64,000 bases of DNA from Gracilaria domingensis (Eukaryota; Rhodophyta; Florideophyceae; Gracilariales; Gracilariaceae). The position numbers were made by a program, and so were the translations under genes. Below the pieces are notes generated by a model that saw only the letters and a program-made list of their open reading frames with translations, was not told where the DNA came from and searched no databases. Below are positions 1 to 64,000 of this stretch, in pieces (the stretch's first letter is position 1; the number at the start of each line of letters is the position of its first letter). Where the stretch lies: assembly GCA_022539475.1 (NCBI GenBank), contig VCMS01000166.1, forward strand, positions 56,385-120,384, in the 5' to 3' direction.

Positions 1-153
1 CAGAGTGCTTTAGAGACTCTTCGAGGGCTTTACAAGTCTGGCGGCATGCTCGAACCTCTGGCAAAAGTCGAAATGCTCCGAGAAGTTCGAGAGCGAGGCG
101 GTCTGCTGCGGCTTCAGCGCGAGCTGAAAGCCTGCAAGACTCTTAGTGTGTAG
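1..153 (+). CDS. 3' end of an unidentified protein-coding gene
   Basis: Frame 1 is open from the first base to a TAG at 151-153 and gives a 50-residue C-terminus rich in Leu, Arg, Glu and Lys, with a likely amphipathic helix (…LREVRERGGLLRLQRELK…). Composition and codon use look like real coding sequence, and the next clear gene starts 500 bp further on. The gene begins left of the window and I do not recognise the family. It could also be a chance open frame, since 50 codons is short. Confidence 0.5.
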   Translation, partial: QSALETLRGLYKSGGMLEPLAKVEMLREVRERGGLLRLQRELKACKTLSV

Positions 154-661
154 TGCAGACCAATCAAAAGAAGAAATGAAAAGTCCATTTTGTATCTAGA
201 TTGCGATGAAGGACGTCATGATGACGTTTCCTTGTCGCACATTTGATGGAGCAATGCAAGGCAGATTCACGCACAATGTGATTGGTGATAAAGCATAACC
301 TGTTTGGAAGTTCTTTCAGTGAAAAGAGTTTGAGAGCTTTCGAAGGGCATATTCTTGTAAGAGAAACGGGAAAGCTGAATTCTTTCCGAAAACGAATTTT
401 TGCAAAAACGTCGTTAACAGTGTTAACTTAACACGTGCCGTCGTCGTCGCGGAATACAATGCGTTGACTATCGTACCAAGGGTAGCCTTCTAGCCCCCTA
501 TACTTACCCATTGATACTGTGCAGGGTACCGTGGTACATGTTCTTAGTTGATCCCGTCTTCTTCGTAAGCATTCGTGCGTATAATAACATATATGTGAAA
601 CACACTACGTCCTGTTGTGGCTACTGAGTTCCAGCTCCCTCGGCGCATGAAGTGTTAAGTC
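154..661. other. Intergenic region and probable WDR3 promoter/leader
   Basis: No coding frame is visible. The stretch holds the 3' flank of the upstream gene and the upstream region of the WDR3 homologue. A 12-base motif TACCAAGGGTAG at 474-485 recurs in two other intergenic places of the window (see findings). No clear TATA box or hairpin was recognised. Confidence 0.5.
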
Positions 662-3613
662 ATGGTGAAGGCTTACTTGAAATATGAGCAAGTTGCCGCT
701 TTCGGCGTCGTAGCAAGTAACACAGCTACTTGCGTTGAAGTTAAGAACGAGAATGGTTTGCCATACGTAGCATGCGCCGCCGGTGATACCATCGTAGTTT
801 GGAACTTGCGCACCGGCGAATCAGTTGTAAGGCTTGGCAATGCTGCGACAAGAAAAGCGGGTCCTGTTCAGTCGATTACGGTCTCACATAGAGGTGAAAC
901 AATTGCCGGTGGATATGCGGACGGCTCAATACGGCTTTGGGAACTTTCTTCAAGGAGAGATGGCATGCATTCTGCATTTGACGAGCAAGAACCGCAACCG
1001 CTTATGACATTCAATGGCCACCGGTCTGGTGTTTCATGCCTTGCTTTTGAGAAAATTGCTGCGCGAAACTTGTCGAACTCTGAAACTAGTGTACGTCCTT
1101 CCACCCTTGTGAGTGGATCGAACGATGGAGACATCATCATGTGGAATACCGCCGAGGGCAACGGAATATTCAGACTTCCCGCGCATCATGATGCTGTCAC
1201 GGGCGTTATTTATTTTAAGCGACAATTGGACTCCTACATTGTTTCGTCGTCCAAGGATGGTACGCTACGAGTGTATGATGTAGACACTCAACACTGTGTT
1301 CAGACAATTGTTGGTTATCGCTCTGAAGTTTGGGCGATGCAGCTCGACCCAAGCAATTCTCTCCTTGTTACAGGCAGCGTTGGCGCTGAGCTAAGAGGCT
1401 TCCGTCTTCGGGATTCGGTGCCGGAGTCCTCTACGTCAAATGGCGTTGAGGAGAAGGACGATTTGAGCACGTTCGAACATGAGCCTATCTTTAAAGCAAT
1501 TGGTTCTGTTGAACGACAGACGGCGGCCGAACGAGTTAATTCGATCAGTTTCGCAGTGATAAGAAACGAGACATTTATGCTAGTGGGCGCGGCAGACAAG
1601 AATGCTGAGATATTTTCTGTCCGAAGCTTGAAGAAGGTTGAAAGCCATCGCAAAAGGCGCGAAAAGAGAGCAATAAGAGCGATTCAGAAGGAGTTAGAGG
1701 CTACAGCCGAAGAGAAAGGATGGAGTGATTCGGTTCTCCAACAGAACCTGAGTGCGAGGAAACAAACGGTATCCCTCAGTATCGAAATGTCGGACTTTGT
1801 GTACAGCATAAGACAGATTCGAATGTCAAAGAAACTTCGCTCCATAGGCTTCTTGGAATCCGAACTGGAGAAGGGAAGAAAACCGGACGGTGAGACGAAA
1901 CTACAATTGCTGGTACAAGCGAAGGACAGTAGCATTGAAGTGCATAAAGCTTTTGTTTCCATTTCAAAGAAGACGAAGAAACGCTCGAAGGAAGGTGACG
2001 AGCATTCAAGTGAAGCAATTTCTGCATCGAGCGAGATAAAGAAGGTAATCAATCTTGATTTTGAGGGCCACCGTAGCGATGTTCGTTCTGTTTCTCTTGC
2101 CCCTGATGACAACACATTGCTTTCTGCCAGTGACGGCTTCCTGAAGCTGTGGAATGTGGCAACTCAGAAGTGTATTAGGTCGATGAAATTTGACGGCTAT
2201 GGCCTTTGCACGCAATTTCTCGGTGCTGAGGGCCGCATTGCAGTAGTTGGGACTAAGGGTGGGGGGCTTCATGTTTACAACTTAGGTTCTGGGGCATTGA
2301 TTGCAGAGCAGAAAGATGCCCATAAGAAAGAAATTTGGAGCATGTGTCTCGACAACAAGATTTATGAAGCAGATGTGCTTATCACTGCTGGTTCCGATAA
2401 ACGAGTCTGTATGTGGGATTTTGAAGATATCTTGCTGAACAAAAAAGGGGAGTTGAAACAGAAGCAAGTTCTGGAGATGCCAGACGAGGTTCTCTGCGTC
2501 AAAGTTGCTTACGGTCGGGAGCGTCCTGTCCTCATTGTTTCACTCATGGACTCTACAGTTCGAGCGTTCTTCATGGACACTTTTGAACCGTACCTAAGCT
2601 TCTACGGTCATCGTCTTCCTGTGATGTCATTCGATGTGTCCAGTGATGGTATGATTCTTGCAACAGGTTCGGCTGATAAGACGATTAAACTGTGGGGCAT
2701 GGACTTCGGAGACTGCCGAAGAAGCCTTCGGGCGCACTCCGAGGCAGTTCTATCTTTGGTGTTTCAGCCGAATACGCACTATATTTTCACTGGCTCACGA
2801 GATGGCACTATTAAGTACTGGGACGCGGACAAGTTTGAATTTGTTTGTGATGTTGAAGGTCAAAGAGGAGAAGTATGGTCTATTAGTACAAGCAGTGATG
2901 GTGAAATTATCGCTTCAGCAAGCCATGATAAGCTTCTCCGAGTCTGGAGACGCACAGATGAGCCCATATTCTTAGATGAGGAGCGAGACAAGAGAATGGA
3001 CGATATATTTGAGTCTGCCCTAATTGAAGAGGATCTCAAAGAGGCTTCGAAAAGTAAGAAAGGGGACGTTGGGTTCATGAAGGACTTATCAAAGGGTGAG
3101 GCGTCCGCGGCAGGAAAGAGATCGCTTGACACCGTGAAGGGAGGGGAACGACTCTTAGAGGCTCTGAAGTACTGTGCAGAGGAAGAGGAACGCTTGGTAA
3201 CTGCCTCGGATGAGGCGCCAAACCCGATGATGCTGGGGCTTTCCCCGGAAGCCTACGTACTCCGAACTTTGGAGCAAATTAAGACGGCAGATCTTGATGA
3301 AGCCCTTCATATTTTACCACTGAGTGCAGCAATAGAATTACTGGACTACTGCAGCAGACTTCTTGATCCCAAATGCAAATCGGCGATACTGTCGGCAGAG
3401 ATGTTGATTCGAGCTTGCCAGTACATGATCAAGCTTCACCATAGTCAGATAACAGCAGGAGCTGCAAGTAGAAGGCTTTTATCAGACCTCCAAGAGCGAA
3501 TGAAACGGCACACGATCGGTTCAACGGCGCTGCATTACAGTTTTGGCAGACAGAACTCGCCGACAGAGATGATGCGCCTTTCCGTGACGCAGAAGCCAGA
3601 GCACACAACATGA
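662..3613 (+). CDS. WDR3: WDR3/UTP12 (yeast Dip2) homologue, U3 snoRNP/SSU processome WD40 protein
   Basis: This single-exon gene encodes 983 residues, close to the roughly 940 of human WDR3 and yeast Dip2/Utp12. WD40 repeats run from about residue 20 to 780, in two propeller-sized blocks separated by a charged linker (about 330-460). The segment GSADKTIKLWGMDFGDCRRS is very characteristic of this family, because the phrase 'WG.DFGDC' is nearly invariant in WDR3. The C-terminal 200 residues are helical and match the Utp12 domain position. The family works in the UTP-B subcomplex of the nucleolar small-subunit processome, which binds U3 snoRNA and the 5' external spacer of pre-rRNA. The ATG at 662 is the first in frame after a long non-coding leader. 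The gene ends 187 bp before the tail-to-tail DUF1825 gene. Confidence 0.93.
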   Translation: MVKAYLKYEQVAAFGVVASNTATCVEVKNENGLPYVACAAGDTIVVWNLRTGESVVRLGNAATRKAGPVQSITVSHRGETIAGGYADGSIRLWELSSRRDGMHSAFDEQEPQPLMTFNGHRSGVSCLAFEKIAARNLSNSETSVRPSTLVSGSNDGDIIMWNTAEGNGIFRLPAHHDAVTGVIYFKRQLDSYIVSSSKDGTLRVYDVDTQHCVQTIVGYRSEVWAMQLDPSNSLLVTGSVGAELRGFRLRDSVPESSTSNGVEEKDDLSTFEHEPIFKAIGSVERQTAAERVNSISFAVIRNETFMLVGAADKNAEIFSVRSLKKVESHRKRREKRAIRAIQKELEATAEEKGWSDSVLQQNLSARKQTVSLSIEMSDFVYSIRQIRMSKKLRSIGFLESELEKGRKPDGETKLQLLVQAKDSSIEVHKAFVSISKKTKKRSKEGDEHSSEAISASSEIKKVINLDFEGHRSDVRSVSLAPDDNTLLSASDGFLKLWNVATQKCIRSMKFDGYGLCTQFLGAEGRIAVVGTKGGGLHVYNLGSGALIAEQKDAHKKEIWSMCLDNKIYEADVLITAGSDKRVCMWDFEDILLNKKGELKQKQVLEMPDEVLCVKVAYGRERPVLIVSLMDSTVRAFFMDTFEPYLSFYGHRLPVMSFDVSSDGMILATGSADKTIKLWGMDFGDCRRSLRAHSEAVLSLVFQPNTHYIFTGSRDGTIKYWDADKFEFVCDVEGQRGEVWSISTSSDGEIIASASHDKLLRVWRRTDEPIFLDEERDKRMDDIFESALIEEDLKEASKSKKGDVGFMKDLSKGEASAAGKRSLDTVKGGERLLEALKYCAEEEERLVTASDEAPNPMMLGLSPEAYVLRTLEQIKTADLDEALHILPLSAAIELLDYCSRLLDPKCKSAILSAEMLIRACQYMIKLHHSQITAGAASRRLLSDLQERMKRHTIGSTALHYSFGRQNSPTEMMRLSVTQKPEHTT

Positions 3614-3800
3614 GGAGAAAACGGTTGAAGACTGGTCGTATGCAAGCTGTACGGTGATAGAAGAAGTAAAGCAAACCATGGTGGGTTATATGATTTGCGA
3701 AGCCGTTTGGAACGAGTGACACTTCGCATAGGGCGGTTCTAGAGCCTTCGCGGATTCGGCTTATGTCAAATAGTTTTCACATATGACACGGGAGATGCTT

Positions 3801-4388
3801 TTAAGCCTCTGGAATTTCCGCCCTCATCATTTCCAAACTTCTTTTTGTGTTTTCAATGAGGCTATCGATTGTAAGACCATACTCTTGTAGTTTAACCGAA
3901 TACTGTTTGATGAACATTTGCGCGGAGAATTCGTCACTCAACTTAAGGCGTGTAAGAAAGATGGCAAATCTGTCCACGACGTCCAAAGCAGAGTCAATAA
4001 ACATATGTTTCCCTTGACGGTCGAAAGTCTATTTACAAAGAAGAAGACGCTGGTGAGGAAATCTGAATCGATGGCACGCAGCAATTGGACGCCGTTTTTG
4101 ACTGCTTACCTGATACCTTGTTCCCAACTTGGCCAGTTCCATGTAATCACGTTCCAAGGAACCCATTTCTTTTCTTACTATTTCAGACTTCATGAGCTTG
4201 CTGTCTGCGAAGTCCGGAAAGAACGGACCGATCATTGATAGTCTGGCTCGACGGTTGCGGTGCATAGCCTTCTGTGGCATCTTACTCCGTTGGTTGCACA
4301 CATTAATCTTCAAGTGCGCTTTTGAAAATGACAAAGGAGTTGGAGATACAAAAGCTGGACATCTACCAAACATGTTGTGGTTGGCCAT
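3801..4388 (-). CDS. DUF1825 family protein, probably plastid-targeted, one 81-nt intron
   Basis: Two minus-strand exons join cleanly. Exon 1 is 4388-4110 (93 codons, ATG at 4388) and ends CAG before a perfect GTAAGC donor. The intron is 4109-4029 and ends in TAG. Exon 2 is 4028-3801 (75 codons plus stop). Both junctions are phase 0 and the joined frame reads …LGTRYQTFDRQGKHMFID…. The 168-residue product has a basic, Ser/Asn/Arg-rich N-terminus of about 55 residues that suits a plastid transit peptide. It continues as a DUF1825 domain (FFPDFADSKLMKSEIV…, FDRQGK, FIDSALDVVDRFAIFLTRL…LSDEFSAQM), a small family best known from cyanobacteria and plastid lineages and of no established function. 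The open frame extends upstream only to a TTG, so ATG 4388 is chosen. An alternative start within the transit region is possible. Confidence 0.82.
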
Positions 4389-4954
4389 TACACTCAGATG
4401 AGATGGCAAGTCGTTTGTCTTGCTTGCGCCCTTTCGCAGTTGTACGGTAGGATGTTTTCCCAACTGTGATGGTGAGCTTTTATATTAGGACTACACTGCG
4501 GTAGAAGTCTAAAGATATTCGCACAGCTTAAGTCGCGTGAAAGAGAACAAACGGTCGCACGAGGATTTGTTTATGTTGAGAAGTTGAGGGGCCCCTTCAG
4601 ATTTTGTACCGTGTGGCTGGAAACCCTCATGTCTGTATCCAAGATGGCCCCAAAATCTGATTTAGAGGTGCCGGCCTCTCATTGGCTCTCAAAAAGCACT
4701 GATGTAGCGCTGTAAAAGAAATGCAAACGGAATGATGCAAAACGCCGGTGATACAGAAACTTACGCTGTGAAAGGATAAAGGATATTACGACGGATCAAA
4801 CAAGTGCTTTTGCGTCAGCATGATGAAGGTGAAAGGCAAAGATGATCTCCACCGAACTCATTTCGTATCTATCGTCTTCCCTTCGTTATTCCCTATCAAG
4901 CGGGATGCTGAGATATGCGTGTGACAGAAGCATTCTTCCGCAATAGGGCATGAA
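4389..4954. other. Intergenic region between DUF1825 gene and frameshifted ankyrin gene
   Basis: This is the shared upstream region of two divergent genes. No coding frame, clear promoter element or repeat was recognised apart from a short GC palindrome (GGGGCCCC) near 4589. Confidence 0.4.
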
Positions 4955-5849
4955 ATGCGCTATCTTAAACGCTTTCGCACAGACTCCCCGGAAAACTTGC
5001 GACTCCTGATACTATCCCATCCGGATTTAGTGCGCGCAAGGACCGTAGACGATGCCACCGCATTGCACATCGCTGTAGCACACAATCCGCAGCCTGATCA
5101 AGTGAGCTCCATACTTATCTCCCAGGGCGCAGATGTAAACGCCCGTGGTTACGGTAACCAAAATAAGACCGTTCTGCATGAGGCCGCATGGCGTGGCTAG
5201 AACGATTCACATACTCATTGAAAATGGCGCACGCGTTGACGCAGTGAAGAGTGGAGACTGGACGGCCCTCATGATCGCCTGTGCTCGAGCCAATCCCGCG
5301 GGTATTAAAGGGCTTCTAGAAGCCGGGGCAAGGACGGATTTGGTCAATCGCACCGGAGAAACTGCACTTCATTTAAGCGCACGAGCCGATTGTGCACCAG
5401 GCGTTCAATTGATTTTATGTCATGGAGCGGATGTGCATGCACGCACAAAGAATGGGCGACAACCGATCCATTATGCTGCACGTGCTGGGTCGGTTGCTTG
5501 TGCTGAGATACTTATTGCACATGGAGGTTCTCTGGAGGTGAAAGAGGCAAGCGGTATGACACCTGCTGTTGAGGCCTGTGCAGTGGGGCACTGTGCATTC
5601 GTGCGATTTGTATTAGCGGCAGGTAAGTCAACCATATTTGACAGAGATTGCGGCGGACTGAATGGCTTGCATCACGCCGCAATGAGGGGACACCTTGATG
5701 TTGTACGGGAATTGATTCGGGTGAACAAGACCGATATTGATGCAGAGGATAGCAGGGGCCAGACAGCTCTTCTTTTATCAAAATACAATGGGCACGCTGA
5801 CGTAACGAACGAGCTTCGAAAGGCTGGTGCACTGATAAAACATAGATAG
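4955..5849 (+). pseudogene. Ankyrin-repeat protein gene with a +1 frame change at about 5195
   Basis: The frame from ATG 4955 encodes ankyrin units (…DDATALHIAVAHNP…, …NKTVLHEAAWRG) and meets TAG at 5198-5200. The next frame (+1) takes up exactly the following ankyrin helix (RTIHILIENGARVDAV…DWTALMIAC) and runs to 5849. Together they give about 295 residues, roughly eight ankyrin repeats, with no other recognisable domain. There is no room for an intron, since the second half of one repeat follows the first half directly. The break reads GGC TAG AAC, and skipping the T restores the repeat register. Possible explanations are a disabling mutation, a sequencing error or recoding. Ankyrin repeats mediate protein-protein binding, and no partner can be inferred. 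Confidence 0.72.
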
Positions 5850-6935
5850 GCTTTCTTTTTCGTCCTTTCCGTGAACAGTTTCTGCGAGATACATGTTTAG
5901 CCGGAGATATCATCCGGAACCAAAAGCCATAGACTTCTTCCGCAATACTCACACTTGCTCTACACGGCGGCTCGGAGAGCCGAATGGATGCTTGCTCAGT
6001 TCTACACCAGACATCTCCCTTACGCCTTGTACCATCGTGTCTTGAAAAACAGATCGTTCCGATGCCACTGAAGCACCAACATCACGAAGAACCCTGACCA
6101 TTTGTCCTTCGGTGCAAAGTTAGATATAAACCATTTTGGTTCTCCAATTCTTTTAGAGAATGAGGTGTTTTTAACGTATTAATTATTATCTGCTTCGGTG
6201 CCCTCTGAGTCTGAAGCACCTCATAAGGAGAATAACTTGCTGGATTGAAATTCGGCCCGCAGATATCGATCTACCAAGGGTAGTCCCTAGCAGACATGTA
6301 CATGTGCAGTACTACCTAAAAGATTCTTGGTGGAAAGCCCGCCGGAAGCCCGCCCCTCAAATCTGGAACAGAACTTCTGAACAGATAATTTCAGAAGCTT
6401 GAAAGCTCTTGTTGATGCCTTTTAGTACTGCAGAGTAGATGTCCACGGGAATAGAAAGAACTACCTCTCTCAATGAGAGGAAGCCCTGCTGTGTGTCTAG
6501 GATTCACCGTCTCAAAATATAGTAAACTGTTTGACATCGAATTCTTTATTTACAGAGATATCAAGGCTTCGAAAAAAAAAAGGAATCAATTAGTACGATA
6601 ACTTCTTGGGGGTGGAAAGTCAGAGGCATTCGTGGTGGCTCTGATAGAATGAATACAAACCCCACGCGATACGAGAAAATGAGCGCAAGGTGTCTCGCAA
6701 TAAAGAAAGGAGAAAGACTGAATAGAAGCAGAATAGCCAGGGCGACATCGAACTCAAAGAGTTGGGTACCCTTCGACACATATGCAAGAGACCGTAAAAC
6801 AAGGAAACTTTATCGGAAGCTGTTTGTGGGGATAATTGTTGACTAGCGAGCGAAATGGCTGTTACGTGTAGGTCGACTATGCTATGGGATACACTCGAAA
6901 CTTTCGAGTCGAAAGTATCTCTAGCTAGAGAGCAA
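5850..6935. other. 1.1-kb intergenic region without recognisable genes
   Basis: Only short, unconvincing open frames occur. The motif TACCAAGGGTAG reappears at 6272-6283, followed about 25 bp later by GTGCAGTACTACC. An A10 run lies at 6571-6580. The region separates the 3' ends of the ankyrin gene and the minus-strand nuclease gene. Confidence 0.4.
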
Positions 6936-8243
6936 TCAAATTTGGACTTTCGCTACAATCGGCAGATGATCACTACATGATGCCCGCTTCTGAGCGGCAT
7001 ACTGGTATCCGCTTTGCCCAAGACTTTGACGACGCCCGCCAAAATCGAAGCACCACGCATCCTTGATTCTATTCCGAGATCCTTTCGAAATCCAAATGTT
7101 ATCGTACCATTGATTTCCAATCGTAGTAGCGGATTGTATTGTGTGGTATGGATGCCAAAGCAGTCTTGTTTCTGTTGGTGGCCTTATCAATTCAACAAGC
7201 GCTGCCTCTCTCAAGGGAGAAAATGCAAGAGAATCAGAGTTCATGTTAAAGTCTCCAAGTACGATAATCATTTCGTCTTCCTGGTCATGTTGACAAACTT
7301 GGCGAAGCTTCCGCACAACTGCGGCCACTGCCCCAATTTCTTCCCGTGGGTCGGCTTGATCGAGGTGCACATTTATCAAAGTTATGCATTCATCACCTCT
7401 TTCGCTGATTCCCAGCAAAACTATTTCGGGTATCCGCTTAAAAGGAAGCACATCAAGAAGAGTGTCTAACTGCCTGGTATCACCTAGCTCAAAGAACTTG
7501 TCAAGTCGAAACAGAGTTGCCAACCCGGTTCCCAAATCGTCGCCCTGTCCATAGGCCTCGCAGGAACTCCACACCACCCCTGTCTTCTCCAGTAAACGAT
7601 CACATAAGTCCTCCGTGACACCTTCACAAACCTCTTGAAGAGAAAGAATATCTGTCTTCGAGTCAGCCATAAATCTGAAAAGATGGCCGACTTTCTCCTC
7701 GTAGCGCTCACTACATGTTGTCATCCTACCAGTGTTCCACGAAGATAAAACAATGTGATCGTTGAACCGTTTCCGATCACGACTGCCATGCGGTGGAATC
7801 TCATGTAGAAGAGATGGATGTATGTATGATTCTCGTCTTCTTGTTCCCATATGGCGTTTGACCGCTGTTGTCTCGAACGAAAGCACTAGCTGCTGCTCAG
7901 CACAAGCTTGCTCCAATTTAGAGAACGTGACTCTTCTAACACGCCTGTCAAAGTCAGCAGCTCCTTGAAAGCTTCCATGAAGCGCACGTTCTGTAGTAAT
8001 CTTGTTCAAGGTTCTTATCCCAATTCCATTTACCGCTTGCAAATCGCTCCATAGTTCCTCGTGCGAGGCCAAATTAAGCCTCACCACCTTGCGGCGATTG
8101 GTAGAAATCTGGGCGAATGATACCGGAGATTCTACTGAAAGTCCGGTCTGTCGTTCGAACTGCGAAAGGACAGCCGCGGAAGCTTTGCTATCAAGTCGTT
8201 CATACTTTGGAGGAAATGTTCTTGGCTGCTGGTTGAGGGGCAT
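6936..8243 (-). CDS. EEPD1-like protein: helix-hairpin-helix plus endonuclease/exonuclease/phosphatase domain
   Basis: The 435-residue product (ATG 8243) has a helix-hairpin-helix-type region at about 50-120 (LNLASHEELWSDLQAVNGIG…) and an EEP/DNase I-like domain from about 165 to the end. The catalytic landmarks of the fold are present: LSLQEVC (metal-binding Glu), GDFNMN (Asp/Asn) and the terminal SDHLPIVAKV (Asp/His). HhH followed by EEP is the layout of EEPD1, a 5' endonuclease acting at stalled replication forks, although bacterial and algal proteins share it. The substrate here is therefore inferred as DNA. The frame extends upstream to a TTG at 8300 but lacks an earlier ATG. The 3' end lies far from its neighbour, and the 5' end is divergent from ADK by about 560 bp. 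Confidence 0.8.
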   Translation of the reverse strand: MPLNQQPRTFPPKYERLDSKASAAVLSQFERQTGLSVESPVSFAQISTNRRKVVRLNLASHEELWSDLQAVNGIGIRTLNKITTERALHGSFQGAADFDRRVRRVTFSKLEQACAEQQLVLSFETTAVKRHMGTRRRESYIHPSLLHEIPPHGSRDRKRFNDHIVLSSWNTGRMTTCSERYEEKVGHLFRFMADSKTDILSLQEVCEGVTEDLCDRLLEKTGVVWSSCEAYGQGDDLGTGLATLFRLDKFFELGDTRQLDTLLDVLPFKRIPEIVLLGISERGDECITLINVHLDQADPREEIGAVAAVVRKLRQVCQHDQEDEMIIVLGDFNMNSDSLAFSPLREAALVELIRPPTETRLLWHPYHTIQSATTIGNQWYDNIWISKGSRNRIKDAWCFDFGGRRQSLGQSGYQYAAQKRASCSDHLPIVAKVQI

Positions 8244-8801
8244 GTGTGACCGGGAGATGGCAAGGCGGTGGCCGGAGCAGCTCGTTGAATTGGTAGACAA
8301 ATGTCAGCATAGGGATTCGATGCTTGCGAAAGCCGAATACTTCTCCGTTTGCCACTGCTCTCAAGAGCATCTGCCATCCAATATGCATGAAGGGCTTCTG
8401 AGGTTGCCTTCTGAGGAGCGCATGGAGTGGAGCCTTTTAGGAGAAGCGAGGAGGCTCCTGCTATTGACAAATATATCCGTTGCAGGTGATTGCATCTCAG
8501 GTCTCATCTCGGGTCTAATAGGGTTCGACGCCTATAATCGGTCCACAAAACGAAAAAAGGTTTTGAAAGTTGGAAATTTCCGAACCTGGAAGTTGGAAGG
8601 GGATTCTGACAGTGCGTTCGACAGGCCGAATGTCAGCCACACCAGCAAGCTCTGATGAATCGACATCGATATCGCTCAACGAGTTCGGTTCTTGTGCGTT
8701 ACCAGCCCCATTGTGGATCTGTGTCGGAGAACGATAGATAGAAGCTTGGACATTGACATTGTCGTCTCGATCTTGGCAACATCGTATTCAGTTTCTGTTG
8801 A
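8244..8801. promoter_or_regulatory. Shared upstream region of the EEP nuclease and adenosine kinase genes
   Basis: This is a head-to-head gene arrangement with 558 bp between start codons. Open frames in this stretch are short and have no family features. Bidirectional promoter function is inferred only from the layout. Confidence 0.4.
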
Positions 8802-9881
8802 ATGGTTAAAAAAATGACAGCTGGATTGGAAGATGCGATCGCAGAGGGTGTCATTCTTGGAATGGGTAACCCCTTACTTGATATTTCAGCAGCAGTCTCT
8901 GATGAAGTTTTGGTCAAGTACGGATTGGAAGCTAACAATGCTATTCTGGCTGAAGAGAAGCATATGCCCTTGTACGAGGAGCTTGCGGCAGTGGATGATG
9001 TGATTTACATCGCGGGTGGTGCCACGCAAAATTCTATTCGTGTAGCTCAGTGGATGCTCCAGAAGGATAAGGCCACATCCTACTTTGGTGCCATTGGCGA
9101 TGATGATTTCGGAAAGAAGATGACCTCTTGCTGCGAGGAAGACAGTGTCAACGTTCGTTATTTTGTCAACCCAGAGGTCCCAACAGGCACATGTGCAGTC
9201 GTGATTACGGGCAAGAACAGATCTCTTGTGGCTAATCTTTCTGCCGCCAATACGTACAAGATTGATCACCTTAAGGACCAAAAACAATGGTCGATTGTTG
9301 AGAAAGCGAAGGTTTACTACACTGCTGGGTTCTTCCTCACTGTATCACCTGATTCCATGATAGCCGTCGGCAAGCACGCCGCCGAAGAGAAGAAGATTAT
9401 GAGTTTCAATCTTTCCGCACCGTTCCTGATGCAGGTACCTCCGTTCTTTGAGGCGATGAAGAACCTGCTTCCTTATGTAGACATTTGCTTCGGCAACGAG
9501 ACGGAAGCCACCACACTCTCTGAAGCCATGGGTTGGGAATCTAAGGGCGTTGAGGACATCGCAATCATGCTTGCGCAATACCCGAAGGAGACCGCTCGCC
9601 CAAGAACTGTAGTGTTTACTCAGGGTTCAGATTCTACAATTGTAGTTGTTGCTGATGATAGTCGCGTGTGGTCTGTGGATCGTTATCCCGTAATTCCAAT
9701 CAAGCAAGACGATATCATCGACACGAACGGGGCTGGAGATGCCTTTGTCGGTGGCTTCTTGGCTGGGCTTGCCGCTGGAGCAAAAACTGAGAAGTGCGTT
9801 GCACGAGGTCACTACGCTGCGAACGTAATTATCCAGCAGTCGGGCTGTGCGTTCCCGGGAAAACCGACCTACTCAGACTAA
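8802..9881 (+). CDS. ADK: Adenosine kinase
   Basis: The single-exon gene encodes 359 residues, the usual length of eukaryotic ADK. The N-terminus carries the family signature GMGNPLLDISAAV and the substrate-lid segment IAGGATQNSIRVAQWML. The C-terminal PfkB motif DTNGAGDAFVGGFLAG, around residue 307, holds the catalytic Asp and anion hole. The enzyme phosphorylates adenosine to AMP with ATP. In plants and algae it also keeps S-adenosylmethionine-dependent methylation running by removing adenosine. ATG 8802 gives MVKKM; a second ATG four codons later is equally plausible. AATAAA lies just after the stop (9885-9890). The gene is tail-to-tail with the ataxin-2 gene, 125 bp apart. Confidence 0.96.
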   Translation: MVKKMTAGLEDAIAEGVILGMGNPLLDISAAVSDEVLVKYGLEANNAILAEEKHMPLYEELAAVDDVIYIAGGATQNSIRVAQWMLQKDKATSYFGAIGDDDFGKKMTSCCEEDSVNVRYFVNPEVPTGTCAVVITGKNRSLVANLSAANTYKIDHLKDQKQWSIVEKAKVYYTAGFFLTVSPDSMIAVGKHAAEEKKIMSFNLSAPFLMQVPPFFEAMKNLLPYVDICFGNETEATTLSEAMGWESKGVEDIAIMLAQYPKETARPRTVVFTQGSDSTIVVVADDSRVWSVDRYPVIPIKQDDIIDTNGAGDAFVGGFLAGLAAGAKTEKCVARGHYAANVIIQQSGCAFPGKPTYSD

Positions 9882-10006
9882 GAATAAACAGAAGAATGAG
9901 TATGGCAAAACAAAAAGCCGACCACGGAGGTTTTTAGAAGTGAAGTGTTGGCTTTTTACATGGCCAGTAGTTAGTCCTTGGGACGAATGAATTAAGAATA
10001 AACATA

Positions 10007-12763
10007 CTACCGAGCTCCGGGCTCCGAGGTAGCAGCACCGTGGGGAGATGTCGGTGACTGTCTATCTATCGTATTGTTGTTAGGATGTCCATGTGAGTGA
10101 CTATACTGCTTGCCACGCCCTTTGCCCGGGCCACCCCTGCGATGATTACCGTGAAGTCCACGTGGTCCTCCTCCCATTCCGCCTTGCATCTGTCCTGGCC
10201 CCATTTGATGCTGTGGGAACATGTGCGGTCCTGGATGGTGCGCCATGTTCGGGTTTCCTCCCTGACCGCCTGCGTAGGGGCCGGGGTTGTAATAGTACGC
10301 GGACGATGGTACTCTTTGCGGTCCTTGTGCCATCACGAGCGGAGCAACCGGTGGGTATACACCGCCGTATGAAACAGGCACACCAGGGCTCGGTGGATAA
10401 CGCCCAGGAACCGGGCCTGGCGGAAACCCAATCTGATTTCCTTGAATGTATGGGTATCCCATAGCACCGGACCCTGGTACAGCCGCATGCACACCAGGCA
10501 TCATGACATAAGGCTGTCCTCCGTACGGCATGTGAGCCACGGGCTGCATCGGCATTGCGTATCCTTGAGGAGGTTGGGGCATTTGCTGAGACAACTCTGG
10601 TGGAGCAGCTCCAGGAGGGAATGGAGCTACCATACCAGTCGGCTGAGCCGGGGACGGTTGAGGAGTAGACTTTGAGGTAGTGGGCTCAAACGCTGGAGCG
10701 TCAGGGTTGAACTTAAACTCCTGGGCATTGGGGTTCAACTTGAACTTCGATTTTGGCTTCTGTTTCGGTTCCTCAGAGCTCTTCTGAATGTCTGCGTGCT
10801 TCTTGGGTCCATTTTCTTCAGACTTTTCGCCGCGCTTCTTCTTGTCGGTGACAGGATCTTTGCCCTGTTGCTTCTTCTCCGTAGTCACTAAGTTATTGTT
10901 ATTCTTGTCAGAAGTTACAGCCGAATTGGTAGTTGCATTCGTAACGTTGGGTTTCTCGGTGGAAGGATTGGATGGGTTGGGATTGGAGGCGGTGGACACA
11001 TTGCTCGACACTCTTGAGATGGTCTGCGTCGAGGAGTTGTGCACACGACGAATTGAACCGTTCCTAGAATCAAGTTGGGTGCTGAATTTCTTCAGATCAT
11101 CCGTGATCTTCTCCCGATTGGCCGCGATGGATTGGAACTCACGGTTAGTCTTGTACTCCTCAAATCTCTTGATCTGCTCCGGGCCAAGATTGGGGGTCTG
11201 CGCATCAAGATTCAAAACGCCAATAGCTGAGGTGTCAGCAACAGCGGAAGTGGGTAAAGGGGAGTTCCGTGATTGGTTTGGAGAGTTACGTCCAGAGATG
11301 TAGTTTCGGGTCTTAAGGAATTGCGGAATACTCCCAGAGCGCTCTCTCATGGTAGACGACTTGACTTGCTTCTCGAGCGTTGCTCGCTCCCTCTCAGAAG
11401 AACCAGCCGAAGAAACAGCGGGCACCTTCGTAACATTGCTGCGACCAGCAGAGGCAGTTTCCTTTCCTTGAGTTGGAGTAGAAGAGACGTTCGGGGAAGC
11501 CGCCTTTGAGGAATTTGATGACTTGGTAGACTGGGCAGAAGCCTTGGAAGCAGGCGCATGCGCCTTTCCTTTTCCACTAGTAGTAGAGGAAGCATTAGTT
11601 GTGGACCAAGCTGTAGTGCTCGGCGTCTTGTTGTCCACCACCTGTGCCTTGGCCTGACCAGAAGACTTGGACACTTGTGAGCCTTTTGCAGACGAGTGCT
11701 GCTTTGAAGCGGCAGCAACGTGCTGCTTGGTGTTGCCATTAGCAGCCTTTGTGTTCGACGCTACATACTTGTTGTTGGCGTTGTTGTTGGTAGAACCCTT
11801 GTTGGCCGTGTTCGCAATGTGCTTGGTATTGGACGCACTCTTGTTGACAGAAGGCGCAGGCTTTGAAGGCTGCGACTGTTCAGTGGTTCCAGAAGCGGCA
11901 GCAAGATAACTGCGTCGCGGCTGGGCAGGGGTCTTGACGACTGGTTGAGCGGGCGGGCGCTGAACGCCACTAAACCTAGCCTCTTCATCAAAGTCATTTC
12001 CAAGTTGTTGGTTACGCTCTTCACGAAGGTGAACATTTTCCGACTCGGTCCTCTCAATCTCGTCGGCCATGCGCTGAGCTTCACGTTCCCTCTGCTCAAA
12101 GTTGACGCCGGAACGATCAATCTTGGTGGTATACTCGGTCTCATCAAAGGTGGTGTTGACGCCAAACTTGTCGCGGTTGACCTGAAACTGATCCCAATTA
12201 CGGGAACGAGCGGCGCTGTTGGCAAGGTCACCAAATGTCTGTTCGTCAACGTTATTGGCAGCAGAGCGCGAGGCAGCACCAAGCGGTTGCGACGCGTCAA
12301 AGTCATCAAAGCGCTTGAGTTCCCTTCCGGCACGCACGGAGGGGCGAGAAATCTCGCCGTCGGTGGCAAAACGTTTCGGGGCGTCATGCCTGGCAGCGGT
12401 GAGGTCCGGCATGGCGGCCGTGAGCGTGGACACACAGTTGACGGGAATGAGCACGCGTTTGGCAACGGCGCCTCGCAGCTCGTGCACGACGACGGGCGGG
12501 GCGGGGGTGCGCGACATGCGGACGTAGCGCAACTCCAAACAGAGCTCCTGCTTGTTGGACAGACGCTCGGTGCCGGAAAACAGGCCGCGGTAGGTGACGG
12601 CTTGGGCGACGACGGTGACTTGTTTGGCCATGAGAATGGTGAACATGGTGATCATGGCGTGGTCCTCCACGCCGGTGAAGGCAAGCATGTTGGGCTTTTG
12701 TCGCGGACGGGGGTGCGAGGCGGAATTGGCGCGCTTGGTCGCGGACGCCTTGCGCGTAGTCAT
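10007..12763 (-). CDS. ATXN2: Ataxin-2 homologue (Lsm, LsmAD, PAM2)
   Basis: The single-exon gene encodes 918 residues from ATG 12763. Residues about 25-105 form the divergent Lsm domain (FTGVEDHAMITMFTILMAKQ…). Residues about 185-250 form LsmAD (FGVNTTFDETEYTTKID…QREREAQRMADEIE). A long Ser/Asn/Thr/Lys-rich disordered part follows. A PAM2-type poly(A)-binding-protein motif lies near the C-terminal third (KLNPNAQEFKFNPDAPAFEP), apparently duplicated in tandem. The tail is Pro/Gly/Met-rich. Ataxin-2 proteins act in stress granules, translation and mRNA stability through PABP and RNA helicases. The frame is open 70 codons upstream of ATG 12763, but that stretch translates a C-rich tract into polyproline and is treated as leader. 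Confidence 0.9.
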   Translation of the reverse strand: MTTRKASATKRANSASHPRPRQKPNMLAFTGVEDHAMITMFTILMAKQVTVVAQAVTYRGLFSGTERLSNKQELCLELRYVRMSRTPAPPVVVHELRGAVAKRVLIPVNCVSTLTAAMPDLTAARHDAPKRFATDGEISRPSVRAGRELKRFDDFDASQPLGAASRSAANNVDEQTFGDLANSAARSRNWDQFQVNRDKFGVNTTFDETEYTTKIDRSGVNFEQREREAQRMADEIERTESENVHLREERNQQLGNDFDEEARFSGVQRPPAQPVVKTPAQPRRSYLAAASGTTEQSQPSKPAPSVNKSASNTKHIANTANKGSTNNNANNKYVASNTKAANGNTKQHVAAASKQHSSAKGSQVSKSSGQAKAQVVDNKTPSTTAWSTTNASSTTSGKGKAHAPASKASAQSTKSSNSSKAASPNVSSTPTQGKETASAGRSNVTKVPAVSSAGSSERERATLEKQVKSSTMRERSGSIPQFLKTRNYISGRNSPNQSRNSPLPTSAVADTSAIGVLNLDAQTPNLGPEQIKRFEEYKTNREFQSIAANREKITDDLKKFSTQLDSRNGSIRRVHNSSTQTISRVSSNVSTASNPNPSNPSTEKPNVTNATTNSAVTSDKNNNNLVTTEKKQQGKDPVTDKKKRGEKSEENGPKKHADIQKSSEEPKQKPKSKFKLNPNAQEFKFNPDAPAFEPTTSKSTPQPSPAQPTGMVAPFPPGAAPPELSQQMPQPPQGYAMPMQPVAHMPYGGQPYVMMPGVHAAVPGSGAMGYPYIQGNQIGFPPGPVPGRYPPSPGVPVSYGGVYPPVAPLVMAQGPQRVPSSAYYYNPGPYAGGQGGNPNMAHHPGPHMFPQHQMGPGQMQGGMGGGPRGLHGNHRRGGPGKGRGKQYSHSHGHPNNNTIDRQSPTSPHGAATSEPGAR

Positions 12764-12835
12764 GACAGAGACACGAGAGCAAAAGACACAAGAGAACAAA
12801 AAACGGGCAGCACTCGAAGCAAGCGCGGCGGCAAA

Positions 12836-12933
12836 AAGGGGGGTGGGGGGGGGGGGAAGAAGGGGGGGGGGGGGGGAGGGGGATGAGGGGGGGGACCCGG
12901 TGGGGGCGGGGGTGGGGGGAGGTGGGAAGGGAG
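12836..12933. repeat. Near-pure G tract (C tract on the sense strand of ATXN2) in the ATXN2 leader/promoter
   Basis: About 100 bp consist almost wholly of G runs (up to about 15 G) broken by A or T, 75-170 bp upstream of the ataxin-2 start. On the coding strand it is a polypyrimidine/poly-C stretch. Runs like this can form G-quadruplexes or i-motifs and are assembly-error prone, so run lengths should not be taken literally. Confidence 0.85.
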
Positions 12934-13079
12934 GAAGGAACGAAGGGGAGGCAAAGCACGACCGCGCGCACACAGGCGGCGAGCGGCGCGCTCGGCCGAG
13001 GCTGCGCTCAAGTAGCAGCCGAAATCAGCGCGCAACCCGCGCAGTTTACTGTAAGCGCTGTCAGCGGGGGGTGGCGGCG

Positions 13080-14234
13080 TCACGGCGCGGTCTGCACCCA
13101 CGCAAACTCGCGCACGTACTCGCCGCCAGCGCCGCAGCTGCGCTCGCAGCAGTACACGCACACGGTGGTCCAGTCGGCGTCGTCGCGCAGGCGCGCGGCG
13201 AGGCGCTGCTGCGGCGTGGCGGCGGCGGCGCGCGCGCGCGGCGGCGGCGCGACGTAGTACAGCAGCTGCGGCATGAGCTGCAGCTCGAACACGCGCCGCG
13301 CGCCGCAGCGTTCGCAGTTGGGCACGGCGGCGCACTGGTTGGCCGCGCCGCCCCACAGCGCGCGGCCGCCGCGCTCGTAGCGGATCACCTGGTCGCACGC
13401 GCGCGACACCACCTTGCAGAAGCGCTCGTACGTGGCGTCCACCTGCCGCCCGCCGCGCGGCGCGAACAGCTCCTCTGGCAGCTCGTCCGCGTCCGCGTCC
13501 TGGAACGTGCCTTTTAGTTGCGAGTCGCGGAGCTGCGTGCTCTGCGCGCCGTCGTCGCCTTCGTCGCCGTTGTCGCCGTCGTAATCGTAGTCGTCGTCGT
13601 CGTCGTCGTCGTCGTCCAGGTCCGACAGCGGCGCTTCTGGATGCACGTCGGTCACAATCTCCACCTCGCTGAAGCGCAGCGCCGCCAGACTGGCCGCCTC
13701 CGTCGAGACGTCTTTGCCACACTCTTGCTTGTGTCCATTCTTCCAATGGCTCATCTGGCAACGCTTGCCGCAGTACGTCACCCGCCGACAGCCGCCGCAC
13801 TTCATGTCGCCCCGAAAGCCGCACACATCGCACACATCGTCCAAAAGCTCCTCCGTCGTCGCCTCGTCGTCCAGCCCGCCCTCCCACGCGTAAAACTCGT
13901 TGCGTCTCGCCAGCTGCGCGCGCAGCACGCTCACACTGCGCGCCGACCGCGCACAGCCGCTGTTGGGGCAGATGGCCAGCGTCAGCACGCGATGAAACGC
14001 GTTGTCATGCTCCACCACGTCCGCCTCCAACGGCGCGTAGACCTGCAGCAGAAAGCGCTGCGTCTGTAGACAGTTGGCGCATCGCGGCGCCTTGGGCGCC
14101 TTGTGCGGCGCGCGGAGCAGCCACACGGGCAATCCGCCCGCCTTGGACGCGAAGGCGGCTGGCGAGTTGGTGCGTTCGTCACAAGGCTCTGCAAAGCCGA
14201 GCACGACGTCGCGGAAGCGGTCTGAGCGGGTCAT
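13080..14234 (-). CDS. PDCD2: PDCD2-family protein (MYND zinc finger, PDCD2_C domain)
   Basis: The 384-residue protein begins with the PDCD2 N-terminal fold (VVLGFAEP…, GGLPVWLL, CxxC at 52-55). It carries a MYND zinc finger at about 135-172 (CDVCGF…CGGCRRVTYCGKRCQ…HWKNGHKQEC) and an acidic linker with a run of Asp (about 207-215). It ends with the PDCD2_C domain (QVIRYERGGRALW…, PNCERCGARRVFELQLMPQLLYY). PDCD2 proteins are dedicated chaperones for ribosomal protein uS5 (RPS2) in 40S assembly. The GC content is very high. The GAC/CGT repeat coding the Asp run sits at about 13590-13616 and the number of Asp may vary. The gene is head-to-head with GALE. Confidence 0.92.
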   Translation of the reverse strand: MTRSDRFRDVVLGFAEPCDERTNSPAAFASKAGGLPVWLLRAPHKAPKAPRCANCLQTQRFLLQVYAPLEADVVEHDNAFHRVLTLAICPNSGCARSARSVSVLRAQLARRNEFYAWEGGLDDEATTEELLDDVCDVCGFRGDMKCGGCRRVTYCGKRCQMSHWKNGHKQECGKDVSTEAASLAALRFSEVEIVTDVHPEAPLSDLDDDDDDDDDYDYDGDNGDEGDDGAQSTQLRDSQLKGTFQDADADELPEELFAPRGGRQVDATYERFCKVVSRACDQVIRYERGGRALWGGAANQCAAVPNCERCGARRVFELQLMPQLLYYVAPPPRARAAAATPQQRLAARLRDDADWTTVCVYCCERSCGAGGEYVREFAWVQTAP

Positions 14235-14640
14235 GGCCGGGCATCACCATCGCGCGGCGCTGGCGCCGACGGCGGCGACAATGATTCTACCGCCGTAGAT
14301 TCTCCTTTTTTTCGATGCCGCGCAGCCCGACGGCGCGGATCAGTGATTGGGCGCGCTGGTTACATGTGCGCGTTGTCATACGCGGCGTATCGCGACGGCG
14401 AGCCGCTGGTTGCCGCCTCTGCTGTATGCAGCCGCTGCCGCCCCCGCGCCGCCGCACTTCGCTGTCGCTGCATTGCCGCACGCTTGACACGCCACCACGC
14501 CTGCCACCGCCATTTAAGCGCTTCCGCCCGCCCTTCATCCTCAGCTTGCGCGCAGAGTGCTGCTCACTTCAGACTGTAGACGTTCCTCTACTTGCCGCGT
14601 GCGTGTGCGTGTGCGTGTATAGCCTTGTGTTGACAGCGAA
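14235..14640. promoter_or_regulatory. Divergent PDCD2/GALE upstream region
   Basis: A 406-bp GC-rich stretch lies between the start codons of two head-to-head genes. CATTTAAGCG at 14511-14520 is TATA-like and lies 120-130 bp upstream of the GALE start. A short GTGTGC/GTGCGT repeat (about 14600-14617) precedes GALE. Shared promoter use is inferred. Confidence 0.45.
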
Positions 14641-15681
14641 ATGACGCGTGATAAGGTGATTCTGGTCACGGGCGGCGCCGGCTACATCGGCTCTCACACC
14701 GTCTTGGAGCTCGTTTCTCTGGGCTACAAAACTGTGATTATCGACAATTTGGACAATTCCTCAGAGGAGTCCCTCGTTCGCGTCGGCGAGATTACAGGCC
14801 GTCCGGAGCTCATCGAGTTTCGCAAGGTTGATCTGCTCCATTTTGACGATCTGGAAGCAATCTTCAAGGAATTCACCTTCTTTGCCTGCATTCACTTTGC
14901 CGGCTTGAAGGCTGTCGGCGAGAGTGTGAAACAGCCCATTCGCTACTACCACAACAATCTCACGGGAACGTTGCACTTGCTCAACCTTCTCACCAAGTAT
15001 GAGTGCAAAAACTTTGTCTTCTCTTCGTCAGCCACAGTGTACGGCCTGGTGAAGGAAATGCCCGTTACTGAAAGCGTTCAAATTGGCGCTACAAATCCGT
15101 ACGGACGTACCAAACTGTTCATCGAAGAGTTCCTTCGCGATTTATACAAGGCCGATAGCTCGTGGAACATTCTCATTCTGCGCTATTTCAATCCGTGCGG
15201 AGCGCATAGTTCCGGCAGAATTGGAGAAGATCCCAGTGGAATTCCGAATAACCTCATGCCATACGTGGCGCAAGTGGCAGTCGGTCGGCGCGAGTTTCTC
15301 ACCGTTTTTGGAATGGATTACGATACTCCCGACGGAACTGGCGTACGCGATTATATTCACGTGGTGGATCTTGCAAAGGGACATGTGGCCGCGCTCAAGA
15401 AACTGGACGAGAGCCCCGGATGCGTATCGGTCAACTTGGGTACCGGAAAGGGCTATTCGGTGCTTGACATGCTGAACGGCATGTCCAAGGCGTGTGGTCG
15501 CCAGCTGGAGTACAAGCCGGCGCCGAGAAGGGAGGGCGATGTAACCATTCTGTACGCTGATCCGAGCTTTGCCAAGCAGTTTCTGGGGTGGACGGCGGAG
15601 CTGGGCGTGGAGGAGATGTGCGCCGATACCTGGCGCTGGCAGTCAAACAATCCCAACGGCTACGCCTCCAAGACGTTGTAA
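14641..15681 (+). CDS. GALE: UDP-glucose 4-epimerase
   Basis: The 346-residue protein has the length and order of extended short-chain dehydrogenases of the GalE type. The NAD-binding motif is [12 protein letters not shown] (residues 9-20), the serine is in [11 protein letters not shown], and the catalytic pair is Tyr154/Lys158 in NPYGRTK. Also present are RYFNPCGAH and the GALE-specific [10 protein letters not shown]. It interconverts UDP-glucose and UDP-galactose using bound NAD. In red algae this feeds galactan and floridoside metabolism (general knowledge, not shown here). It has a single exon with the ATG right at 14641. Confidence 0.97.
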
Positions 15682-17223
15682 AGAGATGCGTTGGCATCTG
15701 TGAGCGCGCTTTTCGCGCTAAACTAACTGTAATTGAGCGGTTGTGTTTCCAACTGTTGAGCAGTCTCGCGCGCAGTGTTTATAAGACGATAGATATAGAT
15801 AGATAGACGATTCGTGAAGAACTTGTAGACAAACTGCGTGTTTTGGTATCGCTATAGCGTTGGTATGATAAGATTAGCCGTGAGAGTGCACGGTGTCAGC
15901 GACGATGGTACTTGAGCCATGGATTAAAATGTGTTGCGCTCGCGAGTTGGAAAGTTGGGTGGCGGTGTGTTTGCGGCTTTGAAGTTTGCGGGTAGAAGTG
16001 TGTTTAGAGTAACGCTCTCGAGACGGGTGATGAATAAGATAAAGTATGTATTTACCGAAGGTAGCGGTACGGCTTTTTTGTACGACAGATAAGATAAGGG
16101 GTGCTGCGCTTCATGTTGTGTGTGCGCTCGTGAAGCAGAGTACAAGACGAGTTGTAGGTAGCAGATAGATGCGATTGTGCCGCTCACAGTACGACTGTGA
16201 ACGGGAATTTGTTACAAATGTTACCAATACGCTGTTTGGCGTGCACCGTCGGTAGCACACGCGGTGAAGGGCGTTCACGATGACAAGTTGGTAATGCGAT
16301 GCGCATGGTCGTACAGTGCTGACAAGTGAGAGATGGCCGTTTTATAAAGGCGAGTGTGTGACTTGGTGGCTGATCCGTGGATGCGGACAGCTGCGTTGAG
16401 TTGGAAACAAGGTGAACAAAGTCGAACGAACTAGAGAAAGGGAATGGGACGTGGCGAGTGGGCGAGCACAGGCCGAGAGACAGCGCACACGTCGTGCGCT
16501 ACACGAGGACGGTGGCGGCCGGCGGCGTTCGGCGACGGCGGCGCCGAAGGACCAGCGAGGTATTTGCTAACGGTTAGAAGGCGCGGGTGGGGGGTGGGGG
16601 GGCCCGGGGGGGGCGGACACGAGGAGGGCCTGAGCGAAGGGGAGCTGCTGGCGGTGACGACACGCGGGGGTGGCAAAAAGTGACGCGCGCGGCGCGCGGC
16701 GCGCGGCGCGGCGGTAACGAGCCGCTAAATCAAAACGCGTCGGTAACGGTCCGCGGCGCGCCAAGCAGCGCGCCTCGCGGCGCGGCGCGCATTAGATGGG
16801 CGGTGTAAATCGGTGAACAGCGGCGCGGCGCGCGCCACGCGCGCGGCGCCTCGCCGCGCGCCCACACGCGCGGTCCATCGCCAAGTGTCCGGCACGCCGC
16901 GCGTCATTGCTGGCGGGCGCGTGCGAATTTTCGCGTGCGCAAGCGCCTGTCACGCTCGCCCAACGTGCGCCATTTTGCAGCCGGACGAGCGCCGCCCCAT
17001 TCCCTCAACCGTCTTAAGCGCCGCGGCGTGTGTAGCGTTGCGCGCCAACTCTGCGCCGGCCACGCCTTCTCCGCTGCTCCCTTCCCCCCCCCCCCCCCCC
17101 CCCCCCCGCACGCCTCCCCTTTCCCCCCCGCGACGCTGCTTTGCCCCAGCGCTCCTCTTTGACCGCCCTTCGTCGTCGTTGCTTTTTCTCGTTTTTCCCA
17201 GCTTTTTCGTCGCCCGAGCCGAC
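15682..17223. other. 1.5-kb intergenic region with CpG-dense core, upstream of the Hint-protein gene
   Basis: The first 700 bp are ordinary AT-balanced DNA with a short GATA-type repeat (about 15785-15810). From 16,440 the sequence becomes extremely GC-rich. A G-rich run occupies about 16585-16620, and 16680-16870 is made largely of GCGCGG/CGCGCC units. The open frame starting with GTG at 16813 runs in phase into the Hint gene, but its composition is that of the GC island and it starts without ATG, so it is treated as leader. Confidence 0.6.
17084..17107 (+). repeat. C24 homopolymer in the leader of the Hint-protein gene
   Basis: An uninterrupted run of 24 C lies on the coding strand 117-140 bp before ATG 17224. 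It parallels the poly-C tract in the ATXN2 leader. The exact length is uncertain because such runs slip in replication and assembly. Confidence 0.85.
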
Positions 17224-18567
17224 ATGCGTTTGTCCTTCGCGCTTGGCGCGCTTTCCGCGCTCGTTGCTTGCTCGTCCGCCGTCGTGGTCAAGCCCGACGG
17301 CGTGGGCCCGCTGTCGCCTGACAAAAATCCCTCCACCTCCTTGGAGGAGTCCATTCGCCGCATGAAGCTCTCGCTCGACCGCGAGCTCGTCTACCTCGCG
17401 CACATGGAGGATCTGTCAAGGGACACTGACACCGACGGCCTGGTCGTCCGGCAGCAAGACGAGCCCGCCGTCATCCACGGTTTCACCACCGCCGCCAACG
17501 ACGGCACCGGTGTCTTCCGTCCCATTTTGCCGGGCTCCGACATCCCGCCCGCTCGCATGCTGGCCGACGACCCCATGGAGTCCCCCATTGAAGAAACTGA
17601 CGACGGAATGGAGACCACGCCTCCCTCTATCACCGTCATTGAGACACCCATCTTCACCCCACCCGTCGAGCCCGTCCCATTCACCCCCGTTCCGGAGCTC
17701 CCCGTCCCCACGCAGCTTCCCGTCTTGCCGACCGAAGCTCCCGAGGAACCCGTCGAGAGCACCCCTCCTCGTGAAGTTGTCCTGCCCCCGGGTGTTGTCG
17801 ACCCTCCGACGACCACCGACGAAGAAACCACTCCTACAGTCGTTCCCGAAGGTCCCGAGGATCCTGCTGTACCCACGGACGGGGAGGTTACCGATGAGGC
17901 TGCAGTTCCCACGGATGAAGACGTTGATGACGGCTCTACTCTCAGCCCACCAGGCGTTGTTGGAGACGCTGGCACGGATCTGGGCCCCACAGAGGAGGAA
18001 CTGTTACCGTCTCCGGACGACGACGATCCGGTCTGCTTCCCAGCTCACGCCACCGTTCAGCTCGAGGATGGCTCCGTCAAGAAAATGGCCGACGTTCAGA
18101 TTGGCGATCGCGTCTTGGTTGCCCCTCAAACCTACTCAGAGGTCTTCATGTTCACCCACAAGCTGTCGCAAGTGCGCCACAACTTTGTGCACCTCGAGCT
18201 TTCCTCCGGTCACGAGCTTTCCCTCACTCATGGTCACTACCTGTACGTGAACGGCCGTCTAAGCGCCGCCTCGACTGTCAACAAGGGAGATACCCTTATG
18301 TTGGCCGATTCCTCTCTTGCAAAGGTCTCACGAGTGTCGTCCATTCAGTCGACTGGCTTGTTCAACCCGCAAACTGTGCAAGGTGATATTGTTGTCAACG
18401 GTGTGCTGGCAAGCACATACACTACTGCAGTCGAACCCAAGATAGCACATGCGCTCTTGGCACCGCTTCGAGCTGCCTACTCGCGTGTCGGCTTCTGCAT
18501 GACTGCGTTCGAAGCCGGCGCTGATATGATTGCCAATTTCATGCCGAGTGGTTCGATCATCTACTAA
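17224..18567 (+). CDS. Secreted Hint-domain (hedgehog hog-type) autoprocessing protein
   Basis: The 447-residue protein starts with a clear signal peptide (MRLSFALGALSALVACSS). Residues about 100-265 are a Pro/Thr/Glu/Val-rich extended stalk (…PPGVVDPPTTTDEE…). From Cys271 a Hint domain follows: CFPAHATVQLEDGSVKKM…, IGDRVLV, a block-B region SSGHELSLTHGHYLYV with His330, and the Hedgehog-type T335-x-x-H338, then WT-like VSSIQ and GLFNPQTVQGDIVVNGVLAS. The thioester-forming Cys and the Thr/His pair are all present, so self-cleavage before Cys271 is predicted. Hog-domain proteins lacking hedge are known from red algae. What replaces cholesterol as nucleophile is unknown. The chosen start is the ATG that creates the signal peptide. 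Confidence 0.88.
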   Translation: MRLSFALGALSALVACSSAVVVKPDGVGPLSPDKNPSTSLEESIRRMKLSLDRELVYLAHMEDLSRDTDTDGLVVRQQDEPAVIHGFTTAANDGTGVFRPILPGSDIPPARMLADDPMESPIEETDDGMETTPPSITVIETPIFTPPVEPVPFTPVPELPVPTQLPVLPTEAPEEPVESTPPREVVLPPGVVDPPTTTDEETTPTVVPEGPEDPAVPTDGEVTDEAAVPTDEDVDDGSTLSPPGVVGDAGTDLGPTEEELLPSPDDDDPVCFPAHATVQLEDGSVKKMADVQIGDRVLVAPQTYSEVFMFTHKLSQVRHNFVHLELSSGHELSLTHGHYLYVNGRLSAASTVNKGDTLMLADSSLAKVSRVSSIQSTGLFNPQTVQGDIVVNGVLASTYTTAVEPKIAHALLAPLRAAYSRVGFCMTAFEAGADMIANFMPSGSIIY

Positions 18568-19141
18568 GATGTTTTCCCTCTCCTGCACTCTAATTCCTTT
18601 CTTCACGCTTGTTCCTCTCATGTGATCGACTGGTGTTCGCGTCTATTCGAATTGCTCTTCAATCTGCACGCCTTTTTTTCCTGCTCAGGACTTTCACGCC
18701 TTTCCTCTTCCGCTTTTCGTGGATCTCGTTTCGGCTTTTTACAATGATTTAACGGCTTCTTCGCAACAGTAAAAAAAACTAATCTACAAAAACATATTCT
18801 TTACTCGCTCCCCTGCATGTCCTTGTTTATTATTGGCGCCTTGTCATGATCTGCTTGTGCAGAGATGAACAATGGGTAGCGTCTGGGACATTGATGCGCG
18901 TGTATTCCCAGGAACACAGCGATCAAAGCTGCTACGTCACGCCTTCGACAAGATTGCGGGCAAGTACGAAACCGTTTGTGCCGCCTGAATGTAATCAAGA
19001 ATGTAATCAAGGCCCTTGAATGTTCTTTACATCAGGTGCTATGCTACCGGCACAGCAATGGAAACAATGCCCCATTCACAAAGCCATTGTATGTTTCGCG
19101 GCACACATGTGTGTGCATGTTTACATGACGGCCCGTTCTCG
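18568..19141. other. Region between the 3' ends of the Hint-protein and CSP41 genes
   Basis: No coding frame with family features was found. The left half is T-rich 3' flank. The right half is the 3' flank of the minus-strand CSP41 gene. Confidence 0.4.
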
Positions 19142-20221
19142 TTATGCGACAACGTGCTCCAAAATTTGGTCATCCAGGACGAATGACACATCCGCCTTGT
19201 CCAGTCCAAGCTGCAAGTACTCTTCATAACAGAGCCGCAGCGTGTTGAGGAGGCCCTCACCAGTGCCGGAGAACCTCGGTTCCCACGCCAGTTTCACCTG
19301 CGCTTCAAAAGGATCTGCGAAAAAATGACGTGGCCGAAATGGGAACGCTTTCTTCACCTGGAAACCTTCGATCTTATGTTTCATCTGCTCCGCGTCGTAA
19401 TGCACTACCTTGGCTTCCTTGCCACACACTTTTTCACACAGCTTTACAACCCCATCAAATGAAATGCAGCGCGTGTTGACCATGTTCATTGTTTCATTCT
19501 TTAAACCCCTTCCGACCGCCGCTGCCAGCATACCAGCTACGTCGCGCACATCCGTGAGACATGTTAATTCGCTGCCGGACCCCGGCAAAAGAATTGGCCG
19601 CCCACGCACAATTCTATCGAAAAAGTAGTCAGTGTACTCTCTCTTCGAACTGGCAGAACCGATGATGTAAGTGGGCCGAAAGTTGACAGAACTGACCCCG
19701 CTGTCTCGAATTGCGTTCTCGACATCAATCGTCGGCCCTTTTGCAGCATCGCCTACCAAGTGAGGCGCCACATTGGGATCATACTTGTAGGCACCAGCGC
19801 TGGAGACATAGAAAACCTCAGCGCCATCTTTTCCAGCTTTAATCACCGGAGCAATGTCCTCCAGCGATTTTGCGTTGTTATCATATACTGCGTCGTAGCC
19901 ACTCCCCACAGATTGGTCTGTCACTTCTCCATAACGAACGGAAAAAGAAGGGAATTCGGCAGCAAGCTGCGGATACTTGCCAACTGGACCTTTCGATGTT
20001 TCGCTTCCCATTTGAAACATGTCAACACTATGTCCCTTTTCCAGCAATGTGCGTGCTAAATGTAGACCGATGTGACCGTGACCACCACCTTTGGTGTTCA
20101 CGATGAGTACCTTGGAGGACATTGTCCACCAGCTGCGTGGCGCATGCTGAGGAGATGTGCTTATCGATACTCTGCTCGAAAGCTGGTTGTGAACGAATGT
20201 CGATGATGCGAACGCGCACAT
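19142..20221 (-). CDS. CSP41: CSP41-like chloroplast stem-loop RNA-binding protein (atypical SDR)
   Basis: The 359-residue product (ATG 20221) has a Ser/Thr/Arg-rich 33-residue N-terminus that fits a plastid transit peptide. The mature part begins MSSKVLIVNTKGGGHGHIGL, an atypical Rossmann glycine motif typical of CSP41. Further landmarks are FYVSSAGAYKY (replacing the SDR catalytic Tyr motif), FRPTYIIG, DYFFDRIVRGRPI, and a C-terminal DFxLDD-like end. Family members bind and cleave plastid stem-loop RNAs and stabilise photosynthetic transcripts. An in-frame stop lies about 35 codons upstream, which supports this start. The 595-bp upstream region is shared head-to-head with the RAB5IF homologue. 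Confidence 0.9.
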   Translation of the reverse strand: MCAFASSTFVHNQLSSRVSISTSPQHAPRSWWTMSSKVLIVNTKGGGHGHIGLHLARTLLEKGHSVDMFQMGSETSKGPVGKYPQLAAEFPSFSVRYGEVTDQSVGSGYDAVYDNNAKSLEDIAPVIKAGKDGAEVFYVSSAGAYKYDPNVAPHLVGDAAKGPTIDVENAIRDSGVSSVNFRPTYIIGSASSKREYTDYFFDRIVRGRPILLPGSGSELTCLTDVRDVAGMLAAAVGRGLKNETMNMVNTRCISFDGVVKLCEKVCGKEAKVVHYDAEQMKHKIEGFQVKKAFPFRPRHFFADPFEAQVKLAWEPRFSGTGEGLLNTLRLCYEEYLQLGLDKADVSFVLDDQILEHVVA

Positions 20222-20816
20222 GTTTGGCGATGGATGTGGATGCTGGTGGAAAACAGAATTGGAACTGATGCTGTTGGCGGCGACGAGGGGCGTGAGCTGT
20301 CTCGAATGACGCGGCTGGGCGAGTCCTCACGGGGGGCGCCTCGGACGGCAGCCACAGTCGCGTTTGGCAATCTACATTTTCGCGAAGGGTTGTGAGGACC
20401 GCCGCGTGCGGGAGATAGCAACCTCTGGTTGTGATGAAATGATATCGCAAAATTGTGCAAGCTACGCGAATAATTACGTTCCGGCCGTATCAATCGCTCC
20501 CGTCAATTTTCGTGCCGAAAATAGAACTGCATTGTTCGCGAAACAACTCGCCACCGTGCCGCTTCGCGTGCCGGGGTGGCCCCCCCACATCTTCGACTCC
20601 TATCTTAACCCTTGGGCCTGCCCTTACTCGTCAGGTTACGGTTGCAGCAGGCTAGCCCTCTATCCTCTGGCTTTGGAGTTGGAAGGCCCAACGAAGGTCT
20701 TGTCTGCAAATCAGCTGTCATCACGCTCCGTCCTTCCGTTCATACCTCCGCACTAATCTCCACATCCGCACGCTCCGCTAGTTACCTCAACCACATCAGC
20801 CACCCTCTTGATCAGC
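20222..20816. promoter_or_regulatory. Divergent upstream region of CSP41 and RAB5IF homologue
   Basis: This is 595 bp of mixed composition between two head-to-head start codons. No repeat or confident core promoter motif is visible. The assignment rests on the layout. Confidence 0.4.
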
Positions 20817-21263
20817 ATGGGTTTGAAATCGCGTTCTTCCAAAACCAGCAAGTCTAAACAAAAGGCAAAGGAGGTCGACGCAAGACCAGACCTCAAGGAG
20901 CAAAAAGCCCAAGAGCAGCTGCCACAACCTCGCAAGTATCTGATTCAAAGAGTTTTCAATTCCGACATTGAACTGCAACCAAAAGATGCCGTGGACTCGG
21001 TGCATTGGATGCGGCAACTTATGGGAATCCTCATCGGCACCTTTTTCGGCGTGCTTCAGCTAACAGGCTTCCCCGCAATTCTCACTTTCTTTGGTCTTAT
21101 CCTAGTCTCACCCACAGCCATCCTGTCCTTCTTCCATGAACTTGATTTTGATGAGATTAACAAGCACAACAACATTCAAGGAGAAGGAATAATGCCAAGC
21201 ATGGCCCTGTTCATTCTGTCGTGGACAATATCCTACACAGTTTTCTTACCCCAAAGTACATGA
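20817..21263 (+). CDS. RAB5IF: RAB5IF/OPTI-like small membrane protein (Rab5-interacting family)
   Basis: The 148-residue protein has a basic N-terminal 45 residues followed by a conserved core. The core reads DSVHWMRQLMGILIGTFFGV, then a second hydrophobic segment (AILTFFGLILVSPTAIL), an acidic loop with GEGIMPSMALF and a last membrane segment ending TVFL. The order 'D..hW.RQ…G…G…EGfm.S.alF…W' matches the Rab5-interacting protein family (C20orf24/RAB5IF, related to EMC6). RAB5IF acts with other ER proteins in multipass membrane-protein insertion and respiratory-chain assembly. The true start is ATG 20817; three codons of open frame precede it without ATG. The stop lies 43 bp from the tail of the next gene. 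Confidence 0.72.
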   Translation: MGLKSRSSKTSKSKQKAKEVDARPDLKEQKAQEQLPQPRKYLIQRVFNSDIELQPKDAVDSVHWMRQLMGILIGTFFGVLQLTGFPAILTFFGLILVSPTAILSFFHELDFDEINKHNNIQGEGIMPSMALFILSWTISYTVFLPQST

Positions 21264-21306
21264 AGGAGTCAACAAGCTATACATATTCACTGGTTCATAA
21301 TGCATA

Positions 21307-22051
21307 CTACTGTTGCTTTTCTATGCGAGCTAATAATGCGTCCACACGATGTTTCATTTTTGGTTGGCCTCTTTGCGTAACCGCGCGATATTGCTTCGCC
21401 TGTCACCGCGCATTTCATACACAGCATAACCAGGGTTTCTTGAAAGTTAGAGATTCTATTGCGCGCGCAGTTCGTCAGTAAAACTATATCGCTAACAAAA
21501 CGTACCTGCTTCTTTCTCCGCTTTTTAGAGCTTTTCAGCATTGACTCTCTCTGTTTGATTCTCTCCTCTCGCTCCTTTTGCTCCTGCTCTCGTTTCTCCT
21601 TCATTTCTTTGAACTGCTTTCTCTCTTTGGCAAATGGCATGTATTTCCTTGTATTCCTCTTAGGTTCTGTTGTATCGTCGGCATGATCCATCGCCTCTGA
21701 TTCACCTTTCCGCAGTTCTTCAGAGGAGCTCTTGTGGAGATGTTCAGTCTCCTCCTCTGATGCAGATATCTCAATCTGTGTCTTTCCATTCACGTCAGTC
21801 GGCTCTTGTTCACGACGTTCCGCTTCTTCGTGGTGCAATGTTGCAAATTCGGGGGCCACAATAGGCTCTTCTCTTTCTGAAAGCTGCAGTTGAGAGAGAA
21901 GCTTCTGCTTTTGCTTATATCGCACATGTCGTTTCACAATCCGTGCCTTTTTCTCTTTCTGACGTCTCCGCAGCGCGTCGCGTGCTGCCTGTGTTCGACG
22001 AGCTATAAGCGCGGCGGATTCATTCATTGCTCGTCGAGGTCTTGACGTCAT
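21307..22051 (-). CDS. FYV7/TAP26 (CCDC59)-like rRNA-processing protein, one 106-nt intron
   Basis: Exon 1 (22051-21506, 182 codons) is highly charged and coiled-coil-like (RRQKEKKARIVKRHVRYKQK, then …MKEKREQEQKEREERIKQR). It ends at CAG before a GTACGT donor. The intron (21505-21400) ends in TGACAG. Exon 2 (21399-21307) is 30 codons in phase 0 and encodes the family's hallmark C-terminus: QRGQPKMKHRVDALLARIEK. The GQPkM…LL.kI ending is typical of Fyv7/TAP26 proteins, small nucleolar factors of 18S rRNA maturation. The total is 212 residues. Reading on through the intron gives a non-conserved tail of 60-70 residues, which argues for splicing. Confidence 0.68.
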
Positions 22052-23226
22052 CTTGGAGCCGTTGTGCTTTGGGTCTGAGCGAAGGGCGAGGAGGGGAATC
22101 AAAAGGGATCAACTCCTTTGTACCGTCGTCGCACTTTTGGTATTTCTTGTGGAGTCCACAATGTGGACTAGTTCATGAGTTGGACTGGTTCAGCACCGAA
22201 CGGGGCACTGGCCGAAGGTGCACAACTGCCAGGTTTCACGCGTACGAAGTATTTGTGTCCTTGTTTTTTGACCCGGAACATTTGGGCCCAGTTAAATTGT
22301 AATTGCTAATTAGCTAAGAACGTGTTCATGTGAACGTGTTCAAGACATGAACTTCATGTGAAATTGCAACAGAAGCCTCATCGTGAACGAGACACCCAAC
22401 TAAACGGCGCAATGGCTGCACTTGACTGCTGAGACAAACGTGGTGATCATTGATACAACGGTGAAGACGGTGATTTGGATATTGGGCTTTGGGGCGAAAG
22501 CACTACTTGCATTGTGAACACGTGATCTCTGTCTACAGGACAAGACTCTTGTCACAAGAGGGACATTGTGTTGTCTCTCACATTGCTTGCGCCCGACATT
22601 GCTGTGCTTTCCTGAAGAATGGCAGTCCAGCAACGTTCTCAAGTTCGTTGTCTTATCGTAAACTTTACGTCTATCTATATACAACACCTGGTACGATATC
22701 TACAGCATTGAATTCACAGCTGGGCTCGCAAACTACTCCACTAAACTTCCGATACTAGCGTGACGATATATGTACAAAGCACATTTGCTGACATCTGTAA
22801 AGGTACGTGAGAAGATCGCGAACTTGCTCCTCGTGGCCGATACTTTGCTTTCTGTGTTGACACTATCGGACCCACTTTGAAAAGGGACAGTCAGAGCTTC
22901 TGCCGCTTTGCAACGGATATTTCTTGTCGGGTCGTCGAGCACGTGTGTAATAGGGACAAGGCGTAAATTTGTCCCGAAGTTTTGTTTCCATTCTTCACCG
23001 ACATCTGCGAGCAGCACTGTTATTCAGAAACCAAGGGAACCCTGAACAACTTCGTTCAAAAGCACTCATTCAGTTTCACACTACCAGCAGTGTCTGTTAC
23101 GAACAAGCCATTTGAGTCACGTTTCACAATTATTCTCGCATGCAGGCCAACGCCGCGTCTTCATCATCAGGTATCCGAGAAGTCATCTAGAAGCAACTTC
23201 CGTTACTGCTTTGGTTGACACTCATA
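22052..23226. other. 1.2-kb intergenic region
   Basis: This separates two divergent genes. Around 22320-22360 there are overlapping short inverted repeats of GTTCATGTGAAC/CATGAACTTCATG type. A minus-strand frame near 22733-23017 has a short HEAT-like phrase (DPTRNIRCKAAEAL) but lacks an ATG and is not accepted as a gene. Confidence 0.4.
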
Positions 23227-24744
23227 ATGTTAGTAGATGAGGATATAATTGACAATTCCACTACTTTGAAGCAATGTCTTACTGAGTTGCCTACGGAAGA
23301 ACCGAGAAACCTTTCTTTTGACGAAACCGACATCCCTCCGGACGTGGTCTTGTTTGTGGCTGCCTTAGTGGTGCTCGTTGTGACGCTTATCGATATTTCC
23401 GTGTTCGTTAGAACGCGAAGGAGGCTAAAATATTTCTTCCTACTTCTTTTTATCACATTTGTCGCCTTGACCGTTCTATGGTCTGAGCATGTGATTGAAG
23501 TCATTTTCCAAGGTATTACTCTAGTAAGAGATACAAAATGGGTATGGATTGCATCTCAATGCTACAAGAAATTTGAAGTTATTGAGAAATGGAACTTTCA
23601 ACCGTGGATGCCGCTTGTCATAGACATTTTCCGGATTATTGCTACTAGTATGGAATCCTTGGTAATCTTGCTCGGCATAGTGCAAGACTTTTGTGTGAAA
23701 CGAAGGTTGAATAGAAAAAAACTTCTCATATCTGCTGTTGTCATAGCTGTTTCGGGTGGACTTGCAGCATGCATCATGATCCGAACTCGCGTGGATGTGT
23801 ATGGGTGTTCATATAAGAGTCGAATTGACAGGTACACTTGCTTTGTAAGCGGTCAAGCCTACGCGAAGAAAGTGCTCAGTGCGGAAGAGGCTGAGGAATG
23901 TGATGCAAAAACCCAGTTCCATATTGACAATCCTGCCGTGACTGTTCGGCTTAAACTCGGGCAGGAAGACGCGGGTCGAAACATTCCTCAATGTACCGAG
24001 ACTGACGGAAAGGCTCTTATGTTAGGTGGCTTTAGCAGACACGCATTGCTGAATCAATTCTTTTCTGAGGCCGCAGTCATCGCTTCGACATTTCTTGCAT
24101 TTCTAATATTATCCATCATATTCGAGATGTATATTGTTTTGAAAAGTATCGTCTTCAGACGAAACATACGATTCTCTTTTCTTATGATCACGTTGGCGTT
24201 TATTGTGCTGAAAGATCTATATCCCTTGTTCTCTGACATTCGGAAAATTCATGACAGAACAGAGAGTTATCGATTGGTAACATGTGGATGTATGCTCCTG
24301 GACTTCAGAGCATTCAATGCTGAATTGAGGGAATCAATATGGGAGTTGGTGGTTTTGGTCTTCATTATCGATGTTGCCGTTGCATTCTCTAAAGAAATTG
24401 ATGGAAAAGGTATCCACCCTGACCTCGAGGATGGTACGCAGGATATGAGTTCCGGGGTGGCCAATGTTGACGCTGACCAAGAGGGCTTGGAAGCCGCTCC
24501 GATTAATTCCGACGATGTCGAAAACGATGAAGTTGAAGCAATGAAGAGTGAGGAGAATGACATTCAGAGCGTTAATCAAGCGCAAGAGCAAGAACAAGAA
24601 GCTCAAAGGGATCTTGTTTTCTATGTTTCACCACCTGAGAGCCTTCGACCTCGTGACTTACTTCGATTTCTATCAAGATTCGTGAGTGAAGTTCGAGACG
24701 GTAACTTAAGAGCAAGCTCTCTCGCGAACCAGAACAAACGGTGA
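23227..24744 (+). CDS. Seven-transmembrane-segment protein of unknown function
   Basis: The 505-residue product has about seven hydrophobic segments, at residues about 38-60, 66-90, 130-155, 165-187, 275-300, 310-332 and 365-387. A roughly 90-residue cysteine-containing loop between segments four and five (…CSYKSRIDRYTCF…) is probably extracytoplasmic. The C-terminal 120 residues are hydrophilic, acidic and Gln-rich (EQEQEAQRD). I do not recognise the family. The topology resembles a seven-helix receptor only superficially, with no diagnostic motif. The start is the first ATG; four codons of open frame precede it without ATG. It has a single exon. Confidence 0.65.
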   Translation: MLVDEDIIDNSTTLKQCLTELPTEEPRNLSFDETDIPPDVVLFVAALVVLVVTLIDISVFVRTRRRLKYFFLLLFITFVALTVLWSEHVIEVIFQGITLVRDTKWVWIASQCYKKFEVIEKWNFQPWMPLVIDIFRIIATSMESLVILLGIVQDFCVKRRLNRKKLLISAVVIAVSGGLAACIMIRTRVDVYGCSYKSRIDRYTCFVSGQAYAKKVLSAEEAEECDAKTQFHIDNPAVTVRLKLGQEDAGRNIPQCTETDGKALMLGGFSRHALLNQFFSEAAVIASTFLAFLILSIIFEMYIVLKSIVFRRNIRFSFLMITLAFIVLKDLYPLFSDIRKIHDRTESYRLVTCGCMLLDFRAFNAELRESIWELVVLVFIIDVAVAFSKEIDGKGIHPDLEDGTQDMSSGVANVDADQEGLEAAPINSDDVENDEVEAMKSEENDIQSVNQAQEQEQEAQRDLVFYVSPPESLRPRDLLRFLSRFVSEVRDGNLRASSLANQNKR

Positions 24745-25432
24745 GATTACGCTAACCCTAATCTTGGGCCACAACTGCACAGACGATTAGAATCGTATAC
24801 CATATGGAAAGACGCCAGCTTAACGAGGACATGCATGAGGTGTTTTCCGACCAGACCACCCCGCAAGAACAGCAAGCTTGACATGCAGTGAATGTGAACT
24901 AATAACATTGGAGTAGGAACAGTAACTGTAGGTTGTTTAGACGAAGTACGGAGCGTATTAATCAGACGGACAAAAAGGGATTTCCTCTGAACCTCATCTA
25001 TCGTTCCAATTTTTCTTTGTATCGTGAACAACAGACACATAGCTATTTTGGCTGCGCTTTATCTTTGGGCTACTACTAGTTGCCACCTTTTCCATGATCA
25101 AGATCTACGTCAGTCTCGACTATCGAGGAGGAAAAGGGTGAAGCGGAATTGTCGCAAAATATCTGCTACATGGCAGGGTGAGGAGTGCAATTAACGGATG
25201 CTTCTCGCGGTTCAACCGCAGATTTTATTAATCTGGCAACGTCTCACAACCACCCGCCGGCCCAATGACCATGTCAACGAGTTGTTCATTTTCAGTGCAA
25301 CAACGAACCGCCCGTTGAGCGCCTTCTCCCCAATCAGCAGATCTCCGCCTCCACCAAAATTCGTCATTGAAGCCACCGGTTGGCACCGTGCTTCGCACTG
25401 CCGCCGGTCCTTCATTTCGCACTTCCGGCTGA
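24745..25432. other. Intergenic region
   Basis: About 690 bp hold no convincing coding frame. The right half forms the upstream region of the SixA-like gene. Confidence 0.4.
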
Positions 25433-26701
25433 ATGGTGGCTTGCTCCTATCAAAACTTCTGCTTGCATCCAAACAACTTGCCCAATATGCGTCGGTGTGT
25501 GCCGTCTTTTGTGCATTCCGTGCGGGTGCCGCTTATACGTACTGACCGCTGGACTATATTGGCATCATCAAGTAGACCACTGCTGCCCAGACGTCATCTT
25601 CCTCGAGCTACCAGCGGAATACCACTAGCTCGTACGAATCCACCATCGGGGGAAAGTCCCTCAGGCGAGGGTGAAAAGCGTCTTCCCAACGGTGCTTCGA
25701 GAACGCTATTCGGGCGCATCATCGTAGAGACGCTCTCGCTTTGCGTTGGAGCTTTTTTGCTTCTTGCAGTTCTTCTATGGCGCTTCTGGCAGCTAATCTC
25801 GCATTATGCTTGGAAAGCATTGCTATGGCTATCAAATGTTCGTCAACTCGGAAAATGGGCCGTATCTCGTATGACTGACGTAGAAGGCGTATCTAACTCC
25901 GCCACCTCATTCATAAAATCCATTCGCCGCTTGTTTGACGCAACATTGGCGGGGTTAAGGAATGTGGAAGAGCAGCGCAATCACGGAACAACCGTCAACA
26001 CTCAGGCTGCGAACTACAGACCAGCTCAACCTACCGAGCATTTCGATTCCGACCATCATGTAGACGTTGAAAGCGTTCGGGAGGTTTTCTACCGTCAAGA
26101 CGCTGCGGTAAACTCCGGACGACGGCTCATACTTTTGCGGCATGCGAAGACGACGTGGGAAAGCGAAGCGGATGTTCCCGATCACGATCGAGTGCTCAGC
26201 GCGAAGGGTAAAGAAGAGGCCAAAGTTGTTGGGTCTGAACTGTCGCGAATGCTGTGGGTTCCAGACGTTATTCTCTGTTCAGATGCAGTAAGGACGGTCC
26301 AAACGCTAAGCCTGTTAGAAATTTCCGGAAACGACAGAGCTGCGACCACTTGCACTGAGTCCTTGTACTATGCTGTTACTGGGGAAGAGATGGCCGTGGC
26401 AGTAGATGACGCCTTAGGAGAACAGGGATTTGTTGATGACACTACTCTCATGGTAGTATGTCACAACCCAGGATGCGAAGAGCTTGTGGAACGATTGACG
26501 GGCCGTAGACCAGAAATGGGAACCGGCTGTGCAGCGTTGCTGGAGTATATTGAAAGCGAAGAAGAGTCTGGCGACCAGAGCGCACATGAGCGCCTGCGAC
26601 TTTCCGCTCGCCATGGACGTTGGTGTCTCGTGGAATTGATACGCCCATCTGCAATTTTAACCGCGCCAAATCATCTGCCGCACAACAACGGAAGTATATG
26701 A
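25433..26701 (+). CDS. SixA-like histidine phosphatase with organelle-type presequence and a membrane segment
   Basis: The frame gives 422 residues from ATG 25433, or 404 from ATG 25487. The latter yields a cleaner Arg/Ser/Pro-rich presequence (MRRCVPSFVHSVRVPLIRTD). A hydrophobic segment (LSLCVGAFLLLAVLLWRFWQ, about 100-125) follows. From about residue 225 comes a histidine-phosphatase domain of the SixA type: ILLRHAKTTWE with RHxK (His237), LSAKGKEEA, PDVILCSDAVRTVQT and VVCHNPGCEELVERL (His344). Bacterial SixA dephosphorylates histidine phosphotransfer domains. Plastid relatives are common in plants and algae, with unsettled substrates. Placement in a plastid or mitochondrial membrane is inference. 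Confidence 0.82.
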   Translation: MVACSYQNFCLHPNNLPNMRRCVPSFVHSVRVPLIRTDRWTILASSSRPLLPRRHLPRATSGIPLARTNPPSGESPSGEGEKRLPNGASRTLFGRIIVETLSLCVGAFLLLAVLLWRFWQLISHYAWKALLWLSNVRQLGKWAVSRMTDVEGVSNSATSFIKSIRRLFDATLAGLRNVEEQRNHGTTVNTQAANYRPAQPTEHFDSDHHVDVESVREVFYRQDAAVNSGRRLILLRHAKTTWESEADVPDHDRVLSAKGKEEAKVVGSELSRMLWVPDVILCSDAVRTVQTLSLLEISGNDRAATTCTESLYYAVTGEEMAVAVDDALGEQGFVDDTTLMVVCHNPGCEELVERLTGRRPEMGTGCAALLEYIESEEESGDQSAHERLRLSARHGRWCLVELIRPSAILTAPNHLPHNNGSI

Positions 26702-27837
26702 GAGTCGCTCTGTGTGACAAATTGATATCGATGAAGCGGAAGCTGCACTTTTCAGTTTATCATCGCACGACCCTTTGGCCAATACGATTTGGTAGGAACT
26801 ATCCCAGCATCGATTCGTTGCTGGTCAGTCGCGTTCAGCCAAAAACGATGTCCGCCACCGCAAGGATGACTGTCACCGAGGGAATGACCGTCACCGCGAG
26901 AATATATCGCTTCGTAGACATAGACCTAAGACCAACATTGCAACGGCACCCGAGTATTATAACAGCCATTCGGCCATGGCGAATGTATTTTGTGTTTGTT
27001 TACATCTTCCATAACAACTTGAAAGACCACATGTCAGATAGATAATGACTGTCTATGAGCTCACAGCGTGCAACGCTTCTTTTCTCACAGGCTTTCACTT
27101 TGAGCATTCGAGATGGTTACCTGGGTTTCATCGAAAGCGTGCACCTCTCCGTTCCCCGTAAGAGAGACAAAGAATGGGTGATGATGCTGATACACTTCTT
27201 CGTCAACTGGTCGTCACGTCCTCTGGCTTTCAACGTTGAGGAACGCATGTTTGTTCACCTCAGGAGGACTGAAAGACTGAGAGCTCTGGTAGAACTTTCT
27301 CTGCTTGATGCGCTTCTATGTTTTCAGTGCGACTTGTATCAAGCAGCATTGGCAGAGCATGTAACATATTCTTTCTTGTATCGCGGTGTATTTGACATAA
27401 ACAGTGTTCCACATATTATGCGTGTTTCCAAAGTGAATCATGTTTTACGTAAGAGCAAAATTTGTGGAGCTTGAGCTCGACTGGTTTGAACTGAGGGGAA
27501 TGTAAAACTGTCTTCTTTCAACGAAGAACGCAGTTGCGCAGGCGCCGTATTACTTGGCCCCTCATATTGAAGCGTACATGTCTGAACCACTGGTCTTGGG
27601 GCTTCGGCGGATCGGGTATAATTTGATGTTACTCCTTCAAATGGATTGCCGCTGTTCGGTACATTCAGCGATGTATTATCGAAGGCAGACGAGAGTGACA
27701 CTTGAAAGTTGGTGGCAACCTTCGCCCAACCATTAATCGCCGCACCGTGCATACACAAAAGATTGTGACAACAAAAGCAAGACCATGGCGCGCCTTAGTT
27801 CAACGGAATGAAGTGAGCGGTTCGGCCGGTGGAGAGT
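26702..27837. other. Intergenic region with two doubtful small ORFs
   Basis: A plus-strand frame at 27055-27474 (139 codons, ATG) and a minus-strand frame at 27438-27752 (104 codons, ATG, Ser/Thr/Asn-rich) are open but show no family features, signal peptide or domain. I cannot tell them from chance. No RNA gene was recognised. Confidence 0.35.
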
Positions 27838-28278
27838 TTACTTGGACTTTCTGCGATCGCGCTTTCTCCTCTTCCGATATTTGTGGCGATTCATCTTGAG
27901 ACGTCTTTTCTTGAGCGTGCTGCTTGCTTGAATGACTTGTTCATGAATGCAAGTTTGCTCTGGTTGCATTGCAATAGCCAAACCTCTGATATGTTCCTTC
28001 CATGCTTGATCCACGTTTACTGGCAAATGAGGCAAAGTGCCGACGGTCAATGCTCTGAATGGGGTCAAATCTGTGGGCAGATCTATATCGCGGATCTCGG
28101 TTAAGAAGCGTGGGAGCGTAGACGTGTTGCTCACGTCAATGTGAGGCGCAGAATCGGTGGGCTTGGCTCGGTGCGCATGTACGGAAAGGCTGCGATGCGG
28201 ATATGTACATTGTCGAAGAATACTGCGTTTGACGAATGCGGTAGCGGCAGTTCGTGCGGAGAGCGCTCTGCCTAACAT
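27838..28278 (-). CDS. Mitochondrial small ribosomal subunit protein mS38 (AURKAIP1/Cox24 type)
   Basis: The last 25 residues (SSTLKKRRLKMNRHKYRKRR and a further basic tail) are the diagnostic mS38 motif, a very basic helix that binds mitoribosomal RNA near the decoding region. The N-terminus from ATG 28278 (MLGRALSARTAATAFVKRS) is a textbook mitochondrial presequence. The frame is open to another ATG at 28398, but that would put 40 non-targeting residues in front, so the 146-residue form is preferred. The central part is not conserved in this family. The gene is head-to-head with the DUF1475-like gene, 380 bp apart. Confidence 0.83.
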   Translation of the reverse strand: MLGRALSARTAATAFVKRSILRQCTYPHRSLSVHAHRAKPTDSAPHIDVSNTSTLPRFLTEIRDIDLPTDLTPFRALTVGTLPHLPVNVDQAWKEHIRGLAIAMQPEQTCIHEQVIQASSTLKKRRLKMNRHKYRKRRKRDRRKSK

Positions 28279-28658
28279 GATTGCGCTCCCGCTTGCGACC
28301 GCATCGAATTGGATGCAAAGAAGGGAGGTGTTCGTCGGGATCGGAAGATCGGCTTGACGGATTCCGCAAGAGGGTAATGGATTATTTCGACAATACATTA
28401 AATTCTGCGCTGAATAAATAAATGTGAAGTCTGTAAAGTATTTATGTTAGAAAACATTTTCTATTTGTGAGAGAACCACGTGGTTCCTCCTGTATTACCT
28501 TGACCATCATGGTCACGGTTTCTCTCCCAGAAGTGCAACTGGGCACCCGACCAGCGCAACACGTTTGGAAGCAAGCGAGATTATCTCACAATGAGCTAAA
28601 CACTCGTTGCCCGGCGAGCTGAGCTTCTTCAACAGGCGCGTACTACAATCACCCAGCC
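28279..28658. promoter_or_regulatory. Divergent upstream region of mS38 and DUF1475-like genes
   Basis: Start codons lie 380 bp apart on opposite strands. A GAACCACGTGGTTC palindrome, 14 bp and containing the CACGTG E-box/G-box core, sits at 28473-28486 and is a good candidate binding site. AACCGTGACCATGATGGTCA-type inverted symmetry follows at about 28499-28521. Confidence 0.5.
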
Positions 28659-29408
28659 ATGGAAGCCGCAAGCCGCCCGCAGCCATCCAAGGCGAAGGCG
28701 TTCTCCGTGGCCGCGTTGCTCGTGCTGGTGGGCATCGTCGACTTGATTGCGTACATTAACGGCGTGTTCGAAACGCCCAAGTCGCCTCATGTGCACGCAT
28801 GGACTTCCGCCACGCTGCTCAATATGGTGTTTGGCGCCGTGTTCGCCGTGTGTTATCTGCTGATCAGAAACGGCCCTGCTGTGTTTTTCATTCCCAGTCG
28901 CGTGTTTGCTTTCCTATGGATACTGATCGCCAACTTTGTGCTGCTGTGGTACATCGCATACATGATCATTCGCGACAACGATGTGCTGCTGGCGCTGCTG
29001 CCCTACTCGGACGCACAGCTCAGCCCGCTGCTGCCGGCGCGCACGGAGCAGGACCGCAAAAGAAGCAAGCTGGTTGTGGTGTTCTCGTGGCTGGTCGTGG
29101 CGGTGCTGCTCATCGCGGGCGTCCGCGCCGCAGTAAAGGAGTCGCCAGCGGAAGAATGGCGCTCACTAACATCGCACCGATGGCTCACATTCGTATACAC
29201 CGACTGCGTCACCGGCCTAGTGTTCAACGCCGTGTACATCGCCACCCGCGAGGGAAGCGCGTCGCTGCGCACGGCGCTGTGGCTGCTCGGCGTGCTGCTG
29301 CTGGGCAACGTGACGGCCTTCGCGTACATCGCGATGATGGGCGCGCACGCCGTGCGCCGCGACGTGCCGCTGTGGCACGTGATGCTGGGCAGCGCGCGCA
29401 GCGGTTGA
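28659..29408 (+). CDS. Six-segment membrane protein, DUF1475-like
   Basis: The 249-residue protein has six hydrophobic segments (about 15-35, 50-70, 82-105, 138-160, 178-197, 207-230). The C-terminal part …RWLTFVYTDCVTGLVFNAVY…ATREGS…LWLLGVLLLGNVTAFAYI matches the pattern of DUF1475/DUF2834-like proteins (membrane segment, 'RE', then GN in the last helix). Function is unknown in that family. The gene is GC-rich, in line with its surroundings. The ATG at 28659 is the first in frame. Confidence 0.65.
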   Translation: MEAASRPQPSKAKAFSVAALLVLVGIVDLIAYINGVFETPKSPHVHAWTSATLLNMVFGAVFAVCYLLIRNGPAVFFIPSRVFAFLWILIANFVLLWYIAYMIIRDNDVLLALLPYSDAQLSPLLPARTEQDRKRSKLVVVFSWLVVAVLLIAGVRAAVKESPAEEWRSLTSHRWLTFVYTDCVTGLVFNAVYIATREGSASLRTALWLLGVLLLGNVTAFAYIAMMGAHAVRRDVPLWHVMLGSARSG

Positions 29409-29750
29409 CGGACTGCTGCGCGGCGCGCTGGCGCCACGTAGAGCGCAGCGCGCCAGCCAAAAAAAGCGCCGCGCGGACGTGCGTGGCCCGGCGCGCGCTG
29501 CCGCCTGCGGCGCCGCCGCGGCGCGCACGCGTCACCTACGCCGCGCGCGCACGCCACGCCGTTGCTTCGCTGCCGCCCTTTGCGCGCCGCGTGCGCTCGC
29601 CCCCTAGTCCCCGCCCTCTCCGTCTTCCACGCGCTCCCGCCCCTGTCGTGGCGCCGCTCATATCTCGCCGGCTTGGTGTGTGTCTCCCTCCCGGTCTACC
29701 CTGCGGCGGCTGTTTTCGTTCGTGCTTCCTGTCCGCGCCGCGTGCTTGTC
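29409..29750. other. Very GC-rich intergenic stretch
   Basis: CGCG- and GCGC-dense DNA similar to the 16.7-kb island. A GC hairpin with arms CTGGCGC/GCGCCAG (29427-29456) lies just after the membrane-protein stop and could aid 3'-end formation. Open frames here have no ATG and simple composition. Confidence 0.5.
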
Positions 29751-30236
29751 ATGTCCGTCCCTCACACCGACTCGTCCACCGTGGCCATTCCGTGGTTCAA
29801 TAATATCTGGCTCAATGATACGCCGACCGAGCCCCCTTCTGCACCTTCGTATCGTCGTACGCGCGTCACCCCGCAGTCGACCTCCAGTTCGAGACATACC
29901 GCATCCACCATGTCTGCTCTAGACCGCATATCACTCTGCAGCATTCCTTCCTCAGCGCGCCAATGTAGCGCCCAGGACCTGCCCAGTGTCAGATCCAACT
30001 CAGCCTCGCACGAACAGCTGTCTGTGCCGCCAAACGCCCTCTTGGAACCGACGCGCGATCTTATGTTACAAATGCGATTCTTGCAGATGACTTCGCTTAG
30101 TCAACATCGCTTGGCTGCGCAGCGCAGCGCAAGAGGTCGTGCCGATCGAGCTAACACCACCGGCTCTATCGATAAGCGACACATTGCTACGCAACGCATC
30201 GCGCACACAATCCGAGACATCTATGGAACGCGTTAG
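29751..30236 (+). CDS. Small Ser/Thr/Arg-rich protein of unknown function
   Basis: The frame gives 161 residues from ATG 29751 (MSVPHTDSSTVAIPWFNN…). The N-terminal two thirds are Ser/Thr/Pro-rich and probably disordered. The C-terminal 60 residues are helical and basic (LLEPTRDLMLQMRFLQMTSL…HTIRDIYG). No family is recognised. The frame continues upstream without an ATG into GC-island sequence, which I treat as leader. It is convergent with the G-patch gene, 135 bp apart. Confidence 0.5.
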   Translation: MSVPHTDSSTVAIPWFNNIWLNDTPTEPPSAPSYRRTRVTPQSTSSSRHTASTMSALDRISLCSIPSSARQCSAQDLPSVRSNSASHEQLSVPPNALLEPTRDLMLQMRFLQMTSLSQHRLAAQRSARGRADRANTTGSIDKRHIATQRIAHTIRDIYGTR

Positions 30237-30371
30237 TCTTCTTTCTTCCCTACTCATGTTCTTTGTACAGTTCTTCAAATCATTTTACTCTCTCGTGTCT
30301 CAACTTTTTTAGAATAGATGTGTAAACTAGGCTTCCAGTTTGTCAACAAAAACCCCAACTAACAACAGCGC

Positions 30372-30863
30372 CTATCGAATTTTGTCTTCCGTTCCTTCAT
30401 TATCCTTCCTGCTCTTCTTCCGTTTCTTAGAGATTCTCATCTCCACAAGCTTCAACTCCCGTCGTTTCTTCTTCAACTTTCGTTCCTTCTTCCTCTGCTC
30501 GCGCTGCAGCTTCCTCTCACTTTTCGCAACTTTGCTCTCTTCATCGGCAGAGTTTGACTTGTCATGAGCCTCAAGACGAGCCAATTTGGCAGTTCCATGC
30601 GGACGACATCTTCGACCTTCGCTCGCTTGGAACAGAGCCTCATCGTTAACCTGTTTCGCACTGGTTCCATAAGCGCTTTCGAGCATTTTTTCCCACCATG
30701 CATCCTGAAACGGCTGCTTTTCCGCCCCTATTCCAAGTGCTTGCGGTCTTCGTTTATGAACAAGGGCATCGACCACACCGTCTCTGTTTCGTCCCAGACC
30801 CGTTCCCTCCGTCCATCCCATTTTCGAGAGCATCTTCGCCCCAATGCCGCCGATTCTCCCCAT
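30372..30863 (-). CDS. GPATCH4-like G-patch protein
   Basis: The 163-residue protein opens directly with a G-patch (GAKMLSKMGWTEGTGLGRNR, then DGVVDALVHKRRP…LGIGAEKQPFQDAWWEKMLE). The WW following the G-patch by about 25 residues is typical of GPATCH4. The rest is a Lys/Arg-rich nucleolar-type tail (KSERKLQREQRKKERKLKKK). G-patches activate DEAH-box helicases, and the GPATCH4 group acts with DHX15 in rRNA modification and processing in nucleoli. PINX1/PXR1 is the alternative family, but its further domains are missing. ATG 30863 is the only early start. Confidence 0.78.
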   Translation of the reverse strand: MGRIGGIGAKMLSKMGWTEGTGLGRNRDGVVDALVHKRRPQALGIGAEKQPFQDAWWEKMLESAYGTSAKQVNDEALFQASEGRRCRPHGTAKLARLEAHDKSNSADEESKVAKSERKLQREQRKKERKLKKKRRELKLVEMRISKKRKKSRKDNEGTEDKIR

Positions 30864-31152
30864 TTTTCAATCGCACGTTGGAGTGATGACAAGAGAGCAT
30901 AACACGAGTGTACCGTCGGAACGACGGTACCAGTACACTCAGAACTTCTCAAAGGTCGCCCTATCGCCCGAAATTGTGCCTGCCGCCGTCGTCCACGCTC
31001 GACGTACAAACTGTCAGTTGATGTCAGCGTATTGTGGTATGTTGTAAGAATGGCAGCAGTCATTCGTAGCTACGTGTCCACGTAAATGGACACGAACAAT
31101 TTTTTGTTTGCCTACTGCGAAAATTTTTGTGCCCTCTCTTTCCAACTCTCCA

Positions 31153-31280
31153 AAATTCGCGCACGCAGTCCTGGCACTTGTTCGGATGCCCAACACGTGC
31201 CCGTGCACATCACATCATCCCATCATGTGCACAGGCACGTGTTGGGCATCCGAACAAGTGCCAGACTGGTGCGCGAATTT
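31153..31280. repeat. 128-bp foldback element (arms about 58 bp)
   Basis: The left arm (31153-31211, beginning AAATTCGCGCAC) is the reverse complement, with few mismatches, of the right arm (31224-31280, ending GTGCGCGAATTT). The arm core CTGGCACTTGTTCGGATGCC pairs perfectly with its mate, leaving a loop of about 12 bp. This is a MITE/foldback-like structure with no coding capacity. Confidence 0.9.
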
Positions 31281-31318
31281 CAGATGTTTGGCTGCATGAT
31301 GCAGCCAAACACCTGAAA
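31278..31318. repeat. 41-bp palindrome
   Basis: TGTTTGGCTGCAT (31285-31297) and its exact complement (31299-31311) flank one central base. The symmetry extends outward over TTTCAG/CTGAAA with one mismatch. It abuts the 128-bp foldback. Confidence 0.9.
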
Positions 31319-31355
31319 GACGCGCGGTAAGATAGGCTTTGCAAGCCCGACCGTG

Positions 31356-31412
31356 TTGCGCCGGACGTCGATTCGACGTCGAACAGACTGTCTGTTCGAC
31401 GTCCGGCGCAAG
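31356..31412. repeat. 57-bp inverted repeat with ACGTCGA units
   Basis: TTGCGCCGGACGTCG (31356-31370) pairs with CGACGTCCGGCGCAA (31398-31412). Inside, GAACAGAC/TGTCTGTTC forms a second palindrome, and the CGACGTCGA unit is duplicated in the left arm. It is the third hairpin within 260 bp. Confidence 0.88.
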
Positions 31413-31822
31413 TAGTGCTTAGTAAGTACAACTGCGCCGGCGCCGGCGGCTGCGCTCGCGATCGTCGTCAACGGCGCATCCAGTGCGTCAGCCGTCGTCG
31501 TCGTCACGGCGCAGCATGCAGAGGGTCCCCCTGGTCTTGGACCCTCGACAGCTTCGCCCGCTGGCACTTCGTGAATAGTTGAAGACGTGAACGGACTGGT
31601 CACACTGTACCGACGGCACTGGCAGAACTGTAACGTAGTTTGGTAGCGAGAATTGAAAACTGTGCCTTCGCTGGAACACAAACACTGCATTGCCATGCCA
31701 GAGTGACACTACTTGAGAGAATGCTGCAGCAGCGTAGCACTTAGACCTTCTGGGCTAGCAAAGACGACATCAACGACAAGTGAACACCGAGTTTACCAAA
31801 TATTACTGATTCTTCTGTTTGG

Positions 31823-33352
31823 ATGGCGAAGCACGATCGACTACCAGCAGTACCGTACCAGCTCAAGAGAGCCGCCCGGAAAGGCGACTTAAACAGAGTG
31901 CGGCAGATGCTTGAAAGCGGAGCCGACCTGCATGGAGCAGACGACTATGGGTGGAATGCGTTGCATCACGCTGCCAGCTGTGGGCACACGGACGTGGTAA
32001 AGGAACTGATGCAGCGCGGCGCCGACCGGCATACGGAGGACAAGTATCGTCAGAATGCATTGCTTCTTGCCGCCTTGAAGGGAAACATGGACATCGTGGA
32101 CGAGCTACTGCGGCACGGTAATGACGTGCATGAATCATCCCGAGATAGTGGCAAAGCGTTGCGTATTGCCGCTCGGTGCGGGCAGAAAGACAATGTGAAC
32201 AAGTTGTTGCAGCGCGGCGCAGACGCGCACTCTGCAACCGAAGATGGCTGGAATGCATTGCATTTTGCCGCCATGAATGGGCACGTGTGCGTTGTGAACG
32301 AGCTGCTGCAGCACAGCGTTGACGTACATAGTGCAACCATAGCTGGTGCGAATGCGTTGCATTTTGCTACCTCGAACGGACACCTGGACGTTGTGGGAGA
32401 TCTATTGCATCGCGGCGCCAAAATAGAAACTGCGACCATAGCTGGTCAGAATGCTTTGCATATTGCCGCCGGAAACGGGCACATTGCTGTTATGAGAGAG
32501 CTGTTGCAGCGCGGGGCCGTCGTGGACAGCGCAGACCAGAACGGTAAAAATGCGTTGCTTCATGCAGCCAGCAACGGACACATCGCGATTGTGAATGAGC
32601 TACTGCAGCGCGGCGTCGACGTGCACAGCGCCGACAGCTTTGGTCGGAATGCGTTGCATCAAGCTGCCCGACACGGACATAGGGAGCTTGTGGAGGAGCT
32701 GCTGGAGCGCGGCTCGGACTTGCATGGCCTAGAAGGCTATCGTCGCAATGCGCTGCATCTGAGCGCGATGAAGGGGCACAATGAAGTGATGAAGGAACTG
32801 CTGCTGCGTGGCGCCGAGTTGCACAGCACAGACAACTACGATCGGAATGCTTTGCATCTTAGCGTGATGCATGGACACTTGGAGGTAGTGAAGGAGCTAC
32901 TGCGGCGCGGCGTCGACGTGCACAGCGCAGACAACTTTGGTCGGAATGCGTTGCATCATGCTGCCCGATACGGACACAGGGAGCTTGTGGAGGAGCTGCT
33001 GGAGGGCGGCGCCGACTTGCACAGTGGAGACAACCATGGTCGAAACGCGTTACATCTCACCGCGATGGACGGACACATGGAGATGATGAAGGAGCTGATA
33101 GAGCGCGGCGCCAAAGTGCACAGTGCAGACTCCTACGGTCGAAATGTTTTGCATCTGAGCGCGAGGAATGGGCACATTAAGATGGTCAAAGAGCTGCTGC
33201 GCTGCGGTGCCGACTTGCTCTGTGCAGACAACCACGGTCGCAAGGCGTTGGATCATGCTTACCGACTGGGACATATGGAGGTAGTGAACGAGCTGCGGCA
33301 GCGAGCCACCGGCGGAAAGAGCCCCGGTCGCTCGCGTGGTATGCGGCCGTGA
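31823..33352 (+). CDS. Ankyrin-repeat protein (about 15 repeats)
   Basis: The 509-residue protein is almost entirely ankyrin repeats of 33 residues from about residue 12 to 495. Each has the pattern G.NALH.AA..GH..VV.ELL.RGADVHS AD. The ends are short and basic (C-terminal GGKSPGRSRG). No catalytic, membrane or signal sequence is present. The repeats are also very alike at DNA level (99-bp period, GTGCACAGCGCAGACA… recurring), which suggests recent expansion or gene conversion. Protein binding is the only function that can be inferred. It is not a close copy of the 4.9-kb ankyrin gene. Single exon with ATG at 31823. Confidence 0.85.
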   Translation: MAKHDRLPAVPYQLKRAARKGDLNRVRQMLESGADLHGADDYGWNALHHAASCGHTDVVKELMQRGADRHTEDKYRQNALLLAALKGNMDIVDELLRHGNDVHESSRDSGKALRIAARCGQKDNVNKLLQRGADAHSATEDGWNALHFAAMNGHVCVVNELLQHSVDVHSATIAGANALHFATSNGHLDVVGDLLHRGAKIETATIAGQNALHIAAGNGHIAVMRELLQRGAVVDSADQNGKNALLHAASNGHIAIVNELLQRGVDVHSADSFGRNALHQAARHGHRELVEELLERGSDLHGLEGYRRNALHLSAMKGHNEVMKELLLRGAELHSTDNYDRNALHLSVMHGHLEVVKELLRRGVDVHSADNFGRNALHHAARYGHRELVEELLEGGADLHSGDNHGRNALHLTAMDGHMEMMKELIERGAKVHSADSYGRNVLHLSARNGHIKMVKELLRCGADLLCADNHGRKALDHAYRLGHMEVVNELRQRATGGKSPGRSRGMRP

Positions 33353-35130
33353 AAGCCACTTGCGACGCGTCTCACTAAAGCATGCGTTCGAAACTTTGGC
33401 CGGCGCGTTGCATTGCGGGTCTTCCACTTGGTAAGTGCTATGCTCGGTGGTGGTGGCGGTGTCGACAGGTGGCCCTACAGCCTAAGACGCCTAAAACATC
33501 ACCGCTGCGCTGCTTGGTTCGCAAAGTTGAGTAAGCGCACCGAGCGCTCGGTTGCCGTGGCGAGTGGATACTACGAGGCGACAGCTCGTGCCACTTGACG
33601 AGTCGCGCTGATGCCGTTTGATAGAGACGTGGGAGGGGGCTGGGAGGAGAAGAACAAGAATGCGGTGCTGAGTCGGTGCGTTAGGGCCATGGGCGAGTTG
33701 GTCAAGACGGCGATAGGCGGCAACGTGTTGTAGAGCGCGCGGCGAGGCCGTCGGCAACATACGAGGGCGTGGACGATGTGGTGCGCGCAATGGTCGATGA
33801 GGTGTGAGTAGTCACCAGAATGGTACCACCACCACTGCCCGGCAGTGGCTCACCATTTGACCCCATGAGATCATGGGAGACGCGACAAGAACGACGGTTC
33901 GTTTTTGGGAGGCCGTTTGCAGTTACTCCAGCCGTAGTAACGCGCGGCGACCACGAACGCGTCTTATCTATACGCGCGCGTCGCGAGAGCCGCGGCGTCG
34001 TTCTTGGGGCGGGTGCGCACGGCGGGGTAGCCTGGGGAGCGATCGCACGACGGGCGGTGCTTTGACGGACTCGACGACGACGCTTTCGGTTTGGTGCGCG
34101 AGCACACGACGACCAGGCCTGTTTCGTTTCGGATCAATCCGAAAATTCCGAAATGAACTTCTTTTCGGATAAAGTTTCAGACCCGTTTCCGATTGATCCG
34201 AAACGACCACTTTTTGGGGAAACAGGCGATCCTCGGGGATTTCAAACCACACTGTAACGGGTTGTCTCGAGACGCATGCATGTGCCTTTTGCACGATGAA
34301 AAAGGGGTGGATAAATTTGTTCCTGTAGCTCGCTATTACACGAGAATAGAGACCCCTTTTGCAAAACATAAAACTATTCGACTTCTTTTTGTGATTCAAT
34401 CTTGGAGATCCAAGAATCAAAATGTGTGACTAAGAAAGAACTGTCCGTCACGGCATTTCAACTCTGGGCGTAGATACGTGTCACTATGCAGTCCGAGAGA
34501 AACGACCAGATTTGAGGCAGATTTGGAAAATGCGGTTTTTTGAGGATTGGATGCACATTCGATTGTGTGTCTCAAGGATTTTATCGCCGTCACCTCATTA
34601 AGCCGTTACATTCGACATAAACCGCCACGGACGGGTCCCCACAATTTGAGAATTGTCCTAGCTCAACTTGACGTGTCCCCCCCCCCCCAATTTCATTGTA
34701 CCCTACGCACCCTCAACCACTTCTTATTTGGTCCGAGACCATATGAACCTAACGGCGATCCCAAGAGCTTTACAAGACGCCTATTAAGACAGGAAAGCTC
34801 TCATATTAAATTTGAAGCTAACGGAGCTTGCCGCAAACTACTCTAAGGATTATTGGCACTACTGCGGCGTCTTTCATGGATCTTGGGACATACCGATATG
34901 GATTATTGACCAGCTGAGGTGAATGTAGTTCTGAATTAGGCAGGAACACATACATATCTCGCACTTGTCACATAGACCAATCGAAATATTGTCAGACGAT
35001 ACTTCAAGTACCCGGCTACAGTTTATTTTTGCTTAAACTCAAGACCGCGTTTTGTTCTGGTAGATACTGTACTGCCTACGTAATTTCTGTGCATGGAAGC
35101 GAATGCCCCCCGAACTCTCACAAGAAGAAA
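33353..35130. other. 1.8-kb intergenic region, no gene recognised
   Basis: Open frames are short and shadow-like. An inverted pair at 34125-34205 is listed separately, and a C11 run lies at about 34678-34688. The frame of the PCIF1-like gene is open from 35029 but without ATG, so an upstream exon or a lost N-terminus is possible here. Confidence 0.4.
34125..34205. repeat. Short foldback: 20-bp arms around about 41 bp
   Basis: CGTTTCGGATCAATCCGAAA (34125-34144) is repeated in inverted orientation at 34186-34205 with one mismatch. Each arm is itself nearly palindromic (CGGATnnATCCG). Between them another TTCCGAAA/TTTTCGG pair occurs. It looks like a degenerate foldback repeat. Confidence 0.75.
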
Positions 35131-36057
35131 ATGGTGCTCAAGGCGGATATTGCAAAGCGATTGTACTGGAGGTTTGGTCAGCATCAGAAATGTGCTAGTC
35201 ACAACAGAAGCAATGACAACGCAAACGAAGTAACTTCATCAGAGAAGTGTAATACCAATTCCGTCTTGAAAATTGAATTTATACCCGGCTGCAGAGATCC
35301 TCTGTTTTTACAGACGCTTTGCAAGATGATGTGTAGAAAGTTTTCGTCAAGAACGCGTACAGACTCACGAACCGTGACATCGTTGCTTTTTTCTCTTTGG
35401 GTGCTGACATCATCGATTACAGTAGAGCTTTTCGCTGATTGTCTGAACAAAAGCGGAGTACTTTCAGCATATTGTAGCCTTGATTCTGAAGACAATTCCT
35501 TCGGAAGTATTGGGGCTTGGCAGGACGTCGAAGAGACTGTGGAAGGTGCGGCAGGTAATCCACCTTTTGAAACAACTTTCTTGCAAAGAATGATAACCAA
35601 ATTTGATAGCAGCGTTCGCGGTTCCGCTCCTTATTGTCGCTGTGTGCTTTTGCCACTCTGCGATAGGCATGGAGTTCTTCGACGAACAACTGCACTCTCG
35701 TCACATGGTATTTTGCTGGTCAGAATTTCGCCTGGATGTTTGTCTTTTCGATGGCAAGAAGAGTACTTTATTTCTAGTAGTGTGAAAAGGTACAATTGTT
35801 TCCAAGAGTTGGGCCTGTTCGTCTGGCGTAATCGACCGTATCTCGAACAGTGTCCTCCTCCCATGGACGTGGATCTTCTTTATCTGAATTTCGTAGCACT
35901 TGCTTGCAGAAATCCGTCCAAGGTTAACGTCGACATTCAGGCCATAGAAATGGCGTTCCCCACTTCTTTTCGTGACAATCACTGCCGGTTACCATTGTTA
36001 ATGGAAATTTCCAACTGCAGTCAAGGAAATAATGAGTCCCTGCGTAGTGAGCGCTAA
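35131..36057 (+). CDS. PCIF1/CAPAM-like adenine N6-methyltransferase domain protein
   Basis: The frame gives 308 residues from ATG 35131. The segment SAYCSLDSEDNSFGSIGAWQ…GNPPFETTFLQRM carries the NPPF catalytic motif (residues 143-146) in the exact setting of PCIF1 (YFGS.G…F.ANPPF.E…M). A following hydrophobic strand (CVLLPLCDR) and a Tyr-rich end (LLYLNFVALA) fit the rest of the fold. PCIF1 methylates the cap-adjacent 2'-O-methyladenosine of mRNA (m6Am). This protein lacks the WW domain, and the helical region before the core is short. Stand-alone PCIF1-like domains also occur in repeated genes of protists. The open frame continues upstream to about 35029 without ATG. It is convergent with the CXC protein gene, 56 bp apart. 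Confidence 0.7.
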   Translation: MVLKADIAKRLYWRFGQHQKCASHNRSNDNANEVTSSEKCNTNSVLKIEFIPGCRDPLFLQTLCKMMCRKFSSRTRTDSRTVTSLLFSLWVLTSSITVELFADCLNKSGVLSAYCSLDSEDNSFGSIGAWQDVEETVEGAAGNPPFETTFLQRMITKFDSSVRGSAPYCRCVLLPLCDRHGVLRRTTALSSHGILLVRISPGCLSFRWQEEYFISSSVKRYNCFQELGLFVWRNRPYLEQCPPPMDVDLLYLNFVALACRNPSKVNVDIQAIEMAFPTSFRDNHCRLPLLMEISNCSQGNNESLRSER

Positions 36058-36113
36058 GCTTTCGACTCCAATGGTTAGACCGATCGATGCCCATAATATT
36101 CGATAAGCGAGCA

Positions 36114-38912
36114 TTACTCTTCAACTGCGTTCAGAAGCTCTTCGAAATCATGTTCCGAAGTCATTAGGCTATTTAGACTTCGAAGGTCATTCTTTGTAAG
36201 CTCTGCGACATTTATATGGGTCGACTCATATGAATCACCACAAGAAACCTCCACATTATCCATACCACCATTTTCGTCACAGCTGTCTCCGCCCCGGTCG
36301 ACCACCATCTCGATGAATGGATCTTCAGTTACCTTATTCTGGCACTTCGAACGCGGGCACTCGCACCCTATGCACTTCAAGTTTCGTTTGACACATGAAC
36401 AGTGCCTTGTAATGCAGGTTCCTTTGCATTTGCACTTAGCCAATAGTTCCCTTATTTTCGTCTCAATCGCTTTCACGTCTTCTTGTCGCTCTAGTAATAA
36501 ATCTCCGTTACTTGTGAAGCCTGAATCAGCGTTACAACCTCCAACCAAGTCGGGTCTCAATTCATTCTTCTCAGCTTGGTACCAGTACTTGAACACTATG
36601 TGTCGTACTCTCTTAGTTTGATTATCAACATGCTCTGAAGGTGGTATCAGCTCATTCAAAGACCTTGATAGATCTGCCACATATCTTCTGACATCTAAAC
36701 ACCAATCTTGGGTACCCACATCCCATTCACTAACAAAAATTTCCTTTGCACGTCGCATTGCGTCTTCCTCGCTGCATCCTTCTGATACCCACTTTTCTCG
36801 AAGCCTTTCCTTTTCTCGGCTGTTCGTAAGATACCTGAAGCCATGTTTCTCGAGATAAGCGAAGATAATGAGTAATTGTAAGGAAGAGGAATCATCTGCG
36901 TCTCCGATGCCATTTAAGAATGACTCATTTCTTAAACATGCCCTGAAGTAGTGCACATGTGTTACACCGTACGTTCCAGCAGAGAAGTCACATCCTGCCA
37001 TAACGTAGCAGCTTGCGAACATTGTCGCACTAACTCCTTCTCTTCGGAGAGTTTCATTTAGATTGTCTAAGTCAACGACTGTGTCACCCAAGACATGTAT
37101 GACATTCATGTCTCGCATACATTGAGCGAGCGCTAAAATTATTGTCACATCCGTATCTCTCGAGACCAGAACACATCCGCTTTTTCCCGGCGATTCCTTG
37201 AGGTCAGACTCATAAATGGTAGGCAATACGAATGTGTTGAATGCAGCCACAAACCTGGTCTCAGACTCTCCATGCGTCAGATAACTGTCATTTATGTGCA
37301 GTCCATGAGCAGAGGAAAACACTAGTGGCCTATTTCGCGGTACTTGAAGCAGTACATCTTCAAATTCGACTGCCTCTTGTCCTAGATGGGTTACGTTCGT
37401 CATTTGCTCTTTTGATTTCGAGTGTAGAGTAGTCTCATAGGTATGGTCGTTGACATGGGGGTCGATCGAAGTACCGTTATCTTTGTGGTGATCAAGCTTG
37501 GCCTCAACATTCTGCACTAGAGCCTTCGGCATCAGCAACACCTCACCTCCTCGTGGATGTTCAACTGTCTCATCTTTTGCGGCAAGCTCTGATATCAATT
37601 CACTGGCAATCATTCCAATGCAAGCTGGGCGTATACTGAAACAACCACCGTGCAGATATATGTCAATGTTGCGATTATATTCGTCTGCAAGCTCCAGTCC
37701 AGCAACAGCCCCACAAAACAAATGTAATGAACTGATAGCATCTCTGCTAATTCTGGAGCTCAATAGTGTTCCCCATGGAACAGTAATGGGGAGCAAAAAT
37801 CCCAATTTGTAGAGTTCTTCTTCTCCCTTTAACTTCGAGTCCTGGCACATATCTCGCGCATAGTCGCGACGACCTTGCTCTCCAGACTTCTGTTTGATGA
37901 CGTTGGATGGGTCATCGATATGGAGATGGAGTTGTTTAAGACATTCGGCCCGTTTCCCACTGAACCATGGTCGCAACAACTGTTTCATCTTCAGAACTGT
38001 AACAGCGTGCATACTGTTTCCTCGTGACCCGTCAGTACCTCTGCTCCAAATATGATTCATGACATCAATCATGATCGAGATATACTGAGGCATTTGGTAG
38101 TCGTAGTAGTAGTAAACGTTCTTTCTACTGGATGTCGGACGTCTTATGGAACTCAGAACCGAATTTCCATCTTGTCTGAGGAATTCAAGATTCAAAGCGG
38201 ATATTAGCTGACTTTTGTTGGCGTGCCTCACGGTATTTCCCAACGAAAGATATGCATCTGCGTGTGGTGATAACATATATCTGGCGCTGTGCAAAATGTT
38301 CCACCTATGTCTGGCATGTCCAGCCCCATTTGGGTCACCAGATTCTATAGACTTATGCTCTGCCAAAGTCAGCGAGGTCATTAACTTTGTAAAGGCGTGA
38401 CGCCGTTCCGATAATGCCACCCTAGAATCCTTTGCCTTCTTGGTCTTCGGGCTTGGACCATCCTGCTTTTGGGCTAATATTGTGTTGCCAATCGTAGGAA
38501 TGCGCCGTGTTGTCGTCCACTCACCCTTCGGTCGCTTCTTGTTGAGATGAATACGGACATCTTCGCCCGATAAAGGGCCGAAAACGTCTGGAAACATCGA
38601 TGAGGCGTGCAACTCGACACTTTTTCGACCGTATTGGTCGATGTTCAGGACCAATTTCTGGGCTTCGTCGTCCGTCAACTCTCGTTCAGGAACTCCTAGC
38701 ACATTCTTGAGTCTGTCGCAGCTGCGGTGCTCACTTGATAAAAAGCTTTTGCGTCGCATCAGGTTCACTATTTCTCGAACTGTTGATGTCTGAGCAGCAG
38801 CTCTGTCGTAATTGTCAAGTGGTGTGATATGCTCATCAGCGTCTCCGTTCTCTCTCACTCGCTTATACGCCCTTGATGCGGCACAGATTGTTCGAATCTG
38901 CATTCGAGCCAT
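36114..38912 (-). CDS. Large XPG/FEN-like nuclease plus CXC (Tesmin/TSO1-type) protein, probable mobile-element product
   Basis: The 932-residue single-exon product starts with a basic helical N-terminus. A long central part follows (conserved-looking WNILHSARYMLSPHADAYLS, WGTLLSSRISRDAI). Then comes a PIN/XPG-like segment: VLVSRDTDVTIILALAQ and, after about 50 residues, VMAGCDFSAGTYGVTHVHYF, which resembles the acidic 'DTD' and 'GcDy..Gi.GiG' motifs of FEN1/XPG. At about 827-860 lies a cysteine cluster CKCKGTCITRHCSCVKRNLK…CECPRSKCQNK of the CXC/TSO1 type, a DNA-binding fold. The C-terminus is acidic. The combination of an XPG-like nuclease with a terminal CXC finger recalls repeated transposon-associated proteins in animals and protists. 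Nuclease activity and mobility are inferred. Confidence 0.65.
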   Translation of the reverse strand: MARMQIRTICAASRAYKRVRENGDADEHITPLDNYDRAAAQTSTVREIVNLMRRKSFLSSEHRSCDRLKNVLGVPERELTDDEAQKLVLNIDQYGRKSVELHASSMFPDVFGPLSGEDVRIHLNKKRPKGEWTTTRRIPTIGNTILAQKQDGPSPKTKKAKDSRVALSERRHAFTKLMTSLTLAEHKSIESGDPNGAGHARHRWNILHSARYMLSPHADAYLSLGNTVRHANKSQLISALNLEFLRQDGNSVLSSIRRPTSSRKNVYYYYDYQMPQYISIMIDVMNHIWSRGTDGSRGNSMHAVTVLKMKQLLRPWFSGKRAECLKQLHLHIDDPSNVIKQKSGEQGRRDYARDMCQDSKLKGEEELYKLGFLLPITVPWGTLLSSRISRDAISSLHLFCGAVAGLELADEYNRNIDIYLHGGCFSIRPACIGMIASELISELAAKDETVEHPRGGEVLLMPKALVQNVEAKLDHHKDNGTSIDPHVNDHTYETTLHSKSKEQMTNVTHLGQEAVEFEDVLLQVPRNRPLVFSSAHGLHINDSYLTHGESETRFVAAFNTFVLPTIYESDLKESPGKSGCVLVSRDTDVTIILALAQCMRDMNVIHVLGDTVVDLDNLNETLRREGVSATMFASCYVMAGCDFSAGTYGVTHVHYFRACLRNESFLNGIGDADDSSSLQLLIIFAYLEKHGFRYLTNSREKERLREKWVSEGCSEEDAMRRAKEIFVSEWDVGTQDWCLDVRRYVADLSRSLNELIPPSEHVDNQTKRVRHIVFKYWYQAEKNELRPDLVGGCNADSGFTSNGDLLLERQEDVKAIETKIRELLAKCKCKGTCITRHCSCVKRNLKCIGCECPRSKCQNKVTEDPFIEMVVDRGGDSCDENGGMDNVEVSCGDSYESTHINVAELTKNDLRSLNSLMTSEHDFEELLNAVEE

Positions 38913-39348
38913 TGAGACAGCGTCTGTGTTTCCGGAACGCTATGTCAAGAGGCTAGAATGCTATTTTGTGGATTGAATCGTTAAAAAATGTGCAAAGAAT
39001 TGAATGTACGGCTATGTGCAAGCCAAAAAAAAAAAATTTTTGGATACCATACTTTCATTTATTCAAGCAATACTACAGAATTTGTAGAATGAGTGAAAGC
39101 GGACATAATTGCTAGTTCACCTCCATGACATGAAAGTTTTTGTACCTAGTATACTCAGACGGATTAGGTGGTAGCTCGATCTGGAAGCTACCAACGGCAC
39201 TTGCATACTTGTCGATTGCAAATAAACACAAATAATGAATGTAAACTAACTCTGGCTAGTACAACATTCATGAAATCGTAGTTGCGCACATCCATTCCCC
39301 CAACGCTTTTCTACCTCCATCAACCCGGCAACTACTGTATCACCTCAA
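38913..39348. other. Intergenic region
   Basis: AT-rich upstream region of the CXC gene and 3' flank of the coiled-coil gene. An A12-T5 run lies at about 39027-39043, and short inverted GTAGCT/AGCTAC elements occur at 39170-39190. No coding frame is visible. Confidence 0.4.
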
Positions 39349-40161
39349 TCAAAGTAAAGCACCTTCATCTCCTTCCTCTACCTCCACACCCGCGAATGAT
39401 AGCGTACGAAATTCTTTCCCATCATCATTCTCAACCGTTTCCTCCTCATCCTCCACAACATCCTCCCAGCTCCACTTCTCATCGTATCCAACAACACTGC
39501 TCCCTTTCCACACCGGCTTCGAAACAGTCCTGAACCCAACCCGTGTCCTCTTCTTACTATCCCGTTTTCCTTTCTTGTTCTCCACCTTCGGCTGAATTTC
39601 ATCCTCTTCTACCCCCACACTCCTCGGTTGGATCGGCCTCTTCTCGCCAACCTTCCTCTTCAGACCTCTCTTCCTCACCAATTCTCCCTCCATCACCTCA
39701 TCCGCCCCAAAACTATCCGTCGCCGGTACAAAGTCTCTCGCATCCTCGTTCTCGCTTCCGATGCACACTCCTACACCAACGCCGTTCACGATCTTCGTCT
39801 TCGGCGCCGGAGTTACCGGCGTTCCCTCCACACCCCCTACCCCGCCCTTCTTCCTCCCATTCACCTCCTTCGAGCTCCCCTCCAGATTCTCAATGCGTTT
39901 CATCATCATCTTCTGCTCCTCTTTCATCCCCCTCAGTTCCCTTACCACGAACCCTGTCACCTTCTTCGTCAGTCGACCCACGTCCTCTCCCATGCGCGTC
40001 CCCATCGCTCCGGCACACCCCAGCACTGCAGTGGCCCACCAGTCCAGCTCGTCCTTTTCTTCCTCCTCCTCGAACACACTCTTTAACTTCTTGTGCGACC
40101 GTACCCCTTCGTCCGACTCCCACGGCCACCTAATGTTCGAACGCGAATCGTCATCGCTCAT
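39349..40161 (-). CDS. Nuclear-type coiled-coil protein of the right-hand cassette (copy A)
   Basis: The 270-residue, strongly charged protein has an acidic N-terminus, a hydrophobic patch (WWATAVLGCAGAMGTRMGED), a coiled coil (about 62-98, VRELRGMKEEQKMMMKRIEN) and a GTPVTPAPKTK phrase. Lys/Arg-rich nuclear-localisation-like stretches (KNKKGKRDSKKR type) and an acidic C-terminus (VVEDEEETVENDDGK) follow. The general plan (coiled coil, then G-[ST]-PVTP-x-KTK, then basic tail) and the length are shared with the gene at 58541-59356, so I read them as distant relatives. No known domain was recognised. ATG 40161 is the first in frame. Confidence 0.6.
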   Translation of the reverse strand: MSDDDSRSNIRWPWESDEGVRSHKKLKSVFEEEEEKDELDWWATAVLGCAGAMGTRMGEDVGRLTKKVTGFVVRELRGMKEEQKMMMKRIENLEGSSKEVNGRKKGGVGGVEGTPVTPAPKTKIVNGVGVGVCIGSENEDARDFVPATDSFGADEVMEGELVRKRGLKRKVGEKRPIQPRSVGVEEDEIQPKVENKKGKRDSKKRTRVGFRTVSKPVWKGSSVVGYDEKWSWEDVVEDEEETVENDDGKEFRTLSFAGVEVEEGDEGALL

Positions 40162-40801
40162 GGTCGCGTTGGTAGAAGATCTGGTAGAAGAGCAAAAGGG
40201 ATATCGAAAGAAGAGAAATCAGGGAAGCCGAAAAGAACAGAACTCGCTGATCGTTCCTTCGCAAACCGATCACGGTGTACCAAGGGTAGACGCTTTCGTC
40301 CCATGACACTGTAGTACCGCCGCACCCGCTCATATCCGTCCAACCTCTGCATCGCAATTATTTTCATATTTACTAGCACAATTCTTCACTTTTGAACACT
40401 CTCTATGCTTTTCATTCTCCATGTTCTCCCAAGCGTTGCGAGAAGGGCGTCCCTTTTCATACATGGTTCATGCCAGTAGTATATGAAATGAAATCCTACC
40501 ACTACCATCATATCATGATTCTTCCGTCCTCTTCATCGCCCTACATTTTACTCTTCATGTACTCCGTCTCTTCATAGCTTTTCCATCACAGAAGCTAAGT
40601 TCGCCACTCGTTTATGAACACCTTCTTCACTTCAAATTTACAAGCCTTAAAGGAAACAAAACATAGATATAGCTCCTTCGATACACCTCTTTATAGGTAA
40701 TATCTGCTCGTTTCGTTCTCAATAAATATATCTTCTCCTCGCCCCTTCTTTCTTCATTTCTTCTCCTCTTTCCTACCTACTCACAGGCAGCAGAGCTCAC
40801 A
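40162..40801. promoter_or_regulatory. Divergent upstream region of coiled-coil and membrane-protein genes
   Basis: The 640 bp lie between head-to-head starts. AATAAATATATC at 40721-40732, 70-80 bp before the ATG of the plus-strand gene, is a good TATA candidate and is followed by a CT-rich leader. The third copy of TACCAAGGGTAG lies at 40278-40289. Confidence 0.5.
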
Positions 40802-42004
40802 ATGGCCTTCCAAAACACCCACAAGGTATCGCATGTACAGCTTCGCAACCAAACTGCTCTCATACCTATCCATCTCAACGCATTTCCCCATAGGACATAC
40901 ATCACCTTTGACGACTGCCTTCAACTGAAGTACGACGTTGACACCGGGGAAGCCACGGTTCGAGCAGTCCAGACCCTTTTATCCCCCGAACTGCTGGATG
41001 AACTCAGTGATGTTTATGACATACTTCACGAAGTTTCAATTCATGACCGAATCCTTGAACATCCTCCCTTCTTCCACACAATTGGGAATCTTTCAGAGCT
41101 ACCCAACTACATGTCAGAGGCTCGGTCTTATTCACATAATCCCCTGAACATGCTCTCGCTATCCTCTCTCTTGGCATTCTCCCTCTTCGTTTCAGTAGCC
41201 ATAGGAGCTCTCTATGAGATTATAAAGCCTCTCACAACACACGCTCTTCTCTACGATCGCTCCTCCCGCCAAACACAACTGGGATTCACCATCCTGTACA
41301 GCATGCTCGAAACTATGTTTCACATTATTCTGTTTGAATTGGCATTCTCTCTTCACGCCACAAGGTATGGTAGACTCGCATATGGTCCAATGACTCCGTC
41401 GCACACATCCAGCACCGTTTCGGCACTGAGGAATAAATACCTCGGCATGGGCATCGGTGGGCTTATCGTCCTCGACCTCTCTATCTTCGTCACCTATCAG
41501 CTCCGTCCTCCTCCAATCGATGTCATGGATTTTCTCAAAACTGCATGTATTTCCTTCTTCCCCGGCGGTTTCTTCTTCGGCTTCTTCACCATTCTCATCA
41601 ACACATTTGGGATCTATTTCTCTACAAAACATACGTTCAACAACATAGTTCCGCTCTCCAATCGGGTGGTATACCGTAGAAGAGGGCTAAATCCGTACTG
41701 CCGTTGTACTCTAAACTCGTTCCGGAAAGCTTTGTTCCTTCAGGATTTCCTGCTTTCTATCAGACTTTTTCTGAACAGAGTGGTCCCAGTTTTCTTCGCA
41801 CACACACTCTCCGAGTCTTTGGACCCCGAATCCTTTGGTTCGTACAGAGGTATCCCGCCCCTCCTCACAAACATCTTGTTCATTGTACTACTTGTATGCT
41901 CCGGAGTCGTCAAACACGCACCAAGAATCAACGCAAAGCGATACTTGTGCGCCATTGGTGAGCACCCTAGACCCCCGACACAACATCTACTGCCTTTCGG
42001 CTGA
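40802..42004 (+). CDS. Multipass membrane protein of unknown function
   Basis: The 400-residue protein has a hydrophilic N-terminal 115 residues and about five hydrophobic segments: MLSLSSLLAFSLFVSVAIGA (about 118), LGFTILYSMLETMFHIILFE (about 160), GIGGLIVLDLSIFVTYQL (about 217), a long FFPGGFFFGFFTILIN segment (about 250) and NILFIVLLVCSGVV (about 352). Cysteines cluster near 300 (NPYCRCTL). No family recognised. It has its own TATA-like promoter and lies between the coiled-coil gene and the dioxygenase/ParB block, so it may belong to the same cassette. Confidence 0.6.
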   Translation: MAFQNTHKVSHVQLRNQTALIPIHLNAFPHRTYITFDDCLQLKYDVDTGEATVRAVQTLLSPELLDELSDVYDILHEVSIHDRILEHPPFFHTIGNLSELPNYMSEARSYSHNPLNMLSLSSLLAFSLFVSVAIGALYEIIKPLTTHALLYDRSSRQTQLGFTILYSMLETMFHIILFELAFSLHATRYGRLAYGPMTPSHTSSTVSALRNKYLGMGIGGLIVLDLSIFVTYQLRPPPIDVMDFLKTACISFFPGGFFFGFFTILINTFGIYFSTKHTFNNIVPLSNRVVYRRRGLNPYCRCTLNSFRKALFLQDFLLSIRLFLNRVVPVFFAHTLSESLDPESFGSYRGIPPLLTNILFIVLLVCSGVVKHAPRINAKRYLCAIGEHPRPPTQHLLPFG

Positions 42005-42281
42005 CGTATTCACCAAGTGCGAGACAAGTAGTATACGAACATAAGTACATAACTGATACATGTTTCAACTAAACAGAATCTCTTCTCTACAAACATAGTT
42101 CCCACATATTCATGACGCTCTCCAGGATTGAAGTTTTTGGTATGGTATCCTATCCTACCCTTCAATCTTGGGTAGAGTCGTCGCTTCCACAATTCTTAAA
42201 CTTTCTCTCGATTCACAAGATCATTTACTTCGAAACTATATTCGACACATAGATTACTAAAAAGTTTCATCACATATTCAC

Positions 42282-44201
42282 TCAGTCCTCTTCGCCATCC
42301 TCAAGATCGTTTTCAATCTCCTCCACTTCATAATTCTCATCTTCGTCATCTTCTTCATACTGTTCTTTCCCTTCCTCTACTATCACCTCATCATTCTCCT
42401 CCTCCAAATTCGACGGTTCTGGATTCTTCCTCTTCTCCTTCATACTAACCAGGTCTTCATCCTCCTTGAACTGAGGTCGAAAGTGTGGGTTAAGGTGTAC
42501 CGCATCCGGGAGGTTGTATTTCTCAGGTACCATGTACATGTGGTAACGAAACAAGGGAATCTCGGGGAATCTTCCATCCTCATTTGAAGCGCCTGCATGG
42601 AACACATCACCTCTTCCAATAAATATAGACTTAGGCGGAACGAAAAACTTCCTCACAAACATCCCCCGTGCCAAACCTTCAAATGCCTTGGGAGTAACTG
42701 CGTAGTGTGTATGAGACCCTTCACATACCAAAATTGGAAACGACACACTTCCGGACACCATCATAAAGTACCCCGGGTTCTTCTTTTCTTCCAGCTTATC
42801 CTCATTCGCCAAGGTCGGGAAATCCGTATGTAACTGCTGCCGCTTGCATCCAACTGCAGTGCATAACACCCTCCGCCCCATCTTCGGCGCATACATCTTC
42901 TCGTTTTCCACCCTATTATCTTGTAAACCCATTAAAGCACATATCTGTCTCAGTCGGGCATCCAGTAAAGCTCTCTTCTTCACAAGCACATGTCTTTCTA
43001 CGGCTGCCTCCATGTCATCCACTATGCCTCTTCTCGTAGTCATGTACCTCCCACCATCTGCGTTGATGATCGGTATCCATGTGATTCGGTTCTCTGGTAT
43101 CCTAAGGTCTGGAGCCCTCTCGAAGTCCCTTCGGAAGAAGTCCAGTAATTCCACACTAACATCCCCGTCAATGAGCTTGCTTAAACTCTCTGTCAGCTTC
43201 ATCAACTCTCCATCCGATGCAAAGCCGTCCAGAATACAGAAACCTCTCTCTCGAAGCTCGACGTTCTTCTTCAAAAAATAGACATACGCAAGAGAGTCGT
43301 TCTTCAGTGCATCCCCCCATAACGTCTTCTCGTCGACCTCCATGCCTCCCATTGCCGCGTTCAGGAGTTTATGGCTATGATACGCTGCATGCCAAAAGAC
43401 TGCATGGTCCAAACTTTCAAAGTCCCTGGGCTCCAACAAGTGGCCTCGGTGTTGCTTCTGGAGATGTATCGCATCCATCCACGGGTACACAGATTTAATG
43501 ACATTCTCCACTCCAGTCGGCCACTTGCTTGGTAAGGTCTTCACCAACTTTAGCCACGAATCGTCACCTTCATATGCTACTTCTTCAGCCTTCTTCAGAC
43601 CTCGCGCCAACATCTGCGGTACTGTGTCATCGAACGGGTCAGTGTCCTCTGCCTGTGAAACCACAATTGGTACTCCATCTGAGTCTGTGTCGCTGCCGAT
43701 GGATATCTGATGACTTTTCAACAAGTTTCTCACCCCCTTCGCACCAAGACTCCGCAGATGACTGATAACTTCATCCTGAACAGATTGAATACCCTCCGTC
43801 CTTGACTTCTTCCGTTGATTAGGGTTCACGTGTCTCATTGCATTCCTTCGTCGACGGCTTCGTCTTGAACTCCTCATGCTTCTTGTCTTCGATGGCATAT
43901 TCTCTTCACTTTCTACATCACAGTCCTTAGAGCCCTTGCGCACTGGCGCTTTGGCCTTCCTACTTGCCGAACGTGTGGCCATTCTCTGCGTTGTAGACTC
44001 GTCTACCGCTTTGGTCTCAGACTGTGTTTCAGTCGGCGTAGTACCAGTGGCAGGTTTCAACATATCCACCCCTAAACTCTTTGCCAGCTTATCACGAGCA
44101 ATCCAGACTCTTCTCGAAATCCTTCCTTCCCAGAGCTTCTTATTCGAAGGTACTTCAATTCGTGCTGCCTGTGTTGCAAGGTACTCACGAACGGTGCGCA
44201 T
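42282..44201 (-). CDS. 2-oxoglutarate/Fe(II) dioxygenase-like protein
   Basis: The 639-residue protein (ATG 44201) has a basic, disordered N-terminus with nuclear-localisation-like clusters (RSSRRSRRRRNAMR), a helical middle, and a C-terminal double-stranded β-helix domain. Its metal triad is visible: QQLHTDFPT gives His458-x-Asp460, RGDVFHAGASN gives the distal His535, and LFRYHMYMVP supplies the Arg for 2-oxoglutarate. The stretch GFCILDGF is typical of phytanoyl-CoA-hydroxylase-like members. The tail is a long acidic run. Substrate is unknown: nucleic-acid or protein hydroxylation would fit a nuclear protein beside a ParB-like ORF, but this is inference. The ATG lies 1 nt after the stop of the ParB-like ORF, a very unusual spacing in a eukaryote. 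Confidence 0.72.
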   Translation of the reverse strand: MRTVREYLATQAARIEVPSNKKLWEGRISRRVWIARDKLAKSLGVDMLKPATGTTPTETQSETKAVDESTTQRMATRSASRKAKAPVRKGSKDCDVESEENMPSKTRSMRSSRRSRRRRNAMRHVNPNQRKKSRTEGIQSVQDEVISHLRSLGAKGVRNLLKSHQISIGSDTDSDGVPIVVSQAEDTDPFDDTVPQMLARGLKKAEEVAYEGDDSWLKLVKTLPSKWPTGVENVIKSVYPWMDAIHLQKQHRGHLLEPRDFESLDHAVFWHAAYHSHKLLNAAMGGMEVDEKTLWGDALKNDSLAYVYFLKKNVELRERGFCILDGFASDGELMKLTESLSKLIDGDVSVELLDFFRRDFERAPDLRIPENRITWIPIINADGGRYMTTRRGIVDDMEAAVERHVLVKKRALLDARLRQICALMGLQDNRVENEKMYAPKMGRRVLCTAVGCKRQQLHTDFPTLANEDKLEEKKNPGYFMMVSGSVSFPILVCEGSHTHYAVTPKAFEGLARGMFVRKFFVPPKSIFIGRGDVFHAGASNEDGRFPEIPLFRYHMYMVPEKYNLPDAVHLNPHFRPQFKEDEDLVSMKEKRKNPEPSNLEEENDEVIVEEGKEQYEEDDEDENYEVEEIENDLEDGEED

Positions 44202-44202
44202 T

Positions 44203-45483
44203 TCAAACTTTGTCACTTTCCACCTTCATGGCATACGCTTCTTCCAATGTAACTTTCTTCTTCTTCGAAAGCTCCTCTGGCAAAGATTGAAGCCTCCTGC
44301 AGCAGATAAAGAAGTATTTGCGTACGACTTCAAAACGACCCGTCAGTTTCGACACTCGCCTCCTGGAAAAGTATGCAACCAGAGCGTCGAGCGTGAAGTG
44401 GGTTGTATGCTCATCCATGGTAAAGAATTCATCACTTGATATACAAGAAATTCCAATCTCATGGTAGTCCCCACAAATCCGTTCCAAATGTTTTAGCAAT
44501 CCAGGACTTCTCGCCACCTTCAACCCCATCTCTGCAAATCTTGCCAAATGCTTGATATTGTACTGGCCAATGATACCGCAAACACTTAGTGCACCTGCGA
44601 CAGAGGTCCTCGTCATCTTGCTCACGTCCTTCTTCTCTTCCTCAACCAGGACCCTTATAAATGACACAATAGAATGCACCTTGTCAGCAAAACCCATAAG
44701 ACGAGCTTGCTTCAATCCATCGTTTAGCACATTGCCAAGGCTCAAGATTTCCTTCGTGGTCATCTTCTGTCCATCTTTTCTCTTCCACAGCGAAACAGAA
44801 AGACCTCGACATAGATTCCTAATGTTGGGCATAGATTCACAGAGCTCTTTGAGTGCTACATGACGATGAGCTCCATCAATCAGCATACAATTCACTTTCA
44901 AGCGATTGTTCTGCACTATGTCCTTCTCGGACACATCCTGAGACAGAACAGCAACGCTCATGGTCCCAAGTGCCTGTAAGAAGCTTTTGCGTCCAATCTC
45001 TTCTTTCAGAGCCTCGACATGATTCCGGAACAACCCTCTCACAGTCATTTTCGGAACTTGAATGAGCTCAATATCGACTTGAACAGACACATACTCGTAA
45101 TGATCTAAGTCAAATACCAAACTCGCTAAACTCGTATCGACATCATCAGGAGGTATCACATCACCTTCATCAAAGAGTTCATTGACGTTGCTTCCAAGGC
45201 TTTCCTTCACTAGAACCACGTCTTCGTCTTCGTCTTCATCCACGTCAATCACTTCCATTGTCACTCCACTGCGATTTCCAGCCTGAGTAATAGCTTCCGC
45301 AGTGCTGTTCCTCGATGCTCCAGACTGCACAATCTTAGCAGTTTGTTTACGAAATGCCGATACAGCACTCTCTGGGGTCGTGGTCATCTTGAATTCTTGC
45401 ATCTGCTTTCCACCACCGTGAACGTTCGATGGTGTTTTCAGCTTTGGTACTGGCGCTTGTTTCCCGCCTTGGTTTTTTAGCAT
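44203..45483 (-). CDS. ParB-like domain protein
   Basis: This is an open frame of 426 residues. The signature CMLIDGAHRHVALKEL (Asp203-Gly-Ala-His-Arg) matches the DG.HR..A motif of ParB/sulfiredoxin-fold proteins, which bind and hydrolyse nucleotides. It is preceded by VSVQVDIELIQVP (the usual strand before it) and followed by helical segments. N-terminally there are KTPSN repeats and an acidic SUMO-interaction-like patch (EVIDVDEDEDEDVVLV). The ATG at 45483 lies inside a KTPSN repeat that continues upstream in another frame (next entry), so the real start is probably ATG 45709 with a +1 frame change. The stop TGA overlaps nothing but sits one base before the dioxygenase ATG. Confidence 0.65.
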   Translation of the reverse strand: MLKNQGGKQAPVPKLKTPSNVHGGGKQMQEFKMTTTPESAVSAFRKQTAKIVQSGASRNSTAEAITQAGNRSGVTMEVIDVDEDEDEDVVLVKESLGSNVNELFDEGDVIPPDDVDTSLASLVFDLDHYEYVSVQVDIELIQVPKMTVRGLFRNHVEALKEEIGRKSFLQALGTMSVAVLSQDVSEKDIVQNNRLKVNCMLIDGAHRHVALKELCESMPNIRNLCRGLSVSLWKRKDGQKMTTKEILSLGNVLNDGLKQARLMGFADKVHSIVSFIRVLVEEEKKDVSKMTRTSVAGALSVCGIIGQYNIKHLARFAEMGLKVARSPGLLKHLERICGDYHEIGISCISSDEFFTMDEHTTHFTLDALVAYFSRRRVSKLTGRFEVVRKYFFICCRRLQSLPEELSKKKKVTLEEAYAMKVESDKV

Positions 45484-45709
45484 TCGACGGGGTTTTCACA
45501 TGAGCCACTTTCATCTGCATTCGCTTTCGGGCACTGGATGGAGTTTTAGGTTCTACCACTCGCACCCGTTTCCCAGCAGTATTCGATGGCTTCTCAGGGG
45601 CGACGAATTTGGAACTCGGAGCACCCTTGTCTCCTTCATCAGCGCTTACGACGTCACCCACCTTAGACATTAAGTTCAGGTCCCAGGCGTAGAAACCGGG
45701 CCTGTTCAT
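45347..45709 (-). CDS. N-terminal part of the ParB-like gene in another frame (KTPS repeats)
   Basis: ATG 45709 opens a frame (MNRPGFYAWDLNLMSKVG…) with EPKTPSSARKR and HVKTPSNAKKP. The same motif, KTPSN, resumes in the +1 frame as the start of the ParB-like ORF. The switch point is an AAAAAA run at about 45469-45475 (GCT AAA AAA CCA); one base fewer would keep the frame. A TTTAAG box and CCCTATCCCTATCCC repeats precede the ATG by about 45-65 bp. I infer one gene with a homopolymer frameshift, either a real mutation, an assembly error or slippage. Beyond the switch the frame runs on as a meaningless tail to 45347. Confidence 0.5.
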   Translation of the reverse strand: MNRPGFYAWDLNLMSKVGDVVSADEGDKGAPSSKFVAPEKPSNTAGKRVRVVEPKTPSSARKRMQMKVAHVKTPSNAKKPRRETSASTKAENTIERSRWWKADARIQDDHDPRECCIGIS

Positions 45710-45714
45710 GTCCT

Positions 45715-46128
45715 TCAATGTATTCGGAACAGAATCTTCATCGGTACACTTAAAGGGATAGGGATAGGGAGTGTCAAGCTCATGAGATATCTTCGCTCGC
45801 CACTACCAACTACATCTTCCCCTGGTTTTCCCTGCAGAGCATGTCCATGCATTTCCCTTCTCAACGTTGTCTTCCCTCCACCAGAGTCCACTTCAACGAG
45901 AACAGCTTTCTCAATCGCTGCTTTGTTCCCTCCTGCCCCTCCCAACAACAAGGTCACTTCTTCTCCTGGTGCGGGCTTCGACTTCATAGCTGTGGATGCG
46001 TTCCCCGTCGCTGCGTTCGGTTCAGCCGTTCTGGTCCCGCTCCGAAGTTGTGGTGCCATGGTTCGTCGAGGCTTTCTCACCTTTCGAGAGCGTCTCATTT
46101 GACCCTTTCCCAGTCCTCTCATATCCAT
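45715..46128 (-). CDS. Small basic protein of unknown function
   Basis: From ATG 46128 the frame gives 137 residues: an Arg/Lys-rich start (RRSRKVRKPRRTMAPQLRSG), then Gly/Ala/Thr-rich sequence with LLLGGAGGNKAAIEKAVLVE. Another ATG at MAPQLRSG is possible, and the MAPQ start recalls the product of 62242. The glycine phrase superficially resembles a nucleotide loop but lacks the full P-loop pattern. It lies directly upstream of the KTPS/ParB gene on the same strand. It may be a separate short gene or a first exon, and evidence for either is weak. Confidence 0.35.
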   Translation of the reverse strand: MDMRGLGKGQMRRSRKVRKPRRTMAPQLRSGTRTAEPNAATGNASTAMKSKPAPGEEVTLLLGGAGGNKAAIEKAVLVEVDSGGGKTTLRREMHGHALQGKPGEDVVGSGERRYLMSLTLPIPIPLSVPMKILFRIH

Positions 46129-46408
46129 TATATGGTGCCAGTTTGTGTGATATACACGAGTCCTGGTGTTCTTCAAATCGTACGTTTGCTCCCGTGAAGT
46201 TGCAACCGCTCGTGTTCGAATCTCCGCCCTTTCTCGCGTGAGCACAATGGACGCAACCACTCACGTTCAAAACGGCTGCAATGCCCACGTGAGCAGTGTG
46301 GGTACAGTTCCTGATGGTTATAAATGGTTGGATCAATGTCTGATTCCGTCCTGGTTGACCACTGTCCCCGCCTTTCATCATCTTTGAACATCGCCCGAGC
46401 GCCGTGTG

Positions 46409-46484
46409 GGAACCGCGGTTCGCCGAGTTCATAGCCGAGATCGTAGCTATGATCTCGGCTATGAACTCGGCGAACCGCGGTTCC
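46409..46484. repeat. 76-bp palindrome, left copy
   Basis: The sequence runs from GGAACCGCGGTTCGCC to its complement GGCGAACCGCGGTTCC, symmetric apart from one central G/A mismatch (ATCGTAGCTATGAT). It also contains the smaller palindromes AACCGCGGTT and GAGATC/GATCTC. Confidence 0.95.
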
Positions 46485-46905
46485 GGCACGGCGCATCTGA
46501 CGAAACGCCACGTGTATACCGCCGAAAGGACCCCCCCTGATGACCCCCCTGGAGGACCCCTTGCTGGCGTTTATGTGGGCAGTGACGTCGAATAAACGGG
46601 AGAGCGATGGAGACGCGGATGACACTTCGGACACATTGTGTAGCAAGCGTGGAAGACGGAGGGGAAGGGCTTGAGGAGGAGAGACGATGCGGTGGGAGCG
46701 GAGCAGCGCACGGAGGGCGGCGGCCATCGACGGGGCGTCACTTATTCACTGCCCACATAAACGCCAGCAACACCACCAGGTAGTGGTGGTGTGGGTGAGA
46801 ACAGGTGCTTTGGTGCGCATTGTGTAGTAGAAGTGGTCTCCAGGGGGTCCTCAGGGGGGTCCTTTCGGCGGTATACACGTGGAGTTTCGTCAGATGCGCC
46901 GTGCC

Positions 46906-46981
46906 GGAACCGCGGTTCGCCGAGTTCATAGCCGAGATCATAGCTATGATCTCGGCTATGAACTCGGCGAACCGCGGTTCC
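46906..46981. repeat. 76-bp perfect palindrome, right copy
   Basis: It has the same sequence as the left copy but fully symmetric at the centre (ATCATAGCTATGAT). It can extrude as a cruciform or fold as a 38-bp RNA hairpin. Confidence 0.96.
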
Positions 46982-47291
46982 CACACGGCGCTCGGGCGAT
47001 GTTCAAAGATGTACGAACCCAGTGTTTTCTACGTTGGTTTTACATACTAGACATATAATGCACTGCACATACTGAGGTGCCCCACCGGTTTGATGTGTTT
47101 AGATCCCACTCTCGTCTCTCTATTTCATTACCCGCTCAGTTCTCGGTAATCCGTCGCAACCGCGCTCTCCACCATTGTTTCCGACGCTTCCCGACGTTTC
47201 CGACGCTTCCCACCCATTTAAACATCTCCGAAACTTCTACCGTTTCACAATACTCGTTTACTTCGCGTCCTTTCCGATTCTCAGTTCTTAC

Positions 47292-48500
47292 ATGGCATCC
47301 ACCGGAAATGACGCTCCTCGGACTGTTAAGCAGAGTGTGCTGGCCGATGAGAACCACGGCACGGTATCCTCTAGCGCATCCTCTAGCGCGTCGTTCGATT
47401 CAGCCAGCATGGCAACGCGTTTCTTGAAATGTTGGGGGTTGTTCATTGAGTTGCGAGATGCGTATGCCGCTTCAAGAAGTGGTACTGGTAATCCGCGTGA
47501 AGTTGGGTACACGGAAGTTGTGGAATACGCTGTATCAAACCGTGAACACCTGGCATGTGCACGAAAGTTCATCACCACTGCGGTCAAGGGTCCTTCCCAA
47601 AACTACTCCGCAAAAGAAGTCACGAAGATCTGTCTGGACGTGCGTTTTCTGAGCAGGGTCTACAAATATACGCGTATCACTGATCCAGACGACGAGAATT
47701 CTGATCGACGCGTGAGAGATTTGTTTACCTGGAGTCTTGAAAAGGATGTCTACAACGCTAACTCGTTCATAGAACGGGCTTTCTGGAATGACCTTTTCAA
47801 ACGACATGGTCCAGGCAGTAAGCAGACGAAGAGAACTACGTTCAGGATTGGGCCTCCCACTCGTTTTCGGCAGTTACTCTATCTCTCTTTCGTGAAGCAT
47901 ATAACTTCGGAGAGAAATCTCCCAGCGGCGAAGAGAGGAAAGACCGGGAAGGGAACCCATAGAGCTGTGCAGTTCGTCGACGGCTACATAGCTTCGAATG
48001 AGACGCACGGGAGACGGATGGCACATGCAGTGCAAACGATTTGTAAGGGATGGGATTTCTTTGCCTCAACCTTAGGCTTTGGTGATGGTGAGCAGATGTT
48101 GCTGCCATACCTGCTTGTAGAAAAGAAGTCGCTTGGGTTCCATGTCATTGAATCCCGCTCTGTTGGGTACAGTCCGGAGTCAGCTTTTCATACGTTGGGG
48201 GAAGAACTGAAACCCACGTTGGATGTGAACGACACCGTTTCTTGGGTTTATACTCTTCCGGATACTATCGACGCCAACTTACGGGAGTTGGCAAAGAAAT
48301 TCTTGGCAGATTTCAGCAAGATTGTGTTGAATGGCTTCCTATACAAAATGTCCCCAACGTCAAGATGGAATTTGTTGGAAAGCTTCAGACCTGGCCGCCC
48401 CGCACGAGTACCACCCCGTTTCAATGTATTCTCCAAAGAGTACGTGTCTTCTATTCGTCAAGCGATGTCTGTACATACGTCTGTCTCTTGCAGATGCTAG
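47292..48500 (+). CDS. Unidentified 402-residue protein
   Basis: From ATG 47292 the product has a Ser-rich N-terminus, then a globular helical body (TRFLKCWGLFIELRDAYAAS…, FTWSLEKDVYNANSFIERAF…, RFRQLLYLSFVKHITSE). The end is basic (FRPGRPARVPPRFNVFSKEY). No catalytic or binding motif is recognisable. TTTAAA at 47217-47222, 70 bp upstream, may be its TATA element. It sits just right of the MITE-like element and left of the tandem repeats, so it may be an element gene. The frame is open upstream to TTG 47175 without ATG. Confidence 0.55.
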   Translation: MASTGNDAPRTVKQSVLADENHGTVSSSASSSASFDSASMATRFLKCWGLFIELRDAYAASRSGTGNPREVGYTEVVEYAVSNREHLACARKFITTAVKGPSQNYSAKEVTKICLDVRFLSRVYKYTRITDPDDENSDRRVRDLFTWSLEKDVYNANSFIERAFWNDLFKRHGPGSKQTKRTTFRIGPPTRFRQLLYLSFVKHITSERNLPAAKRGKTGKGTHRAVQFVDGYIASNETHGRRMAHAVQTICKGWDFFASTLGFGDGEQMLLPYLLVEKKSLGFHVIESRSVGYSPESAFHTLGEELKPTLDVNDTVSWVYTLPDTIDANLRELAKKFLADFSKIVLNGFLYKMSPTSRWNLLESFRPGRPARVPPRFNVFSKEYVSSIRQAMSVHTSVSCRC

Positions 48501-49105
48501 TTTTTGGCGAGGGTCGTCCAGAAATTGGCAAGGGTCGTCCAGTAAATTTTTGAAAAAATATCGAGATCAATTATTTCAAAATCTGCAGATAATTGCTTGG
48601 GTCGTCCAGAATCGCTGTGCAGTAAATACTGGTGGGTTTTCCACTCGTGCTAGTTCTTTAGTCGAGGGCTACCTGAACTGTATTTCGCGAAGTCTAGGTT
48701 CAGTTTCCATTAAGGTGCACATTACACGATACCTTCTGCGGAATGATACCCTGCAACGCATGGAATACTAGTGCTAGTACAGATGATGCCCATTATGAAA
48801 TCATACCGTTTTATTCGTATCTATTCTTCTATCGACCGCTTTTGCTAACCACTACTTCGCTATATTACATGTACCATTTCCCCATGATGGATCGGGTGTA
48901 GGCGCAATCTGCGGCAGATGCCGCAGAGGGCAGCTGCACCAAATTGCGGTAACGGTAGAACACATACGCACTCCGAGAGGATGAGGCGCGAAGCGCCTCA
49001 TCCTCTCTGTTCGTCATGTAGGGAACCATGCCCAGATGCATGGTTCCCTACTTGAGGAACCTGCACCTGCAACTCGTGAGCTACGTACGCATCAAAAGTC
49101 ATTTA
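48501..49105. other. Intergenic region with two strong hairpins
   Basis: Hairpin 1 lies at 48975-49007 (GAGAGGATGAGGCGC, loop GAA, complement). Hairpin 2 lies at 49018-49052 (GTAGGGAACCATGC, 6-bp loop, complement). A TACTAGTGCTAGTAC near-palindrome lies at about 48765-48779, and GGGTCGTCCAGAA/TGGCAAGGGTCGTCCAG repeats follow the stop of the preceding gene (48515-48615). No coding frame is visible. Confidence 0.75.
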
Positions 49106-50368
49106 CCTGTATACGCAAGCGGAAAGTATCCATAAGTTAGTCAATGATCCGTTGGATACATTTGAAATGCGATGGAACGTACCATTGATAAAGCAAAACA
49201 GAAACGTTGCGCTAGAAAAGTCGAGGGACCTAGTAACTCGCAAAATGAAAAAGAAGAAGGAAAGGGATCGGTTAGATTACCAGCCCACCATCATCGTAAA
49301 GCGCGAAAGGGGTCGAAGCGAGAACTCACAACCAAAGACACCAAGAATGCCCATGCAGCAAACATACCTCAAGATGCGATAAACGAAAGAGCAGCCTATG
49401 TCCCAACCAAGTACCAGAATCACCTATCCCGAACAGCCAGAGATCGATCTTGAGAGACGAAATGAAATTGGTCTTTTTCCTGTATACGCAAGCAGAAAGT
49501 ATCCATAAGTTAGTCAATGCTCCGTTGGATACAGTTGAAATGCGATAGAACGTACCATTGATAAGAGCAAAACAGAAACGTTGCACTAGAAAAGTCGAGG
49601 GACCTAGTAACTCGCAAACGGAAGAAGAAGCAGGAAAGGGATCGGTTAGATTACCAGCCCACCATCATCGTAAAGCGCGAAAAGGTGTCGAAGCGAGAAC
49701 TCACAACCAAGGACACCAAGAATGCCCATGCAGCAAACATACCTCAAGATGCGATAAACGAAAGAGCAGCCTATGTCCCAACCAAGTACCAGAATCACCT
49801 ATCCCGAACAGCCAGAGATCGATCTTGAGAGACGAAATGAAATTGGTCTTTTTCCTGTATACGCAAGCAGAAAGTATCCATAAGTTAGTCAATGCTCCGT
49901 TGGATACAGTTGAAATGCGATAGAACGTACCATTGATAAGAGCAAAACAGAAACGTTGCACTAGAAAAGTCGAGGGACCTAGTAACTCGCAAACGGAAGA
50001 AGAAGCAGGAAAGGGATCGGTTAGATTACCAGCCCACCATCATCGTAAAGCGCGAAAAGGTGTCGAAGCGAGAACTCACAACCAAGGACACCAAGAATGC
50101 CCATGCAGCAAACATACCTCAAGATGCGATAAACGAAAGAGCAGCCTATGTCCCAACCAAGTACCAGAATCGCCTATCCCGAACAGCCAGAGATCGATCT
50201 TGAGAGACGAAATGAAATTGGTCGTTTTCCTGTATACGCAAGCAGAAAGTATCCATAAGTTAGTCAATGCTCCGTTGGATACAGTTGAAATGCGATAGAA
50301 CGTACCATTGATAAGAGCAAAACAGAAACGTTGCGCTAGAAAAGTCGAGGGACCTAGTAACTCGCAAA
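49106..50368. repeat. Tandem repeat, 375-bp unit, 3.4 copies
   Basis: Units begin with CCTGTATACGCAAGC at 49106, 49479, 49854 and 50229 (spacing 373, 375, 375 bp). The last unit is cut at about 50368. Copies 2-4 are almost identical; copy 1 differs at more sites (for example AATGAAAAAGAAG versus ACGGAAGAAGAAG). Because 375 is divisible by three, open frames recur on both strands, but they begin and end arbitrarily and are not accepted as genes. The position 5' of the Plavaka transposase fits a subterminal repeat of that element. Confidence 0.93.
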
Positions 50369-50630
50369 AGTAACCCAAAGCCTTTTTCCTGCCGTTTACA
50401 TGTCGCAGAGCGCGAAGAGACGTGGTGAGGATTGGTTAGTTTAGAACAAAGATACGTAGAAGGAAATGGAAGCACGTACGAAAAGACTGCACGGAAAGAC
50501 TGCACGGAATACATCCGTGAGATACGGATGCTGTCCGCTTTATGGAGGCGTCCGACGAGGGCGGAGAAAGAGAATAAGGTACGCTTCATGTCCGCTTAAT
50601 GGAATCCATTCTCAGCACGCTACTTCGTAA

Positions 50631-50696
50631 TCCGTCGTACTTTTTTCCGCCCTCGCACTTCGTAGCGAGTGCGAGGGCGGAAAAACGTACGACGGA
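50631..50696. repeat. 66-bp hairpin (29-bp arms)
   Basis: TCCGTCGTAC + TTTTTTCCGCCCTCGCACT pairs with the complementary segment at 50668-50696 around an 8-bp loop, with one T/A length difference. It lies upstream of the transposase gene, near the end of the tandem array. Confidence 0.92.
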
Positions 50697-51060
50697 GCGG
50701 AGTAGAACGCGAGGATGGCACGGATCACCACGGTAACAAAAGATCGGACGTCGGACGGGCGGGAGCGGCGGCGGAGGGAAGAGATTTATTTTTCTGTGCG
50801 AGATTGGACAAGTGTACAGCGTACAACGTTGGGAAACCAGAGGTTTATAACCAGTGGTAGATAATACGAGAAGTACACCCTTGTGTTGAGGTCGACGTGT
50901 ACCTACGTTCCTTTTTGAACGAAAGCACGTGATTTAAACTCAAAATATATTCTCCGTTCTGAGCAACACGTCGATCTTGACTGTCGCTCGACCTCCTTCT
51001 CCCTTCGGACGCCCTTCCCTTGCAGTCTTTGTCGTCGTTTCTCGTTCATTTCTTCTTCCC

Positions 51061-53445
51061 ATGGTCTACTACTGTACACATAAGAAGCGTGGGTGCCCCT
51101 TCGTTACTCGCCGAGGAGTCTTATCTCTTCAACAGCATGTCAACCATTGCCCGTTTCGTCTGAAAGCAGCGCTGGAAGACGACAATAGCCGGCCCTTTCG
51201 GAGAAGCAAGCGTCTCAAGCTTTCCGCACCCGCGCCCGCATCTTCCGAAACGGTCACTGCCCCTTGTCGCCTTCCCGAGCCTCCAGTGTCCGAGGACATC
51301 GTCGACCCCACTCCGTGCGCCCCTCCCATTCCGGACACTTCGCATTGTGTTTCTCCTTCCCCGGGTCCCGCGTCATTAGAGCGAGAACACGGAAGCAGTT
51401 CCCGCCCAGTGCCTTCTGAGGAGGCCCTTGGTGATTTGCATATGGATTATCTCACGGTTTGTCTGGCTTCAGTAGCTTCCAACCTTGGTCATCGTGAGGC
51501 GGACGAGCTAATTGGGCTACTTCGGGACCCGCGATTCTCGCAAAAGCGATTCAACGAGACCATAACAAGTTCCAAGCGCTGTACAGAACTGAAGAACGCC
51601 ATTTTCGAACGATACGCCTCAAAGGACGGTTTCAATCGCAGAACTGTCTCGCCAGAAGGATGTAAGTTCAGCGCCACCCTCCACATGAGAGACCCCGTTC
51701 AGACACTTGTGAAACAGCTCCAGTTGGCTAACAACGAAAACTCATTCTTCCACCCTATACCTCAGACCCACTCCACGAAAATATCTCACCCCATGTCCGG
51801 CTCTCTCGCAAGAGACGCCACCTCAAAACTTAAGGAAATGGTCATGGGCTCTTTGGATAGTAGAATAGTGTGGTACTCCCAAGAAATAAGTTACAGTGAA
51901 TCTTTCGTAGGTCTTCTGCAGGCATACACCGATAAGTCTTCAACAACTCTAAAGCAAACATCGGTTACCGCCTATCCTCTTCACCTCATATTTCTCAACT
52001 TCTCCGACGAGCTTCGCCGTAAGTGTATCCGTGATGACCTCACAGTAGTGGCATACTTCCCTACCACACTGATCGAGGTTTCCGCATCTGAAGCAGACGC
52101 AATGCCATTTGTTTCTAGCAAGTCTCTACGCGAGTCCAGGATGCAAATCCTTCAAGAATCTCTTCGTCAAGTCCTGGAGCCCATTCTAAATCTCACGCAG
52201 AAAGGTTTTCAGTTCATCGGGGAAGACAAACTAAGTCGAGTGTGCCATTCTCTGCTTGCAAGTTATTGTGCGGATATTCCTGAGGCTAAGGACATTCTGT
52301 CCATTCTTCATGGGACCAAAACGGAAAGCCCGTGTCATAGATGCAAAGCCCCTCGCTCATCTTTATGCAGTCCTATTCCCACCTCATTCAACGGACGTTC
52401 TCAAAAGCACACGAAAAGCATCCGAAAGACATACACAGCTATCTTGCAACATGCACAAAAAGACGAGGCGGAAAGACGTCCACGTCGTGCGAGGGAGAGG
52501 AGATCTCAAGCGGATACTCTGATGCGTTCAAATTCCATATCTCTCATTCCTTCGTTCCTCGAAACTTCCGTAAGCCTTGGAATGATCCCGGGATTGTCTC
52601 CATACAGTCTGTTCTCATTCGAACCATTACACAACTTGCATCTCGGCATCTCAAAGTTGATAAAAACGGCCACAATCGAGAGACTGCAGTCAGACACCCT
52701 GTGCACCACAATAGGAACATCTGCATCGCGTTCAGTTCGAACGATACGCACCCAACTCCTCAACCATGCAAACGCAATTCTAGCTGCCATAGAACGCGAT
52801 TCTCCTGCCAAAGGTTTACATATCGATTTCTCCACGCAGGAGAAAGGCAAATCTTTGAATGGTATCTTCACGAAAGACGGTCTCTGTGGAATGCTGGAGG
52901 CCAAAAACTACAAAGCACTTGACATGGTCTTTCCCTTCATAGGAGCATTCTTTGACATATGCTGTGGAGAACAGGACGTTGCCCCAATCACAACCGTTTT
53001 CTCTCAGTACTCGGACTTGCTCTCGACCTTATTCAGGTACAATCGTGACCCGTATTGGACTGAAAGCTCTCTCCTGTGTCTTAGTTTGGAGATTGAAGCC
53101 CTCAAGCGTTCCGCAACAAAGACTCTGGCGGATTTTCATCCTTCCAGACTGGGAACTCTGAAGTTTCATCTTCTCGATCATCTCGTGGACGATATTCGCC
53201 GTCTGGGAAGTATCAAGTACTACGACGCAGGCATATACGAACATGCACACCTGCTATTTAAGAGACACTACAAAAAGACGTCCAGAAGAAGAGCAACGGC
53301 TGTGGAGGAGACTATTCGCTCCATTGAGCACGGAAATGCTAGAAAGCAATGGAATGGCAATACTCCTTACCAGCGTAATCCAGGTTTACCAGGAACTTCC
53401 ACACAGCTTCCTCGGTTTGCAATGAGAGGGCGTTCTTTCACTTGA
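51061..53445 (+). CDS. Plavaka-type DNA transposase (CACTA/CMC-like)
   Basis: The frame gives 794 residues from ATG 51061. The N-terminus has a zinc-finger-like Cys/His set (YYCTHKKRGC…QQHVNHCPF). The core matches Plavaka transposases: a YTDKSSTTLKQTSVTAYPLH phrase followed by LIFLNFSDELRRK and VAYFPTT, then CHRCKAP, then FEPLHNLHLGISKLI (metal-site His region) and a C-terminal FKRHYKKTSRR. These resemble the 'YsDkt..t….ayPvyl…n…..R….llgYlPt' signature of the family. It would cut and paste the element by its terminal repeats. The reading frame stops at TGA 53443-53445 but the same frame continues as conserved-looking sequence (next entry), so this copy is either spliced by a tiny intron or damaged. 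Confidence 0.75.
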   Translation: MVYYCTHKKRGCPFVTRRGVLSLQQHVNHCPFRLKAALEDDNSRPFRRSKRLKLSAPAPASSETVTAPCRLPEPPVSEDIVDPTPCAPPIPDTSHCVSPSPGPASLEREHGSSSRPVPSEEALGDLHMDYLTVCLASVASNLGHREADELIGLLRDPRFSQKRFNETITSSKRCTELKNAIFERYASKDGFNRRTVSPEGCKFSATLHMRDPVQTLVKQLQLANNENSFFHPIPQTHSTKISHPMSGSLARDATSKLKEMVMGSLDSRIVWYSQEISYSESFVGLLQAYTDKSSTTLKQTSVTAYPLHLIFLNFSDELRRKCIRDDLTVVAYFPTTLIEVSASEADAMPFVSSKSLRESRMQILQESLRQVLEPILNLTQKGFQFIGEDKLSRVCHSLLASYCADIPEAKDILSILHGTKTESPCHRCKAPRSSLCSPIPTSFNGRSQKHTKSIRKTYTAILQHAQKDEAERRPRRARERRSQADTLMRSNSISLIPSFLETSVSLGMIPGLSPYSLFSFEPLHNLHLGISKLIKTATIERLQSDTLCTTIGTSASRSVRTIRTQLLNHANAILAAIERDSPAKGLHIDFSTQEKGKSLNGIFTKDGLCGMLEAKNYKALDMVFPFIGAFFDICCGEQDVAPITTVFSQYSDLLSTLFRYNRDPYWTESSLLCLSLEIEALKRSATKTLADFHPSRLGTLKFHLLDHLVDDIRRLGSIKYYDAGIYEHAHLLFKRHYKKTSRRRATAVEETIRSIEHGNARKQWNGNTPYQRNPGLPGTSTQLPRFAMRGRSFT

Positions 53446-53975
53446 CGAGCTCTTCAACATTGTGTTTCAAGTATGTCCAGTTCAAAAACATGGACTGCTG
53501 TTAGAGAGATGTTCTCAAGTACGGACACAAGGTCGATTCTTGATCAGATTGGTGAACAGGCCCTTCCTCCTTTCCTCAGTCTCGTGAAAGAAACACTGGA
53601 TGAGCGCTCTATTACATACTTCCCAGAAAAGACAAGGATAACTCTGGTGAATTCGGCCCTCGTGAAAGGCGGTTTCGTTCCGACTCTTGAACACTTCGAT
53701 TCGTCTTCTAAGGCACTTAAGCTGGGACGACACAAATACCCCATCATCCAACGTGTCTTCGCTTCTCCAGCATTTGGTCCCAGTAGAAAGCCAAAGTTTT
53801 CCACTGTATTGGTAAGCGGAGAAGATTCAGAGACTTGGGTTGCCCAGGTAGTCGCTCTGATGTCGGCCACGTCGCGATTCGGAGCTATTGCAAAGGTCGC
53901 GTATTGTGCTAAAAGTCGCGGATCAAGTGGGTGTGAAGCGCTAGTTTTCTCTAGTTTGATATGTGTGCACGGCGT
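53446..53975 (+). pseudogene. C-terminal continuation of the Plavaka transposase, cut by a repeat element
   Basis: Directly after TGA 53443-53445 the same frame stays open through MSSSKTWTAVREMFSSTDTR… and GRHKYPIIQRVFASPAFGPS…KFSTVLVSGEDSETWVAQVV, which fits the poorly conserved Plavaka C-terminus. A 57- or 66-nt intron (donor at 53415, acceptors at 53471 or 53480) would keep phase, but its donor GTTTGC is weak. The frame then enters the palindromic repeat element at 53976. Sequence after that element (from about 54640, …LAPLSTCIRGSRLYMEVNEC) may be the displaced end. Confidence 0.5.
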
Positions 53976-54640
53976 GTGCAGCGAAATCACTGCCAGAAGA
54001 GCCGGGAGGAGTGCTTTCGAAGGTCTCCGGAGGGTGCCAAAATGTGGCCAGAACGTTCCCGCGGGCGGAGGGGGTCGGTCGTGTTAGGGTAGCTACCCTA
54101 CCACGACCGGACCCCCCCGCCCGCGGGCACGTTTTGGGCGATGTTTTGAAAAATGTGCGATTTCATGCCCGCGGGCGCGGGGGGTCGCGAGTGTTAGGGT
54201 AGCTACCCTAACACGACCGGACCCCCCCGCCCGCGGGCACGTTTTGGACGATTTTTTGAAAAATGTGCGATTTTATGCCCGCGGGCGGGGGGGGTCAGTC
54301 GTGTTAGGGTAGCTACCCTAACACGACCGGACCCCCCCGCCCGCTGGCACGTTTTGGACGAATTTTTGAAAAATGTGCGATTTTATGCCCGCGGGCGCGG
54401 GGGGTCGGTCGTGTTAGGGTAACTACCCTAACACGACCGGACCCCCCCGCCCGCGGGCACGTTTTGGACGATTTTTTGAAAAATGTGCGATTTCATGCCC
54501 GCGGGCGGGGGGTCCGGTCGTGTTAGGGTAGGTACCCTAACACGACCGACCCCTCCACGCTCGCGGGCACGTTTTGGCCACATTTCGGCGCCTTCCCGGG
54601 ACCTCCCAAAACACGCCGCCCCGCAGTGATTTCGCTACAC
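53976..54640. mobile_element. Element with terminal inverted repeats and five 110-bp palindromic repeats
   Basis: The ends are inverted: GTGCAGCGAAATCACTGC at 53976 and its counterpart GTGTAGCGAAATCACTGC reading inward from 54640, with imperfect similarity for about 100 bp (…AATGTGGCCA.AACGT.CCCGCG…). Inside, a unit repeats at 54081, 54191, 54301, 54411 and 54520 (spacing 110, 110, 110, 109). Each unit holds a palindrome around TTAGGGTAGCTACCCTAA flanked by CGTG/CACG and G/C-rich arms, then GCACGTTTTGGACGA…TTTTTGAAAAATGTGCGAT. There is no coding capacity. Confidence 0.85.
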
Positions 54641-54996
54641 CCGGCCGCCGGTACGTTGGCGCCGCTGTCCACGTGTATTCGCGGGAGTAGGCTGTACATG
54701 GAAGTAAATGAATGTTCTCTTGACTACTATGCAAAGCATTTGAAGAGCATGATTAGAGAGCGCGACCATTGCTCGCGTGAGTCATCATTGCGCGAACTCC
54801 ACGACTCTAAAGCGTACAATCAGCGTGCGAGCGGCCACGGACAGGACACGGACGAGACTGGCAGTGCGCTGGGAGGAGCTGCCGAAAGCGGGGGTGCCCA
54901 GCGTAAGTCGCCATTTAAAAGGCTCGCATCCGTTCTTGTATCGTCCAGAGCGAACGTATTGTTGATATACACCTTTCACTGCAATAGCTGTTCAAC
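54641..54996. promoter_or_regulatory. Upstream region of the 54997 gene
   Basis: A TATA-like CATTTAAAAGGC at 54911-54922 lies about 80 bp before ATG 54997. The left part may contain a displaced end of the transposase frame. No other signal was recognised. Confidence 0.45.
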
Positions 54997-55887
54997 ATGA
55001 AGCCAACTCGTGTTCGAAAGCGTACGCAAAGCGTGACTCCTCGCACTCGGCGGAGCACTCGATTATTGCAAGGTGGAATGCGGGTTTCTCTGCAGATGGA
55101 TATTGAGAATGAAGGAAAGGTGATAGTGGGGTAAGCGTTTTTGCATGGAATTGGAAGTGTTCTACGCCGCGAGTTGCTCGGGAAGCAATTGGACCCAGGT
55201 CTTGTGATGGTTCATAATATTCTCATCATTCGAAGCGGTCAGACGTTCTACCCTTACCGGGCGGAGGGCCTGGATCTTCCACAATATATCCAGGATCTCC
55301 GGACGGCCGCTCCTTGGGATGGGAAAATGATGGAACCGGTGGCAGCCAGCATTCCGGCGTCCAAGCGAGGAACGGTGAGCGCTATGAGTGAGGTGATGAC
55401 GCCGACAAGCCGCACGGAGCCAATTCGAAGTTCATCAACACCGAGAGGTAGCGCATCAGTAGCACCTCCACGGGCAGGTCCGTCGTCTGTTACGAAGCGG
55501 TCTATGAAGACGAGAGCATCCCCAGCTACGAAGCGGACAGGTCAAACAAAGTCTACCTCCGTTACGAAGCCCACTGCGTCGAAAAGGGCTTCTCCTGCGA
55601 TGAATCAAACCGTCGACACAAGGGGATCTTCTGCGTCGAAACAGACGGTTCAGCAGGGGACGGCTGTGCAAGAGGAGGAAGATGAGATCATAAAAGGTCC
55701 CCTTCCAGACGCGGATGCGCAATCCGCACAAGGAGCTGGTCCATCTGTACCCCAAACTGCACCAGAAACTGCGGAGCAGCAGAACGATGACGTTGTGCTT
55801 CTGTCCGCAAGAATGGCACGTTCAAGTGTTTCTGGCGAGCGGTTTGGAACACAAGGGACACCTACTCGGAGCAAGACGTACAGATGA
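54997..55887 (+). CDS. Basic Ser/Thr/Pro-rich protein, frame interrupted by one in-frame TAA
   Basis: ATG 54997 opens a very basic start (MKPTRVRKRTQSVTPRTRRS) that reaches TAA at 55132-55134. The same frame then continues without break to 55887: …HGIGSVLRRELLGKQLDPGL, IIRSGQTFYPYRAEGLDLPQ. A long Ser/Thr/Lys/Pro-rich disordered part with repeats (TKRSMKTRAS/ATKRTGQTKS/VTKPTASKRA) and a terminal DDVVLLSARMARSS follow. The sequence on both sides of the stop looks coding. A premature stop, read-through or an intron removing it (GTAAGC donor at 55131; acceptor at 55235 keeps phase) are possible. The family is unknown; basic repeats suggest nucleic-acid binding. Confidence 0.5.
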
Positions 55888-56114
55888 ATTCGTCAGAAGG
55901 TACCAAAGGTGAACCTCAATTCAATTTCGTGTACAACAAACTGTGGCAGTGGAGAGAAGAAGTGGATTCTGCTATTGGAGACCTGTTGCAGAAGATGGAT
56001 GCGTTTGTTATCTATCCCGGCGATAAAAGTTGCGAAATTGTGGATAACTTCCGGTTTTCACTTCGACAGTCCATTGTACGTGAAGTTAGGGAACAGGTCA
56101 TTTCGATAAAGTAA
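55884..56114 (+). CDS. Small protein overlapping the preceding stop as ATGA
   Basis: The 76-residue frame (MNSSEGTKGEPQFNFVYNKL, then WQWREEVDSAIGDLLQKMDAF) starts at ATG 55884, sharing the bases ATGA with the TGA of the previous ORF (55885-55887). It is helical with Trp/Leu heptads. No family recognised. The tight overlap suggests coupled reinitiation or a spliced/frameshifted continuation of the upstream ORF. Confidence 0.4.
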   Translation: MNSSEGTKGEPQFNFVYNKLWQWREEVDSAIGDLLQKMDAFVIYPGDKSCEIVDNFRFSLRQSIVREVREQVISIK

Positions 56115-56173
56115 CTTTTATGTTTAACTATCTCTAAAAGGTTTACAACACCGAAAAGTCATGTGTTCTAACC

Positions 56174-57076
56174 TCAAAGCTGGGGGAATGGGGAGGGGGA
56201 TAACTTTTCCTTAACAACGTTGACGTAGTTTGTATGAAAAGGAGCGGGGTCACCGCCTACAATGTTTCTTTCTTGGCGGGAAAAGTCGTAGAAGTACGCG
56301 TTCCTAAATTGAAAGTCGGAGAAAGAAGTAGGGAAGCCAACGAGAGTTTTCCCATATGCAAGAAGTCGCCCAACGGTCTCTTCCAGGTTGAAAGTAGTAC
56401 CTGTCTTAAGCGAAACTATCTTCAACAGCTCTTTCATTATTGTGAGCACAACCGTACTGCACTCCGTAGCGACTACGTCCATAGGAATGAAACCTCTTGA
56501 GGCCCCGACGATGTTGAACGCTGATAGCCACACGAGCTTCTCATAATAGCTTACGAGAAATGTGTCTTCGTCGACAACCTCGCAAGTGAGACCCATAGAA
56601 CTAAACCTGTCTGCAACGTTGGAGGCCCACTTTCCTGTTGCGACAGTGAGACCATCCGGACTTTGAGGAGTGACACCATCCTGCGGAGCTGCGTTTCTTG
56701 AGGGGACACCAACGTATAGGACAACTTTTGAACATTTGTCCACACCGAGCTTCGAAAGCAATGGTATGATGTCTCCATTCTGGAAGAAAACGAGATTCTC
56801 TCTGAGCGAATAAGGGCAAGCCTGAATTACGGTCTCCAGGGTGTTCGTTCTTCCACAAACTAGTATCGGTACATCAGAAAGATGAGAGGTAGCAGCCATG
56901 CTGCAGAATTCGTGTGCGGAAATGACCGTATCTTCTTCGTTCGCCAGCATGGTACCTATACGCCCCCTTCCAACAATAACGGCCCGAGTCCTTCGGGCGG
57001 GAGATGAGGCCTGAGGGACGTCAGAGTATCTGGGACTCGGAGGCGGAGTGGGAGGCATGTCGCACTGGGAGTTCAT
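56174..57076 (-). CDS. Ketopantoate-reductase-like NAD(P)-binding protein
   Basis: The 300-residue product (ATG 57076) has a Pro-rich start (MPPTPPPSPRYSDVP), then a Rossmann motif RAVIVGRGRIGTMLA (GxGxxG). Next come VPILVCGRTNTLETVI, FFQNGDIIPLL (family: 'qNG.g'), VLYVGVPSRNA and SYYEKLVWLSAFNIVGASRG (family: 'K…Na..N.l.Al.g', including the catalytic Lys). Overall it looks like the PanE/ApbA fold (2-dehydropantoate 2-reductase) that makes pantoate with NADPH, but active-site conservation is partial and another hydroxyacid may be the substrate. Upstream open frame to 57277 is leader-like. It lies inside the accessory region, so it may be cargo. Confidence 0.6.
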   Translation of the reverse strand: MNSQCDMPPTPPPSPRYSDVPQASSPARRTRAVIVGRGRIGTMLANEEDTVISAHEFCSMAATSHLSDVPILVCGRTNTLETVIQACPYSLRENLVFFQNGDIIPLLSKLGVDKCSKVVLYVGVPSRNAAPQDGVTPQSPDGLTVATGKWASNVADRFSSMGLTCEVVDEDTFLVSYYEKLVWLSAFNIVGASRGFIPMDVVATECSTVVLTIMKELLKIVSLKTGTTFNLEETVGRLLAYGKTLVGFPTSFSDFQFRNAYFYDFSRQERNIVGGDPAPFHTNYVNVVKEKLSPSPFPQL

Positions 57077-57473
57077 TGCAAGTGTTCGAATGTTTTTGTG
57101 TGACGATAGAAATGGAAGATGGGGCGGAGAACTGCTGGGGTAAAGAGTGATACTTAAGTAAAAACGGTTAGGAAGCGCAGAACGGGAACATGGTTCACTT
57201 TGTGAAACTGAGCGAAATGTATGATATGTGATTGTACTGAATGAATGATAGGGCTTGTATGAGACGACAAGCCACAAAGTGTGATGATGTTTTATGAAAG
57301 GTAGGTGGAAGAGTAGAAAGTGTGCAATGAATGAAACTGATTTCGAACCTGAGTTGTAAAGTAGTTGTAAAGTACGAGTTACGGGGAGCTTGAATACAGG
57401 ATGAAAGGAGCCATTTTGGCTTCATAAATGACATGAACGGGTTCTATAGCTTCACTTGGATTGCCATAATTAA
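57077..57473. other. Intergenic region
   Basis: Leader of the reductase-like gene and sequence before the epimerase fragment. No N-terminal epimerase sequence is found here, and no repeats are recognised. Confidence 0.4.
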
Positions 57474-57794
57474 AAGGATGGAGTTGGATTGCGCCCGAAT
57501 ACGTCTATAAAGGTCGTAGAAGCACTTATGAACGAAGGAGTTGTAGACATGTTATTGTTGATGACGGTGGAGCCAGGGTTTGGTGGACAGGCGTTTATGG
57601 AGGGTGTTCTTGACAAGGTGCGACATGCAAGGGAGTTGTACCCAAGAATAGGGATACAGGTGGATGGGGGTATTGGACTGAGTACTGTGAAAGGAGTAGT
57701 GAAGGCCGGTGCAAACATTTCAGTTGCAGGATCTGCCATCTTTGGCTCGAGTAACCCAGCTCATGTCATAGCTGGTTTTCGAAAGGTTGGTTAG
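57474..57794 (+). pseudogene. C-terminal fragment of ribulose-phosphate 3-epimerase
   Basis: From 57474 (after TAA 57471-57473) the frame reads KDGVGLRPNTSIKVVEALMN…DMLLLMTVEPGFGGQAFMEG…IQVDGGIGLSTVKGVVKAGANISVAGSAIFGSSNP. This is the second half of an RPE TIM barrel with its phosphate-loop and catalytic-Asp (VDGGI) motifs, about 105 of a usual 220-230 residues. The first half, with the metal-binding His residues, is absent upstream. AAAAG before GATGGA could be an old splice acceptor. There is no ATG at the expected place. It is most simply a captured or truncated gene piece in a mobile region, unlikely to be active. Confidence 0.8.
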
Positions 57795-57856
57795 AGATAG
57801 TAGCATAAATTTATTGTTTATTACATTGTTACCTTTACGTGTTATCACGACTATAT

Positions 57857-58195
57857 TCTCCGTCTCCATTGGAGATGTATTTCTCTTGTATGAAAACCGG
57901 GAAAGGATGTGAGAGAACATAAATATATCCCCAGTGGACGCTGAGAGGGAGGATGAACTACTCTACGTGCTACCATTGTTACCCATCCGGTGTCGAGTGG
58001 TGACATATTCTTTTTTTGTCACAACCCACAAAGGATGTGACGGAAGAAGAACATGCCCCCAGTCGAGACAGAGGGTGAGCAACTCTAAGTACAATCACTA
58101 GTCCCTAGCTTGCCTCCACTGGCAATATCTTCCTGTTTTGCTATAACCATCGAGTGAGGTTATGGTGGAAGAGAAAAATATCGCCGGTCGAGGCG
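57857..58195. repeat. Three diverged tandem hairpins, about 125-bp spacing
   Basis: Hairpins lie at 57857-57949, 57988-58072 and 58112-58195. Each has arms of 25-30 bp, with a right arm of the type AATATCCCCAGTCGAGGCG and its matching left arm. Primary sequence differs between copies (for example TCGACTGGGGGCATG, TCCACTGGGGATATA, TCGACCGGCGATATT), yet pairing is kept within each copy. They could be RNA structures or subterminal repeats of an element. Confidence 0.7.
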
Positions 58196-58540
58196 AGGTG
58201 GGTGGGGACTATGTGAAGAGGGGACAGAGAGATGGCGCTTAAATATTGGAAGGTGCGGAGGTGTACAGTAGATGTTTTGGCGGGAAATGGGATGAAGGAA
58301 ACAGGGACAATCATGGTGCTGGATATAGCCCGTGTGGTTGGACAGTGGGGGTGGACAGCACAGTTTAGCTCGATTGCACTGTATCGCAGCGGAAACTTCG
58401 ATCCAACTACTACTTCTTTTTCTGAAGATGTCGAACGGATACGTGAAAGATGAGGAGCTGTTGGCGCTGTTGGAGGGGAGGAGGTACCGCAGACGCCGTC
58501 ACCAAAGCGGGAAGAGGACGTGATTACGGCGGCTGGTCGG

Positions 58541-59356
58541 ATGTCGGAGAAGAAGGAAGTGGCCGATGAAGGAAAGAAGTGTGAGGCGAGGAGAGGGGAT
58601 GGTGATGAGGTGGAGAAGGGGGTAGAATTGGAGGTGGAGGGGGTCGCAATGGAGAGAAGGGGTGCGGTGCATCTGAGTCAGTTAGAGGTTGGAGACCAGA
58701 TAGTGAGTGGGGGCGGAGAGGGTGACAGGGAGATGCGGTTTGTGGGGGAGATGAAGGCGAGGGTGGGGATGTTGAGGTTGGTGATGAAGGAGCAACTGGA
58801 CGATGGAATTGTGGAGATTGTAACGGAAATGGGCGGTGTGGTGCTGAGTGGGGGTGGTAGTGGTGTTTCGGTTGAGGCGATTTCGAGCCTGCGGAATTCG
58901 TTGTCGGTATTGGGAGTGGAGATGAGAAATCATGTGTATGGGATAGTGGAGTGTGCGGGAAGGGAGGTTGGAGAGTTGCGGGAGGAGAATAGGGTTCTGA
59001 ACGAGAGGTTGGACGTGCTGGAGAAGGAGGTGAAGAAGCTGTGCAAGAGGCAAAGATTGGTGGAAGAGGAGACGGTGAAAGGAGGTGTGGAGGGAAAGAC
59101 GGAGAAGGGAAGTGTGGGAAGGGTGGCGGTGCAGAAGGGGTCTCCTGTGACACCGAAGACAAAGGGTGGTGGGGTTGGGGATGGGAAGAGCCGTCTGAAG
59201 AAGAGGCGTAAGGAGATGAAGAAGGTGGTGGAGGAGGTGCCGCGGGAGGGAGTGGGAGCTCCGGTGGTGACTGGGTTTAGGAGTGCGGCGGAGGTAGCGC
59301 GGACTGCGAAGGGGATTCTGAGGGGACAGGAGGAGAGAAGGATGGGAGGGATTTGA
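58541..59356 (+). CDS. Nuclear-type coiled-coil protein of the right-hand cassette (copy B)
   Basis: The 271-residue protein from ATG 58541 is Glu/Lys/Gly/Val-rich. A helical region (GEMKARVGMLRLVMKEQLDD) leads to a strong coiled coil at about 125-165 (LREENRVLNERLDVLEKEVK), then KGSPVTPKTKGGG, basic clusters (KSRLKKRRKEMKK) and GAPVVTGFRSAAEVAR. Length, the coiled-coil position and the PVTP…KTK phrase parallel the product of 39349-40161, although overall identity is low. The codon composition is unusual, being rich in GAG, GGG and GTG. No known domain. The upstream frame continues to a GTG only. Confidence 0.58.
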   Translation: MSEKKEVADEGKKCEARRGDGDEVEKGVELEVEGVAMERRGAVHLSQLEVGDQIVSGGGEGDREMRFVGEMKARVGMLRLVMKEQLDDGIVEIVTEMGGVVLSGGGSGVSVEAISSLRNSLSVLGVEMRNHVYGIVECAGREVGELREENRVLNERLDVLEKEVKKLCKRQRLVEEETVKGGVEGKTEKGSVGRVAVQKGSPVTPKTKGGGVGDGKSRLKKRRKEMKKVVEEVPREGVGAPVVTGFRSAAEVARTAKGILRGQEERRMGGI

Positions 59357-59744
59357 AGCCGTTTTGGGGCGAGGCGGGTATACGAGAAGGGGGAGAGTTG
59401 TGCACCTGACTTCTACAAAATGAACCCGTGATGGGCGAGAAATGGGTAAATAGCGGGGGTGGTGTGGACTGGGAAGAAGTGATGGGATGATTGAGGTGGG
59501 ATGAGTTGCGATTGGCATTGCAACATGGGAGAAAATGGAAACGCAAACTAGCACGAGTGCAGTTTTGAGAGAGGGTCGCGGAAAAGAGTGAATGGGGTGG
59601 TGCGGCGAAGTAGAACCTCTACAAAAACTAGGGGACCCAAGAACTAAACTGCGCGAGATGGAATTTAATATTCCAAAATTTCTTAATTTTTTGAGTGCCA
59701 GCCTCTGCTACCCCCTCGCGCGCCCCAAATAGACCCAAAACTAG
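59357..59744. other. Region before the methyltransferase-SET gene
   Basis: No confident gene. The motif ACCTCTACAAAAACTAGGG and an AT-rich block around 59660-59695 may be promoter sequence. A first exon of the downstream gene could lie here but was not identified. Confidence 0.35.
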
Positions 59745-60095
59745 CTTAGTTTCCAAAGCGAACAGACTATATTCCACTTTGCAGAACACAGACGTAACCT
59801 CCAACCATCTCGACTTATCCCTAGGGCCGCTTTTTCAGGGCAGGATGGAGGAAGTAATACCGTCACGGTTAAGGTTGAGGACTCGATACAGATTCCGAGC
59901 TCCTCCAAGAGGAACGCCGCAGGGAAAAGCTCAGTTAACTCCGATGTCATCGTCATCCTCGATAGCGACAATGAAGAAAGTGATACACCTGGTGCCTCTG
60001 TTGGGGCGAAAGATAACGTTCCAGATGGGGTTCTCCCCCCTCATGACTTTGATGACACGCGCACGTTAAATGCTCTAGATGTGGTGCGAGGAAGC

Positions 60096-61778
60096 ATGGA
60101 GAAGCAATTCTCAATGCATTGTGTCGGATATGACGAACTGGTGGAGGCCCATGGTACTATCTTCCCATCGGATACATCTTTGGAAGGCAACGTTCAGTTC
60201 GTGCTCACAGACCCACCATATGGCATCCGCGACAGCGAGTACGACGAATTGGCTGACGATGATATGGACAATACTGCGGACATCATGGCATCCATGCTTC
60301 GACCAGGAGGACATTTCGTTTTGTTCTGCAGTATCGACCAGTTTGGAGACTGGGAAGAGATTTTGCGAGAGCACAAGTCGGAGGACGCAAGCGGAAAGAA
60401 AACCGCATCATTCTTAGTGGATTCGACGCCCATGAACTTCATTCGTTCTCGTTCGAACCCCTTGAAGAACCCTGCGCGTAATACTACTCGCCTGTTTGGG
60501 GCGACGGAGTACGCCGTGCATGGCGTGAGAAATGGAAACCCGTACGCGGAACAGAAGGTAATGGTGAACTATCAGAACTTCAACTACGTTTCAGCTCGCT
60601 ATCCTGGGCACTATTCTATCATTGACCAGGTTCCAAATCTTACGCCTGGGGAGAGTCTCCGATGGAGAGTGAAGAGTGGTAGAAGAATTCGAACCGCGAA
60701 GGCTCGTCCAGAACAAAAGTCGAGGCAGCTACTGATGGAGCTGATAGCGAGGTTCTCGAATCCCGGGAATGTTGTGGTTGATCTCTACTCCGGGACGTTC
60801 TCGTGCGCGCTGGCATGTATGGATATTGAGGGGCCTCCGCGTTTCATTGGATTTGAGCAAGATGAGCAGTGTTTCTCTCATGCCAATCACAATGCTATTG
60901 TGCATTACGCAAGAAAGGTGTGGCGCAATGAATTGAAGATGAAAGAACCGGTTACGAATGAGGTAGTTCAAGCGTCTTATGTGGTGGATGCCAAATTTCC
61001 TGAACGGAAACGAAAGACTTCGACTATATGGAATGCACCCAAGGGATTCCCATCGTACCAATCTTTACCATTCCATATCATGTCGTACCTATCCACCTAT
61101 TGTAATGAACCTGGTCTTATCACTACGTACAAAGAGAAACCGTTCCATGAGTGGCCACTTGCCTTACAAGGGAAGATGACTACGTTGGACAGTCACACTT
61201 TACTCTCTGTCGAGGCGACATCGCTATGGCTCTATGTGAAGAAGTCGAATATCAAACATGCAGCAAGTGGAAATGGAGTATTTACGAGTAGGGCGTTTTC
61301 CGAAGGGGAGGTTATTGGATACTTTTATGGGACCTTGGTGTATCATGATCTAAGCCGACGCAATACCACACATTTGACGTATGGAGACGGAATGCTGGGG
61401 GCCACTGCATCTCGGTTCAGGAAGTATTGCATGCAAGTGAGGGTGAAGGGGCAAATGTACAACACTCTCCCGCATTATGATACTGAAGTCAACGCTGGTC
61501 ATGCCTGGATAGTTCCTGCTCCTTTCTGTGTAGCGGGCTATATCAATGACGCGTCATATCGTGAAGGTGATGAGGACAAGGAATTGGAAGAAATGGATTC
61601 TAACATGGCACGCAAACCAAATGTATTCATTCGCCAGCCCACAGAGTATCAGGCTACAACTTTGGGGCTTTTGGAGAACTACAGACTCCTCGTAGTCACG
61701 GCCTCAAGGGACATTAAGGAGCACGACGAAATTTACGTTGACTATGGACCCACATATCCTTGGGAAAGGTTAACCTAG
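60096..61778 (+). CDS. DNA N6-adenine/N4-cytosine methyltransferase fused to a SET domain
   Basis: From ATG 60096 the product is 560 residues, but the frame is open and coding-like from 59745 (including VIVILDSDNEESD), without an ATG, so a 5' exon is probably missing. Residues about 30-260 are a β-class methylase: motif IV LTDPPYGI (Asp39-Pro-Pro-Tyr42) comes first and motif I VVDLYSGTFSCALACMD (from about 227) later, as in M.HinfI/CcrM. From about 385 a SET domain follows: GNGVFTSRAFSEGEVIGYFY, GYINDASY (NH-motif position, about 480) and DIKEHDEIYVDYGPTYPW (about 540-557). SET domains methylate protein lysines. Both halves keep their key motifs and so may be active. A single chain joining DNA and protein methylation is unusual. 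Confidence 0.82.
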   Translation: MEKQFSMHCVGYDELVEAHGTIFPSDTSLEGNVQFVLTDPPYGIRDSEYDELADDDMDNTADIMASMLRPGGHFVLFCSIDQFGDWEEILREHKSEDASGKKTASFLVDSTPMNFIRSRSNPLKNPARNTTRLFGATEYAVHGVRNGNPYAEQKVMVNYQNFNYVSARYPGHYSIIDQVPNLTPGESLRWRVKSGRRIRTAKARPEQKSRQLLMELIARFSNPGNVVVDLYSGTFSCALACMDIEGPPRFIGFEQDEQCFSHANHNAIVHYARKVWRNELKMKEPVTNEVVQASYVVDAKFPERKRKTSTIWNAPKGFPSYQSLPFHIMSYLSTYCNEPGLITTYKEKPFHEWPLALQGKMTTLDSHTLLSVEATSLWLYVKKSNIKHAASGNGVFTSRAFSEGEVIGYFYGTLVYHDLSRRNTTHLTYGDGMLGATASRFRKYCMQVRVKGQMYNTLPHYDTEVNAGHAWIVPAPFCVAGYINDASYREGDEDKELEEMDSNMARKPNVFIRQPTEYQATTLGLLENYRLLVVTASRDIKEHDEIYVDYGPTYPWERLT

Positions 61779-62241
61779 GTTCTCAGACAATGACCTTGAA
61801 CTTCGTATGGGCTCAATGTAGTGAGAATAGCTTTTTGTTGAAGTAAATTGTATTGAACACTTCTGCTATGATTGCAGAAATACTACTCATATGTACACTC
61901 AAGCTGTACTGTGTAACATATTGATGCATATAGTGGTATGAAAGATCGTTGAAAGTGCCGTACTTGTATATGCAGGGCGCAACATCCGGGAAAATCGGAC
62001 CAAGTCCGGAATATGAACCCGGGAAAGGTCCAAAAATTGAATGCCGATCCGCCACAAATGCTGCAGAATGCTTTTCTCCATATATGCAGTACGAGGTTAA
62101 ATTCCCCTCCCCTTCACATATCAGTCCTGCACACCCAGTACGTGACCCTCACATATCACTCTCAATCATATACCTTCAGTATCGTTCACGTTCTATATCT
62201 GTTCCGTAATACTACCGCGCACGAAGGCCGAAGGATCTCGG
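61779..62241. other. Intergenic region between MTase-SET gene and basic-protein gene
   Basis: About 460 bp without a convincing coding frame; probably 3' flank of the MTase-SET gene and promoter of the next one. No repeats recognised. Confidence 0.4.
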
Positions 62242-63421
62242 ATGGCTCCTCAACGTGCGGAGCATGCAGGTGGTAAACCGCGAAAGGCATCGGTACCGCC
62301 GGAGCGCTGGGATACTGGGGTGGCCAAACGTAGGAGCGCGGTCGTCTCACGAAGTAGTGCTACTAATGGGAGAGGTAGCCGAGGCCGAGCACCTCGTGCT
62401 GGACTTCGCAAACCAAAATCTTCATCTACAGTATCGGAAGTAAAACCGAGAAGGAGGTCAGGAGCTTCCACATGCACTACGGAACGCACAGTAAGTGAAA
62501 CCGTTCAAGCCAAGGATAGTGCAATGCGTGGGCCTGTTACACGCCACATGGCTGCAATGGAAGAGCCAAGGGTCAGTGATGATGGAAATGTAGATATCAA
62601 AGCGATGAAAGGAAATAAGAGAAGAACGGGTGTACGTCAGAATGTAAGGAGGACAAGAGGCAGTGGAGGAACAGAAGGTCCTCGTATCGATGATTGTTTC
62701 GAAAAGGTGAGAACTGCGGATGACAATGCGGAGATGGAAACCGTGGATTGCGCCATCGTGAGAGCCGAACCTAGAGCCGAACCTGGGGATAGGGAGATAC
62801 CCAGAAGCGCTGCCGGAACAGAACGTAGCAGTTATGATTCGAGAAAAGTGAAGAGGAACGAGAAAATGAATGAGGGTGTCTCTCGTGCCAAGAAAGGCAG
62901 TGGAAGAAAGGAGCGGGAGTCCACGGACGCAGTAGATATCTCAAGTGACGTCGAGGACAAGGATAACGTGGAGGCGAACGATAACGTGGACGCCGGAAAT
63001 GCAACGCATATGGCTCCCATCGAAGGCAGGCATGATTCCGTCCCTCACATTGGGTCCAGACACAAGGAAGACGAAGACGAAGACGAGATACAACCGACCA
63101 CCAGTCACAGGTGAGTCACAGAGAAACAGGTTCAATCAGGTCAGAAGAAGGACGAACCATGGAAATGAGAATAGACGGGTGGGGAACGATTGGCAACCTG
63201 TCATAGCAAACGCCCGTAGAGAAGTATGGAACGATAAAGATGTGATCGTGGTGCTTGTCAAGGAGCTTTCCCTGCATGGTGCAATGGAAGAAGATGAAGA
63301 TGAATCCTCACTCCGCGATACGAGCTTTTGGAAAAGATCGGGAACTGAAGGAGATCTGTATCGGTACAATAGAGGACAAGCAAAGTCGAAAATGACGTAC
63401 GACTTGCTCAGAAGAACATAG
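62242..63421 (+). CDS. Basic nuclear-type protein, one 64-nt intron
   Basis: Exon 1 (62242-63110) starts MAPQRAEHAGGKPRKASVPP and is rich in Arg, Lys, Ser and Gly, with acidic/SUMO-interaction-like patches (VDISSDVEDKD) and EDEDEDE near its end. It stops at CACAG before a GTGAGT donor; the next in-frame codon would be TGA. The intron 63111-63174 ends in ATAG. Exon 2 (63175-63421) keeps phase and gives RRVGNDWQPVIANARREVWN, DVIVVLVKELSLHG and …MTYDLLRRT. The total is 371 residues. The exon 2 part looks folded, the rest disordered. No known family. It lies just after the MTase-SET gene on the same strand. Confidence 0.58.
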
Positions 63422-64000
63422 AGCAACTGGAGGTGTTAAGGTCATGAGAACATAGAGGTTCTCATACACCTCTTTGAGAGAGGCTCTCAGACGTGGAGGG
63501 AAAAGGAACGAACGTGACAGTAACAAGAGCAGGAAGCGGTACAACATTGACGTGTAACGCGAGTTTGTTGGTGTTTGCGAAAACCGTTCTATGACGTCCA
63601 TACTTCAATACGCAAGACGGAGACAAGAAGCTTATGCTTGCGAGATGAGTAAAATTACGCGGCAGGAACTTGGGGCAACCGAAGTGAGACAGTTGGACCT
63701 GAGAAAGATCGACAAGTGTGCTGTTGTTGATGGGGAGGAGATAGTTGCCAGGTGCCCAATGGATCTTTGCCATCCGATGAGGGGTACACGCCCATCCGTA
63801 CGTGGATGGAGGCGACCATTATGTTGATGCCAAATGTGAGACGGAAGAAATGAAGCCGTTGGAATCTATCCGAGGAAATAAAATGGAAAGATGACATGTG
63901 GTAACATGACAGTTAACCGCCAGCATCGAAACACTTTGTTTGCGGGCAGAAGGTTGGAAAAACATGGCTTTAAAAAGTGAGCAATAGGTGTTCGAAAAAC
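63422..64000. other. Right edge of the window, one doubtful small ORF
   Basis: A plus-strand frame 63591-63827 (78 codons, ATG, MTSILQYARRRQEAYACEMS…) could be a small gene but has no recognisable features. CATAGAGGTTCTCATACACCTCTTTGAGAG around 63447-63480 has weak internal symmetry. Nothing else is seen. Confidence 0.35.

Follow-up and report, generated by a model that had tools for sequence, protein, structure and literature searches.

A single reading frame joining a beta-class amino-methyltransferase domain and a SET domain in the red alga Gracilaria domingensis

RESULTS

Two methyltransferase families in one frame

Our analysis identified one frame in which a permuted (beta-class) amino-methyltransferase domain precedes a SET domain, each of them recognised separately, in the window, by which we mean the whole 64,000-nucleotide stretch of Gracilaria domingensis DNA under study. 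This arrangement is most likely a real two-domain methyltransferase in which a eukaryote acquired an amino-methylase of phage or bacterial type and fused it with SET. That the protein acts as a working dual writer, on both DNA and chromatin, is a prediction to which we would assign a probability of roughly 0.4. The neighbouring genes in the window, encoding WDR3, LsmAD/Ataxin-2, G-patch and COX24 proteins, mark the stretch as eukaryotic nuclear DNA.

The two families named in an earlier sequence-only reading of this DNA both scored above their curated Pfam cut-offs in the frame. PF01555 (N6_N4_Mtase) reached 47.8 bits against a cut-off of 26.7, covering positions 1-219 of the 221 of the profile, and PF00856 (SET) reached 29.3 bits against 22.4, covering positions 1-105 of 105. 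The frame also matched PHROG 67 (DNA methyltransferase) at 1.1e-21. Two independent HMMs, one built from 27 phage or viral MTases and the other from 20 viral SETs, with the window sequence left out of both, reported the fusion ORF at 1.2e-22 and 2e-5, respectively, and in each case it was the sole report at E<=10 among the 475 window ORFs of at least 60 residues. As expected, a profile comparison between the methylase and the SET alignments revealed no relation between them.

Extent and coding character of the frame

59745-61778, forward strand: whole stop-free frame, 677 codons plus stop
59837-59838, forward strand: candidate 3' splice site (pyrimidine-rich, ctttttcag; cag at 59836-59838), proposed from sequence and codon score
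60096-60098, forward strand: first in-frame ATG, at which the earlier interval started

The sequence-only reading had claimed one continuous frame, and the length of the frame bears this out, since its 677 open codons compare with a longest stop-free run of 371 codons in 100 simulated 64-kb sequences (second-order Markov model, window composition), and zero stops interrupt either domain between 59745 and 61778 (+). The interval start at 60096 was right in so far as this is the first in-frame ATG, from which a 560-aa protein would be read, but the frame is already open from 59745, 351 nt upstream, and contains no in-frame ATG in that stretch. These 351 nt may be coding too, and an upstream exon feeding the frame is possible. 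At the candidate acceptor the codon score turns from negative (59700-59849) to positive (59850 on); the site is absent from the filtered acceptor list, and neither a matching donor nor a start codon was identified for it.

The training set of the codon score consisted of 11 further long ORFs from the window, and the score was compared among the six frames in 150-nt blocks. Between 59850 and 61799 the fusion frame scored above zero in 13/13 blocks, being positive on either side of the methylase/SET junction and across it, and was the top frame in 11 of the 13; it was beaten at 60600-60749, within the methylase half, and at 61050-61199, within the linker, by frames that contain stops there. The linker block itself scored weakly, at about 0, and the block 59700-59849 scored -0.11. 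Because stop-containing upstream blocks of the fusion frame also scored +0.15 (59400-59549) and +0.10 (59550-59699), the codon score shows modest discrimination and constitutes weak evidence. Third-position G+C was 0.57 in the MTase, 0.50 in the linker and 0.48 in the SET half.

These observations bear on the explanation that no functional fusion exists, the locus having become a pseudogene, resulting from an assembly join, or holding two genes that share one open frame by chance. Such an explanation would fit the missing in-frame ATG before 60096 and the near-zero score of the linker block, but the excess of open codons over the simulated maximum and the stop-free course through both domains argue against it, and we consider it quite improbable.

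Two further segments of the same frame may be relevant for the behaviour of the protein:

59946-59981, forward strand: VIVILDSDNEES, hydrophobic core plus acidic/Ser tail, in the same frame and ahead of the first ATG
60885-61268, forward strand: open linker

The first of them resembles a SUMO-interaction motif. The linker showed no family match in Pfam and includes the basic stretch KFPERKRKTS (60993-61022), which appears NLS-like by eye.

The methylase half

60192-60884, forward strand: beta-class amino-methyltransferase domain (PF01555), from Pfam, PHROG 67 and the HMM of 27 relatives
60210-60224, forward strand: motif IV DPPYG (catalytic), from the alignment with 27 relatives
60705-60722, forward strand: RPEQKS replacing HPTQKP, from the alignment; PxQK at 60708-60719
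60780-60803, forward strand: motif I DLYSGTFS with the second Gly missing, from the alignment
60843-60863, forward strand: FIGFEQD, with the acidic residue past motif I; E (60855) kept in 27/27 relatives

The order of motifs in this half (DPPY, PxQK, D...G, E) is that of the beta class, in agreement with the earlier description of a beta-class methylase with DPPY first: DPPY at 60210 precedes motif I at 60780, within the domain that scored 47.8 bits with PF01555. The same description had a FxGxG-type motif following, which is not literally present because the second glycine of motif I is lost, the actual residues being DLYSGTFS. The residues D.PY, P.QK, the motif I pair D and G, and the E are shared by 28/28 aligned methylases; within DPPY, the D, the second P and the Y are kept in 27/27 relatives, and the first P varies. 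Thirty-one alignment columns show at least 90% conservation across the 27 relatives; the window methylase agrees with 17 of these and departs from 14, among which are HPTQKP, the second motif I Gly, and one Glu and one Arg present in 27/27 relatives. Its identity to the aligned relatives is only 19-25%. The methylase of phage phiA047 likewise has no second glycine in motif I (GSF), and the relative L031 has GAA; a full GxG motif I, in place of which the fusion has SGTF, thereby appears to be usual rather than strictly defining for beta-class methylases.

Matches to the methylase half were distributed over at least 33 GTDB loci and at least 52 viral loci, from many phyla and phages, and its descent therefore appears to be bacterial or phage in kind, with no donor nameable. 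Among the matches listed, those covering most of the domain were mostly 20-26% identical, the best segment reached 42% (L110), and short C-terminal matches showed 29-56% identity. Regarding the target base, bacterial motif IV is given as SPPY in most N4C enzymes and as DPPY in N6A enzymes in the part of PMC8885841 available to us; on this split, the DPPY of the fusion favours N6-adenine, which suggests that the methylase half targets N6 of adenine in DNA. It could be argued instead that this half modifies RNA or protein, given that METTL3/IME4-like amino-MTases (DPPW) modify RNA, according to the same partial source (PMC8885841), and that the target-recognition region lacks close relatives. 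However, the matched families PF01555 and PHROG 67 are DNA methylases, accompanied by weaker matches to CcrM-like NCBIfam models (far under their cut-offs) and to PADLOC Type II methylase models, and a target other than DNA seems very unlikely.

The SET half

61269-61748, forward strand: SET domain (PF00856) with a long internal insert, from Pfam, viral-SET HMM, alignment and fold search
61539-61556, forward strand: YINDAS, aligned with (I)NHSC of other SETs, the Asn kept and the His replaced by Asp, from the alignment
61725-61748, forward strand: DEIYVDYG, the catalytic-Tyr motif, from the alignment; the protein ends nine residues later

This half had been regarded as a complete-looking SET domain, an impression that stands for the full PF00856 profile, the Asn and the Tyr, but not for the His of INH, which is Asp, nor for the post-SET region. 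It retains the G.G, IN, PN and the Tyr of DYG; post-SET cysteines are absent, the protein stopping nine residues after DYG. Post-SET zinc cysteines occur in many histone lysine methyltransferases, but not in all of them.

The Asn of YINDAS and the Tyr of DYG kept the same register with the 20 viral SETs in six alignment runs, the Asn matching in 20/20 (at INHSC), the Gly in 19/20 and the Tyr in 18/20; the stretches of L084 and L096 (2/20) stop short of the Tyr motif. Nineteen columns are conserved in at least 90% of these viral SETs, and the window SET keeps 10 of them and loses nine, namely His to Asp, Ser to Ala, Cys to Ser, the last Cys of PNC to Val, Leu to Ile and four post-SET columns, although the unanimity of the viral sequences at His and Cys exists by construction, because the comparison SETs were picked by the pattern INH(S/T)CxPNC. 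A weak match to a bacterial SET effector model was also obtained in NCBIfam (E 0.088).

An AF2 model of the SET half, built with 21 sequences, had a mean pLDDT of 54 and a pTM of 0.52, with 73/275 residues at 70 or above, and its core blocks (residues 91-130 and 221-260 of 275) reached pLDDT 71-94. Foldseek searches with this low-confidence model retrieved MLL3/MLL1, SETD8 and vSET at E 1.0e-6 to 3e-5, together with SET7/9, and 135 of 461 matches had E<=0.001; the query-normalised TM was 0.28-0.37 among the 50 matches listed of the 461, and the target TM for vSET was 0.74. Against a viral structure library, the top named matches were giant-virus SETs, together with some phage SETs. The model lends tentative support to a SET fold in this half, a support that is partly circular because SET sequences were used to build it. 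A single-sequence AF2 model of the 560-aa protein (pLDDT 29) was discarded, and a combined MTase+SET alignment for AF2 was dropped because its SET rows were out of register (Asn 0/20, Tyr 0/20).

Taken together, the substitutions in both halves raise the alternative that one half only is enzymatic, the methylase serving as a DNA- or cofactor-binding module for an active SET, or the reverse. The changes at 14/31 near-invariant methylase columns (HPTQKP, the motif I Gly, the Arg and the Glu) and at 9/19 SET columns, with His replaced by Asp and no post-SET cysteines, would fit such a division of roles. Nevertheless, the core residues are kept (D.PY in the methylase, Asn and Tyr in the SET), the phage relative phiA047 also dispenses with the second motif I glycine, and the His/Cys unanimity of the comparison SETs arises from the pattern by which they were selected. 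We regard this alternative as somewhat unlikely.

Search for relatives carrying both domains

With the whole protein as query, scans of viral and prokaryote contigs (exact 8-residue patterns, of low sensitivity) yielded no relative that combines the two domains, nor did the SET half as query find a close relative in viral contigs by the same low-sensitivity patterns. Likewise, the 2,749 ORFs from 89 MTase loci of phage, viral or bacterial origin, which have short flanks, gave no SET match (E<=1). In the converse comparison, a single methylase-profile match (E<=1e-3) was obtained in 1,309 ORFs of 40 SET loci. It belongs to the viral contig L092, which carries a SET gene at 571-975 (-) and a beta-class methylase, L092_-_8872_9660 (reverse-strand coordinates), as separate ORFs.

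Genomic surroundings

34918-36051, forward strand: PCIF1_WW-like ORF, E 7e-7, 29.4 bits, below the cut-off of 31.1
46379-47011: two copies of a 96-bp near-perfect palindrome, 94-96% self-complementary
49098-50368: tandem repeat, 375-bp unit, 3.4 copies, 97% matches
50938-53442, forward strand: Plavaka transposase ORF, E 6.5e-18
54058-54577: tandem array, 110-bp unit, 4.7 copies
57474-57791, forward strand: ribulose-phosphate 3-epimerase, C-terminal half only (PF00834 positions 108-198 of 198)

The fusion had been placed next to repeats and a transposase. Tandem arrays do lie in the same 30 kb, but the Plavaka ORF is 6-9 kb away, with other ORFs between, among them the epimerase ORF, which is either a fragment or one exon. 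The Plavaka copy may be decayed, given that behind an in-frame stop at 53443 an open stretch (to 54084) continues into the 110-bp array. In each 110-bp unit, inverted arms of 36-37 nt (89-92% complementary) flank a TTAGGGTA/TACCCTAA core, and the array sits inside a larger 75% inverted repeat at 53973-54643. The PCIF1_WW-like ORF, for which PDB returned a PCIF1 match at E 0.95 only, may be another methylase of adenine-N6 type within this repeat-rich region.

On these grounds the fusion could be cargo of a mobile element or of an endogenised large virus, marking the DNA and chromatin of the element and evading or exploiting host silencing. The Plavaka ORF, the tandem arrays and the PCIF1_WW-like ORF within the same 30 kb would be in line with such an origin, as would the SET genes carried by HarbingerS and MuDR transposons (PMC12730594) and the Dam-like MTases in DIRS retrotransposons (PMC5890265), both as given in the parts of these sources at hand. 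Against it, no inverted repeats of 20 nt or longer were detected between 54 and 64 kb, the 110-bp array region excepted, a result that blastn reproduced, no tyrosine recombinase was recognised among the window ORFs scanned, the epimerase fragment and other ORFs separate the fusion from the transposase, and the coiled-coil ORF upstream of the fusion is not significantly related to ORF 39352-40218. The window ends 2.2 kb past the fusion gene, and the right end of an element may lie beyond. We consider this origin rather unlikely; being a statement about origin and purpose, it can be compatible either with a dual writer or with activity of one half only.

Several candidate assignments in the window were rejected. 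A homology suspected by eye between the coiled-coil ORFs 58454-59353 and 39352-40218 was dropped, as its score (BLAST E 0.021) was reached by 8/200 shuffles. ORF 44206-45495 and ORF 42285-44225, which looked by eye ParB-like and dioxygenase-like, respectively, received no support from Pfam, PHROGs or PDB; the ORFs within 42285-45495 (-) comprise 647 and 430 aa, with acidic runs and no convincing PDB match. A 941-aa ORF at 36117-38939 (-) likewise gave no notable Pfam, PHROG or PDB match, and by eye it shows a cysteine-rich C-terminus of CxC type and a nuclease-like middle part. Directly 3' of the fusion gene, 62242-63110 (+) encodes a basic low-complexity ORF that ends at a consensus-like donor, CAG|GTGAGT (63111), and may run past the window end. 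A protein with a Hint module (PF01079, E 2e-33) is encoded at 16747-18561 (+).

DISCUSSION

Proposed mechanism and significance

Under our preferred interpretation of the fusion as a dual writer, the methylase half, descended from a bacterial or phage enzyme, would methylate N6 of adenine in DNA, and the SET half, with its own S-adenosylmethionine, would act at that same site on a lysine of a histone or another chromatin protein. The acidic SUMO-interaction-like segment and the basic linker could help to recruit the protein to chromatin that is silent or rich in repeats. By analogy, the two marks laid together might constitute a 'DNA-write plus histone-write' variant of the two-protein loop proposed for bdelloids. 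A more specific version, in which one polypeptide writes 6mA and a nucleosome lysine mark and was perhaps spread by a giant Plavaka-type element setting its own chromatin, appears unlikely on the present sequence data.

In plants and in bdelloids alike, DNA and histone marks are laid by separate, mutually reading proteins, CMT3 and KYP in the former and N4CMT and SETDB1-like enzymes in the latter, according to the portion of PMC8885841 consulted. If the proposed activity is true, the presence of both writers in one chain would couple DNA and histone marks without a reader, and self-reinforcing silencing could be tested with a single gene. The fusion would also be one more instance of an amino-methylase of bacterial type that became part of eukaryotic chromatin biology.

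Comparison with known systems

The methylase-SET fusion appears to be a new domain architecture built on known families, because the literature listed shows no such fusion and the known related designs are N4CMT, SETMAR and the SETs or methylases borne by transposons. No paper on a DNA methylase-SET fusion was found in this literature, which was searched through titles and abstract openings and covered few subscription papers, in keeping with the earlier claim that such a fusion is not commonly known. The part of a brown-algal chromatin survey accessible to us describes numerous SET proteins but, apart from DNMT2-type tRNA enzymes, finds DNA methyltransferases of the DNMT1/3/5 kinds to be absent, and makes no mention of a methylase-SET fusion (PMC13076208).

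On the side of the methylase, PHROG 67 and the beta-class methylases of phages and bacteria share with the fusion the same domain, motif order and D.PY, with HMM E-values of 1e-21 to 1e-22; they differ in an identity of only 19-25% and in the lack of any SET match (E<=1) at the 89 short-flanked loci scanned. On the side of the SET, vSET, SETD8 and MLL share the SET profile, the G.G, Asn and Tyr motifs and, on the low-confidence model, a fold match, whereas the fusion has Asp for the His of INH, no post-SET, a long insert and a DNA methylase attached. SETMAR, as far as the source at hand describes it, combines SET with a transposase, the partner in the fusion being a DNA methylase instead. The SET of HarbingerS and MuDR travels with a mobile element (PMC12730594, seen in part), whereas that of the fusion has a DNA methylase as partner and its link to an element is unproven.

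SETDB1 and KYP couple the state of DNA methylation to lysine methylation, as the fusion is predicted to do; they read DNA methylation, whereas the fusion would write it (PMC8885841, in the part available). The closest known protein to the fusion is N4CMT of bdelloid rotifers, which the same partial source describes as a captured bacterial amino-MTase with a chromodomain that lays 4mC at transposons, and whose N6_N4_MTase is stated there to be without eukaryotic homologues (PMC8885841). Both proteins have a permuted PF01555 methylase of bacterial type, encoded in a eukaryotic nuclear genome, and a C-terminal chromatin domain. They differ in that this domain is a chromodomain, a reader, in N4CMT and a SET, a writer, in the fusion, and in that N4CMT carries SPPY (4mC) and has demonstrated activity, whereas the fusion carries DPPY and its activity is predicted (PMC8885841, as excerpted).
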